Source: Schoenoplectus triqueter (Eukaryota > Streptophyta > Magnoliopsida > Poales > Cyperaceae). Taken from it: DNA of 64,000 nucleotides. The stretch is from assembly GCA_964058805.1 (NCBI GenBank), contig CAXKVV010000022.1:496001-560000 (forward strand). The letters are read 5' to 3'. The translations under genes were made by a program, and so were the position numbers. Below, piece by piece: positions 1 to 64,000 of this stretch; within the stretch, counting starts at the first letter, position 1; each line of letters starts with the position of its first letter. The notes beneath the pieces are model-generated. The model was not told the origin of the DNA and searched no databases. It was given only the letters and a program-made list of their open reading frames with translations.

Positions 1-456
1 AGTAGGAGGTGGTGGGGTATTTATATCCTTGCTCCACATTTAGGATTTTCCTTGTGGGATTAGTGCTTAACCTCTGTTCCGGATTGATTAGTTTTCTTAG
101 CAAAATAGACTAGGTCCATGTCATTGGAGCTGTTCATAAGGGACTGCCATGTGGGTCCCACTTGTCAGAAAAGATATAATCACATGGTGACACCCGAGAG
201 ATCTCCTCTCTCCCTCGATCCTCTCGGCTGTCACTCATGCTGAGTGGATAGAGAATAATGGGGTATTTATACTCTTCACTTCATGCCCAGCATTCCATTG
301 TGGGACTAATGGATTCATTCCGGGGTTAAGCAGCGACCTCTTCTGATCAGTGGGCCATCTTCTTTCTTGCTTTCCCTTCTCATGATTTATTATTAATCAT
401 TGATTTTATTTTCATTTATTCATCTACTCATCCTTGAAATTTTTCAAGGGTAAACA
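1..456 (-). repeat. Edge of a third LTR of the same family (partial)
   Basis: This stretch aligns by eye with 24468-24925, the promoter-proximal end of the inner LTR. It shares the TATTTATA boxes, the GTGGGTCCCAC motif and the hairpin at 187-234. It ends at 456 with ...GGGTAAACA, which is the TGTTTACCC LTR start on the minus strand. The rest of the LTR lies left of the window. The bases after 456 do not match the polypurine/leader sequence that flanks the 3' LTRs of the other copies. It is therefore more likely a 5' LTR or a solo LTR than a 3' LTR. Confidence 0.85.
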
Positions 457-1170
457 ACCACGATCTAGTCGAAGACCACTTTTGACGTTTCCTTTGTACA
501 CGAAATCCTGGTTAATAATCAGTCCGACCAAAAGAGCGATGAGAATGAGAAGGCGAAAATGACGATTCTCAGGACTCACGTTGTAACCTTCTAAAATTTA
601 CCCACCATTAATGAAAACCTTGATTAAATACACTAGATCTTCCCCCTTACCGACATTTAATTCATAGTAGCCCCCATCTACCTTTGGTTTCCTTCCTATA
701 ATTAATTCCTCAAGAACTCAATCAAATCCTTTGAACCTCAAAATAATCTTTCACATAATAATATTTCCTTAAAAAATAACCTTCTTAAAAAACTATGATG
801 GAGTGATACGCATCTATGCAAAATATCAGAAAGAACGCTCAGTGCTCTACCTCAATAGGTCCTATCTATTGGGGGAAGAAGTTGATCGGGTAGGACGATT
901 ATATAGTAATGTATCTAACAATAATCGCCGACAGGACATTAATAGAGTTAGATGGAGGCAGATCTGCCGGCATTAAGAATCACCGGTGAGAACTTCATGA
1001 TTAATATGCTTGATGAGTTATCCTTGTGAGAAATTATCTATGAAATTTGGGACTTGGCACACATACAAGGAATGATAGTGGAGAAATTTTAAGGTAAGGT
1101 TGTTAATGAGTAGGATAAGGTAATTAAAACCCTCTATTCATATCCTTTCAGAATATGAATTATTACATAC
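457..1170. other. Unassigned spacer, no gene recognised
   Basis: This is AT-rich DNA between an LTR edge and the CACTA-like element. Plus-strand frame 773-973 is open for 67 codons without an ATG start and reads like a coding remnant rich in Arg, Tyr and Asn. I cannot assign it to a family. Nothing else is supported. Confidence 0.4.
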
Positions 1171-2605
1171 CACTCCTTAGTAACGGTTTTTATAGAAAAT
1201 CATTAAGAAAAATAGGTTATGGCAATTTCGCAATTTAATAGAAAGATTTAGCAACGGTTGCAGAAAAGTCGTTGGCAAAACTGTTTAAAAAATGGAAAAA
1301 CAAAGTAAAATCTTCGGCAACGGTTGCTTGCAAATAACCATTGCTGAACACATAAGAATCAATAATTGTTTATTCAAAACCGTTGCTGAAGAGTTATTCT
1401 TTTATTTTTTTCAGGAACAATCAGCAATGATTTTTTTTCTAAATAATCGTTGCTAATTATGAGAATCAACAACGGTTATTTTGTAAAAACCATTGCTGAA
1501 GGTGGTCTCATTTTTTTTTAAATAGACAATCAACAATAGTTTTCTCTCAATAACACTTGTTGATTGTCCCTGAAATAATTACTCTCTTCCTCTCCTTCTC
1601 CTACCCGCGCATAGATTTATTCTCTCTTCTTCTCTTCTCTTCCCAACTGGTGTTCCATGCACGGTAACTTATCTCTCCACAAAGTCGAGCACGAGATGCG
1701 AAGCGGCGAAGATCAAAATAAAGACGGGCCAGGGCATTGCGAATGAGGTCTCTGCTGACTGAGCATGATGAATATGAAGCGGCTCACTCGAAAAACCTTA
1801 CCCAAAATCCTTTGTGCCGCATCTCTGTCTCTCCCTTGCGTCACTTTTTATAGAAAATCGTTAAAAATTCTCACCTTTTAATCACGTACAAACAAATTAT
1901 TTTCTTCCTCTCTATTCAAAATGTTAATTTTATTTTTTTTTCCTATGGAATTAAGTGACATAATTTTTTTTTGCAATTATTTACTGATTTTTTTATCACC
2001 ATATTATCCACTATAAATCGAAGAATCTGTTTGGTGAAAAAATAGAGATAAGAAGAAAATAAATATAATATCAAGCGACTTCCCTCCAACTCTTGTCCAT
2101 GACGATGATGTGATATCATCTTCCGTACTCTTACAATGTATGGTTTGTCTTGTTGAAATTGTGAGATGGAGATTTTGAGAGGAGAATTAATTATCATCAT
2201 TTAAATAGACAATCAAAATAGGTGGGGGGCAATGGTACCATTTAAAAAAAAGAATCAAGAAGAGTTATTCTACAAAAATCGTTGTTGATTCCCATAATTG
2301 CCAACGGTTTTTGTAGAATAACCATTGTTGATTCTCACATTTTCCAACAGATTTCTCACAAAAACCTTTGTTGATTCCTTATTTTGCCAACGGTTTTCTC
2401 AGAAAAACTATTGTTGCCGATATTTGCCAACGATTCTTAGGAGAAAATCATTATTGATTCGCTTAATTTTATCAATGGTTATTTAAAAATTGTTACGGGA
2501 ATCAGTGACCCTAGCGTCAACAACGGTTTCAGAATCGCTTAGGAGAAAATCATTATTGATTCGCTTAATTTTGAACCGTTGTTGTTTCTTTTTTTTGTGG
2601 TAGTG
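1171..2605. mobile_element. Putative non-autonomous CACTA-like DNA transposon
   Basis: The right end reads GTGGTAGTG at 2597-2605, the complement of the CACTACCAC terminus typical of CACTA (En/Spm) elements, next to a poly-T run. The left end at 1171 begins CACTCC and matches less well. Both flanks are packed with subterminal copies of CAACGGTT or its complement, near 1181, 1253, 1318, 1379, 1471, 2303, 2388, 2519 and 2573. These lie in both orientations, as expected for transposase-binding repeats. There is no transposase ORF. The middle (about 1575-1830) is a more GC-rich insert of unknown source. A matching 3-bp target duplication was not evident, so the left border is uncertain. Confidence 0.6.
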
Positions 2606-3059
2606 TTACCTAATAAATTAATGAAAATATTTTTTTACTCATACCCATACCCAATAACTTAATGAAAATAAAATCTTATACGTACCCATTTTATCGAATA
2701 CGATACGGATCAGATAAATGGCCAAATAATTTTCAAAATGGGAAATATTGTGATATAATTAGCAATAAAAATTATAATATAATTAATAATAAAAAAGATT
2801 ATAATATAATAATATAATTAGCAATAAATGATTATAATATAATTAGTAATAGAATAGATAATAGATAAGGAATATCTCTTACCCATACCTTTATCCGATA
2901 AGATTACAAATTTTTTTTATCCATATACATATCTGATAACTTAACGAAATTTTTTTTGACCCACGTTATAGGTTTTGGACTGTTGAACTCATAAGTTCTT
3001 AACCTGACTCATCATTTCATTCATCACATCATACCCCATACCCTAACACTTCACACCTA
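2606..3059. other. AT-rich spacer with degenerate ACCCATACC repeats
   Basis: There are several loose copies of ACCCATACC followed by CCGATAA or CAATAACTTAA, near 2640, 2690, 2880 and 2925, and simple ATAATATAAT runs at 2750-2850. No coding potential or boundary is recognisable. It probably derives from an old repeat. Confidence 0.4.
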
Positions 3060-3170
3060 ATTGACCACTTATATCTACTTAGCTATTGTATTTGCTTCCC
3101 CTTTTGTAATTCAGAGGTGTCTCGAGATTAATATCCTAAGATAATTAATGGTGGGGGCTTGCGCCCAGCC
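3060..3170 (+). repeat. Relic LTR 3' end (U5) of an old family member
   Basis: This stretch matches the outer LTR end at about 14989-15100, including the shared GGTGGGGGCTTGCGCCCA at 3150-3167. The true LTR terminus and the primer binding site have been lost in a small deletion. The sequence jumps directly to the GGGAC that follows the PBS in the intact copies. Confidence 0.7.
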
Positions 3171-3289
3171 TAATGGGACAAAATTCTCCTCTTATCATTA
3201 AAAAAGGGAAACAAATAAAATAGTTAAAAGCCGTAAGTGATCTTTTATAATAATGATTAATGAAGTTCAAGTGTTTTGCTTTGTAGGAA

Positions 3290-6200
3290 ATGCCATATTT
3301 TGACAACTTGAACTTGGCACCATACGCTATCACTCTGGCCCAGAGCCCAAACAGTAAGCTTTTCTTATTCTTCGTGTCTATCCCGTAAGAACTCATCTTT
3401 TGTGACCTAGCTCCCGTGGCCTCCTTCACTCCGGCTATTGTCCAGATCTCCATTTCGGATGAGGAGGAAGTCTCATTCGCCTTAACTCCGAAGGGTGTAA
3501 ACAACAATATAATGGTCTCCCTTATCAACTCTCCTAGGAGGAGGAGGCGTCCCGTCAAGAAGGCAACCCCGACCGTGACGGCCAAAGTTGTCCATAACTC
3601 TCAAGTCTCTAGGAAGAGGGCCCTGAACGAATACCAGAACCAGCTAGTGGCTAGACCAGCTATCCTAGTCTTAAACTCATTCTCCGTCCTCCGTATAGTG
3701 GCTAAAAACTCAGCCAATGGCCAGCTCCATCAGGCTAGAAAGTTCCAAAGCCCGCACCGCGGCCAACTCAAGTAAGAAATGCTCTGCGCGACCGGCGTAA
3801 ACCTCAAGCCCAACTCAACAAGACAACCAACAAAGCGCTCCGCTTGAAAGCGTGTTTAGCCGCTTAGGCCAGAAGAGTGTATTTAACCGATTATGCTCGA
3901 AAATACAACTTGGCAACATAAAAATAATCGCTCCCGACTAGAGAAGGAAGAAGATAAGAACTGCTCAATATGCAGAAAGCTCGGAAGAGCACTTCTCTGT
4001 GAACACCATCAGTATAATTTTCGACGCAGCTGAAGCTACTTATGTGAACATGGTGCAAGCATATGACCAGTCTCCACCCAACTAAACCCATGTTACCAAC
4101 ATGAACAAAAATAATGGTAGAAAGGGAAGACCATCCACGAAAAAGAACATTGAAAGTAATAGTAGGGAAGAGAAAACAACAACGAAAACCTCAATATTTT
4201 TGGAAATAAGGACGACAACGACCTAAATCCCGAACAACACTTGGCCCACTTTGTAGACTCATGCGGAAATGATACCTTATTGTTAAGATAATTTCCATAA
4301 AGCTTGGTAGGAACCACTTTCTAGTGGTACTACTCACTAGAAAACAATAGCATCCGGACCTAGGACAAGATGACAGACTCGTTCAGGGCACGATTCATCA
4401 TGATGTCCGATAAAATAAACATAGCTAATTTGGCGAGTATAAAGCCCAAGAAAGGGGAGTCCATGACTAATTTCATCAATAGGTGGTGAAACCTCAGCAT
4501 CAAGTGTGACTAGACGTTGACTGAGGATGAGGCCGTCAACTTAATAATGAAAAATATTAACGGATGGATGGACATGCTCCTCGGAGTAACCAAAGTCAAT
4601 ACATTCAAAGATCTATTGAGGTCAATATCTAACATGAAAAGTATGTCGCCCGACATCTACCAAGATTCATGAGCAGCAGACCATAGTGAGGGGCCAAGGC
4701 TGAAGCCTAGGTGACTTTGATGATGCTTAAAGACAAAAAGATCGCCAATATCAACTCTCAAAATAATAACAATGACCCTAATAACAACTATAATAGAGGT
4801 CTTAGGCCTGCTCAAGGAGGGAATCTGCCACCAACAGAATCCTTGAAGCAAAGAAGGAGCAAACTGTATTCGTTCAAAAAAGGATAAAATCTCCCAAATA
4901 TTCAAAGGAGCAGTGAAAATGGCCTATCTTTACCGGCCGGTAAGCTCCCGAAAGACGCCGATAAATCAGACGAGCTCAACTTCTGCCCATACCATAGGAT
5001 ACTGGGCAACACAATTGAAGATTGCTGGGTGTTCAAGGATTGAGTCGAGAAGGCGTACAAAAACAGTGAAATCACCCTGCCCAAGGGATTCTTGTAAAGT
5101 CCGGCATCACACGAACAAACCAATATCATCTCTCACGAAGAAGAGAGAAGCCCAGACCAATCAAATGGAGAGGAAGCAGAGTAATGAACTACCCATTTGT
5201 TGAAGAAATCAATTAAGTTGCTCAAGGCCCTTAAAAAGGAACCTGACTTGAAATGGAAAGACGATATCACTCCAGTAGTCCCACTAAGGCCCAAGGTGTA
5301 CTACAAAATGGACCAGAGCAAAGATCAGACCCTCAAAAAGAAGAAGCACAAAAATAACAACACAAAGAACAACAAAATAGAAGAATGCGAGTATGGCAGT
5401 CCCGAGGTGATCACCCTTCATCACTTCATCTCAAAAGAAAAATGGTAAAAGTTAACCCTAGGTCAGAAGAAAGAAAGTATAGAAGAAGAAATAAATAATG
5501 ATGAAAGTGAAAAAATCTAGGGTGCATCTTGCAACATGGTATATTCTTCTAACGATAAAGATATGCCTACGCTAGAGGAGATGTTCTTCCTAAGCGACGA
5601 AGGGGAAGCAAGCACCTCTGGTACTAAAAGAGAGGATACAAGGCTGTGCTGCAGTCCGAGACATATGTACCCGAGAGATAAGCTCCCAAGGACTCCGATA
5701 AGGATAAGGATAAAACCCAAAACAAGAATAAAGATGTGGAAGGCCTAAGCAAGAACCCGAAAAAGACCCGGTAAACTGACGAAAAATATAATATGTTGGC
5801 ACATCCGCACAAAATCTCAACGCTATTGAGAATATTTGATACGCTGATGATGTCATAAGACCTATGGGAGGTACTAATTTAGGCTTTGCAAGATCCTGAG
5901 AAGTACAAATCCTACTTCATTGAACAAAACATACAAGAGACCCTTTATACCACTAAGCGGGCAACATGTATAAATTTTACGGACGATGACCTCCTGATAG
6001 GCACCGTCGATCACAACCGCCCATTATACATTACTGGGAATTGTGGCGGGTAAAAAATTGGTCGTATCTTGGTCGACACGGGGTTCTCGATCAATATCAT
6101 GCTGCATAAAACATTGAAGACCATCACACTTGATGTAAAAAACCTATCAGACGAGAATGTGATTATTCATGACTTCAATCAAAACTCCCAAAAGGCTTTG

Positions 6201-7500
6201 GAAGCAATAACCCTAAACCTGCAGTGCGAAAGCCTAAAAGTGCCCATAACATTTTATGGTATTGATGCCGAGACCTCCTATCGAGCACTATTAGGTCGAC
6301 CGTGGCTTCATAGCAATTAGGTGGTACCCTCACCGCTACACCAATGCTTGAAATACATTGAGAATGGAAAACAGAAAAGAATCAACGGTGATGTCAAGCC
6401 ATTCAGCGTGCATGAGGTGAAATTCAATGACGCCTAATACTTCTTGCCAAAACCCACCGTGACATCAGGCTGATCAATAGAAATGGTGAATAAAAGGCCC
6501 CTCATTGAAGGCCCAAAATATGATGCCTCGTCAGAAGAAGAAGAAGAAAAAGAAATTAAATTCAACTTCAAACTCAAAGGCACTCAAAGCCGAAAATATA
6601 AAGAAGAATTGGACGAAGAAGTGGTATTCTACTTCAAATAGGTGATACATCCAAATTTCGGACGGCCCCTAAAGAAATAAATGTGAGTGACTATGAGGAG
6701 GAGGTTATCCAATAGACCTCAAGTCCAAATCAAAATCATCGAGGCAGCTTCAGAAGGAAACTCTGAAAAATTTGACGACCCAGATAGCACAACCCCCGAA
6801 GACGAAAATGATGATGGGCGTCAGTTTTGGGATGAAGAGTCTGACGAGGAAATTATCTACCACATCCTCAAGAAGCCTTATAAAGGGCCTGAGACCGATA
6901 ATGAAAATGAAGAATCGCTTATGATTAACATGGGACCCGGTGACGGAAGAGACAATCCAGCCAGGCCAAGATCCTAAAAATGAAGAGCGCTCATGGTGGG
7001 AAAACTTTGAAGCTCGTGTAGGAAACACAATCAATGAAATTAGGCTACAAATCGAGAATAATAGAAAGGAAGTGGCCGAACAATGAGAAGTTCAAACACA
7101 GCACAACGAAATAATGATGATGATAGAAAACTTATAAGTGGCCATGTACAATTCAAAGGCAATCACAAAAGTCTCTCAGTTTAGAAACCCAAAATAAAGG
7201 GACTTTCGATAGCGGCAAAAGCTGGTCATTGTGATTAACGAGGCAAACAAGGGAGATGCTCAGTTTAGAAACCCAACAACCATGACATCTCTCAGTGCCA
7301 AAAGGAGTAAGCCCTACTCCTTTCGGAAAGACAAAATGGCTCAAATCTTCGAGCAGGCCATAAAGAATGAGTTACCGCTTTCGACCGCAAGCGACCCAAA
7401 AACATAAGAAAAACGGAAGAGGGAGACTTCTACCCCTATCATCGTGTACTGGGTCACATGATCGAAGAATTTTGGATAATAAGATGGAACAATCCAACTC
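3290..7500 (+). pseudogene. Decayed Tat-lineage gag-protease relic
   Basis: The reading frame homologous to the N-terminal 55 percent of the intact polyprotein starts at the ATG at 3290 and is broken by many stops and frameshifts. Recognisable pieces are the gag N-terminus (3290-3775), the capsid-like region (about 4200-4650), the first CHHC zinc knuckle (about 4980-5045) and the protease (6060-6320, with DTG where the young copies have DAG). The acidic linker (6500-7000) follows. A degraded second zinc-knuckle region is at 7420-7490, where the first Cys and other ligands are lost. Pol is missing and homology stops near 7500. The decay shows this family has been active here for a long time. 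It cannot make a functional product. Confidence 0.85.
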
Positions 7501-7504
7501 ATAG

Positions 7505-8045
7505 AAAGGAAAGGAAAAAAAAAGAAATGAATTTGGCCCAATTCATTCAAATCCCAAATATGTTAATAATAGAAAATTAAATTAAATTCGTAAATAAATA
7601 ATTTGGAGGTGTTCTTAAACTCCAAATTGAATCAAATTTATTTCTAAAAATTCATTATTTTTCATAATAATTTTCAGAATAAAAATACTTTATTTCCATA
7701 ATGTTTAGAATATTATAATAATTCAAAATAAAAACCATAGTTATATGGACTTTCATTTTGATCATGCTTTGACTTGGTCTTTTAAATATAAATAAAAATT
7801 TTAAAATTCATATAAAATAGCATAAAATAATATATAATTTTTTTATGATTTTTCAGTATAAAAAATCTTGTGTGAAAATGGGACAAATAATATAATAGTG
7901 AAATAATAATAAAAAGCCCTTTTATAAAGTGATAATGCATTAATAAATAATAATATCATAAATAAAGAGAAAAAATAAAATAAAATTAGTAAAATAAATA
8001 ATAAAATGAAATTGTAATAAAATAAGAGAAATGTGAAAAAATAAC
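7505..8045 (+). repeat. Diverged LTR-interior fragment
   Basis: This AT-rich segment resembles 12390-12900 of the outer LTR, for example the shared CTCCAAATTGAATCAAATTT-like and CTTTGACTTGGTC-like stretches. It follows the gag relic directly, so the relic appears to have lost pol and part of its LTR. The outer element inserted at its right edge. The bases before the insertion are ATAAC (8041-8045), the candidate target duplication, whose partner lies outside the window. Confidence 0.6.
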
Positions 8046-8178
8046 TGTTTACCCTTGAAAAATTTCAAAGATGAATAGATGAATAAATGAAATAAATTGA
8101 TGATGAATCATAAGAAAGGGGAAGAAGAGAGAGAGCAGTGGAGAGATGGCCCACTGATCAGAAGAGGTCGCTGCCTAA

Positions 8179-8660
8179 CCCCGGAACAAATCTATTAGTC
8201 CCACAATGGAATGCTGGGCATGAAGTGAAGAGTATAAATACCCCGCTATTCTCTAATCCACTCAGCATGTGTGACACCCAAGAAGATCGAGGGAGAGAGG
8301 AGACCTCTTGGGTGTCACCATGTGATTTTATCTTTTCTGACAAGTGGGACCCACATGGCAGTCCCTTATGAGCAGCTCCAATGACATGGACCTAGCCTAT
8401 GTTGCTAAGAAAACTAACCAACCCGGAACAGAGGTTAAGCATTAATCCCACAATGAAATAATAGGGTGAGTGACGAGGATATAAATACCCCACCACCTCT
8501 TACTCATTCGAGGTGGCTGACCCTCGGGAGATTTAGGAGAGAGAAAATCTCTTGATGGGTCAGCCATTTGACTACATTTTCTCTGACAAGTGGGACCCAC
8601 CTGGCAGTCCCTTGTAGATGAATCTAACAACATAGCCTATCTGATGAGTCACTATGTGAC
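8179..8660 (+). promoter_or_regulatory. Tandem TATA-plus-hairpin modules near the LTR start
   Basis: Two imperfect copies about 245 bp apart each contain CCCGGAACA, then CCCACAAT, TATAAATACCCC (TATAAATA at 8233-8240 and 8480-8487), an inverted repeat, and then GACAAGTGGGACCCAC. The hairpins lie at 8271-8318 (13-bp perfect stem GTGACACCCAAGA) and 8515-8565 (GGCTGACCC stem plus an inner GAGATTT stem). Each begins about 30 nt after its TATA box, where transcripts would start. That these are promoters is inference. Confidence 0.6.
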
Positions 8661-8699
8661 CATTTTCGCTGACAGGTGAGCCCCACACCTCAGTGACCT

Positions 8700-9489
8700 A
8701 TTGAAGGAGTCAGAATTGAACCCTAAAAATCTGCCTTTGAAGCTAACCCTAGAAAGGAGCTGAAGCAGTATAATCCCTATGCTACATGAAATGATGTCAA
8801 TGCCAAGCTAGCATTTTGATGCAACTAGTTATGAGAAATTCCAAATGTGATTTTGCTTTCAAGGCTGACCTGGTGCCAAAGCTGCGAGCAACCACCTAAC
8901 CATGCTTTGATTTGTGTCAATTACTGATAAGTAGTCAGTTCCTTGACCAAGTCACCCTCATGTTAAGGGATTGAAAGTCAATTTCACAAGACTGATCAGG
9001 TGCCAAAGCTGGGAGCAACCACCTGATCAAGTCTAGATTTGTATTAATTGCTGATAAGTAGTCAGCATTTGATCAAATCAAGCCCTAATGAATATCAATA
9101 TAAGTCTAATTGGTATTTAGTTAGGGTGGTTTCTGCAAGAGGGAGATAATTGGCAGAGACATTGAGCTACAATTGAGATCAGGGATTAATTCATAAGGAA
9201 TAATAGGGTTTTATGAATAAAAGAATTTTTAATCCAGAGAAGGAGGGGTAAAAATGGAATTAAAAATTACAGGGATGATCATCATGAATTTAGGGATTTT
9301 TGGTGAAATTTTCATAATTTTTGGATAAGTGGAGCTATCAAAATAAATTCAGGGAAGATAAAACAGATTAAAAATGAAAGATCAAGGGCTGAGATTCGAT
9401 CGAGGCAGATCTGGGTGCAACTTGGGGACAGAGACACATCTGGGTGCAAACTGGGGATCCTAAACACACCTATACTGAATCAGGGAAGA
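8700..9489. other. LTR interior, no feature beyond short direct repeats
   Basis: It contains two related copies of a motif with GGTGCCAAAGCTG and GAGCAACCACCT (near 8870 and 8998), each followed by CTGATAAGTAGTCAG. This is an approximately 125-bp imperfect duplication. No gene is seen. Confidence 0.5.
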
Positions 9490-9850
9490 GAGAGTGTGTG
9501 ACACGTGTCAGCATTTCATTGGGCCACCTCATGCCACGTGTCACCACCCCATTGGTCCACCTCAGCCGTGTGGGCCCCACCACCATACTGACCTGACATG
9601 TGGGCCCCACCAGCATGCCACGTGGCAAGACCTAACAGGCCCACCTCACCCCTCCACATGCCACATGGCAATACCACAGCAACACACCTCACTCCCCATG
9701 TGCCACATGGCAGCGTGTTAACAAAACACCTCAGCAGATCATACTAAACCTATTGCCACATGGCTGCATGCTATTGGTCCAACTAGGTAACACAGACCCC
9801 AGAGGTGACACATGGCACTATACTACGAAGCCACCTCAGCACACATTAAA
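9490..9850 (+). repeat. G-box-rich degenerate minisatellite in LTR
   Basis: There are many loose copies of a 25-35-bp unit built from TGCCACRTGGCA or GACACGTGTCA, CCATTGGTCCACCTCA and GTGGGCCCCACC. True G-box cores (CACGTG) occur near 9502, 9535 and 9619. CCAAT/ATTGG boxes are interspersed. The equivalent region in the inner LTRs is about 22980-23480 and 45082-45582. A dense set of bZIP/bHLH-type sites in U3 would fit stress-responsive transcription, but this is inferred from motif sequence only. Confidence 0.55.
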
Positions 9851-10974
9851 ACTACCACAGATGATTAATAGGATGATTAAGCAAATGACCCTATCAGAGT
9901 GTGCCAGATCAGCTTCATTAACACTAAGCAATAAACTAATCAATTGGTGACTGGATCTGTGGACCTAGAGTTGTAACACTTACATCTAGGGCCCACATGT
10001 CAGAGATTTAAGCAGGCAGTTCGTTTATTCATCCATACACCATGCCTATGTAGTATTAAACAGAAGATTTAAATCGAATAGAGTGAAGCAAGCGTGTACC
10101 TGGATCATTTGCGCTGCACCTCTGACGGTGGGTCCCAATGTGTGGCGGGCTCTCTGCGCCAAGCGCAGTTCTTTCTCTTTCTTCTCCTTCACCCCTCCCT
10201 CTCTTTCTCCTTCTTCTTGTCGAGGCCGATGGCGCCATTAACTCCAATTGAGTTCTCTAGAGCTTAAAGCTTCGAATTCCTTATAGCCAGAGGTAATCCA
10301 TGCATAGGAGAGAAAGGGTGAGCGCTCGAAATTGAAAAAGAACAACTGAATAGAGCAGTGAGAGAGGATGATCACCTCGGGCGATTGATGAAGAACTTTG
10401 ATCCGTAGGTCTAAACTTGAAATTGATGATACAAGCAGACCTTAATCACCTAGGCGATGCTGTAAATGAAAGAAAAATCAGCAATTGAACGTTGAATAAG
10501 AACAATTGAGATGAGGTAGTGAGATCGGGCAAATTGATGAAAATCGAAACCTTGTGCTATTAACTCGAATTAACAGAGCTTATAGCCTCCATGCACTCAC
10601 ACGATGATGTTGAGGTGATGAAGATTGGCAATTGAACAGGGTAGATATGGTTTGAAGCAAGACTTGAGCTCGGATGAACAAATTGAAGCTTGGAGAGATG
10701 AACTACAATGGCAGAGAAGAGAGAGGCGCCTTGGGTGCATTCAAATGGGTATATATAGCATGTTGAAGATGCTAGAAGGTTCTATGGACGATGAGAAATG
10801 AGAAGGTGGTGGAACCAAGTCAACAGTCAAAGATTGGAGCTTTGGATTCTCTGAGTGGGGCCCACAACATAACAGAAGCAATAACAGAAAGCAAAGACCA
10901 TGTCTATAGGCCAGGGCAAGTTAATTGATGGTGTTTAGAGGGTGTATGGCTATAATCCTTTGGTGCACCACTCC

Positions 10975-11190
10975 AATTGCCTATATAACCCGATTAATAG
11001 CCCACACAACAACACACAATACAACAGACCAGAGAGAGATATAGAGTGATAGATTAGAGAGCTATAGGATAGAAAAGGCAATTGGAAGAGAAGAATTGGT
11101 TGTGAGAAAGAAAGAAAGGCCAAGAAACCGATTGATCTCAGTTCAACTTGAGAACTCGGTTGTTATATCTTCAATCATTCATTAGAAGGT
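10975..11190 (+). promoter_or_regulatory. Core promoter, leader exon and splice donor of outer LTR
   Basis: CTATATAAC (TATATAA at 10982-10988) is followed about 25-35 nt later by an A/C-rich CACACAACAACACACAAT leader, a classic plant transcription-start context. A near-consensus 5' splice site AGAAG|GTGAGT lies at 11184-11194, with GT at 11189. A matching acceptor (TTTTATTTTGCAG) ends at 15412, directly before the gag ATG. An intron of about 4.2 kb would remove the rest of U5 and the PBS. The inner LTR has the same TATA-donor arrangement with diverged sequence. Confidence 0.6.
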
Positions 11191-11590
11191 GAGTTCTAAG
11201 CTTAATCTCAATTGGATTTGAAGTTCCAGTGTTGAATTTTCAGTATAATTGATATAACTGTGTTTGAATTGTAGAGTAACAGTATAATCGCAGCTGAATT
11301 TTCGATTTTTCTCTTTTAATCTTGCAAATTCACATTCTCCTTTTCAGTTCTTGCTTTGAATCTCCTTTCTTGTTTTGTTTCTTGATTGAATTTCAAATGG
11401 AAACTAGTAATTGAGTTGTAAAATCGATTGATCTCGGTTAAAACCTGAGAACTCGATAACAGTGAAGTCTTTGTATTGATTTTCTTGTTTAAATGTCGGA
11501 TTAACCTCAGTTCATGTTGGCATTATGTATATCAGGGACTATACTATCATCTAAGGTCGATTGATCTCAGCTCTAGCTTGAGAACTCGAC
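11126..11590 (+). repeat. Three co-varying hairpins in the outer LTR leader
   Basis: Copies lie at 11126-11161, 11423-11457 and 11556-11590. All share the internal-loop sequences TTGAT and AAC around a CTC/GAG core. The outer stems differ but stay paired: AACCGA/TCGGTT, ATCGA/TCGAT and GTCGA/TCGAC. The apical stems also change in compensation: AGTT/AACT, GGTT/AACC and AGCT/AGCT. This pattern indicates RNA structure under constraint. The role is unknown; packaging, dimerisation or splicing control are possibilities. They recur in the 3' LTR near 62417-62882. Confidence 0.6.
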
Positions 11591-12399
11591 GGAATTGAAA
11601 TTTTTTTTTTGTGTCGTCGCACTGTACCGACTAAACTGAGCTTCCAATTGAGATTAGAGGGAGATTGCACGCATAATTAAGTATATTCTGTTTATAATTG
11701 TTGTCACGAAGCTTGTCAAATGAACAATTGGTATTATAAATGAGTTAATAGCAAGAATTTTGAGTGAACTGTAATCGGTACCAAACGGTATCATCACACA
11801 CTTGGTTCAGCAAAGTAGTGAGTTGATCTGGATATTGCTAATTGTGTCCATGCATGTTAGCATATGTAAACGATGAGAATCAAGCAATCAATTGTCAGGA
11901 ACATCAATTAATTTCACTGAATTTGCAAGATTGCTATTCGGTACCGAGCGGTATCAACCTATTCCAAATGGCACTGGTATGTAGTACTATCCACCGCATT
12001 GATTGTCAATCAGACACCGTAGAAGGTTTTATCATGATAGAACGATGCTAAAGGAGTCACCCGATCGACAAGAGGTGGTCTCAATCGCCGGCGTCATCGG
12101 TAGCGCGAATATTAAAGGTTCTACCAATCGGAATACCAATGGAATGCATTAGCACAAATATTGACGCGCAGGCACGAGTATTGAAGCACATGCACGAATC
12201 GCGGAACAGATCGAATGTTTGAAGTGAAGCGTCATTTTAAATAAAAATCTAGAATGAATCTAGGCCTTATATCTCATGTAGCTTAATCTCAAAGCAAATC
12301 TGACGGCCCAAATAAGAACAGAGTTGAATAAAAGATAAGCTCCAATCTTGGTGCAGATCTGGCGGCCCAGATTAAGCCCAGTAATTAAATAATAACAGA

Positions 12400-13630
12400 A
12401 TATTAATAGTATAAAGTAAATAAATCATTTGAAAATGCTCTTGAACTCCAAATTAACTCAAATTTGTTTCTAAAATTTTCTTATTTTACATACTATTTTT
12501 CTATACAATAATATTTCAGTTTTAAAAATATAACCATAGTAAAACAATTTAAAAGCAAAAGACATTACCTATATTGATATGTTTGACCTAATTTTGACTT
12601 GTCATTTTAAATACTATAAAAATTCCAAAAATACAAATAAAAATCATAAATAATAACTAGATATATTTTAGTGATTTTTCAAGTGATTTTCCATGAAATA
12701 ATAATGATGATAGTAATATGCTATACTAAATGATGAGATTAGCTATATTCTTTGATAAATAAAAAAAAATAATAATAATAATAGATATTATATTGATATT
12801 TTCTATAAAAAGAATAATAAAAATAAATAGCACAAAATATACCAAAAAATATACTACTATGGTAATAAATAGTAAAATACATTTTCTTTTATAATAAAGA
12901 ATGATAATACAGTTTTATAATATGAATTGTATTTCTTTTGTTATTTCTACACAAATATACAATAAAAATACTTTTGATGAATAAAATGTAATAAAAATAA
13001 TAGTTGTAATAAAAACATAATGAATTTCATCTCTTATGACTATTTTCAACTAATAATAAAAATCTTATACTTTTCTATAGATAATAAATAGAAATAATAA
13101 AAATAGACATAATGAATAGTATAATAAATAGGATAGAATATTAGTAATGATTTCTTTTTAGCTATTATAGATACTAAAAATAAATAAAAAAAATAAATAA
13201 TAAAAAAAAGTAAATAATAATAATAATAAAAATAATAATAATAGTAAAATAGTATAGCTAACCATCTTTTAATTTTGTAAATGATTCTCATATAATGAAT
13301 AATGTTTCAACATAATAGAATATAATAATAAAATTCTATTACTTTGGCTATTATAAACATTTTAAAAAGACAAATAAAAAAATCATAGCCATTTTATTTT
13401 CTATTATTTTTGTAAGTGATTTTCTACAGAATAAATAGAGTTTAAAAAAAATAAATAAAAAAATAAAATTTTACTACTTTAGCTATTATAAAAATCCCAA
13501 AAATATAAATGAAACTCTAATTAATAGCTACCCCTTTTCCTATTATTTTTGTAAATAATTTTCTACAATAGATAAATAGAGTTTAAGAAATAAAAATAAT
13601 AATAATAAAAATAATAATAGTAATAAGAAC

Positions 13631-13664
<34 letters not shown>

Positions 13665-13790
13665 GCATCTTCATAATAAAAAATAATAATGAAAGATATT
13701 ATATAATAGACTTTGTGCATTTTAGAATAAATATGCTCACATAAGGAGTGTAGAGCCACATATGAATATTTGCACACACGATATAACATT
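12400..13790. repeat. AT-rich LTR block with internal approximate repeats and AAT microsatellites
   Basis: The block is very AT-rich, with ATA/AATAATAAT runs (12765-12782, 13212-13250, 13595-13660). Several loose copies of an approximately 110-bp unit contain GCTATTATAAA and TTTTCTA (near 12660, 13150, 13340, 13480). The homologous block in the inner LTRs is 19370-20610 and 41472-42712. There is no coding evidence despite long low-complexity open frames. Confidence 0.6.
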
Positions 13791-13794
13791 TAGA

Positions 13795-14345
13795 ATGATT
13801 AGTCAAGACGAGAACATCTTGACGTGAGAAGATTAAGGCTTTAATAGCAATACAAGAAGATATGTCGAGACAAGAACATCTTGACGCTTAATGAAGAATA
13901 ACAAGATACATTGAGACAAGAACATCTTGACGTGAGATGAATAAGGCTTTGATAGCAACATGAAGGAACATGTCGAGACAAGAACATCTTGACACTTGAT
14001 GAAGAATAACCAGAGCTACGATACTAACATGAAGATATATGTCGACTCTGAAGAAGAAGAACATTACGATGTCCTAGATAGGTGACATCTTAATGACTCG
14101 CTGCCATGAGCAAGTAACTCATGATTGAATACGCTCACACAAGGGGTGTAGGGCAATATAGTAATTTTGCACAAGTAATGCAACACGTAGAATGATTAGT
14201 TGAGACAAGAACATCTCGACGCTCGCTGAAGAATGACCAAAGCTACGACATCAGCATGGAGAGATATGTCGACTTTGAAGAAGAAGAACATTACGATGTC
14301 CGAGCGAAGTGACATCTTAATGTCTCGGTGTCATGAACAAGTAAT
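13795..14345. repeat. Palindrome array GAGACAAGAACATCTTGACG
   Basis: Five copies (near 13801, 13864, 13911, 13972 and 14200) of an imperfect palindrome with CAAGA/TCTTG arms lie 45-230 bp apart. Four carry GAGACA, the complement of TGTCTC, which is the canonical auxin-response element core. The inner LTR has six copies in the opposite orientation (18813-19295 and 40915-41397). The regular palindrome suggests a dimeric DNA-binding protein site or short RNA hairpins. Function is inferred only from sequence. Confidence 0.55.
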
Positions 14346-14414
14346 TCATGACCATTTGAGCTGGCAAGACTGAACTCGTCCGTCGATGAGTTTGTCTCCT
14401 GACTCATTTCCCGA

Positions 14415-14975
14415 GACTGTGAGATTGAATCGGTCTGTTGGTAGATTCATCCACAAAACAGTGAATGTGAACCGTTCTGTAGGTAGGTTCCTTCACTAAC
14501 ACATGCCTCAATGTTGAACTGGCCCAGCGCTTCAGGTTTGACATTGTGTGCAATTGTGTTTCCTAGGTTTATGAATCGGCTTAGTGCTACGAATTCATGA
14601 TCTAGAAGATCGGTGAGAAGAAACACGTGGGCTATATCCACCCTTCTCCTGATTCACCAACCTCAAGATCAACCGGCTCAGCGCTTCGAGTTGTATTTTG
14701 TGTGATTGGTTGTTGACTAGTTAAGATTGAACCGGTCTGTTTGTAGGTTTATCTTCTAGATCAACGGAGGTCGAGTCGGTCTGTATGTAGACTCACCTCA
14801 AGCCCCTATGAAGAGATTAACCTGGTCTGTTGGTAAGGTTACATCTCGAGGTGGCATGGACTGAACCGATCTGTTTGTAGGTTCGTCCCCCATAGGACAA
14901 AACCAATCTGTTTGTAGGTTTGTCTTCCATAGATTGAACCGATCTGTTTGTAGGTTCATCTTCCGTAGACCCTTT
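14415..14975. repeat. 28-bp motif array TGAACCGGTCTGTTTGTAGG
   Basis: About eight degenerate copies of a motif reading roughly TGAACCGGTCTGTTTGTAGG then TTCATC occur near 14423, 14468, 14726, 14769, 14817, 14870, 14905 and 14935, irregularly spaced. The inner LTRs carry the complement at 18070-18640 and 40172-40742. No function is recognised. Confidence 0.6.
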
Positions 14976-15281
14976 TTATAAACCTAGACGACCACTTGAC
15001 CATCTTTTAACTATACTATTTGCTTCTCTCTTTCAAAGATCCAGAGGTGCCTCGAGGTTCGTAGCCCAGGGTAATTAACGGTGGGGGCTTGCGCCCACCG
15101 GAATCTACAAGAACTCACAATCACTAAAAACCCCCTGAATTTGCATCCAAATATCTCTAAACGGCAGAATCGGCCGACACCCAGCAGATGCACGCTCGGG
15201 AGGGATCTCCGTGTCCTTCTTCCGCAGAACCCACCGCCCGGCGGCGGTGCGGCGGCGCGCGAAAAAGGGTCGCACAGGATC

Positions 15282-15300
15282 TGGCACGCCCGGTGGGACC
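15282..15300 (+). other. Primer binding site (PBS), outer element
   Basis: TGGCACGCCCGGTGGGACC lies 5 nt after the LTR terminus GGGTCGCACA (15267-15276). It starts with the TGG expected opposite a tRNA CCA end. I could not assign the tRNA with confidence. Just upstream, 15232-15249 forms a perfect 7-bp hairpin (CACCGCC/GGCGGTG) in U5. Confidence 0.8.
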
Positions 15301-15415
15301 TAGATTCTCCTCTTATCTCTGAAAGAGAGAGGCAAATAGAATAGTTAAGAGATACAAGTGGTCTTCTATGTGCTAAAATGACTAATAATTTTCAAGTATT
15401 TTTATTTTGCAGGAA

Positions 15416-17610
15416 ATGGCATACTTTGGAAACTTCAACCTCGCTCCCTACACCGTCATGCCTGCACAGAGCCCAGAGGGCAAACTGTTCATGTTCTTTG
15501 GGACCATCCCACAAGAACTGACTGTCTACGGCCCAGCTCCAGTGGCCGCCTTCACTCCCGCGACCGTCCAGATCTCCATCCCGGACGAGGAGGAAGAATC
15601 GATCACCCTGACTCCCAAGGGGATCTCAAACAACGTTATGGCCTCTCCTACTACCTCCCCAAAGAGGAGAAGGCGACCGTCCAAAAGGACAGCCCCAACG
15701 GCAGCAGCCCAAACTGCTCGCAACTCTCAAGCATCCAGGAAGAGGGCCCTGGATGCATACCAGAACCAGCTGGTGGCTAGGCCAGCTATCCCAGTCTCCA
15801 ACAAATTTACGGCACTCCGAATAGTGGCTAAGAACTCGGCCACAGGCCAGCTCCGCCAGGCATGGGAGGTGCCTAAGCCCACACCTCGCCCAACTCAAAG
15901 GCCTCAGCGCCGCCAAGACAAATCTCAAACCCCTGCAGAAGCCATCTATAAGGCTCACAGGGCCCTCAAGCAGAGGAAGAGCGTCAAGAACGCTAGATCG
16001 AGACGATACGTCTCCTGCCCCAACCAATCTCAAGGCATGGCTCAGCCGCAAGCCATTGCCTCCACTCCGAACACAAGGAGGTCTATACTAAAGGCAACAC
16101 CTAGCACCCAGCAGGTGTGGGTCCCGAAGGGTTCCCAGCCAATAAAGCCTCAATCTCAAGCCCAGCCCAGCAAGGCCGGCAAATCCAACGCTCCGCCCGA
16201 GAGCGTGTTCAGTCGCTTGGGCCAGAAGAGTGTATTCAGCCGATTAGGCTCGAGAATACCACTCAACAACTTAAAAATAACTGCCCCTGACCAAGCGAAG
16301 AAGAAGAGAAGAACCGCTCACTATGAAGAGCACTTCTCGGTTAATACCATCAGTATAAGCTACGATACTGACCCAGATACTGATGGGGAGGTGAATATGG
16401 TCCAGGATGACCAGTCCCCGCCTAATCAAGTTCACGTCACAAATACCAACAAAAATAATGGTAGAAAAGGGAGACCCCCCAAGAGAGTCAACCCCGAAGG
16501 CAACAGCAGGGAAGGGGAAGATCACAATGAAAACCCTGACTTATTCGACAATGAAGATGACGTTGAAACACGTCCCGAGATGCCTATCGATGAGATAGAA
16601 ATATTAAAAGGCCACATCGAGGCACGGGACGAAGAGCTGATTAGGCAACGGGAGCTAATCGCTACCATGCTGAAGCAAAATGAAGAACTGATTAAGGCGG
16701 TCAAGTCATTGCAGGAATCACAAGACGCCAATTTCAAAGCTGGTAGCTCCCGTCAAGAAGGGGTCCACAGTACCAAAAGCAATCATAAGGGAAAACAACC
16801 TGTCGATTCTAAACCCCATCCACATAGAACCATAGAAGTGGAGGCTGAACCAACGGGAATATCCCGGAAAGAGATTCAAGCCATGATTGCCCAGCAAATG
16901 CAAATAGCTGGAGGTGGATACGCTATCCCTCCCGTCAAAAACTGTGGACATCCATACCCTACCATATACGATTTAGAAGAATATCCTAAAGGGTATGTGA
17001 TCCCCCGTTTTAGGACCTTCTCAGGGGAAGGCAATAAAGACCTAAACCCCGAACAACACCTGGCCCACTTTGTAGCCTCGTGTGGCAACACGGGCGGCAA
17101 TGATGCACTGTTGTTAAGACAATTCCCTCAGAGCCTAGTGGGAACCGCTTTCTAATGGTATTATTCGCTGGAAAACAACAGCATCAGGACCTGGGACGAG
17201 ATGGCAGACTCGTTCAGGGCACGGTTTGTCATGGTGTCTGACAAAATAAATATAGCCGATCTGGCAAGCACTAAACCCAAGAAAGGGGAGTCAATGACAG
17301 ATTTTATTAATAGATGGCGGAACCTCAGCATCAAATGCGACCGCACATTAACTGAAGATGAGGCCGTCAACCTAATCATGAAAAACATTGACGGGTGGAT
17401 GGGCATGCTTCTTGGTGTGACAAAGGTCAACACATTCAAAGACTTGCTCAGATCGGTATCCAATATGGAAAGGATGTCACCACACACGGTGCCGAATTTT
17501 ATGAATAATAGGTCGCAACGAGGGGCCCGAGCTGAAACCAAAGTGGCATTCACCTCGTTGAAGGATAAGATGGTTGCCGACGCAGACACCCAAAGCGGCA
17601 GCAGTGGCAC
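15416..17610 (+). pseudogene. gag: Outer element gag, 5' part, broken by a stop codon and the inner insertion
   Basis: This corresponds to about residues 14-744 of the intact inner polyprotein. The start is the ATG at 15416, directly after a TTTTGCAG|G acceptor-like site. It has the basic Pro/Ser-rich N-terminal region, then a coiled-coil-like stretch (about 405-450 in inner numbering) and the capsid-like core. A TAA at 17153-17155 replaces the CAA (Gln) codon of the intact copy, a C-to-T change. The frame then stays open to 17610. At that point the inner element interrupts it within a Gly-Ser-Ser-Gly-Thr linker. The reading frame resumes at 47033. Confidence 0.9.
17606..17610. other. Target site duplication (left copy, GGCAC)
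   Basis: GGCAC here directly precedes the inner LTR end TGTGCGACCC. The identical GGCAC at 47028-47032 directly follows the other LTR end GGGTAAACA. Five bases is the usual length for Ty3/gypsy integration. The duplication lies in outer gag and fixes both borders of the inner element. Confidence 0.97.
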
Positions 17611-17902
17611 TGTGCGACCCTTTTTCGCGCGCCGCCGCACCGCCGCCGGGCGGTGGGTTCTGCGGAAGAAGGACACGGAGATCCCCCCTAGATATGCATC
17701 CAAAATCTTATGTTCCCTGAGTTTATTTTGATAGTCCCACCGGGCGTGCCAGATCCTGTGCGACCCTTTTTCACGCGCCGCCGCACCGCCGCCGGGCGGT
17801 GGGTTCTGCGGAAGAAGGACACGGAGATCCCTCCCGAGCGTGCATCTGCATGGGTGTCGGCCAATTCTGCCGTTTATAGATATTTGGGTGCACATTCAGG
17901 GG
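17611..17902 (-). repeat. LTR-terminus/PBS cassette repeats inside 3' LTR
   Basis: Two starts of TGTGCGACCCTTTTT lie 146 bp apart (17611 and 17757). Between them, at about 17734-17756, is a full copy of the PBS sequence in complement. The LTR therefore contains an internal PBS and an internal former LTR terminus. The outer element has only one terminus and one PBS. Confidence 0.85.
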
Positions 17903-20614
17903 GTTTTTAGTGATTGTGAGTTCTTGTAGATTCCAGTGGGCGCAAGCCCCCACTGTTAATTACCCTGGGCTACGAACCTCGAGGCACCTCTGGATCTTTG
18001 AAAGAGAGAAGCAAATAGTATAGTTAAGAGATGGGCAAGTGGTCGTCTAAGTTTATAAAAAGGGATCTACGGGAGATGAACCTACAAACAGACCGGTTCA
18101 ATCTATGGAAGACAAAACCTACAAACAGATCGGTTTTATCCTATGGGGACGAACCTACAAACAGACCGGTTCAGTCCATGCCACCTCGAGATGTAACCTT
18201 ACCAACAGACCAGGTTAATCTCTTCATAGGGGGCTTGAGGTGAGTCTACATACAGACCGACTCGACCTCCGTTGATCTAGAAGATAAACCTACAAACAGA
18301 CCGGTTCAATCTTAACTAGTCAACAACCAATCACACAAAATACAACTCGAAGCACTGAGCCGGTTGATCTTGAGGTTGGTAAATCAGGAGAAGGGTGGAT
18401 ATGGCCCACGTGTTTCTTCTCACCGATCTTCTAGATCATGAATTCGTAGCACTAAGCCGATTCATAAACCTAGGAAACACAATTGCACACAATGTCAAAC
18501 CTGAAGCGCTGGGCCAGTTCAACATTGAGGCATGTGTTAGTGAAGGAACCTACCTACAGAACGGTTCACATTCACTGTTTTGTGGATGAATCTACCAACA
18601 GACCGATTCAATCTCACATTCTCGGGAAATGAGCCAGGAGACAAACTCATCGACGGACGAGTTCAGTCTTGCCAGCTCAAATGGTCATGAATTACTTGTT
18701 CACGACACCGAGTCATTAAGATGTCACTTCGCTAGGACATCATAATGTTCTTCATCTTCAAAGTCGACATATCTCTCCATGCTGATGTCGTAGCTTTGGT
18801 CAATCTTCAACGAACGTCAAGATGTTCTTGTCTCGACTAATCATTCTATGGGTTGCATTACTTGTGCAAAATTACTATGTAGCCCTACACCCCTTGTGTG
18901 AGCATATTCAATCATGAGTTACTTGCTCATGGCAGCGAGTCATTAAGATGTCACCTCTCTAGGACATCGTAATGTTCTTCTTCTTCAGAGTCGACGTATA
19001 TCTTCATGTTAATATCGTAGCTCTGATTATTCTTCATCAAACATCAAGATGTTCCTGTCTCGATGTATCTTCTCAGGTCGCTATCGAAGCCTTAATCTTC
19101 TCGTGTCAAGATGTTCTTGTCTCAACGCATCTTCTTCATATTGCTATCAAAGCCTTAATCTTCCCACGTCAAGATGTTCTTGTCTCAACGTATCTTATTA
19201 TTATTCATCAAATGTCAAGATGTTCTTGTCTCGGCATATCTTCTCATATCACTATTAAATCCTTAATCATCTTACGTCAAGATGTTCTTGTCTTGACTAA
19301 TCGTTCTAAATGTTGTGTGAATATTCCCATGTGACTCTACACTCCTTGTGTGAGCATTTTTATTCATTTTAAAAATATACAAGGCCCACATAATATCTTT
19401 TATTATTATTTCTATTATAAAGATGCATTTATTTATTATTATTATTATTATTATCATTATTTATTTATTCTATTTATCTATGTAGAAAATTATTTACAAA
19501 AATAATAAGAAAAGGGGTAGCTATTAACTTAGAACTTTATTTATATTTTTGGGATTTTTATAATAGCTAAAATAGTAGAATTTTATTTTTATTATTCCTA
19601 AACTCTATTTATTCTATAGAAAATCACTTACTAAAATAATAGAAAATAAAATGGCTATGATTTTTATTTGTATTTTTAAAATGTTCATAATAGCTAAAGT
19701 AATAGGATTTTATTATTATATTCTATTATATTGAAATACTATTCATTATGTAAGAATCATTTACAAAATTAAAAGGTAGTTAGCTATACTATTTTACTAT
19801 TATTATTTTTATTTATATTTTTTTATTTTTAATATATATTTTTTTTATAATAGCTAAAAGAAATCATTACTAATATTCTATTCTATTTATTATACTATTC
19901 ATTATATCTATTTTTATTATCTCTATTTATTATCTATAGAAAAGTATAAGATGAAATATAGTATACTTTTATTACAACTATTATTTTTATTTCATTTTAT
20001 TCATCAAAAGTATTTTTTTATTGTATATTTGTATAGAAATAACAAAAGAAATACAATTCATATTATAAAACTATATTATCATTTTTTTTATTATAAAAGA
20101 GAATGTATTTTACTATTTATTACCATAGTAGTATATTTTGCATATTTTGTGCTATTTTATTTTTATTATTCTTTTTACAGAAAATATCAATATAATATCT
20201 ATTATTATTATTATTATTATATTTTTTTTATTTATCAAAGAATATAGCTAATCTCATCATTTATTATAGTATATTACTATCACTATTATTATTTCATGGA
20301 AAATCACTTGAAAAATCACTAAAATATATCTAGTTATTATTTATGATTTTTATTTGTATTTTTGGAATTTTTATAGCATTTAAAATGACAAGTCAAAGCT
20401 AGGTCAACTATATCAATATATGTAATGTTTTTTTGCTTTTAAATTGTTTTATCATGATTATATTTTTAAAACTGGAATATTATGGTATAGAAAAATAGTA
20501 TGAAAAATAAGAAAATTTTAGAAACAAATTTGAGTCAATTTGGAGTTCAGGAGCATTTTTAAATCATTTATTTACTCAATATTATCACTGTTCTGTTATT
20601 ATTTAATTAATGGG

Positions 20615-20825
20615 TTTAATCTGGGCCGCCAGATCTGTACCGAGATTGGTGCGCATCTTTCTAACTCTCTTCTTCACTTGGGCCGCCAGATTAGTTTGAG
20701 ATGAGTGTTTAATGGATCTACGGCCCAGATTAGCACAGAGTTATTATTTAAATGTTTAAACATATCTGGGCCGTTAGATTTAATTAAGATCCGTGTTTAA
20801 GGGTTCTAAGGCCCAGATTTTCTTC
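20615..20825. repeat. GGGCCGCCAGAT short hairpin cluster
   Basis: Several copies of a small self-complementary motif are present, such as ATCTGGGCCGCCAGAT at 20619-20634 (6-bp stem, 4-nt loop) and ATCTGGGCCGTTAGAT at 20764-20779. Partial copies lie near 20679, 20717 and 20809. The outer LTR has ATCTGGCGGCCCAGAT at 12357-12372. Function is unknown. Confidence 0.45.
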
Positions 20826-21349
20826 CGTTTAATCTCTCCAAACTTTTAATGGATCTCATCCGCTGACGAATCTTCAAGATTGGTGATCGCTTCAATGATC
20901 GTGCAAAGAGAATCTCTTCGGCCTCCGACTTTCTGATGCGTTAAGATCTGTGCAACGCGGTGTTCCCGGTGATCGGAGCACTCATTCTCCGATCAGATCA
21001 TCGACTTAGCATCGTCTCACTCTGGTGAGTCTCTCTGTAGTTCTTGATTGGAGATCCATACGGTGACAGGTTTCACACAGCAATGCTAACTGATGTGTCA
21101 GTTGCAACCGGTACCGAATTGCCTTCTTGATCGAATTTAACAGAATTGATTGACATTCTTGATAATTGTAAGGCCAGTGAGCATCGCCTTGATGCATAGA
21201 TGTGATCTGGAGTAGACTTAAGGCTCCTGCTTCATTCTTGACAACGCTGAGGCTCTCCATTGCTTAGCAAAGCACGGTACCGACTGGTACCAACTTCAAT
21301 TGATACAAGTCATGATCTTTTATCAATTCTTCTTGCTCAATTAATGCTT

Positions 21350-21537
21350 CTCAGGCCTAGAGGCACACCCAGACAAGTCTAGGGCCAATGGCTCACTGAG
21401 TTTGTGGCAGTATTGATCAATTTACTTCGGCGATGAAGATGGAACAGTAATCTTATCACAAATTCTTATTATTATTGGTTAATCCAGGCCTAAAGGCTCG
21501 CCAAACACTTTGTGTTTGGGCCAGTGGCTCACTGGAT
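21350..21537 (-). repeat. Two co-varying hairpins in the inner LTR leader
   Basis: The hairpins are 21350-21400 and 21482-21537, repeated at 43452-43502 and 43584-43639. They share AGGCCTA, AGGC and GGCTCACT in their loops. The outer stems differ but pair (CTCAG/CTGAG versus ATCCAG/CTGGAT). The apical stems also differ but pair: CCCAGAC with GTCTAGGG (one bulge) versus CCAAACAC with GTGTTTGG. Position and architecture parallel the three outer-element hairpins, although the sequence differs. Confidence 0.55.
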
Positions 21538-22979
21538 ACTAGTCTCATAATTGATTTAGTATTCAATCATGGCTCAATTAACAGAAATGGTGAAATAGAA
21601 AGAAAATAGGAAAATTACTAAACAAGAAGCAGAAAAAATGAAGAAAGCAACTCAATTAACTGTTTGAAAACATGAATTGAATGTATAAGCTTAATCTCAC
21701 ATGAAGAAATATCAAGAAATATCGACTGAGTTGAAAAGGGCATAACCTACTTACCTTTTATCCGAATAGAATATGCTAATTGACTTGCTAATCTCCCTTA
21801 TCTCTTTCTCTCTTTACAATAGCTAATCACTGGTGTATTATTTTCTCTCTCTACTAATGGGTGTATGAATGTATATGTCTCTCCTCTCTACTGTTGCTGG
21901 TTCTCAGCTTATATAGACTAATTCGGCCAATTTGGTTAATTGTGATTGGTTGGCTACACCTGGGCCGGATTGCCACCTTGTATAGATCCTAACTCTCCAT
22001 TCCAATCGCCTGAACGGTTGTGATTGATTTGTGTTTCTTCTCTAACCGTTTTCTGTTAGGATTTGACTGTGCCACAATTCTTTGACTCAATTGAGCGCCT
22101 ATTTCAACTGATAAGTGGCCTCTCACTGCCAAACCATGCTTAAACACTTCCATCTCGTTGCTAAGACCCCCTTTCTCTTTCAATTGCATAGTTTTTCATT
22201 CAGCTTCTAAACTGCATTCTTGACCCGTCTCTTCTCTTAGCTAAATTCACCATCTTTTACTCAATTGCCTTTTCAATCCGTGTCAATTGTCATCGCCTTG
22301 ATCTGAATAAGCTTTTTCACCATTCAATTTGATCCCTAGAGTGCTTATTGAATCTGCCTCTCCATTACTGCCTCCGACAGCTCCTTAAGCTTGAGCCTTC
22401 CCCTAATTCAATTGCTCCATAATTACTTATCAATTGGCGTCGCCTTAGCATAAAGAAGCTCTCTGTGTGCTCAATTTGGCGTTTAAAGCACTCAACCACA
22501 TTTCTTTGAAAGCACACCGTCGCTGCTTCAATTCAAATTGTGGTAATCCTATTGTCCAATTCTTCCTTCACTGTTATCCTTTGTTCTCACTTCCCTGATC
22601 GAAGCATTAATGCTTGTCATCTGTTTTGAAGCCTCTTGCAATGGTGAGGCGCCATGGGAAGAAGCCAGCGATCGCGCGCGAGGAGAAGAAGAAGAGGGAG
22701 CGGGGAGAGCCTTCGACTGGACTGGATGGGCTAAGCACACGTGCACCAAAGCGCCAGGGGGGAATAGATCAGCAACTGGGAAAGCATGCACCAGGTTTAT
22801 CCTATTCTCATCTTCTTTTTAAATTCGATTGCTTTGATTAGAATGAATCAGTAGGGTAGACTTGGCGTACCACCTCAATTATGCACTTATGCCCTTATCT
22901 CTGTGTTCTGGGCCCCATTGTCAGATATTAATTCGTTTGTCTCCCATGATTAGCCTTAATTAATCTGGTTTATGCTGAG

Positions 22980-23480
22980 GTGGCTCTTCCTGATTGGTTG
23001 ATTGCTTATTAAACAAACCCTTAGTGCTAATGATCTGTATATGATGTGGCTCTGTAATATAGTGCCATGTGGCACCTTGTGTTGCTCTGTACCAATCATA
23101 AGGAGCCATGTGTCCCTCCTTGTACACACTGTATGATGACATGGCACCAGTGAGTGCATGCCATGTGGCATCCAGTGGGGCCCATTTGTCAGTCGCCTTG
23201 TAGCATAATGAGATTCATAGTGGTGAGGTGGACCAATAAGGGTAGGCCACATGGCACCTGACTGTTGAAGTGGCCCTATAGCATGCTGCCATTTGTCCAG
23301 CTGTTGAATGAGATGGCTGCTGATGTGGACCAATGGCTGACTGCCATGTGGCATAGGTGGGACCCACTTGTCAGGTCTGTAGGGGTGTGGGGCCCACATG
23401 GCTGAGGTGGACCAATGGGGTGCTGACACGTGGCATGAGGTGGCCCAATGAGGTGCTGACACGTGTCACACCCTCTCTCT
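22980..23480 (-). repeat. G-box-rich minisatellite of the inner 3' LTR
   Basis: This is the counterpart of 9490-9850. It has repeated GCCATGTGGCA, GACACGTGTCA, GAGGTGGACCAATGGG and GTGGGACCCACTTGTCAG-like units. A long open frame here encodes only a His/Pro/Thr-rich translation of the repeat and is not a gene. Confidence 0.55.
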
Positions 23481-24406
23481 TCTCTGATTCGGTATAGGTG
23501 TGTTTAGGATCCCCAGTTTGCACCCAGATGAATCTCTGTCCCCAGATTGCACCCAGATGAACCCTTGATTGAATCTCAGCCTTTGATTAATCTATTTATT
23601 CTGCCTTTATCTTCCCTGAATTTATTCTGATAGCTCCACTTATCCAAAAATTATGAAATTTTCACCAAAAAATCCCTAAATTCATGATGATCATCCCTGT
23701 AATTTTTAATTCCATTTTTACCCCTCCTTCTCTGAATTAAAAATTCTTTTATTCATAAAACCCTATTATTCTCTCTGAATTAATCCCTGATCTCAGTTGT
23801 AGCTCTGTGTCTCTGCCAATTATCTCCCTCTTGCAGAAACCACCCTAACTAAATACCAATTAGACTTATATTGATATTCATTAGGGCTTGATTTGATCAA
23901 ATGCTGACTACTTATCAGCAATTAATACAAATCTAGACTTGATCAGGTGTTTGCTCCCAGCTTTGGCACCTGATCAGTCTTGTGAAATTGACTTTCAATC
24001 CCTTAACATGAGGGTGACTTGGTCAAAGAACTGACTACTTATCAGTAATTGACACAAATCAAAGCATGGTTAGGTGGTTGCTCGCAGCTTTGGCACCAGG
24101 TCAGCCTTGAAAGTAAAATCACATTTGGAATTTCTCATGATTAGTTGCATCAAAATGCTAGCTTGGCATTGACATCATTTCATGTAGTATAGGGATTACA
24201 CTGCTTCAGCTCCTTCCTAGGGTTAGCTTCAAAGGCAGATTTCTAGGGTTCAATTCTGACCCTCTTCAATAGGTCACTGAGGTGTGGGGTCCACCTGCCA
24301 GTGAAAATGGTCACATGGTGACTCATCAGATAGACTATGCTATTAGGTTCATCTACAAGGGACTGCCAGGTGGGTCCCACTTGTCAGATAAAAATGTAAT
24401 CAAATG

Positions 24407-24737
24407 GCTGACCCATCAAGAGATCTTCTCTCTCCTAAATCTCCCGAGGGTCAGCCACCTCGAATGAGTAGGAGGTGGCTGGGTATTTATATCCTTGCCC
24501 CATATTTAGGATTTCCTTGTGGGATTAATGCTTAACCTCTGTTCCGGGTTGGTTAGCTTTCTTAACAAAAATAGGCTAGGTCCATGTCATTGGAGCTGCT
24601 CATAAGGGACTGCCATGTGGGTCCCACTTGTCAGAAAAGATATAATCACATGGTGACACCCAAGAGGTCTCCTCTCTCCCTCGATCTTCTTGGGTGTCAC
24701 TCATGCTGAGTGGATAGAGAATAGCGGGGTATTTATA
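24407..24737 (-). promoter_or_regulatory. Tandem TATA-plus-hairpin modules of the inner 3' LTR
   Basis: On the minus strand TATAAATA occurs at 24730-24737 and 24484-24491, 246 bp apart. Hairpins follow at 24653-24700 (13-bp GTGACACCCAAGA stem) and 24407-24457 (GGCTGACCC stem plus GAGAT inner stem). The geometry matches the outer LTR. The 5' LTR copy is at 46509-46839. Confidence 0.55.
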
Positions 24738-24925
24738 CTCTTCACTTCATGCCCAACATTCCATTGTGGGACTAATGGATTTGTTCCGGGGTTAGGCAGC
24801 GACTTTTCCTGATCAGTGGGCCACCTTTCCACTACTCTTTCTCTTCTTCCCCTTTCTTATGATTTTATCATCAATTTATTTCATTTATTCATCCATTCAT
24901 CCTTGAAACTTTTCAAGGGTAAACA

Positions 24926-24976
24926 AAGAGCCACCCACCAAGACGAGTCTTGAACGCTCGAAAGGCTTGTCTTGGT
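24926..24976. other. Polypurine-like tract and hairpin at the 3' LTR junction
   Basis: On the element's sense (minus) strand the sequence before the 3' LTR is TTGGTGGGTGGCTCTT, then TGTTTACC. This is only weakly purine-rich for a plus-strand primer. The inverted repeat ACCAAGAC/GTCTTGGT (24937-24944 with 24969-24976) adjoins it. The outer element has the same arrangement at 59286-59336. Confidence 0.45.
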
Positions 24977-27900
24977 GCATTATTCCTTATTATTCATCAT
25001 TTCATTTCTCATGACGTCATTCCTTCTTCGGGTATTGTAGTTTTATCTCATGACGCCATTCCGCGTCGCCCCTTGAGTCATTATCATTCTTTCTACGAGG
25101 ATCCTAGCGATTGGACTCCTCTCATCTCAGCCATCCGAGCGACTCCTGTCTACCCGCGAGGCGGCGGTTTATTCTTCAGGGATGATCAGCCTCATGACAT
25201 CATGCCCCTTCAGCCCTTAGGCGTTGCTTCTACAGCTCCTTTGACACATCTCCTGGGCAAGGAGATTATCGACGGGGAGGCTCACAGGTGGACCACTGCC
25301 CCTTTCATCACTCCCTTAGAGTGCCATGGATATCAACTAGAGTGGACCCGGTATGTGCTCATGCGGGAGGGGACTCTGCTCAGGCGAGCCGGGATATATG
25401 ACTCGGTTTTCTTGTCGATGTTTTATTATCATATCGACACACCCTGGCTACGGGCCTTTTGTGAGCGGTGGAACTATTCCACCAACACTCTATTCATCGA
25501 CGATCGGGAGTTGACTCCGACCCTCCTAGAGATACAGCAGTTGACCGGGCTGCCGATTTTCGGTCATTTCTATGACGAGTTCATGGTCTCGCCCGCTGAC
25601 TCGGGGGACTTCACTCGATTCCCGCCTTCTTTGCATAGGATTTATGAGATTTATCATCATTTACGGAGGGGGCATCCCGGAGTTCCGTTCAGACATTGGA
25701 TCGCCTATTTCACCGATCGGGTCCACACTCGCCCTACGGGTCTGGCTTCCACCAGAGATCCATTTGGTACAGGTCGGCTCGAGATTCATTATGACGGCCC
25801 TATCCCATCTCAGGATACCCTGTGTTCACATGATGTGGATCGGGAGACTTATTTGACAGCTTTCATCTCTTGGTGGATTTGCTATTTCTTATTACCTAGC
25901 TCACCCGCATACACCATTCGGCCTTCGGTGTTCATTATGGCGAGCCTGATCGCGCGTGGCGACAGGATTTCTTTGGCCGTGCCTGTTCTGGCCAACATTT
26001 ATAGATGCCTCCGCGGTTTGACTTCATCTCGTAGTCCTTCACAGTGCCAGGAGCTGATCCCGTGGCATCTGATTAGCGGATGGCTCCATTTGCATTGGTC
26101 TGGCTCATATGATCCCGGCATGGCGGTCACGCTACGAGATCGCCTACCCATATTGAGTGACTTAGCTGGGGTGCAGCCAGCTTCATTGACTCCGGAGGCT
26201 GCTCGATATAGATTCTTCAGGAGTCGAGACCATCTACGCTTCTCCCGAGACAGATCAGTGGCCCGTGGGACATCTAGGGTTGCTGACAGGATGGTAATTG
26301 ACAGCAGAGTTCCCTCTTCTGACTCTTCTAGCATTCGAGCCAGGCCTATTGATTTAGAGTACCTGATCAGTATTCGTCAGGGCTTTCTTCCTCTCAGATT
26401 GGGCGATCATATGTTCATCGAGCCCTATTCGCCACATCGGTGCGCACATCAGTTTGGCTTGGATCAGGATATTCCAGCGCCTCTTCTCCGCCCTATATCA
26501 TTGGCAGCCGATTTGGAGGGTATCGGATGGTGCTACACTCACCTCTTCCGACTAGGCACGGGCACTCGCTATCAGATGGTATCCACTTTTAGGACTTCCA
26601 CCTTCACGAGGCGTTATCAGCAGTGGTATTATGAGACCATTCGCTCTTATCAGTCATATACCCCTCCGGTGGTCGTCCGGAGTACATGTCCGCGAGATGG
26701 CCAGCCTCTATTAGATGGCACCGTTCCGCGTGATCGCAGCTCTTTCCCGGCCATTGCCGCAGAGCCTGTCGACTTTCAGGGTTTAGACAGCCGGTTTTCT
26801 CATGCTCCTGTTAGGACCATTCTCACAGGTATGCTTTATTACCCTTTAGGTTATTTCCTTTTCGATAAGCCTCATCTCATTTCGACCAATTCTCTTTTGA
26901 TTCAGAGCTGGCTTATGAGTATGATCACGCGGAGCCCGGGTTCTCGGTCCCTCGTCCACGAGTAGTTGGCGTTCATTCTCAGCCACATGTCGAGCCACCG
27001 GCTCCAGCTACTATGGGGAGGGATCGAGACGGCGCCTCTCAGCCGTCTTCTCCATCTTCTTTTCCTTCTCCCACTCCGGGTGATTTTCTTTACTGACTCG
27101 CCTATCCTTATTCGGGCGCACTTTATTTACATTTCTGATTAGGGTTTGTTTTTCAGCTCATGGGCCATCTCCTGTGGAGGCTACCCGAGACGACATCATA
27201 GCAGGTCCATCGGCGCCTGTGAGCACTGCTGTTCCAGGGTTTTGCACCGACCTTGCCGTCGCAGGTTCGTGTGCTTTATTTAATACTTAGTTGCCAGTAT
27301 GCACTAGTATTTTCATTCTTACATGTAGATTTTACAGACCCTGATGTCGATGACATGGCATCTCCGCACCGCTCGGAGTCTTTCTTCTACGACGGTCCTG
27401 CTTCACCGTCGATTTTGCTGGTACCCACTGGAGATGGTGACTCATTCGATGTGGTTCTGGGGCCAGTGCTCACTCTTGCACGACCAGAGGAGGCTTCTTT
27501 AGAGCAGGGGAATCCATTGGCTGTCGAGCCCACAGGCGACGAGCCACTACTGATCGAGGGAGGGCCATCTCATGCTTCTTCATCTCCCGACGGGCAGCCT
27601 CTCATGGCCACAGATGGCAGAGTCTCGACTGAGCGGGTTGCAGTCGACTACGACTCAGAGTTGGATGAGAGCTGGCTGGTGGAGCAGCTATTTCACAGCC
27701 CAGAGATGGAGATTCCGGCTGGCGAGGGTCTCGCCGAGCCTCATGCTTCCTCCGGTACTTTATATTTCTTTTATCATTTGCCCGTATTTTACTTTTCATG
27801 TACTTATGCTTCTTCATTTTATTTTGTAGCCGGGTCTAGTGCACCTGCAGGTCCTCCTGAGGCGACCGACATTCCTATCCCTGACTCAGTCCCACCTGTC

Positions 27901-28602
27901 TCAGGCGACGAGGCGATAGGTTAGATCTTCTTTCCCTTCTATTTCTTCTTTGGTTATAACAATTTGTCTAACCCATTTATTTTACTTGCAGATGTTTCAT
28001 CGAGGGATGTGCAGCTCGCCTTGGCCGCGCTGGGGGATGCACTCCGAGATACCTTCTTCGGAGGCTATCCGCTAGATTCTGAGATCCTGGACTCCCTGCC
28101 CAGTGGCTTCTCCTTTGATTGGTATAGGCTGATGCGGGATACCATCGCGCCGGCTCTACTCATTGCACCTCGTCTCGAGAGCACTTTCATTTCCAGGAGG
28201 TGTGAGGAGCTGCTCAGGGCTTACCAGGATGCGAGCTCTCTCGTATACCAGCATGAGTTAGAGATTCATGAGCTGCGCAGGCATTTGGAGGCCGCTCGAC
28301 TCCACTACCTTCAGCGGCTCTCTTCTTGTGCCACTCTCCGCTCCATGGGAGTTAGTGGTGGGCCCGCTCGACTGCTCGTGCAGGAGCTAGAGGACCACAG
28401 ATTATTAGTAGAGGGCTTCTCTCGACATCTGGCGGGACGTCTCCCGGAGCTGCAGATTCATTCGAGTGCCCGAGATAGTGCTTTCTCTCAGTTCCTGGAC
28501 TTCGAGGCAGCCTCGGAGGAGGATAGGCACTCCCTCCATACTCATTTAGAGACTATTAGCACTGTGTTATTAGAGTTGGAGTCCCGCTTTTTGGGCCCAT
28601 AG
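24950..28602 (+). CDS. Antisense six-exon Plant Mobile Domain gene (inner element)
   Basis: The gene is antisense to the retrotransposon, between pol and the 3' LTR. The predicted exons are 24950-26828, 26906-27079, 27157-27264, 27338-27754, 27830-27919 and 27992-28602. All introns are 72-77 nt, GT-AG with pyrimidine-rich acceptors, and all are phase 1. The joined length is 3,279 nt, which gives 1,092 codons plus a stop. Exon 1 (about residues 115-430) has Plant Mobile Domain hallmarks: FCERWNYSTNT, then ELTPTLLEIQQLTGLPIFG, then a Trp-rich helical core. Exons 2-5 encode an acidic, Pro/Ser-rich, probably disordered linker. Exon 6 encodes Leu/Glu/Arg-rich helices that look coiled-coil-like. 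The start is uncertain: 24950 is a TTG, the frame is open from 24923, and the first in-frame ATG is at 25202. A further 5' exon in the LTR is possible. In plants, free-standing PMD proteins (MAIN/MAIL type) affect silencing and genome stability; the role here is unknown. Confidence 0.82.
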
Positions 28603-30342
28603 ACTGCACTTTCATTTTTTTTTCTTTCTCCTTTTCTTTTTGCCATACTTGATATAGGATGTATTGACATTTATCATTTTGATCTCTTGTTGTGGATGAT
28701 GCTTGCCTTTATTATTATTATCCCTTCATCGCTTCCTCTGCAGCGCGAGGAAATATTTCATCCATTCATGCTGTGCACCTCCAATCTTATTTGCAAAAGC
28801 GCCCTATTACAACTGCTTCGCAGCGTCTAAAATAAAAGGAAAATCTTACAACATCCTATTACATTGATTCTATTCATCATTTCTTTTTATTCATGGCAAT
28901 ACAAAACTCAAGTAACCGTGGTATTTTACGGATACCGAACCTGTCTGTATTGACCTCTAGGCCAGGTACAGAATAAACCCGTTTATCCCTTTATTACTGA
29001 TGGATAAACTTACCAGTATCAATTGAATTATGGATGCAATTGATAACACCATTTCGTGGATGCTCCTTATATGTTTAATTGACTTTTATTTGTGGAAGCT
29101 CACCCACTCTCCCCTCATTTGTGCACCGTTGCGTGCGGAAGTGGAAACTCACTTTCACTCATCTCCACTCAATTTGTTTTGTGGGGGTACTACCCTCAAA
29201 CATCCATCACGCATCCCTGCGAGACAGGCTTTCATCGGGTAGGTTCGCTTTCCGTGACCTGAGTCACTTCTTTAAGCGAATTACTTTATTTGACACTGAA
29301 TGTCGGGCAAAAGCATAAACCCTTAGTCTGACCCCTCCATGATCTATTTTGGGATTAGAAACAGATCACCTCCTTGGGCGTGTGGTACTTTTGCGGATGA
29401 ATGTACCCAACCTGGTTTTTTTATATTTTAGCTACCCTCAAACATCCATCACGCATCCCTGCGAGACAGGCTTTCATCGGGTAGGTCCGCTCTCCATGAC
29501 CTGAGTCACTTCTTTAAGCGAGCCGCTTTGTTTAACATGAAATGTCGGGTACAAGCGTAAACCCTTGATCTGACCCCTCCATGATATGTCGTGGGATTAT
29601 GACACACCATTTCTTCGGGCGTGTGGTGCTTTTACGGATAAATGCACCCAACCTGGCTTTGTATAACACTCGTGGTGTCGGGGACAAAGGTGGCAACCCC
29701 TTATTGAAAAGGTTTTATTATTATTTTTTTTATTATCATTTTTTTTATTAATAGGAAAATAGGTTTTTATTGTTTTACATATATATCCATTTATTTTATT
29801 AGAAGAAGGCAAATTTTGTTATTAGTGATACATGCTACTAATAATACGAGAGTTATTTATTTATATGCCCTCGGAAGCGACTATTTACTAGCCACCAATT
29901 TGCTCGACCTATCTGTTGGCTTGCGCCGCGGGCGACCAATATGAGCAACTTTCGTCATTGGGCAACAGATAGTTTGAGGGACAAACTGCAAACCCTGCCC
30001 ATTTTTGTGTTTATTCTGTATCAAATGGACAAACCCAGTGGTATTTGTATTATGAGCCCAAACACCAAAGCTCTCGCCTTACATTCTCGCGTGGTTTTGG
30101 CGTTGAATTCTCTTATTCTATATTTTTTATTTATTATTTTTTTTTATAGGGCTAAATGTGTTTGTGTGGTTTTGGATTTTTGGATGCATTCTATTTACAG
30201 ATGCACAAGTAGGGTTTTGGGATTTTTATGCAAAAGTGGAGGTAAGACATGGGTTTGTATTTCGTGCACGTGTGTGTAAACGAACACTTATTCCCTCCTT
30301 ATTTATTTACAATAGATACTACTCGATCGGCCCCGCTCCGGG
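28603..30342. other. Region between the antisense gene and pol, with a 242-bp tandem duplication
   Basis: The 3' ends of two convergent genes face each other here. Two imperfect copies of a 242-bp unit start at 29191 and 29433, sharing TACCCTCAAACATCCATCAC, ATGTCGGG and CCCAACCTGG. An A/T-rich run with TTATTATTTTTTTT lies near 29715-29760. No convincing gene is seen. The outer element has the same region at 53931-55660. Confidence 0.6.
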
Positions 30343-33300
30343 CTATGTGTAGTACTTCTTCAGATATCGCCCATTAATCGGTGGCATGGGCCTTTCACCT
30401 TCATGGTCTATGAGTTGGTATGCGCCGCCCTCGTATACCTTCTCAATTACATATGGCCCTTCCCAATTCGGGGAGAATTTTGGGCCGATGTGCCGGCCAA
30501 TGATCGGCCTTTTAAGGACAAGAACAAGCTCCCCTTGTTGAAATGCCCTGACTCGCGCCATTTTGTCATATGCCCTTGCCATTTTTGCCTGATATATTTC
30601 AAGGTTCTGCTGGGCTATTAATCTCTTCTCGTCCATGGCATCCAACTCGTCCAGTCTAAGTTGTTGACATTCGTCCATGGTCATATCGTTTTGCATAGCC
30701 ACCCGCAATGACGGTAATTCTACCTCAAGAGGGAGGACGGCTTCAACCCCAAAAGCCAAAGAATACGGGGTAGCTTGCGTAGGCGTTCGGTATGTGGTCC
30801 GATAAGCCCATAATGCCTCCTGTAGACGATTATCCCAGTCTCGTTGGTTGCCGTCCACAGTCTTCTTCATGATATTGATTAGGGTTTTGTTAAAGGCTTC
30901 GGCCAGGCCATTGGCTCTCGGGTTATAAATGGACGAGAATCTCCAGTCAATATTGAATTGCTCCGCCAGGGCATAGACTTTGGAGCTCTTGAAGGCCGTC
31001 CCGTTATCGGATATTATTCGTTGGGGTGTGCCGAATTGGTAAAGGATGTGCGTCTTGAAGAATTTAACCACATCGGATGCTTTAACTTCTTTGAGTGGGA
31101 TGGCTTCGGCCCATTTTGTAAAGTAATCTGTCGCCGCCAGGATGAATCGGTGACCTCTCGACGTCGGAGGGTCTATGGGCCCCACTATATCTGTGCCCCA
31201 CATATTAAATGGCCAGGATGCTACCGTGGGGTGCAACGGGTTTGGCGCTTGATGTATAAAAGGGCCATGTATCTGGCACATGCGGCACTTCTTCGCGTGC
31301 TCTTCACAATCAGCCACCATCGTGGGCCAATAATACCCCATTCGCTTGATCTTCAACTTCATCTTTGGCCCAGACTGATGTGCTCCGCATAGCCCAGAAT
31401 GAACTTCTTTCATAACCTGCCCGGCTTCAGGCCCTGATACACATCTTAGCCATAACTGATCATAAGATCTACGGTATAGCGTATTGCCCACATACGCATA
31501 CCGTAGTACCCGTTTTCTTAGTTGATCAGCGATTCTTTTATCTTTGGGGAGGGTGCCATGCCGGAAATATTCGATGAACGGCTGTCTCCAATCATCGTCT
31601 TCAGTCATCATTGTCTCTTGGCATTCTACTTTTTCTGGCCCAGTGCCTTCATTATTCACATTGTCTGTCGTCTGACACAATGATAATGGCCTTCTATTGC
31701 GGACGATGATGTGGATTTCCGGCTCTGTTGGTTCACCCAGCTCTTTGGCGAGTTTGGCCAACGCATCTGCTTCACCATTCACAGCCCTCGTGACCTTCTC
31801 GATGGACACGTACGGGATTTTCTTCATTAATTCCATAGCCTTTTGGTGATATTGTATTAGTTCCGGCTTCAAGACCTTGTATTCGCCGATTATTTGATTT
31901 ATTATCAGCTGTGAATCCCCAAATATGCGCACAGCCTTGATCTCTAGCTCGAGTGATAGCTCTAGTCCGGCGATAAGTGCCTCATACTCTGCTTCATTAT
32001 TTGTACATGGTTCAGTTAAAGCCAGAGAATGTCGTATTATCCCGCCTTCCGGGGTTACGAAGACTAGTCCTATGCCAGCTCGCACAGTTGGGACTCCCGG
32101 GCCCGCAATTGGCTTGATTGAAGAAGCACCATCAAAGTACAACTCCCATATAGGGTCTCCTTCTTCAACGTGTAGGGTTTCCTCGTCTGGAAAGTCACAT
32201 TTTAATGGGGAGTCATCTTGGATCGGGTGTGCAGCCAGGAAATCTGCTAGCGCCTGCCCCTTTATCGCCTTTTGCGGTGTATAGGTGATGTCGAACTCGG
32301 TGAGAATAATAGCCCACTTGGCCAGCCTCCCCGTCAGCATTGGCCGAGTCATCAGATACTTGAGAGGGTCCACCTTGGATATTAAAATGATTTTGTGGGC
32401 TAGCATGTAATGCCTCAATTTCTTCACCGCGAAGATTAGGGCTAAACAATGCTTCTCGATCGGTGAATACCCGTGTTCTGCCCCTACCATCATGCGACTT
32501 AGGTAATATAGCGCATTTTGATTACCATCCTGGTTTTCTTGGGCCAATAGGGCTCCCAAGGATCCATCTAGGGCGGTTGTATATAGGATAAGTTCCTTCC
32601 CAGGTATGGGTGCCGCCAACACTGGAGGGTTGAGCAGATATGCCTTGATTTCTTCAAAGGCTCGCTGGCACTCGCCATCCCACTTGAACGGGATATTCTT
32701 CTTAGTTAGCCGGGTGAAGGGTTGGATTTTACCCGATAGATTGGCTATGAACCGCCTGATGTACGCCAATTGCCCTTGCAAAGATCGCAATTGTTTTAAA
32801 TTCTTTGGCGGGGATAGTTCCATGATTGCTTTGATCTTGCCTGGGTCTATCTCGATTCCCCTATGGCGTACCACAAACCCCAAAAATTTACCGGATGATA
32901 CCATGAATGCGCATTTCAACGGGTTTAGTTTGAGCGCATGTTCTCTCAGGCGGTTGAAAACGACCTCAAGGTATTGGAGGTGTTCTTCATATGACATGGC
33001 TTTGATGACTAGATCGTCCACATAGCATTCTACTATTTTGTGGATCAGATCGTCGAATATCTTCGTCATCGCCCGTTGGTAGGTGGCTCCCGCATTTTTG
33101 AGTCCAAACGGCATGACTTTGTAACAATATATGCCAATCGGCGTGCGGAATGCCGTATGCCTCTCATCTTCCGGCGCCATCTTGATTTGATTATAGCCCG
33201 CATAACCGTCCATAAAGGAGAAGACTTCATAAGAGGATGTATGATCAATTATGATTTCGGTTACTGGGAGCGGGAAATCATCTTTAGGACACGCCTTATT

Positions 33301-36300
33301 CAAGTCCCGAAAGTCCACGCAAATGCGGATCTGCCCATTTTTCTTTTTAACCGGGGCAATGCTAGCCACCCATTCTGGCGTCTCTTCTTCCCGTATGAAG
33401 CCGGCGTCGATGAGTTTCTTTGTCTCTTCCACAACCTTCTCTTCGAGTTCTATTCTCATTCGCCTCGGCACTTGTTTAATCGGCTTGAAGGTTGGATCAA
33501 TTTTTAAGTAATGGACCGCCACGTTGGGATCTAATCCAGGCATTTCTTTATAACTCCAAGCGAAGCAGTCCATGTAGCTTTTAAGGAACGTCTTCAACCT
33601 GTCAGCCACCTCTTCCGGCAAGGACGCGCTTATGAAAGTTGGTCGTGGGTTTTCTTCCGTCCCCAGATTAATTTCAGCTAACTCATCGACCGTATTAGGC
33701 TCCTTTTCTAGCTGCTTCAAAGCATTTTTCAGGACCGGGGCATTGTCCTCTTCTGTTTCATTATCTGGCGTTTCAACAGAAGTCATGCAGCAGCTTTCTT
33801 CCATACGGTACCCGTTGAGAGACCCCTCAAAACATGCTGCGTCATCGCAGTTATACCCTAATCCCCGGGTGTATTTTATTTTACCGTCCAGGCCCAGGAC
33901 TTTGTTCTGGCCGCCATTCCAGAGTTCATCAAAGCGCTTGGCCTCGGCCTTGGATATGTCTCTTAGACATTTCGCCCTTTTTGCTAGTTTATACAGCTCT
34001 TTTCCAAAGGGATGAGATGCAACGTCACCGCTCGTTGCATTTTCTGATTCTTGTTCTATCACCCACTTCTTCCAAGTGTTGTGATCAGGATTCTTCAGAG
34101 ACTGGGTCGAATCACTCTGATAGAAAATTATAGCCTTATGGATGATAGTTTTCCCTTTGAGGCGCTCTACCTTTGCCGGCACAACAAAGGTCTTTAGGGT
34201 TTGGATGTGGTTCACCTCCCTTGGTATAAGGTCTTTAAAATGCCTTTCGGGGACCACAGTAATCTCCAGCGCTGCCATCTCCTCTTCTATTTCAATATTC
34301 ATGACTGAATTGGAGCGGTAGATTTCTTTGATCGGCTTACGTCTCGCAGCCTTAGGTTTGCTAGGTACGGGAGTGTGCGAGATCGTATAAGCAACCCCTT
34401 TACCTTTGTTATTCGAGTTATGCGGAGCTGGGTCTTGTTGAAAGCTCTTCGGGAGTTGGATTGTCCCGTTTCTGTGCCCTTCTTCTATTAGGTCCTTGAA
34501 TACCCAACACTCTTCAATAGTATGACCCAATATGCGATGATAAGGGCAGAATTCGCCTTCACCGGCTCTCTCTATGTCTGCGGGTCGTTTGCAAACGGGA
34601 AGTGTTAATCCGCTCTTTAAGGCCTGCTCAAATATCCGAGCTGTTTTATTTTTCAGGAAAGAGTATGGTTTACTCTTCTTGACCTTGAGAGTTTGCATGA
34701 CGGTCGGTTGTTTAGCTTTCATTTCTTCCCCCTTTGATTCATCTACTATGACAATTACCCGTTTGCCGCTATCGGGTGCTTGTCTTTCGGGGGTCCCGGA
34801 ACGGGGTTCGCTCGTCACCTCCTTGAGTAGCTCGGAGTTATAAATCGCGGTTTGCAGGTTTTCAATCATTACCATGATTTCATTGTGTTGCGTCTTGATA
34901 TCCTGCATCACTTCCCATTGTTCAGACACCTCTCTTCTATTATTTTCAACTTGGTGCCTTATTTCGTCGATCGCATTCCAGACGCGACCTTCGAAATTTT
35001 CCCGCCATGAGCGTTCTTCATTTATAGGCCTTGGCCTAACCGGGTTATCCCTTCCGCTACCGGGTCCCGCGTTGATCATAAATGACTCCTCGCTTTCATT
35101 ATCTGTTTCGGGCCCTTTATATGGCTTCTTGAGGATGTGATAGATGATCTCTTCGTCAGACTCCTCTTCCCAGGGTTGACGATCATGGCCAGATTCTTCT
35201 CCCGAGGTGGTATCGCCCGAGTTGTTAGAATCTTCGGAGTCTTCTCCTGAAGTTGCCTCTATGATCTGAATTTGAGGGGTGTTGGCAGGCCTAAAATTGA
35301 AAATGACCTCCTCTTCAGAATCACTTGCATTGATTTCGCTCGGTTTTATTTGGGCCTTATACGCAGCCACCTGTTTGAAGCGGAAGGTTGCTTCTTCACC
35401 CGACTTTCTTCCGGGTCTTTGGGCTCGAGCGCCTCGGGGTTTAATGTTAAATTTGACCTCTTCTTCTTCTCCGGATGAGGTATCAAATTTAGGGCCTTTG
35501 TTGAAGGGTTTCTGACCTGCTTTTGTTATAGGCCGGCTTGGCGCCACAGCGGATTTAGGCAGAAAATACTGGGCGTCATTGAACTTAATCTCATGCACCC
35601 CGAATGGCTTGACATCTCCGTCAATTCTCTTTTGCTTACCATTCTCAATATATTTCAGGCACTGGTGCAGAGTAGAGGGTATGACCTGATTGCTGTGAAG
35701 CCACGGGCGACCCAGCAACGCCCGATAAGAGGTTTCAGCGTCAATAACATAGAATTTAGTAGGCGCCTTTAAGCTTCCGCATTGCAGGTTCAAAGTTATA
35801 GCTCCCAGGGCCTTTTGGGAGTTTTGGTTGAAGCCATGAATAATCACCTTTTCATCAGATAAGTTCTTCACATCTAAGGTGATGGTCTTTAGGGTTTTAA
35901 GCGGCATAATATTGATCGAAGACCCTGCGTCGACCAGGATGCGGCCAATCTTTTGCCCTCCGCAGTTTCCGGTGATATATAGCGGGCGGTTATGGTCGAC
36001 GGTGCCTATTAGGAGGTCATCGTCTGTGAAATTTATACAGGCGGCCCGTTTGGCGGTGAATAGGGCTTCTTGCATATTTTGCTCTACGAAGTATGACTTG
36101 TACTTCTCAGGATCTTGCAAGGCCTGGATTAGTACCTCCCTTAGGTCTTGTGACATCATCAACGCGTCAAATATGCTTAATAGCGCTGGGATCTTACGCA
36201 GATGTGCCAACACATTATATTCTTCGCCCGTCGACCGGGTCTTTTCTGGGTTCTTGCTTAGGTTCTCGGCCTCTTTACCTTTATTCAGGGCCTTATCCTT

Positions 36301-39300
36301 TCCTTTATCGGAATCCTTGGGAGCCTGTCTCTCAGGTATATAAGTCCCGGACCGGAGCACGGCTTTGCATTCTTCATTTTTGGTCCCAGAGGTGCTTGCT
36401 TCTCCTTCATCATTTGGGAAGAACATCTCCTCTAATGTTGGCATATCTTCGTCGTGAGAAGAATATACCATGTTGCACGAAGCACCCCAGATCTCTTCGC
36501 TTTCTTCTTTATTTATTTCTTCATCTACATTTTCTTCGTTTTGACCTAGGGTTAACTTCTCCCAGTCTTCTTTGGAGATGAAATGTTGAAGGGTGATCGC
36601 CTCGGGACTGCCCTGCTCGTACTCTTCAATCTTATTCTTTCTGGACTTGTTGTTTCTATGCTTCTTTCTTTTCTTAAGAACCTGGTCTTGACTTTGGTCC
36701 ACCTTATAATATACCCTAGGTTTTGGTGGGACCACTGGCGTAATGTCGTCTTTCCATTTCATGCCAGGTTCTTTCTTAAGGGCTTTAAGCATTTTAATCG
36801 ATTTCTTCGATAGGTGCGTAGTCCATTGTTCTTCGTGGTCTTCGCATGACTGGCCCGGGACTTTCTCTTCTTCGTGAGAGATCGTGTTGGCCTGCTCATG
36901 GGCTGATGGGCTTTGCAAGAACCCTTTAGGTAAAGTAATTTCACCGTTTTTATATGCTTTCTCGACCCAATCTTTGAAGACCCAGCAATCTTCAATTGAG
37001 TGCCCTATTATTCTGTGGTATGGGCAGAAGTTGGGTTCGTCCGATTTATCGGCATCTTCCGGGCGTTTACTGGCCGGCAGGGTTAGGCCGTTCTTCAGTG
37101 CCCCTCTGAAGATTTGGGCAACTTTATCTTTCCTGAAGGAGTACGGTTTAGATTTCTTTTGTTTGAGAGATTCGAAACTCCGTGAACTCCCTCCTGGGTT
37201 GGGCCTGGGTCCCTTATTATAATTGTTGCCATTTGTGCCACTGCTGCCTTGGGTGTCTGCGTTGGCGACCATCTTATCCTTCAACGAGGTGAATGCCACT
37301 TTGGTTTCAGCTCGGGCTCCTCGTTGCGGCCTATTATTCATAAAGCTCGGCACGGTATGCGGTGACATTCTTTCCATGTTGGATACCGATCTGAGCAAGT
37401 CTTTGAATGTGTTGACCTTTGTCACACCAAGAAGCATGCCCATCCACCCGTCAATGTTCTTCATGATTAGGTTGACGGCCTCATCTTCGGTTAATGTGCG
37501 GTCGCATTTGATGCTGAGGTTCCGCCATCTATTGATAAAATCTGTCATTGACTCCCCTTTCTTGGGTTTAGTGCTTGCCAGATCGGCTATGTTTATCTTG
37601 TCAGACACCATGACAAAACGTGCCCTGAACGAGTCCGCCATCTCGTCCCAGGTCCTGATGCTGTTGTTTTCCAGCGAATAGTACCATTGAAAGGCGGTTC
37701 CCACCAAGCTCTGAGGGAATTGTCTTAACAACAGTGCATCATCGCCGCCCGTGTTGCCGCACGAGGCTACGAAATGGGCTAGGTGTTGTTCGGGGTTCAG
37801 GTCTTTATTGCCCTCCCCTGAGAAGGTCCTGAAGCGGGGGATCACATACCCTTTAGGATATTCTTCTAAATCGTATATGGCAGGGTATGGATGTCCACAG
37901 TTTTTGACAGGAGGGATAGCGTATCCACCTCCAGCTATTTGCATTTGCTGGGCAATCATGGCTTGAATCTCTTTCCGGGATATTCCCGTTGGTTCAGCCT
38001 CCACATCTATTGTTCTATGTGGATGGGGTTTAGAATCGACAGGTTGTTTCCCCTTATGATTGCTTTTGGTACTATGGACCCCTTCTTGACGAGAGCTACC
38101 AGCTTTGAAATTGGCGTCTTGTGATTCTTGCAATGACTTGACCGCCTTAATCAATTCTTCATTCTGCTTCAGCATGGTAGCGATTAGCTCCCGTTGCCTA
38201 ATCAGCTCTTCGTCCCGTGCCTCGATGTGCCCTTTTAATATTTCTATTTCATCGATGGGCACTTCGGGACGTGTTTCGACGTCATCTTCATTGTCAAAGA
38301 GATCAGGGTTTTCATTGTGGTCTTCCCCTTCCCTGCTATTGCCTTCGGGGTTGACTCTCTTGGGAGGTCTCCCTTTTCTACCATTATTCTTATTGGTATT
38401 TGTGACGTGGGCTTGATTAGGCGGAGACTGGTCGTCATGGACCATGTTCACCTCACCATCAGTGTCAGGATCAGTATCGTAGCTTATACTGATGGTGTTG
38501 ACTGAGAAGTGCTCTTCATAACGAGCGGTTCTTCTCTTCTTCTTTACCTGGTTAGGAGCAGTTATTTTCAAGTTGTTGAGTGGTATTCTCGAGCCTAACC
38601 GGCTGAATACACTCTTCTGACCTAAGCGGTTAAATACGCTCTCGGGCGGAGCGTTGGACCTGCCGGCCTTGCTGGGCTGGATTTGAGACTGAGGTTTAAT
38701 TGGCTGGGAACCCTTCGGGACCCACACCTGCTGGGTGCTAGGTGTTGCCTTTGGTGTATACCTCCTTGTGTTCGGAGTGGAGGCAATGGCTTGCGGCTGA
38801 GCCATGCCTTGAGATTGGTTAGGGCGGGAGACGTATTGTCTCGACCTAGCGTTTTTAACGCTTCTCCTCTGTTTGAGGGCCCTGTGAGCCTTGTAGATGG
38901 CTTCTGCAGGGGTTTGGGGTTTGTCCTGGCGGCGCTGAGGCCTTTGAGTTGGGCGAGGTGTGGGCCTAGGCACCTCCCATGCCTGGCGGAGCTGGCCCGT
39001 GGCCGAGTTCTTGGCCACTATTCGGAGAGCTGTAAATTTGTTGGAGACTGGGATAGCTGACCTAGCCACCAGCTGGTTCTGGTATGCATCCAGGGCCCTC
39101 TTCCTGGATGCTTGAGAGTTACGGGCAGTTTGGGCTGCGACCTTTGGAGCTGTCCTCTTGGACGGTCGCCTTCTCCTCTTTGGGGAGGCAGTAGGAGAGG
39201 CCATTACGTTGTTGGAGATCTCCTTGGGAGTTAGGGTGATCGATTCTTCCTCCTCGTCCGGAATGGAGATCCGGACGGTCGCAGGAGTAATCGTGGCCAC

Positions 39301-39465
39301 TGGAGCTGGGCCGTAGATAGTAAGTTCTTGCGGGATGGTCCCGAAGAACATGAATAGTTTGCCCTCTGGGCTCTGAGCAGGAGTGACGGTGTAGGGAGCA
39401 AGGTTGAAGTTTCCGAAGAATGCCATTTCCTGCAAAAACAAAAACACTTGAAAATTATTAGTCAT
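30343..39465 (-). CDS. gag-pol: Intact gag-pol polyprotein of the inner Tat-lineage retrotransposon
   Basis: One frame of 3,040 codons, with no stop or frameshift, encodes the capsid, protease, reverse transcriptase, RNase H and integrase for replication. The likely start is the ATG at 39426 (residue 14), directly after a TTTTTGCAG|G acceptor-like site. Gag (14-860) has a basic N-terminus, a coiled coil near 405-450, a capsid-like core near 540-700 and a CHHC knuckle (CPYHRIIGHSIEDC, 814-827). The protease has VDAGSS at 1179. A second, duplicated knuckle lies at 1640-1653, between protease and RT. RT spans about 1990-2200 (YVDD at 2147). The first RNase H is about 2285-2400 and the second, archaeal-type, about 2438-2575 (FDGASS, NNEAEYEA, GDSQL). 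Integrase has H2688, H2695, C2726 and C2729, then D2758, D2819 and E2855 (D-D35-E). No chromodomain is evident at the C-terminus, as is usual for Tat. Confidence 0.96.
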   Translation of the reverse strand: MTNNFQVFLFLQEMAFFGNFNLAPYTVTPAQSPEGKLFMFFGTIPQELTIYGPAPVATITPATVRISIPDEEEESITLTPKEISNNVMASPTASPKRRRRPSKRTAPKVAAQTARNSQASRKRALDAYQNQLVARSAIPVSNKFTALRIVAKNSATGQLRQAWEVPRPTPRPTQRPQRRQDKPQTPAEAIYKAHRALKQRRSVKNARSRQYVSRPNQSQGMAQPQAIASTPNTRRYTPKATPSTQQVWVPKGSQPIKPQSQIQPSKAGRSNAPPESVFNRLGQKSVFSRLGSRIPLNNLKITAPNQVKKKRRTARYEEHFSVNTISISYDTDPDTDGEVNMVHDDQSPPNQAHVTNTNKNNGRKGRPPKRVNPEGNSREGEDHNENPDLFDNEDDVETRPEVPIDEIEILKGHIEARDEELIRQRELIATMLKQNEELIKAVKSLQESQDANFKAGSSRQEGVHSTKSNHKGKQPVDSKPHPHRTIDVEAEPTGISRKEIQAMIAQQMQIAGGGYAIPPVKNCGHPYPAIYDLEEYPKGYVIPRFRTFSGEGNKDLNPEQHLAHFVASCGNTGGDDALLLRQFPQSLVGTAFQWYYSLENNSIRTWDEMADSFRARFVMVSDKINIADLASTKPKKGESMTDFINRWRNLSIKCDRTLTEDEAVNLIMKNIDGWMGMLLGVTKVNTFKDLLRSVSNMERMSPHTVPSFMNNRPQRGARAETKVAFTSLKDKMVANADTQGSSGTNGNNYNKGPRPNPGGSSRSFESLKQKKSKPYSFRKDKVAQIFRGALKNGLTLPASKRPEDADKSDEPNFCPYHRIIGHSIEDCWVFKDWVEKAYKNGEITLPKGFLQSPSAHEQANTISHEEEKVPGQSCEDHEEQWTTHLSKKSIKMLKALKKEPGMKWKDDITPVVPPKPRVYYKVDQSQDQVLKKRKKHRNNKSRKNKIEEYEQGSPEAITLQHFISKEDWEKLTLGQNEENVDEEINKEESEEIWGASCNMVYSSHDEDMPTLEEMFFPNDEGEASTSGTKNEECKAVLRSGTYIPERQAPKDSDKGKDKALNKGKEAENLSKNPEKTRSTGEEYNVLAHLRKIPALLSIFDALMMSQDLREVLIQALQDPEKYKSYFVEQNMQEALFTAKRAACINFTDDDLLIGTVDHNRPLYITGNCGGQKIGRILVDAGSSINIMPLKTLKTITLDVKNLSDEKVIIHGFNQNSQKALGAITLNLQCGSLKAPTKFYVIDAETSYRALLGRPWLHSNQVIPSTLHQCLKYIENGKQKRIDGDVKPFGVHEIKFNDAQYFLPKSAVAPSRPITKAGQKPFNKGPKFDTSSGEEEEVKFNIKPRGARAQRPGRKSGEEATFRFKQVAAYKAQIKPSEINASDSEEEVIFNFRPANTPQIQIIEATSGEDSEDSNNSGDTTSGEESGHDRQPWEEESDEEIIYHILKKPYKGPETDNESEESFMINAGPGSGRDNPVRPRPINEERSWRENFEGRVWNAIDEIRHQVENNRREVSEQWEVMQDIKTQHNEIMVMIENLQTAIYNSELLKEVTSEPRSGTPERQAPDSGKRVIVIVDESKGEEMKAKQPTVMQTLKVKKSKPYSFLKNKTARIFEQALKSGLTLPVCKRPADIERAGEGEFCPYHRILGHTIEECWVFKDLIEEGHRNGTIQLPKSFQQDPAPHNSNNKGKGVAYTISHTPVPSKPKAARRKPIKEIYRSNSVMNIEIEEEMAALEITVVPERHFKDLIPREVNHIQTLKTFVVPAKVERLKGKTIIHKAIIFYQSDSTQSLKNPDHNTWKKWVIEQESENATSGDVASHPFGKELYKLAKRAKCLRDISKAEAKRFDELWNGGQNKVLGLDGKIKYTRGLGYNCDDAACFEGSLNGYRMEESCCMTSVETPDNETEEDNAPVLKNALKQLEKEPNTVDELAEINLGTEENPRPTFISASLPEEVADRLKTFLKSYMDCFAWSYKEMPGLDPNVAVHYLKIDPTFKPIKQVPRRMRIELEEKVVEETKKLIDAGFIREEETPEWVASIAPVKKKNGQIRICVDFRDLNKACPKDDFPLPVTEIIIDHTSSYEVFSFMDGYAGYNQIKMAPEDERHTAFRTPIGIYCYKVMPFGLKNAGATYQRAMTKIFDDLIHKIVECYVDDLVIKAMSYEEHLQYLEVVFNRLREHALKLNPLKCAFMVSSGKFLGFVVRHRGIEIDPGKIKAIMELSPPKNLKQLRSLQGQLAYIRRFIANLSGKIQPFTRLTKKNIPFKWDGECQRAFEEIKAYLLNPPVLAAPIPGKELILYTTALDGSLGALLAQENQDGNQNALYYLSRMMVGAEHGYSPIEKHCLALIFAVKKLRHYMLAHKIILISKVDPLKYLMTRPMLTGRLAKWAIILTEFDITYTPQKAIKGQALADFLAAHPIQDDSPLKCDFPDEETLHVEEGDPIWELYFDGASSIKPIAGPGVPTVRAGIGLVFVTPEGGIIRHSLALTEPCTNNEAEYEALIAGLELSLELEIKAVRIFGDSQLIINQIIGEYKVLKPELIQYHQKAMELMKKIPYVSIEKVTRAVNGEADALAKLAKELGEPTEPEIHIIVRNRRPLSLCQTTDNVNNEGTGPEKVECQETMMTEDDDWRQPFIEYFRHGTLPKDKRIADQLRKRVLRYAYVGNTLYRRSYDQLWLRCVSGPEAGQVMKEVHSGLCGAHQSGPKMKLKIKRMGYYWPTMVADCEEHAKKCRMCQIHGPFIHQAPNPLHPTVASWPFNMWGTDIVGPIDPPTSRGHRFILAATDYFTKWAEAIPLKEVKASDVVKFFKTHILYQFGTPQRIISDNGTAFKSSKVYALAEQFNIDWRFSSIYNPRANGLAEAFNKTLINIMKKTVDGNQRDWDNRLQEALWAYRTTYRTPTQATPYSLAFGVEAVLPLEVELPSLRVAMQNDMTMDECQQLRLDELDAMDEKRLIAQQNLEIYQAKMARAYDKMARVRAFQQGELVLVLKRPIIGRHIGPKFSPNWEGPYVIEKVYEGGAYQLIDHEGERPMPPINGRYLKKYYT

Positions 39466-39566
39466 TTTAGCACATAGAAGATCACTTGTATCTCTTAAGT
39501 ATTCTATTTGCCTCTCTCTTTCAGAGATAAGAGGAGAATCTAGGTCCCACCGGGCGTGCCAGATCC
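39429..39566 (-). other. Leader between PBS cassettes and gag, with innermost PBS
   Basis: On the minus strand the innermost PBS (complement of 39543-39561) follows the repeat copy starting at 39567. An approximately 130-nt untranslated leader then ends in TTTTTGTTTTTGCAG|G, a strong acceptor-like site at 39430-39431, three bases before the gag ATG at 39426-39424. The outer element has the equivalent at 15301-15415. Confidence 0.6.
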
Positions 39567-40004
39567 TGTGCGACCCTTTTTCGCGCGCCGCCGCACCGCC
39601 GCCGGGCGGTGGGTTCTGCGGAAGAAGGACACGGAGATCCCCCCTAGATATGCATCCAAAATCTTATGTTCCCTGAGTTTATTTTGATAGTCCCACCGGG
39701 CGTGCCAGATCCTGTGCGACCCTTTTTCGCGCGCCGCCGCACCGCCGCCGGGCGGTGGGTTCTGCGGAAGAAGGACACGGAGATCCCCCCTAGATATACA
39801 TCCAAAATCTTATGTTCCCTGAGTTTATTTTGATAGTCCCACCGGGCGTGCCAGATCCTGTGCGACCCTTTTTCGCGCGCCGCCGCACCGCCGCCGGGCG
39901 GTGGGTTCTGCGGAAGAAGGACACGGAGATCCCTCCCGAGCGTGCATCTGCATGGGTGTCGGCCAATTCTGCCGTTTATAGATATTTGGGTGCACATTCA
40001 GGGG
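39567..40004 (-). repeat. Triplicated 146-bp LTR-terminus/PBS cassette at the 5' LTR/internal junction
   Basis: TGTGCGACCCTTTTT starts at 39567, 39713 and 39859, exactly 146 bp apart. Each copy holds the GC-rich U5 hairpin (CACCGCC/GGCGGTG). Each is preceded on its left by a PBS complement CCCACCGGGCGTGCCA. Comparison with the 3' LTR and the target duplication shows that 39713 is the real LTR edge. One full cassette (39567-39712) therefore lies in the internal region, and one PBS lies inside the LTR. Confidence 0.9.
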
Positions 40005-43000
40005 GTTTTTAGTGATTGTGAGTTCTTGTAGATTCCAGTGGGCGCAAGCCCCCACTGTTAATTACCCTGGGCTACGAACCTCGAGGCACCTCTGGATCTT
40101 TGAAAGAGAGAAGCAAATAGTATAGTTAAGAGATGGGCAAGTGGTCGTCTAAGTTTATAAAAAGGGATCTACGGGAGATGAACCTACAAACAGACCGGTT
40201 CAATCTATGGAAGACAAAACCTACAAACAGATCGGTTTTATCCTATGGGGACGAACCTACAAACAGACCGGTTCAGTCCATGCCACCTCGAGATGTAACC
40301 TTACCAACAGACCAGGTTAATCTCTTCATAGGGGGCTTGAGGTGAGTCTACATACAGACCGACTCGACCTCCGTTGATCTAGAAGATAAACCTACAAACA
40401 GACCGGTTCAATCTTAACTAGTCAACAACCAATCACACAAAATACAACTCGAAGCACTGAGCCGGTTGATCTTGAGGTTGGTAAATCAGGAGAAGGGTGG
40501 ATATGGCCCACGTGTTTCTTCTCACCGATCTTCTAGATCATGAATTCGTAGCACTAAGCCGATTCATAAACCTAGGAAACACAATTGCACACAATGTCAA
40601 ACCTGAAGCGCTGGGCCAGTTCAACATTGAGGCATGTGTTAGTGAAGGAACCTACCTACAGAACGGTTCACATTCACTGTTTTGTGGATGAATCTACCAA
40701 CAGACCGATTCAATCTCACATTCTCGGGAAATGAGCCAGGAGACAAACTCATCGACGGACGAGTTCAGTCTTGCCAGCTCAAATGGTCATGAATTACTTG
40801 TTCACGACACCGAGTCATTAAGATGTCACTTCGCTAGGACATCATAATGTTCTTCATCTTCAAAGTCGACATATCTCTCCATGCTGATGTCGTAGCTTTG
40901 GTCAATCTTCAACGAACGTCAAGATGTTCTTGTCTCGACTAATCATTCTATGGGTTGCATTACTTGTGCAAAATTACTATGTAGCCCTACACCCCTTGTG
41001 TGAGCATATTCAATCATGAGTTACTTGCTCATGGCAGCGAGTCATTAAGATGTCACCTCTCTAGGACATCGTAATGTTCTTCTTCTTCAGAGTCGACGTA
41101 TATCTTCATGTTAATATCGTAGCTCTGATTATTCTTCATCAAACATCAAGATGTTCCTGTCTCGATGTATCTTCTCAGGTCGCTATCGAAGCCTTAATCT
41201 TCTCGTGTCAAGATGTTCTTGTCTCAACGCATCTTCTTCATATTGCTATCAAAGCCTTAATCTTCCCACGTCAAGATGTTCTTGTCTCAACGTATCTTAT
41301 TATTATTCATCAAATGTCAAGATGTTCTTGTCTCGGCATATCTTCTCATATCACTATTAAATCCTTAATCATCTTACGTCAAGATGTTCTTGTCTTGACT
41401 AATCGTTCTAAATGTTGTGTGAATATTCCCATGTGACTCTACACTCCTTGTGTGAGCATTTTTATTCATTTTAAAAATATACAAGGCCCACATAATATCT
41501 TTTATTATTATTTCTATTATAAAGATGCATTTATTTATTATTATTATTATTATTATCATTATTTATTTATTCTATTTATCTATGTAGAAAATTATTTACA
41601 AAAATAATAAGAAAAGGGGTAGCTATTAACTTAGAACTTTATTTATATTTTTGGGATTTTTATAATAGCTAAAATAGTAGAATTTTATTTTTATTATTCC
41701 TAAACTCTATTTATTCTATAGAAAATCACTTACTAAAATAATAGAAAATAAAATGGCTATGATTTTTATTTGTATTTTTAAAATGTTCATAATAGCTAAA
41801 GTAATAGGATTTTATTATTATATTCTATTATATTGAAATACTATTCATTATGTAAGAATCATTTACAAAATTAAAAGGTAGTTAGCTATACTATTTTACT
41901 ATTATTATTTTTATTTATATTTTTTTATTTTTAATATATATTTTTTTTATAATAGCTAAAAGAAATCATTACTAATATTCTATTCTATTTATTATACTAT
42001 TCATTATATCTATTTTTATTATCTCTATTTATTATCTATAGAAAAGTATAAGATGAAATATAGTATACTTTTATTACAACTATTATTTTTATTTCATTTT
42101 ATTCATCAAAAGTATTTTTTTATTGTATATTTGTATAGAAATAACAAAAGAAATACAATTCATATTATAAAACTATATTATCATTTTTTTTATTATAAAA
42201 GAGAATGTATTTTACTATTTATTACCATAGTAGTATATTTTGCATATTTTGTGCTATTTTATTTTTATTATTCTTTTTACAGAAAATATCAATATAATAT
42301 CTATTATTATTATTATTATTATATTTTTTTTATTTATCAAAGAATATAGCTAATCTCATCATTTATTATAGTATATTACTATCACTATTATTATTTCATG
42401 GAAAATCACTTGAAAAATCACTAAAATATATCTAGTTATTATTTATGATTTTTATTTGTATTTTTGGAATTTTTATAGCATTTAAAATGACAAGTCAAAG
42501 CTAGGTCAACTATATCAATATATGTAATGTTTTTTTGCTTTTAAATTGTTTTATCATGATTATATTTTTAAAACTGGAATATTATGGTATAGAAAAATAG
42601 TATGAAAAATAAGAAAATTTTAGAAACAAATTTGAGTCAATTTGGAGTTCAGGAGCATTTTTAAATCATTTATTTACTCAATATTATCACTGTTCTGTTA
42701 TTATTTAATTAATGGGTTTAATCTGGGCCGCCAGATCTGTACCGAGATTGGTGCGCATCTTTCTAACTCTCTTCTTCACTTGGGCCGCCAGATTAGTTTG
42801 AGATGAGTGTTTAATGGATCTACGGCCCAGATTAGCACAGAGTTATTATTTAAATGTTTAAACATATCTGGGCCGTTAGATTTAATTAAGATCCGTGTTT
42901 AAGGGTTCTAAGGCCCAGATTTTCTTCCGTTTAATCTCTCCAAACTTTTAATGGATCTCATCCGCTGACGAATCTTCAAGATTGGTGATCGCTTCAATGA

Positions 43001-46000
43001 TCGTGCAAAGAGAATCTCTTCGGCCTCCGACTTTCTGATGCGTTAAGATCTGTGCAACGCGGTGTTCCCGGTGATCGGAGCACTCATTCTCCGATCAGAT
43101 CATCGACTTAGCATCGTCTCACTCTGGTGAGTCTCTCTGTAGTTCTTGATTGGAGATCCATACGGTGACAGGTTTCACACAGCAATGCTAACTGATGTGT
43201 CAGTTGCAACCGGTACCGAATTGCCTTCTTGATCGAATTTAACAGAATTGATTGACATTCTTGATAATTGTAAGGCCAGTGAGCATCGCCTTGATGCATA
43301 GATGTGATCTGGAGTAGACTTAAGGCTCCTGCTTCATTCTTGACAACGCTGAGGCTCTCCATTGCTTAGCAAAGCACGGTACCGACTGGTACCAACTTCA
43401 ATTGATACAAGTCATGATCTTTTATCAATTCTTCTTGCTCAATTAATGCTTCTCAGGCCTAGAGGCACACCCAGACAAGTCTAGGGCCAATGGCTCACTG
43501 AGTTTGTGGCAGTATTGATCAATTTACTTCGGCGATGAAGATGGAACAGTAATCTTATCACAAATTCTTATTATTATTGGTTAATCCAGGCCTAAAGGCT
43601 CGCCAAACACTTTGTGTTTGGGCCAGTGGCTCACTGGATACTAGTCTCATAATTGATTTAGTATTCAATCATGGCTCAATTAACAGAAATGGTGAAATAG
43701 AAAGAAAATAGGAAAATTACTAAACAAGAAGCAGAAAAAATGAAGAAAGCAACTCAATTAACTGTTTGAAAACATGAATTGAATGTATAAGCTTAATCTC
43801 ACATGAAGAAATATCAAGAAATATCGACTGAGTTGAAAAGGGCATAACCTACTTACCTTTTATCCGAATAGAATATGCTAATTGACTTGCTAATCTCCCT
43901 TATCTCTTTCTCTCTTTACAATAGCTAATCACTGGTGTATTATTTTCTCTCTCTACTAATGGGTGTATGAATGTATATGTCTCTCCTCTCTACTGTTGCT
44001 GGTTCTCAGCTTATATAGACTAATTCGGCCAATTTGGTTAATTGTGATTGGTTGGCTACACCTGGGCCGGATTGCCACCTTGTATAGATCCTAACTCTCC
44101 ATTCCAATCGCCTGAACGGTTGTGATTGATTTGTGTTTCTTCTCTAACCGTTTTCTGTTAGGATTTGACTGTGCCACAATTCTTTGACTCAATTGAGCGC
44201 CTATTTCAACTGATAAGTGGCCTCTCACTGCCAAACCATGCTTAAACACTTCCATCTCGTTGCTAAGACCCCCTTTCTCTTTCAATTGCATAGTTTTTCA
44301 TTCAGCTTCTAAACTGCATTCTTGACCCGTCTCTTCTCTTAGCTAAATTCACCATCTTTTACTCAATTGCCTTTTCAATCCGTGTCAATTGTCATCGCCT
44401 TGATCTGAATAAGCTTTTTCACCATTCAATTTGATCCCTAGAGTGCTTATTGAATCTGCCTCTCCATTACTGCCTCCGACAGCTCCTTAAGCTTGAGCCT
44501 TCCCCTAATTCAATTGCTCCATAATTACTTATCAATTGGCGTCGCCTTAGCATAAAGAAGCTCTCTGTGTGCTCAATTTGGCGTTTAAAGCACTCAACCA
44601 CATTTCTTTGAAAGCACACCGTCGCTGCTTCAATTCAAATTGTGGTAATCCTATTGTCCAATTCTTCCTTCACTGTTATCCTTTGTTCTCACTTCCCTGA
44701 TCGAAGCATTAATGCTTGTCATCTGTTTTGAAGCCTCTTGCAATGGTGAGGCGCCATGGGAAGAAGCCAGCGATCGCGCGCGAGGAGAAGAAGAAGAGGG
44801 AGCGGGGAGAGCCTTCGACTGGACTGGATGGGCTAAGCACACGTGCACCAAAGCGCCAGGGGGGAATAGATCAGCAACTGGGAAAGCATGCACCAGGTTT
44901 ATCCTATTCTCATCTTCTTTTTAAATTCGATTGCTTTGATTAGAATGAATCAGTAGGGTAGACTTGGCGTACCACCTCAATTATGCACTTATGCCCTTAT
45001 CTCTGTGTTCTGGGCCCCATTGTCAGATATTAATTCGTTTGTCTCCCATGATTAGCCTTAATTAATCTGGTTTATGCTGAGGTGGCTCTTCCTGATTGGT
45101 TGATTGCTTATTAAACAAACCCTTAGTGCTAATGATCTGTATATGATGTGGCTCTGTAATATAGTGCCATGTGGCACCTTGTGTTGCTCTGTACCAATCA
45201 TAAGGAGCCATGTGTCCCTCCTTGTACACACTGTATGATGACATGGCACCAGTGAGTGCATGCCATGTGGCATCCAGTGGGGCCCATTTGTCAGTCGCCT
45301 TGTAGCATAATGAGATTCATAGTGGTGAGGTGGACCAATAAGGGTAGGCCACATGGCACCTGACTGTTGAAGTGGCCCTATAGCATGCTGCCATTTGTCC
45401 AGCTGTTGAATGAGATGGCTGCTGATGTGGACCAATGGCTGACTGCCATGTGGCATAGGTGGGACCCACTTGTCAGGTCTGTAGGGGTGTGGGGCCCACA
45501 TGGCTGAGGTGGACCAATGGGGTGCTGACACGTGGCATGAGGTGGCCCAATGAGGTGCTGACACGTGTCACACCCTCTCTCTTCTCTGATTCGGTATAGG
45601 TGTGTTTAGGATCCCCAGTTTGCACCCAGATGAATCTCTGTCCCCAGATTGCACCCAGATGAACCCTTGATTGAATCTCAGCCTTTGATTAATCTATTTA
45701 TTCTGCCTTTATCTTCCCTGAATTTATTCTGATAGCTCCACTTATCCAAAAATTATGAAATTTTCACCAAAAAATCCCTAAATTCATGATGATCATCCCT
45801 GTAATTTTTAATTCCATTTTTACCCCTCCTTCTCTGAATTAAAAATTCTTTTATTCATAAAACCCTATTATTCTCTCTGAATTAATCCCTGATCTCAGTT
45901 GTAGCTCTGTGTCTCTGCCAATTATCTCCCTCTTGCAGAAACCACCCTAACTAAATACCAATTAGACTTATATTGATATTCATTAGGGCTTGATTTGATC

Positions 46001-47027
46001 AAATGCTGACTACTTATCAGCAATTAATACAAATCTAGACTTGATCAGGTGTTTGCTCCCAGCTTTGGCACCTGATCAGTCTTGTGAAATTGACTTTCAA
46101 TCCCTTAACATGAGGGTGACTTGGTCAAAGAACTGACTACTTATCAGTAATTGACACAAATCAAAGCATGGTTAGGTGGTTGCTCGCAGCTTTGGCACCA
46201 GGTCAGCCTTGAAAGTAAAATCACATTTGGAATTTCTCATGATTAGTTGCATCAAAATGCTAGCTTGGCATTGACATCATTTCATGTAGTATAGGGATTA
46301 CACTGCTTCAGCTCCTTCCTAGGGTTAGCTTCAAAGGCAGATTTCTAGGGTTCAATTCTGACCCTCTTCAATAGGTCACTGAGGTGTGGGGTCCACCTGC
46401 CAGTGAAAATGGTCACATGGTGACTCATCAGATAGACTATGCTATTAGGTTCATCTACAAGGGACTGCCAGGTGGGTCCCACTTGTCAGATAAAAATGTA
46501 ATCAAATGGCTGACCCATCAAGAGATCTTCTCTCTCCTAAATCTCCCGAGGGTCAGCCACCTCGAATGAGTAGGAGGTGGCTGGGTATTTATATCCTTGC
46601 CCCATATTTAGGATTTCCTTGTGGGATTAATGCTTAACCTCTGTTCCGGGTTGGTTAGCTTTCTTAACAAAAATAGGCTAGGTCCATGTCATTGGAGCTG
46701 CTCATAAGGGACTGCCATGTGGGTCCCACTTGTCAGAAAAGATATAATCACATGGTGACACCCAAGAGGTCTCCTCTCTCCCTCGATCTTCTTGGGTGTC
46801 ACTCATGCTGAGTGGATAGAGAATAGCGGGGTATTTATACTCTTCACTTCATGCCCAACATTCCATTGTGGGACTAATGGATTTGTTCCGGGGTTAGGCA
46901 GCGACTTTTCCTGATCAGTGGGCCACCTTTCCACTACTCTTTCTCTTCTTCCCCTTTCTTATGATTTTATCATCAATTTATTTCATTTATTCATCCATTC
47001 ATCCTTGAAACTTTTCAAGGGTAAACA
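39713..47027 (-). repeat. Inner element 5' LTR (7,315 bp)
   Basis: It is the direct repeat partner of 17611-24925, ending TGTTTACCC on the minus strand at 47027 and followed by the GGCAC target duplication. Sub-features sit at the 3' LTR positions plus 22102: 28-bp motif array 40172-40742, palindrome array 40915-41397, AT-rich block 41472-42712, hairpins 43452-43639, promoter/donor 43856-44017, G-box block 45082-45582 and TATA/hairpin modules 46509-46839. Confidence 0.95.
43848..44020 (-). promoter_or_regulatory. Core promoter, leader exon and splice donor of the inner 5' LTR
   Basis: On the minus strand GTCTATATAAGC (TATATAA at 44011-44017) is followed by a GA-rich leader. A perfect consensus donor AAAAG|GTAAGT follows, with exon end at 43857 and GT at 43856-43855. 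Splicing to the acceptor at 39430 would remove about 4.4 kb, including U5 and every PBS copy, and place the gag ATG near the 5' end of the mRNA. Sequence around it differs from the outer LTR, but the TATA-to-donor layout is kept. Confidence 0.6.
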
Positions 47028-47032
47028 GGCAC
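47028..47032. other. Target site duplication (right copy, GGCAC)
   Basis: This is identical to 17606-17610 and immediately follows the inner LTR end at 47027. Beyond it the outer gag frame continues with the Thr-Asn-Gly codons expected from the intact copy. Confidence 0.97.
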
Positions 47033-50000
47033 AAATGGCAACAATTACAATAAGGGACCCAGGCCCAACCCAGGTGGGAGTTCACGGAGTTTCGAGTCCC
47101 TCAAACAAAAGAAATCTAAACCGTACTCCTTCAGAAAAGATAAAGTTGCCCAAATCTTCAGAGGGGCACTGAAGAACGGCCTAACCCTGCCGGCCAGTAA
47201 ACGCCCGGAAGATGCCGATAAATCGGACGAACCCAACTTCTGCCCATATCACAGAATAATAGGGCACTCAATTGAAGATTGCTGGGTCTTCAAAGATTGG
47301 GTCGAGAAGGCGTATAAAAATGGTGAAATTACTTTACCAAAAGGGTTCTTGCAAAGCCCATCAGCCCATGAGCAGGCCAACGCGATCTCTCATGAGGAAG
47401 AGAAAGTCCCGGGCCAGTCATGCGAAGACCAGGAAGAACAATGGACTACGCACCTATCGAAGAAATCGATTAAAATGCTTAAAGCTCTTAAGAAAGAACC
47501 TGGCATGAAATGGAAAGACGACATCACGCCAGTGGTCCCACCAAAACCCAGGGTATATTATAAGGTGGACCAGAGCCAAGACCAGGTTCTTAAAAAGAAA
47601 AAGAAGCATAGAAACAACAAGTCCAGAAAGAATAAGATTGAAGAGTACGAGCAGGGCAGTCCCGAGGCGATCACCCTTCAACATTTCATTTCCAAAGAGG
47701 ACTGGGAGAAGCTAACCCTAGGTCAAGAGAAAGAAGATGTGAATGAAGAAATAAATAAAGAAGAAAGCGAAGAGATCTGGGGTGCTTCGTGCAATATGGT
47801 ATATTCTTCTTGCGACGAAGATATGCCAACATTAGAGGAGATGTTCTTCCCAAATGATGAAGGGGAAGCAAGCACCTCTGGGACCAAGAACGAAGAATGC
47901 AAAGCCGTGCTCCGGTCCGGGACTTATATACCTGAGAGACAAGCTCCCAAGGATTCCGATAAAGGAAAGGATAAGGCCCTGAATAAAGGAAAAGAGGTCG
48001 AGAATCCAAGCAAGAACCCAGAAAGGACCCGGTCGACGGGCGAAGAATATAATGTGTTGGCACATCTGCGTAAGATTCCAGCGCTATTAAGCATATTTGA
48101 CGCGTTGATGATGTCACAAGACCTAAGGGAGGTACTAATCCAGGCCTTGCAAGATCCCGAGAAGTACAAGTCATACTTTGTCGAGCAAAATATGCAAGAA
48201 GCCCTATTCACCGCCAAACGGGCCGCCTGTATAAATTTCACAGGCGATGACCTCCTAATAGGCACCGTCGACCACAATCGCCCATTGTACATCACTGGAA
48301 ATTGTGGAGGGCAAAAGATTGGCCGCATCTTGGTCGACGCAGGGTCTTCGATCAATATTATGCCGCTTAAAACCCTAAAGACCATCACCTTAGACGTAAA
48401 GAATCTATCTGATGAAAAGGTGATTATTCATGGCTTTAATCAAAACTCCCAAAAGGCCTTGGGAGCTATAACCCTAAACCTGCAATGCGGAAGCTTAAAG
48501 GCGCCTACTAAATTCTATGTCATTGACGCTGAAACCTCTTATCGGGCGTTGCTGGGTCGCCCGTGGCTTCATAGTAATCAGGTCATACCCTCTACTCTGC
48601 ACCAATGCCTGAAATATATTGAGAATGGTAAGCAAAAGAGAATTGACGGAGATGTCAAGCCATTCGGGGTGCATGAGATTAAGTTCAATGACGCCCAGTA
48701 TTTTCTGCCTAAATCCGCTGTGGCGCCAAGCCGGCCTATAACAAAAGCAGGTCGGAAACCCTTCAACAAAGGCCCTAAATTTGATACCTCGTCCGGAGAA
48801 GAAGAAGAGGTCAAATTTAATATTAAACCCCGAGGTGCTCGAGCCCAAAGACCCGGAAGAAAGTCGGGTGAAGAAGCAACCTTCCGCTTCAAACAGGTGG
48901 CTGCGTATAAGGCCCAAATAAAACCGAGTGAAATAAATGCAAGTGATTCTGAAGAGGAGGTCATTTTCAATTTTAAACCTGCCAACACTCCTCAAATTCA
49001 GATCATAGAGGCAACTTCGGGAGAAGAATCCGAAGATTCCAGCAACCCGGGCAATACCACCTCGGGAGAAGAGTCTGGCCATGATCGTCAACCCTGGGAA
49101 GAGGAGTCTGACGAAGAGATCATTTATCACATCCTCAAGAAGCCATATAAAGGGCCCGAAACAGATAATGAAAGTGAGGAGTCATATATGATCAACACGG
49201 GACCCGGTAGCGGAAGGGATAACCCGGTTAGGCCGAGGCCTATAAATGAAGAACGCTCATGGCGGGAAAATTTTGAAGGTCGCGTCTGGAATGCGATCGA
49301 TGAAATAAGGCACCAAGTTGAAAATAATAGAAGAGAGGTGTCTGAACAATGGGAAGTGATGCAGGATATCAAGACGCAACACAATGAAATCATGGTAATG
49401 ATTGAAAACCTGCAAACCGCGATCTATAATTCCGAGCTGCTCAAGGAAGTGACGAGCGAACCCCGTTCCGGGACCCCCGAAAGACAAGCACCCAATAGCG
49501 GCAAACGGGTAATTGTCATAGTAGATGAATCAAAGGGGGAAGAAACGAAAGCTAAACAACCGACCGTCATGCAAACCCTCAAGGTCAAGAAGAGTAAACC
49601 ATACTCTTTCTTGAGAAATAAAACAGCTCGGATATTTGAGCAAGCCTTAAAGAGTGGATTGACACTTCCCGTCTGTAAAAGACCCGCAGACATGGAGAGA
49701 GCCGGCGAAGGCGAATTCTGCCCTTATCATCGCATACTGGGCCACACAATTGAAGAATGCTGGGTATTCAAAGACCTCATAGAAGAAGGGCACAAAAATG
49801 GGACGATCCAACTCCCGAAGAGCTTTCAACAAGACCCAGCTCCGCATAACCTGAATAACAAGGGCAAAGGGGTGGCTTATACGATCTCGCACACTCCCGT
49901 ACCTAATAAACCTAAGGCTGCGAGACGTAAGCCGATCAAAGAAATCTACCGCTCCAACTCAGTCATGAATATTGAGATAGAAGAAGAGATAGCAGCGCTA

Positions 50001-53000
50001 GAAATTACTGTGGTTCCTGAAAGGCATTTTAAAGACCTCATACCAAGGGAAGTGAACCACATCCAAACCCTAAAGACCTTTGTTGTGCCAGCAAAAGTAG
50101 AACGCATCAAAGGGAAGACTATCATTCATAAGGCTATAATTTTCTATCAGAGCGATTCAACCCAGTCTCCGAAGAACTCTGACCATAACACTTGGAAAAA
50201 GTGGGTGATAGAACAAGAATCGGAGAATGCAACGAGCGATGACGCTGCATCTCATCCCTTTGGAAAGGAGCTATATAAATTGGCGAAAAGGGCAAAATAT
50301 CTGAGAGACATATCCAAGGCCGAAGCCAAGCGCTTTGATGAACTCTGGAATGGCGGCCAGAATAAGGTCCTGGGCCTGGATGGCAAAATAAAATACACCC
50401 GGGGGTTAGGGTATAACTGCGATGACGCAGCATGTTTTGAAGGGTCTCTCAACGAGTACCGTATGGAAGAGAGCTGCTGCATGACTTCTGTTGAAATGCC
50501 GGATAATGAAACAGAAGAGGACAATGCCCCGATCCTGAAAAATGCTTTAAAGCAGCTAGAAAAGGAACCTAATACGGTCGATGAGTTAACTGAAATTAAT
50601 TTGGGGACGGAAGAAGACCCACGGCCAACTTTCATAAGCGCGTCGCTACCAGAAGAGGTGGCTGACAGGTTGAAGACATTCCTTAGAAGCTATATGGACT
50701 GCTTCGCTTGGAGTTATAAAGAGATGCCTGGATTAGATCCCAACGTGGCGGTCCATTACTTAAAAATTGATCCAACCTTCAAGCCAATTAAACAAGCGCC
50801 GAGGCGGATGAGAATAGAACTCGAAGAGAAGGTCGTGGAGGAGACAAAGAAACTCATCGACGCCGGCTTTATACGGGAAGAAGAGACGCCAGAATGGGTG
50901 GCTAGCATTGTCCCGGTTAAAAAGAAAAATGGGCAAATCCGCATTTGCGTAGACTTTCGGGACTTAAACAAGGCGTGCCCTAAAGATGATTTCCCGCTCC
51001 CAGTAACCGAAATCATAATTGATCATACATCCTCCTATGAAGTCTTCTCCTTCATGGACGGTTATGCGGGTTATAATCAAATTAAAATGGCGCCAGAAGA
51101 TGAGAGGCATACGGCATTCCGCACGCCGATTGGCATATATTGTTACAAAGTCATGCCGTTTGGGCTCAAAAATGCGGGAGCCACCTACCAACGGGCGATG
51201 ACGAAGATATTCGACGATCTGATCCACAAAATAGTCGAGTGCTATGTGGATGACCTAGTCATCAAGGCCATGTCATATGAAGAACACCTCCAATATCTTG
51301 AGGTCGTTTTCAACCGCCTAAGAGAACATGCGCTCAAATTAAACCCATTGAAATGCGCATTCATGGTATCATCCGGTAAATTTCTGGGGTTTGTGGTACG
51401 CCACAGGGGAATTGAGATAGACCCGGGCAAGATCAAAGCAATAACTGAACTATCCCCGCCAAAGAATTTAAAACAATTGCGATCTTTGCAAGGGCAATTG
51501 GCGTACATCAGGCGGTTCATAGCCAACCTATCGGGTAAAATCCAACCCTTCACCCGGCTAACTAAAAAGAATATCCCGTTTAAGTGGGATGGCGAGTGCC
51601 AGCGAGCCTTTGAAGAAATCAAGGCATATTTACTCAACCCTCCAGTGTTGGCGGCACCCATACCCGGGAAGGAGCTTATTCTATACACGACCGCCCTGGA
51701 TGGATCCTTGGGAGCTTTGTTGGCACAAGAAAACCAGGATGGTAATCAAAATGCGCTATATTACTTAAGTCGCATGATGGTAGGGGCAGAACACGAGTAT
51801 TCACCGATTGAGAAGCATTGTTTAGCCCTAATTTTCGCGGTGAAGAAATTGAGGCATTACATGCTAGCCCACAAAATCATATTAATATCCAAGGTAGATC
51901 CTCTCAAATACCTGATGACTCGGCCAATGCTGACGGGGAGGCTGGCCAAGTGGGCTATCATCCTCACTGAATTTGACATCACCTATACACCGCAAAAGGC
52001 GATAAAGGGGCAGGCGCTAGCAGATTTCTTGGCTGCACACCCGATTCAAGATGACTCCCCATTAAAATGTGACTTTCCTGACGAGGAAACTTTACATGTT
52101 GAAGAAGGAAGTCCTATATGGGAGATGTACTTTGATGGTGCTTCTTCAATCAAGCCAATCGCGGGCCCGGGAGTCCCAACTGTGCGAGCTGGCGCAGGAC
52201 TAGTCTTCGTAACCCCGGAAGGCGGGATAATACGGCATTCTCTGGCTTTAACTGAACCATGTACAAATAATGAAGCAGAGTATGAGGCATTTATCGCCGG
52301 ACTAGAACTATCATTAGAGCTGGAAATCAAGGCTGTGCGCATCTTTGGGGATTCACAGTTGATCATAAATCAAATAATTGGCGAATACAAGGTCCTAAAG
52401 CCAGAACTAATACAATATCACCAGAAGGCCATGGAACTAATGAAGAAAATCCCGTACGTGTCCATCGAGAAGGTCACGAGGGCCGTGAATGGTGAAGCAG
52501 ATGTGTTGGCCAAACTCGCCAAGGAGCTGGGTGAACCAACAGAGCCGGAAATCCACATCATCGTCCGCAATAGGAGGCCATTATCATTGTGTCAAACAAC
52601 AGATAAGGCGAATAATGAAAATGCTGGGTTAGAAAGAGTAGAATGCCAAGAAGCAATGATGACTGAAGAAGACGATGACTGGAGGCAGCCGTTCATCGAA
52701 TACTTCCGGCATGGCACCCTCCCCAAAGATAAAAGAATCGCTGATCAACTAAGAAAACGGGTACTACGGTATGCGTATGTGGGCAACACGTTATACCGTA
52801 GGTCTTATGATCAGTTGTGGCTAAGATGTGTATCAAGGCCTGAAGCCAAGCAGGTTATGAAAGAAGTTCATTCCGGGCTATGCGGAGCACATCAGTCTGG
52901 GCCAAAAATGAAGTTAAAGATCAAGCGAATGGGGTATTATTGGCCCACGATGGTGGCTGATTGTGAAGAGCATGCAAAGAAGTGTCGTATGTGCCAGATA

Positions 53001-53930
53001 CATGGCCCTTTTATACATCAAGCGCCAAACCCGTTGCACCCCACGATAGCATCCTGGCCATTTAATATGTGGGGCACAGATATAGTGGGGCCCATAGACC
53101 CTCCGACGTCGAGGGGTCACCGGTTCATCCTGGCGGCGACGGATTACTTTACAAAATGGGCTGAAGCCATCCCGCTTAAAGAAGTTAAAGCATCCGATGT
53201 GGTTAAGTTCTTCAAGACGCACATCCTTTACCGATTTGGTACACCACAACGGATAATATCCGATAATGGAACGGCCTTCAAGAGCTCTAAAGTCTATGCC
53301 CTGGCGGAGCAATTTAACATTGATTGGAGATTCTCGTCCATTTACAACCCGAGAGCCAATGGCCTGGCCGAAGCCTTTAATAAAACCCTAATAAATATCA
53401 TGAAGAAGACCGTGGACGGCAACCAACGAGACTGGGATAATCGTCTACAGGAGGCATTATGGGCTTATCGAACCACATACCGAACGCCTACGCAAGCTAC
53501 CCCGTATTCTTTGGCTTTTGGGGTTGAAGCCGTTCTCCCTCTTGAGGTGGAACTACCGTCATTGCGGGTGGCTATGCAAAATGATATGACCATGGACGAA
53601 TGCCAATAACTTAGACTGGACGAGTTGGATGCCATGGACGAGAAAAGACTAATAGCCCAGCAGAACCTTGAAATATATCATGCAAAAATGGCAAGGGCAT
53701 ATGACAAAATGGCGCGAGTCAGGGCATTCCAACAAGGGGAGCTTGTTCTTGTCCTTAAGAGGCCGATCATTGGCCGGCACGTCGGCCCAAAATTCTCTCC
53801 GAACTGGGAAGGGCCATATGTAATTGAGAAGGTATACGAGGGCGGCGCATACCAACTCATAGACCATGAAGGTGAAAGGCCCATGCCACCGATTAATGGG
53901 CGATATCTGAAGAAATACTACACATAGCCC
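47033..53930 (+). pseudogene. pol: Outer element gag-pol, 3' part, with one nonsense codon near the end
   Basis: This resumes the polyprotein at the equivalent of residue 745 of the intact inner copy. The domain order is the same: first CHHC knuckle, protease (VDAGSS), acidic linker, second CHHC knuckle, RT with YVDD, two RNase H domains, and integrase with its HHCC and D-D35-E residues. The frame is open from the junction to 53606. A TAA at 53607-53609 then replaces a Gln CAA codon, about 105 codons before the natural end, removing the integrase C-terminal domain. The open frame continues afterwards to the TAG ending at 53927. The catalytic residues are preserved, so inactivation is recent. 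Confidence 0.92.
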
Positions 53931-55660
53931 GGAGAGGGGCCAATCGAGTAGTATCTATTGTAAATAAATAAGGAGAGAATAAGTGTTCGTTTACACACAC
54001 GTGCACGAAACACAAACCCATGTCTAACCTCCACTTTAGCATAAAAATCCCAAAAACCCTACTTATGCATCTGTAAATAGAATGCATCCAAAAATCCAAA
54101 ACCACACAAACACATTTAGCCCTATAAAAATAAAAAATATAGAATAAGGGAATACAACGCCAAAACCACGCGAGAATGTAAGGCGAGAGCTTTGGTGTTT
54201 GGGCTCACAATACAAATACCACTGGGTTTGTCCATTTGATACAGAATAAACACAAAAATGGGCAGGGTTTGCAGTTTGTCCCTCAAACTATCTGGTGCCC
54301 AATGACGAAAGTTGCTCATATTGGTCGCCCGCGGCGCAAGTCAAGGGATAGGTCGAGCAAATTGGTGGCTAGTAAATAGTCGCTTCTGAGGGCATGTAAA
54401 TAAATAACTCTCGTATTATTAGTAACATGTATCACTAATAACCAAAAATCTGCCTTCTTCTAATAAAATAAATGGATATATATGTAAAACAATAAAAAAA
54501 AAAAAACCTATTTTTCTACTCATAAAAAAAATGATAATAAAAAAATAATAAAATCTTTTCAATAAGGGGTTGCCACCTTTGTCCCCGACACCATGAGTGT
54601 TATACAAAGCCAGGTTGGGTGCATTCATCCGTAAAAGCACCACACGCCCGAAGAAATGGTGTGTCATAATTCCACGACATATCATGGAGGGGTCAGATCA
54701 AGGGTTTACGCTTGTACCCGACATTTCATGTTAAACAAAGCGGCTCGCTTAAAGAAGTGACTCAGGTCATGGAGAGCGGACCTACCCGATGAAAGCCTGT
54801 CTCGTAGGGATGCGTGATGGATGTTTGAGGGTAGCTAAAATATAAAAAACCAGGTTGGGTACATTCATCCGCAAAAGTACCACACGCCCAAGGAGGTGGT
54901 CTGTTTCTAATCCCAAAATAGATCATGGAGGGGTCAGACTAAGGGTTTATGCTTTTGCCCGACATTCAGTGTCAAATAAAGTAATTCGCTCAAAGAAGTG
55001 ACCCAGGTCATGGAGAGCGGACCTACTCGATGAAAGCCTGTCTCGCAGGGATGCGTGATGGATGTTTGAGGGTAGTATCCCCACAAAACAAATTGAGCGG
55101 AGATGAGTGAATGTGAGTTTCCACTTTAGCACGCAACGGTGCACAAATGAGGGGAGAGTGGGTGAGCTTCCACAAATAAAAGTCAATTAAATATATAAGG
55201 AGCATCCACAAAATGGTGTTATCAATTGCATCCATAATCCAATTGATACTGGTAAGTTTATCCATCAGTAATAAAGGGATAAACGGGTTTATTCTGTACC
55301 CGGCCTAGAGGTCAATACAGACAGGTTCGGTATCCGTAAAATACCACGGTTACTTGAGTTTGTATTGCCATAAATAAAGAGAAATGATGTATAGAATCAA
55401 TGTAATAGGATGTTGTAAGATTTTCCTTTTATTATGATTAGACGCTGCGAAGCAGTTGTAATAGGGCGCTTTTGCAAATAAGATTGGAGGTGCACAGCAT
55501 GAAATCAATGAAATACTTCCTCGCGCTGCAGAGGAAGCGACGAAGGGATAATAATAAAGGCAAGCATCATCCATAACAAGAGATCAAAATGATAAATGTC
55601 AAGGCATCCTATGTCAAGTATAACGAAAGAAAAGGAGAAAAGAAAAAATGAAAGTGCAGT
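53931..55660. other. Region between outer pol and its antisense gene
   Basis: This is the inverted counterpart of 28603-30342. The 241-242-bp duplication appears at about 54600-54833 and 54834-55074. An A-rich AT tract lies at 54490-54555. No gene is supported. Confidence 0.6.
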
Positions 55661-58600
55661 CTATGGGCCCAAAAAGCGGGACTCCAACTCTAATAGCACA
55701 GTGCTAATAGTCTCTAAATGAGTATGGAGGGAGTGCCTATCCTCCTCCGAAGCTGCCTCGAAGTCCAAGAACTGAGCGAAGGCACTATCCCGAGCACTCG
55801 TGTGAATCTGCAACTCCGGAAGACGTCCCGCTAAATGACGGGAGAAGCCCTCCACCGACAATCTGTGGTCCTCTAGCTCCTGTACGAGCAGTCGAGCGGG
55901 CCCACCACTGACTCCCATAGAGCGGAGAGTGGCACAAGAAGAGAGCCGCTGAAGATAATGGAGTCGAGCAGCCTCCAAATGCCTGCGCAGCTCATGGATC
56001 TCCAACTCGTGCTGGTATACGAGAGAGCTCGCATCCTGGTAAGCCCTGAGCAGCTCCTCACACCTCCTGGAAATGAAAGTGCTCTCGAGACGAGGTGCAA
56101 TGAGTAGAGCTGGCGCGATGGTATCCCGCATCAGCCTATACCAATCGAAAGAGAAGCCGCTGGGCAGAGAGTCCAGGATCTCGAAATCGAGCGGATAGCC
56201 TCCGAAGAAGGTATCCCGGAGTGCATCCACCAGCGCGGCCAAGGTGAGCTGCACATCCCTCGATGAAACATCTGCAAGTAAAATAAATGGGTTAGACAAA
56301 TTGTTATAACCAAAGAAGAAATAGAAAGAAAAGAAGATCTAACCTATCGCCTCGTCGCCTGAGACCGGCGGGACTGAATCGGGGGCAGGGATATCGGTCG
56401 CCTCAGTAGGACCTGCAGGTGCACTAGACCCGGCTACAAAATAAAATAAAAGAATGAGTACGTAGAAAAGTGAAATACGGGTAAATGATAAAGGAAATAT
56501 AAGGTACCGGAAGAAGCATGAGGCTCGGCGAGACCCTCGCTAATCGGAACCTCTATCCCTGGGCTGTGGAATAGCTGCTCCACCAGCCAACTCTCATCCA
56601 ACTCCGAGTCATAATCGACTGCAACCCGCTCAGTCGAGACTCTGCTATCTGTGGCCATGAGAGGCTGCCCGTCGAGAGATGAAGAAGTATGAGATGGCCC
56701 TCCCTCGATCAGTAATGGCTCGTCGCCTGCGGGCTCGACAGCCAATGGACTCCCCTGCTCTAAAGAAGCCTCCTCTGGTAGTGCAAGAGTGAGCACTGAC
56801 CCCAGAACCACATCAAAGGAGTCACCATCCCCGGTAGGCACCAATAAGATCGACGGTGAGGCAGGACCGTCGTAGAAAAAAGACTCCGAGCGATGAGGAG
56901 ATGCCATGTCGTCGGCCTCAGGGTCTGTAAAATCTATATGTAAGAATGAAAATACTAGTGCATGCTGGCAACTAGGTATTAAATGAAGCACACGAACCTG
57001 CGACGGCAAGGTCGGTGCAAAACCCTGGAATAGCAGTGCTCGCAAGCGCCGATAGATCTGCTATGATATCGTCTCGGGTAGCCTCCACAGGAGATGTCCC
57101 ACGAGCTGAAAAATAAACCCTAATCAGAGATGTAAATGAAGTGCGCCCGAAAAAGGATAGGCGAGTCAGTAAGGAAAATTACCCGGAGTGGGAGAAGGAA
57201 AAGAAGATGGAGAAGACGGCTGAGAGGCGCCGTCTCGATCTCTCCCCATGGTAGCTGGAGCCGGTGGCTCGACATATGGCTGAGAATGAACGCCAACTAC
57301 TCGTGAACGAGGGACCGAGAACCCAGGCTCCGCGTGATCATACTCATAAGCCAGCTCTGAATCAAAAGAGAATTGGTCGAAATGAGATGAAGCTTATCGA
57401 AAAGAAATAACCTAAAGGGATGATGAAGCATACCTGTGAGAATGGTCCTAACAGGAGTATGAGAAAACCGGCTGTCTAAACCCTGAAAGTCGACAGGCTC
57501 TGCAGCAATGGCCGGGAAAGGGCTGCGATCACGCGAAACGGTGCCATCTAATAGGGGCTGGCCATCTCGCGGACATGTACTCCGGACGACCACCGGAGGA
57601 GTATACGACTGGTAAGAGCGAATGGTCTCATAATACCACTGCTGATAACGCCTCGTGAAGGTGGAAGTCCTAGAGGTGGATACCATCTGATAGCGAGTGC
57701 CCGTGCCTAGTCGGAAGAGGTGAGTGTAGCACCATCCGATACCCTCCAAATCGGCCGCCAGTGATACAGGGCGGAGAAGAGGCGCTGGAATATCCTGATC
57801 CAAGCCAAACTGATGTGCGCATCGATGTGGCGAATAGGGCTCGATGAACATATAATCGCCCAATCTGAGAGGAAGAAAGCCCTGACGAATACTGATCAGG
57901 TGCTCCAAGTCGATAGGCCTGGCTCGAATGCTAGAAGAGTCAGAAGAGGGGACCCTGCTGTCAATCACCATCCTGTCAGCAATCCTAGATGTCCCACGGG
58001 CCACTGATCTATCTCGAGAGAAGCGCAGATGGTCTCGACTCCTGAAGAATCTATACCGGGCAGCCTCCGGAGTCAATGAAGCTGGCTGCACCCCAGCCAA
58101 GTCACTCAATAAGGGCAGACGGTCTCGTAGCGTGACCGCCATGCCGGGATCATATGAGCCAGACCAATGCAAATGGAGCCATCCACTAATCAGATGCCAC
58201 GGGATCAGCTCCTGGCACTGTGAAGGACTACGAGATGAAGTCAGACCGCGGAGGCACCTATAAATGTTGGCCAGTACAGGCACGGCCAAAGAAATCCTGT
58301 CGCCACGCGCGATCAGGCTCGCCATAATGAACACCGAAGGCCGAATGGTGTATGCGGGGGAGCTAGGCAATAAGAAATAGCAAATCCACCAAGAGATGAA
58401 AGCTGTCAAATAAGTCTCCCGATCCACGTCATGTGAACACAGGGTATCCTGAGATGGGATAGGGCCGTCGTGGTGAATCTCGAGCCGACCTGTACCAAAT
58501 GGATCTCTGGTAGAAGCCAGACCCGTAGGGCGAGTGTGGACCTGATCGGTGAAATAGGCAATCCAATGTCTGAACGGAACTCCGGGATGCCCCCTCCGTA

Positions 58601-59312
58601 AATGATAATAAATCTCATAAGTCCTCTGTAAAGAAGGCGGGAATCGAGTGAAGTCTCCCGAGTCAGCGGGTGAGACCATGAACTCATCATAAAAATGGCC
58701 AAAGATCGGCAGCCCGGTCAACTGCTGTATCTCTAGGAGGGTCGGAGTCAGCTCCCGATCGTCGATGAACAGAGTGTTGGTGGAATAGTTCCACCGCTCA
58801 CAAAAGGCCCGTAGCCAGGGTGTGTCGATATGATAATGAAACATCGACAAGAAAACCGAGTCATATATCCCGGCTCGCCTGAGCAGAGTCCCCTCCCGCA
58901 TGAGCACATACCGGGTCCACTCTAGCTGATATCCATGGCACTCTAAGGGAGTGACGAAAGGGGCAGTGGTCCATCTGTGAGCCTCCCCATCGATAATCTC
59001 CTTGCCCAGGAGATGTGTCAAAGGAGCTGTGGAAGCAACGCCTAAGGGCTGAAGAGACATGATGTCATGAGGCTGATCATCCCTGAAAAATAAACCGCCG
59101 CCTCGCGGGTAGACAGGAGTCGCTCGGATGGCTGAGACGAGAGGAGTCCAATCGCTAGGATCCTCGTAGAAAGAATAATAATGACTCAAGGGGCGACGCG
59201 GAATGGCGTCATGAGATAAAACTACAATACCCGAAGAAGAGAAGACGTCATGAGAAATGAAGTGATGAATAATAAGGAATAATGCACCAAGACAAGCCTT
59301 TCGAGCGTTCAA
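55661..59312 (-). CDS. Antisense six-exon Plant Mobile Domain gene (outer element)
   Basis: It has the same gene structure as at 24950-28602, in the opposite orientation. The predicted exons are 59312-57434, 57356-57183, 57105-56998, 56924-56508, 56433-56344 and 56271-55661. Every GT-AG site is kept, every intron is phase 1, intron 4 is one base shorter, and the joined length is again 3,279 nt without a stop. Exon 1 differs from the inner copy at roughly twenty residues, mostly conservative (Ile/Val, Tyr/His, Arg/Gln). This gene stays intact although the gag-pol of the same element has two nonsense codons and a 29-kb insertion. The start is uncertain for the same reason as in the inner copy (TTG at 59312; first in-frame ATG at about 59060). 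Confidence 0.82.
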
Positions 59313-59336
59313 GACTCGTCTTGGTGGGTGGCTCTT
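59286..59336 (+). other. Hairpin and polypurine-like tract before the outer 3' LTR
   Basis: The ACCAAGAC/GTCTTGGT inverted repeat is followed by GGTGGGTGGCTCTT and then the LTR start TGTTTACC at 59337. It matches the inner junction at 24926-24976. Confidence 0.45.
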
Positions 59337-62300
59337 TGTTTACCCTTGAAAAATTTCAAAGATGAATAGATGAATAAATGAAATAAATTGATGATGAATC
59401 ATAAGAAAGGGGAAGAAGAGAGAGAGCAGTGGAGAGATGGCCCACTGATCAGAAGAGGTCGCTGCCTAACCCCGGAACAAATCCATTAGTCCCACAATGG
59501 AATGCTGGGCATGAAGTGAAGAGTATAAATACCCCGCTATTCTCTAATCCACTCAGCATGTGTGACACCCAAGAAGATCGAGGGAGAGAGGAGACCTCTT
59601 GGGTGTCACCATGTGATTTTATCTTTTCTGACAAGTGGGACCCACATGGCAGTCCCTTATGAGCAGCTCCAATGACATGGACCTAGCCTATGTTGCTAAG
59701 AAAACTAACCAACCCGGAACAGAGGTTAAGCATTAATCCCACAATAAAATAATAGGGTGAGTGACGAGGATATAAATACCCCACCACCTCTTACTCATTC
59801 GAGGTGGCTGACCCTCGGGAGATTTAGGAGAGAGAAAATCTCTTGATGGGTCAGCCATTTGACTACATTTTCTCTGACAAGTGGGACCCACCTGGCAGTC
59901 CCTTGTAGATGAATCTAACAACATAGCCTATCTGATGAGTCACTATGTGACCATTTTCGCTGACAGGTGGGCCCCACACCTCAGTGACCTATTGAAGGAG
60001 TCAGAATTGAACCCTAAAAATCTGCCTTTGAAGCTAACCCTAGAAAGGAGCTGAAGCAGTATAATCCCTATGCTACATGAAATGATGTCAATGCCAAGCT
60101 AGCATTTTGATGCAACTAGTTATGAGAAATTCCAAATGTGATTTTGCTTTCAAGGCTGACCTGGTGCCAAAGCTGCGAGCAACCACCTAACCATGCTTTG
60201 ATTTGTGTCAATTACTGATAAGTAGTCAGTTCCTTGACCAAGTCACCCTCATGTTAAGGGATTGAAAGTCAATTTCACAAGACTGATCAGGTGCCAAAGC
60301 TGGGAGCAACCACCTGATCAAGTCTAGATTTGTATTAATTGCTGATAAGTAGTCAGCATTTGATCAAATCAAGCCCTAATGAATATCAATATAAGTCTAA
60401 TTGGTATTTAGTTAGGGTGGTTTCTGCAAGAGGGAGATAATTGGCAGAGACATTGAGCTACAATTGAGATCAGGGATTAATTCATAAGGAATAATAGGGT
60501 TTTATGAATAAAAGAATTTTTAATCCAGAGAAGGAGGGGTAAAAATGGAATTAAAAATTACAGGGATGATCATCATGAATTTAGGGATTTTTGGTGAAAT
60601 TTTCATAATTTTTGGATAAGTGGAGCTATCAAAATAAATTCAGGGAAGATAAAACAGATTAAAAATGAAAGATCAAGGGCTGAGATTCGATCGAGGCAGA
60701 TCTGGGTGCAACTTGGGGACAGAGACACATCTGGGTGCAAACTGGGGATCCTAAACACACCTATACTGAATCAGGGAAGAGAGAGTGTGTGACACGTGTC
60801 AGCATTTCATTGGGCCACCTCATGCCACGTGTCACCACCCCATTGGTCCACCTCAGCCGTGTGGGCCCCACCACCATACTGACCTGACATGTGGGCCCCA
60901 CCAGCATGCCACGTGGCAAGACCTAACAGGCCCACCTCACCCCTCCACATGCCACATGGCAATACCACAGCAACACACCTCACTCCCCATGTGCCACATG
61001 GCAGCGTGTTAACAAAACACCTCAGCAGATCATACTAAACCTATTGCCACATGGCTGCATGCTATTGGTCCAACTAGGTAACACAGACCCCAGAGGTGAC
61101 ACATGGCACTATACTACGAAGCCACCTCAGCACACATTAAAACTACCACAGATGATTAATAGGATGATTAAGCAAATGACCCTATCAGAGTGTGCCAGAT
61201 CAGCTTCATTAACACTAAGCAATAAACTAATCAATTGGTGACTGGATCTGTGGACCTAGAGTTGTAACACTTACATCTAGGGCCCACATGTCAGAGATTT
61301 AAGCAGGCAGTTCGTTTATTCATCCATACACCATGCCTATGTAGTATTAAACAGAAGATTTAAATCGAATAGAGTGAAGCAAGCGTGTACCTGGATCATT
61401 TGCGCTGCACCTCTGACGGTGGGTCCCAATGTGTGGCGGGCTCTCTGCGCCAAGCGCAGTTCTTTCTCTTTCTTCTCCTTCACCCCTCCCTCTCTTTCTC
61501 CTTCTTCTTGCCGAGGCCGATGGCGCCATTAACTCCAATTGAGTTCTCTAGAGCTTAAAGCTTCGAATTCCTTATAGCCAGAGGTAATCCATGCATAGGA
61601 GAGAAAGGGTGAGCGCTCGAAATTGAAAAAGAACAACTGAATAGAGCAGTGAGAGAGGATGATCACCTCGGGCGATTGATGAAGAACTTTGATCCGTAGG
61701 TCTAAACTTGAAATTGATGATACAAGCAGACCTTAATCACCTAGGCGATGCTGTAAATGAAAGAAAAATCAGCAATTGAACGTTGAATAAGAACAATTGA
61801 GATGAGGTAGTGAGATCGGGCAAATTGATGAAAATCGAAACCTTGTGCTATTAACTCGAATTAACAGAGCTTATAGCCTCCATGCACTCACACGATGATG
61901 TTGAGGTGATGAAGATTGGCAATTGAACAGGGTAGATATGGTTTGAAGCAAGACTTGAGCTCGGATGAACAAATTGAAGCTTGGAGAGATGAACTACAAT
62001 GGCAGAGAAGAGAGAGGCGCCTTGGGTGCATTCAAATGGGTATATATAGCATGTTGAAGATGCTAGAAGGTTCTATGGACGATGAGAAATGAGAAGGTGG
62101 TGGAACCAAGTCAACAGTCAAAGATTGGAGCTTTGGATTCTCTGAGTGGGGCCCACAACATAACAGAAGCAATAACAGAAAGCAAAGACCATGTCTATAG
62201 GCCAGGGCAAGTTAATTGATGGTGTTTAGAGGGTGTATGGCTATAATCCTTTGGTGCACCACTCCAATTGCCTATATAACCCGATTAATAGCCCACACAA

Positions 62301-64000
62301 CAACACACAATACAACAGACCAGAGAGAGATATAGAGTGATAGATTAGAGAGCTATAGGATAGAAAAGGCAATTGGAAGAGAAGAATTGGTTGTGAGAAA
62401 GAAAGAAAGGCCAAGAAACCGATTGATCTCAGTTCAACTTGAGAACTCGGTTGTTATATCTTCAATCATTCATTAGAAGGTGAGTTCTAAGCTTAATCTC
62501 AATTGGATTTGAAGTTCCAGTGTTGAATTTTCAGTATAATTGATATAACTGTGTTTGAATTGTAGAGTAACAGTATAATCGCAGCTGAATTTTCGATTTT
62601 TCTCTTTTAATCTTGCAAATTCACATTCTCCTTTTCAGTTCTTGCTTTGAATCTCCTTTCTTGTTTTGTTTCTTGATTGAATTTCAAATGGAAACTAGTA
62701 ATTGAGTTGTAAAATCGATTGATCTCGGTTAAAACCTGAGAACTCGATAACAGTGAAGTCTTTGTATTGATTTTCTTGTTTAAATGTCGGATTAACCTCA
62801 GTTCATGTTGGCATTATGTATATCAGGGACTATACTATCATCTAAGGTCGATTGATCTCAGCTCTAGCTTGAGAACTCGACGGAATTGAAATTTTTTTTT
62901 TTGTGTCGTCGCACTGTACCGACTAAACTGAGCTTCCAATTGAGATTAGAGGGAGATTGCACGCATAATTAAGTATATTCTGTTTATAATTGTTGTCACG
63001 AAGCTTGTCAAATGAACAATTGGTATTATAAATGAGTTAATAGCAAGAATTTTGAGTGAAGTGTAATCGGTACCAAACGGTATCATCACACACTTGGTTC
63101 AGCAAAGTAGTGAGTTGATCTGGATATTGCTAATTGTGTCCATGCATGTTAGCATATGTAAACGATGAGAATCAAGCAATCAATTGTCAGGAACATCAAT
63201 TAATTTCACTGAATTTGCAAGATTGCTATTCGGTACCGAGCGGTATCAACCTATTCCAAATGGCACTGGTATGTAGTACTATCCACCGCATTGATTGTCA
63301 ATCAGACACCGTAGAAGGTTTTATCGTGATAGAACGATGCTAAAGGAGTCACCCGATCGACAAGAGGTGGTCTCAATCGCCGGCGTCATCGGTAGCGCGA
63401 ATATTAAAGGTTCTACCAATCGGAATACCAATGGAATGCATTAGCACAAATATTGACGCGCAGGCACGAGTATTGAAGCACATGCACGAATCGCGGAACA
63501 GATCGAATGTTTGAAGTGAAGCGTCATTTTAAATAAAAATCTAGAATGAATCTAGGCCTTATATCTCATGTAGCTTAATCTCAAAGCAAATCTGACGGCC
63601 CAAATAAGAACAGAGTTGAATAAAAGATAAGCTCCAATCTTGGTGCAGATCTGGCGGCCCAGATTAAGCCCAGTAATTAAATAATAACAGAATATTAATA
63701 GTATAAAGTAAATAAATCATTTGAAAATGCTCTTGAACTCCAAATTAACTCAAATTTATTTCTAAAATTTTCTTATTTTACATACTATTTTTCTATACAA
63801 TAATATTTCAGTTTTAAAAATATAACCATAGTAAAACAATTTAAAAGCAAAAGACATTACCTATATTGATATGTTTGACCTAATTTTGACTTGTCATTTT
63901 AAATACTATAAAAATTCCAAAAATACAAATAAAAATCATAAATAATAACTAGATATATTTTAGTGATTTTTCAAGTGATTTTCCATGAAATAATAATGAT
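59337..64000 (+). repeat. Outer element 3' LTR, partial (runs off the window)
   Basis: It repeats 8046-12709 at offset 51291, which becomes 51292 after a poly-T run that is one base longer near 62891. Visible differences from the 5' LTR are single bases near 59484, 59744, 59968, 61511, 63061, 63326 and 63759. The promoter, splice donor and leader hairpins are all retained (TATATAA near 62273). The 3' terminus, PBS-equivalent end and right target duplication lie outside the window. Confidence 0.93.

Follow-up and report, generated by a model that had tools for sequence, protein, structure and literature searches.

A conserved multi-exon antisense gene with two alternative Plant Mobile Domain cassettes and a probable start in the LTR of a Tat-like retrotransposon

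The window analyzed here, a stretch of 64,000 nucleotides of Schoenoplectus triqueter, lies on contig C22 of an 82-Mb assembly with 2,086 contigs, which was the genome searched for further copies. It contains a nested pair of LTR retrotransposons, in which element A (minus orientation) sits inside element B (plus orientation). The 3' LTR of element A (17611..24925, minus strand, 7,315 nt) and its 5' LTR (39713..47027, minus strand) differ at 2 positions of 7,316 compared, and the flanks carry a 5-bp target duplication, GGCAC, at 17606-17610 and 47028-47032. Judged by these two differences, element A was active recently. The LTRs of element B start at 8046 and 59337 and are 99.8% identical over 4,664 aligned bases within the window.

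The gag-pol of element A (30343..39465, minus strand) is encoded as one uninterrupted frame of 3,040 aa, which comprises gag, aspartic protease, reverse transcriptase (RT), RNase H, second RNase H (RVT_3) and integrase domains, i.e., the domain order protease, RT, RNase H, integrase of Tat elements, with the protease matches below the Pfam cut-off. For the Tat clade, the available text of PMC9289625 describes a dual RNase H, in which an additional domain follows the first one, and both domains are found in the second half of this polyprotein (RT_RNaseH 688-791, RVT_3 861-973). The polyprotein fits a Tat-clade Ty3/gypsy retrotransposon. Ogre elements are reported, in the text available of PMC6317226, to have a gap or an intron separating the gag-pro from the RT-RH-INT frames; this feature is absent from element A, in which one frame covers both parts. 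For the Ogre lineage, the available part of PMC9289625 also gives a tRNA-Arg primer binding site.

In element A, the gene under study occupies the interval from pol to the 3' LTR, on the strand opposite to both, in agreement with the earlier note on this DNA, which had described it as antisense to the genomic RNA. A second copy is found in element B (55661..59312, minus strand). When five introns are removed from the plus strand between 24950 and 28602, 3,279 nt remain, i.e., 1,092 codons and a stop; all five introns are GT-AG and in phase 1, exactly as had been proposed. Exon 1 (25041..26828, left border inferred) encodes a Plant Mobile Domain (PMD), and is followed by intron 1 (26829..26905), exon 2 (26906..27079, linker), intron 2 (27080..27156), exon 3 (27157..27264, linker), intron 3 (27265..27337), exon 4 (27338..27754, acidic linker), intron 4 (27755..27829), exon 5 (27830..27919), intron 5 (27920..27991) and exon 6 (27992..28602), which contains the conserved C-terminal tail and the stop codon; all of these are on the plus strand. 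The PMD and the acidic linker named in the earlier note were both recovered: the protein matches PF10536 with 93.1 bits versus a cut-off of 34.9 (best stretch at about 25391-26041), and the linker has 45 D/E versus 9 K/R in 266 residues. A regular-expression scan found no classical nuclear localization motif in the protein, and no solved structure matched 25202-26827 by sequence at E up to 0.1.

We projected 40 other copies onto this gene (39 fetched copies and that of element B), four of which are cut by contig ends. It should be noted that these copies were picked by likeness to the PMD exon of the window, as the 40 scored (window included) of 171 candidates, so that intactness is inflated and the presence of the gene in 40 of 40 projected copies reflects a choice made by the gene itself. 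Among the 36 complete copies, 35 retain the 3,279 exon nucleotides and 33 are free of premature stops and frameshifts, the exceptions being a stop shared by L018 and L019 and a frameshift in L039. The GT-AG dinucleotides are present in 192 of 193 readable introns; the exception is L038 (GT-AA), which has a broken acceptor though it is among the 33 copies free of stops and frameshifts. The earlier note had held that decay of splice sites in copies with open exon frames would speak against the gene; apart from the L038 acceptor, the splice sites are kept. Three pairs with identical tails (L009/L010, L018/L019 and L042/L043) may each represent a single locus that entered the assembly in duplicate.

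The introns are between 58 and 80 nt long. Of 44 distinct indels, 31 fall in 374 intron nucleotides versus 13 in 3,188 exon nucleotides (Fisher p 2e-21, indicative only, as the copies are related), and 12 of the 13 exon indels are neighboring +1/-1 pairs, the remaining one being the frameshift. Only 1 of 20 splice dinucleotide sites is variable (if a rate of 0.32 is assumed, the binomial p is 0.005). Over 41 copies, dN/dS is 0.081 for the PMD (codons 148-480), 0.291 for the linker and 0.083 for the tail in exon 6; it is 0.072 for codons 84-147 and 0.127 for codons 480-626, the last part of exon 1. Taken singly, exons 2, 3 and 5 have a weak codon-position signal; therefore, their status rests on the continuity of the frame and on the splice sites. 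In these comparisons, the exons are shown to be conserved as one spliced reading frame of at least six exons under purifying selection, which agrees with the view that the element kept this gene, since it is maintained in copies of recently active elements.

An ordinary antisense PMD ORF, in which exon 1 alone is translated as an unspliced frame of 671 aa and the downstream exons are remnants, would account for the fact that exon 1 is open without splicing and that the related proteins P0001-P0003 are recorded as single frames. However, exon 6 is constrained as strongly as the PMD (0.083, and 0.087 in the second type of copies described below), exon lengths are nearly fixed whereas intron lengths vary, and the relatives diverge, by eye, directly past the donor of intron 1, which makes this explanation very unlikely. 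The border of intron 1 is retained, also by eye, in P0001, P0002, P0003, P0005, P0007 and P0009 (38-66% identity). Stops occur in the matched stretch of 21 of the 68 listed matches of P0001 in the genome, and some of them possibly come from intron read-through; P0001 and P0005 themselves are not among the matches listed in this genome, where their best matches have 68% and 53% identity. The antisense RNA itself could instead be the product, forming a double strand with the genomic RNA and setting copy number; the antisense overlap is built in, and the text available of PMC7264820 considers this kind of role for antisense ORFs. This explanation is improbable given the codon-level constraint on the antisense frame in both the PMD and the tail. 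Roles of the protein and of the antisense RNA could both hold.

No intronless (processed) copy was found among the 40 scored of 153 candidates in the genome, and the matches listed in this search terminate at exon borders or a few bases off. Among these copies, the introns are shown to survive retrotransposition, which is what one would expect with a packaged RNA of the strand opposite to the gene; this fits the suggestion of the earlier note that the antisense orientation shields the introns.

A PMD search of the genome revealed a second class of long open frames, which we call type II, the copies considered above being type I. In 150-nt DNA windows over 25050-26850, the type II copies L083 and L084 have 61-73% identity to the window, with flanks that are mostly 85-98% identical, except that the LTRs differ in length at about 24300-24750. 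Their tail pieces are 79-92% identical to element A (the alignments run partly through introns), and the ends of their pol (113 and 255 aa) have 100% and 98% protein identity to that of element A; the pol comparison covers these two copies, and the ten further type II copies extend from the LTR end to the gene end. The apparently exchangeable segment (approximately 24945..27000, plus strand) has borders that are alike in each of the 12 copies of type II compared. Between the types, the PMDs share 63% protein identity and differ by 0.77 per synonymous site (pS), a saturated value. All 12 type II copies have the same seven-exon structure as type I, counting the candidate first exon described below, and 10 of them have no premature stop (the exceptions are L083 and L095); their dN/dS is 0.127 for the PMD, 0.306 for the linker and 0.087 for the tail. 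These alignments show two old and divergent PMD cassettes, either of which occurs together with LTR ends and tails that are closely alike.

We infer that recombination swaps the cassettes among element backbones. In a tree of tails for 49 of the 53 copies (four were left out as too short), the cassette type needs 9 changes versus a mean of 10.9 for shuffled labels, and 58 and 40 of 500 shuffles were as low as observed. The few strongly supported branches force at least 4 changes. The distribution of the labels on this tree is thus nearly random, with only a little more clustering than after shuffling. The tail tree may itself be distorted by recombination.

One recent introgression from a related element, with no maintained polymorphism, is a reading of the two cassettes that retains some plausibility, and P0003, which comes from a metagenome and is nearly identical to type II, indicates that type II exists elsewhere too. 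Conversely, the types are intermixed on the tail tree, and diversity is alike within them, with PMD dS of 0.113 in type I (biased down by the way the copies were chosen) and 0.112 in type II, lower than that of the tails of the same copies (0.21 and 0.24). A more specific proposal, which we advance tentatively and regard as somewhat unlikely, is that two ancient PMD specificities are kept as exchangeable cassettes, moved by recombination during reverse transcription, and that both are maintained by balancing selection. Host silencing or interference between elements are possible sources of such selection. If the proposal were true, the transposable element would contain a recognition system of an allelic kind.

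The earlier note had placed the gene at 24950..28602; the downstream junctions stand, and the 5' end has to be revised. The frame that begins at 24950 has no start codon before its first in-frame ATG at 25202, and a start at 24950 was therefore rejected; the first 84 codons of this frame (24950-25201) have a dN/dS of 0.233 with low dS. The ATG at 25202 was rejected as well, since 3 of 41 copies lack it and P0002 and P0003 have T at this position. By eye, P0001-P0003 (64-66% identity) are conserved upstream of it. The ATGs at 25011, 25050, 25182 and 25194 (kept in 41, 38, 40 and 38 of 41 copies, respectively) lie in another frame and were discarded.

A further candidate lies inside the 3' LTR. 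A TATA-like box, TATTTATA, at 24730..24737 (plus strand) would belong to an antisense promoter, and about 40 nt downstream the LTR has ATGGATTTGTTCCGGG followed by GT, in phase 1. The proposed exon 0 (24775..24790, plus strand, 16 nt) would consist of an ATG, four further codons and one base; the proposed intron 0 (24791..25040, plus strand, phase 1) would span the border between the LTR and the internal region, and its acceptor at 25039-25040 would open the conserved part of exon 1 in phase 1. The joined product would start with MDLFR and have 1,067 aa. We examined 44 LTR copies, i.e., 41 that adjoin a gene, the 5' LTRs of elements A and B, and an LTR end at window positions 1-456. The box is invariant (44/44), the ATG is present in 43 of 44 and the donor GT in 41 of 44; the one LTR without the ATG is the 5' LTR of element B, which is not upstream of the gene. 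In type II copies, the corresponding numbers are 12/12 for the ATG and 11/12 for the donor, and the phase-1 acceptor is present in both cassette types despite the differing sequence around it. The 8-mer TATTTATA recurs at 19538, 19810 and 24484; an ATG behind the repeat at 24484 was read by hand and rejected for its wrong phase.

On these signals, the gene probably starts with the 16-nt exon in the 3' LTR, joined by a sixth phase-1 intron. A translation start at a non-AUG codon or in an unrecognized exon, with the LTR ATG and GT being incidental, remains a reasonable though not favored explanation: the exon 0 donor is lost in 4 of 56 copies (L005, L062, L069 and L089, by a change common to all four), and a second donor-like site is found at the LTR end (24919), with no open ATG before it in element A. 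On the other side, most copies, whichever cassette type they carry, are concordant in TATA box, ATG, donor and phase, including L084, whose LTR differs around these signals. It should be noted that exon 0 is short and that the LTR in which it lies may be conserved for other reasons. Neither the probable LTR exon nor the two PMD cassettes had been part of the earlier note.

The origin of the gene was approached with a PMD tree of 50 rows, which was built by a quick method, is unrooted and has no verified MAIN or MAIL1 row. In this tree, the PMD of the window and type II fall among "aminotransferase-like PMD" proteins of plants and metagenomic ones, and the window PMD is set apart from a host-type set by a long branch (support 100). 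This set comprises L080, L082 (their status as host genes is an assumption) and "phosphatase 7 long form homolog" proteins of Carex, Vitis, Setaria and others, and it also contains a Mutator-transposase PMD, P0117. The best named relatives of L080 are from Rhynchospora, with up to 52-54% identity. The genome also has PMDs close to frames of MULE transposase or SWIM.

The earlier note had suggested that a host-like gene was captured, and had called for a phylogeny with host MAIN/MAIL-type genes. A recent capture of such a gene, introns included, would be in line with the complete multi-exon structure and with the other PMD sequences in the same genome. It is disfavored by the long, fully supported separation from the host-type PMDs, by relatives in several plant genera and metagenomes, and by the fact that the PMD is already a known part of Ogre elements; we consider it highly improbable, and a recent or evident capture is not borne out. 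PMD ORFs are reported in 57% of Ogre elements (PMC6317226, available text), and the PMD is the most frequent atypical domain in one survey (PMC9289625, available text). One review supposes that host PMD genes derive from Ty3/gypsy elements (PMC8616336, in the part available); since our tree is unrooted, the direction of any ancient exchange cannot be read from it.

Taken together, we propose, with a probability of about 0.68, that this is a Tat-element antisense gene that is started in the LTR, spliced and cassette-exchanging, and that encodes a trans-acting regulator. Transcription would be initiated downstream of the TATA box, within the U3 end of the 3' LTR; the 16-nt first exon would supply the start codon, and removal of six phase-1 introns would yield the 1,067-aa protein with its PMD, acidic linker and conserved tail. 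The packaged RNA would be the opposite strand, so the introns would outlast retrotransposition. Recombination would exchange PMD cassettes between element backbones, and such exchange would keep the frame because all introns are in phase 1 and the borders of the cassette are close to that of the LTR on one side and within exon 2 on the other. The protein may be a nuclear, trans-acting regulator of element expression or host silencing; it might interfere with host PMD complexes of the MAIN/MAIL1 type, and the two cassettes might represent two specificities. By analogy, the gene is most likely an element-encoded regulator expressed somewhat like HBZ of HTLV.

A model with seven exons and a start in the LTR specifies the junctions to be expected in RNA data, and explains why ORF-based annotation yields a mere fragment of the gene. 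The gene also illustrates how an element copied through RNA can carry introns. With exchangeable PMD cassettes, an ORF that has lacked an explanation would become a specificity locus open to testing, and would be tied to host PMD proteins of transposon silencing.

Antisense ORFs in the LTR elements of plants were already known in the 1990s, and to our knowledge they have no established function. Additional antisense ORFs that lie between pol and the 3' LTR (aORF-3R) include Grande gene23 and those of RIRE2 and Retand (TRP28) (PMC7264820, PMC11963269, in the text available); Grande gene23 is described as transcribed from its own promoter, and a look at antisense and spliced transcripts is called for (both PMC7264820, available text). 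The gene described here resembles them in position, antisense orientation and a conserved protein and, within the copies chosen by the gene itself, in its presence in most copies, with the aORF-3R position and strand seen in elements A and B and in L083 and L084. It differs in that aORF-3R are described as ORFs, the word "intron" being absent from the main texts of PMC7264820 and PMC11963269, whereas here there are six or seven exons, the domain is a PMD rather than TRP28, and the first exon probably lies in the LTR. A search of the open-licence literature, mostly titles and abstract openings and with most subscription papers outside its scope, found no description of a conserved multi-intron antisense gene of an LTR element, of an LTR start for such a gene, or of alternative, exchangeable PMD cassettes.

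The PMD extra ORFs of Ogre share PF10536 in a Tat-clade element; however, introns and alternative cassettes go unmentioned in the text available of PMC6317226, and the reported gap or intron in the polyprotein region sets Ogre apart from element A. Host MAIN and MAIL1, which have roles in gene expression and in the silencing of transposons (PMC7156037, PMC5418596, available text), have the PMD in common with our protein (PMC7156037), whereas host-type PMDs form a separate deep group in the PMD tree, which has no verified MAIN or MAIL1 row. VANC of VANDAL transposons (PMC5735166, PMC10398659, in the parts available) is likewise a specific counter-silencing factor encoded by an element, a role that is only proposed here, and it differs in being another protein from other elements. 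The HTLV-1 hbz gene is antisense, is expressed from the 3' LTR and has spliced and unspliced forms (PMC10186651, available text). The likeness would lie in antisense expression from the 3' LTR, in splicing and in an N-terminus set by splicing, with the LTR promoter and splicing being predictions in our case; the proteins differ (bZIP versus PMD), and we claim no sequence relation between them.

In element A, the minus-oriented Tat-clade retrotransposon, the LTR contains four copies of the TATA-like 8-mer TATTTATA (19538, 19810, 24484 and 24730), all on its antisense strand; the 8-mer is absent from this LTR in the sense direction. It should be noted that the last of these lies in the 3' LTR at 24730, and its counterpart in the 5' LTR would face flanking DNA. 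Between pol and the antisense gene, both element A and the related, plus-oriented element B carry two tandemly arranged copies of a roughly 230-nt sequence, with 85% identity (29190-29660 and 54601-55075, respectively).

The window also contains remnants of additional related elements at 3174-8045 and 1-456, namely gag/pol pieces with about 73-80% identity (3174-7091) and an LTR end with about 88% identity (1-456). Element B appears to have been inserted into the gag/pol fragments at 3174-7091.

A second type of Plant Mobile Domain (PMD) cassette, found at loci elsewhere in the same genome (L083, L084 and L086-L095, whole loci) with closely similar neighbouring LTR ends and tails, was included in the main analysis because it is relevant to function. 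One database PMD protein, P0011, has Serratia marcescens recorded as its source organism, which we presume to be plant contamination in a bacterial record. Frames for a MULE transposase (PF10551) and a SWIM zinc finger were found near PMD matches at two further loci (L085, 323-3621; L081, 5027-5935), and DNA transposons of the same genome may be further PMD carriers.
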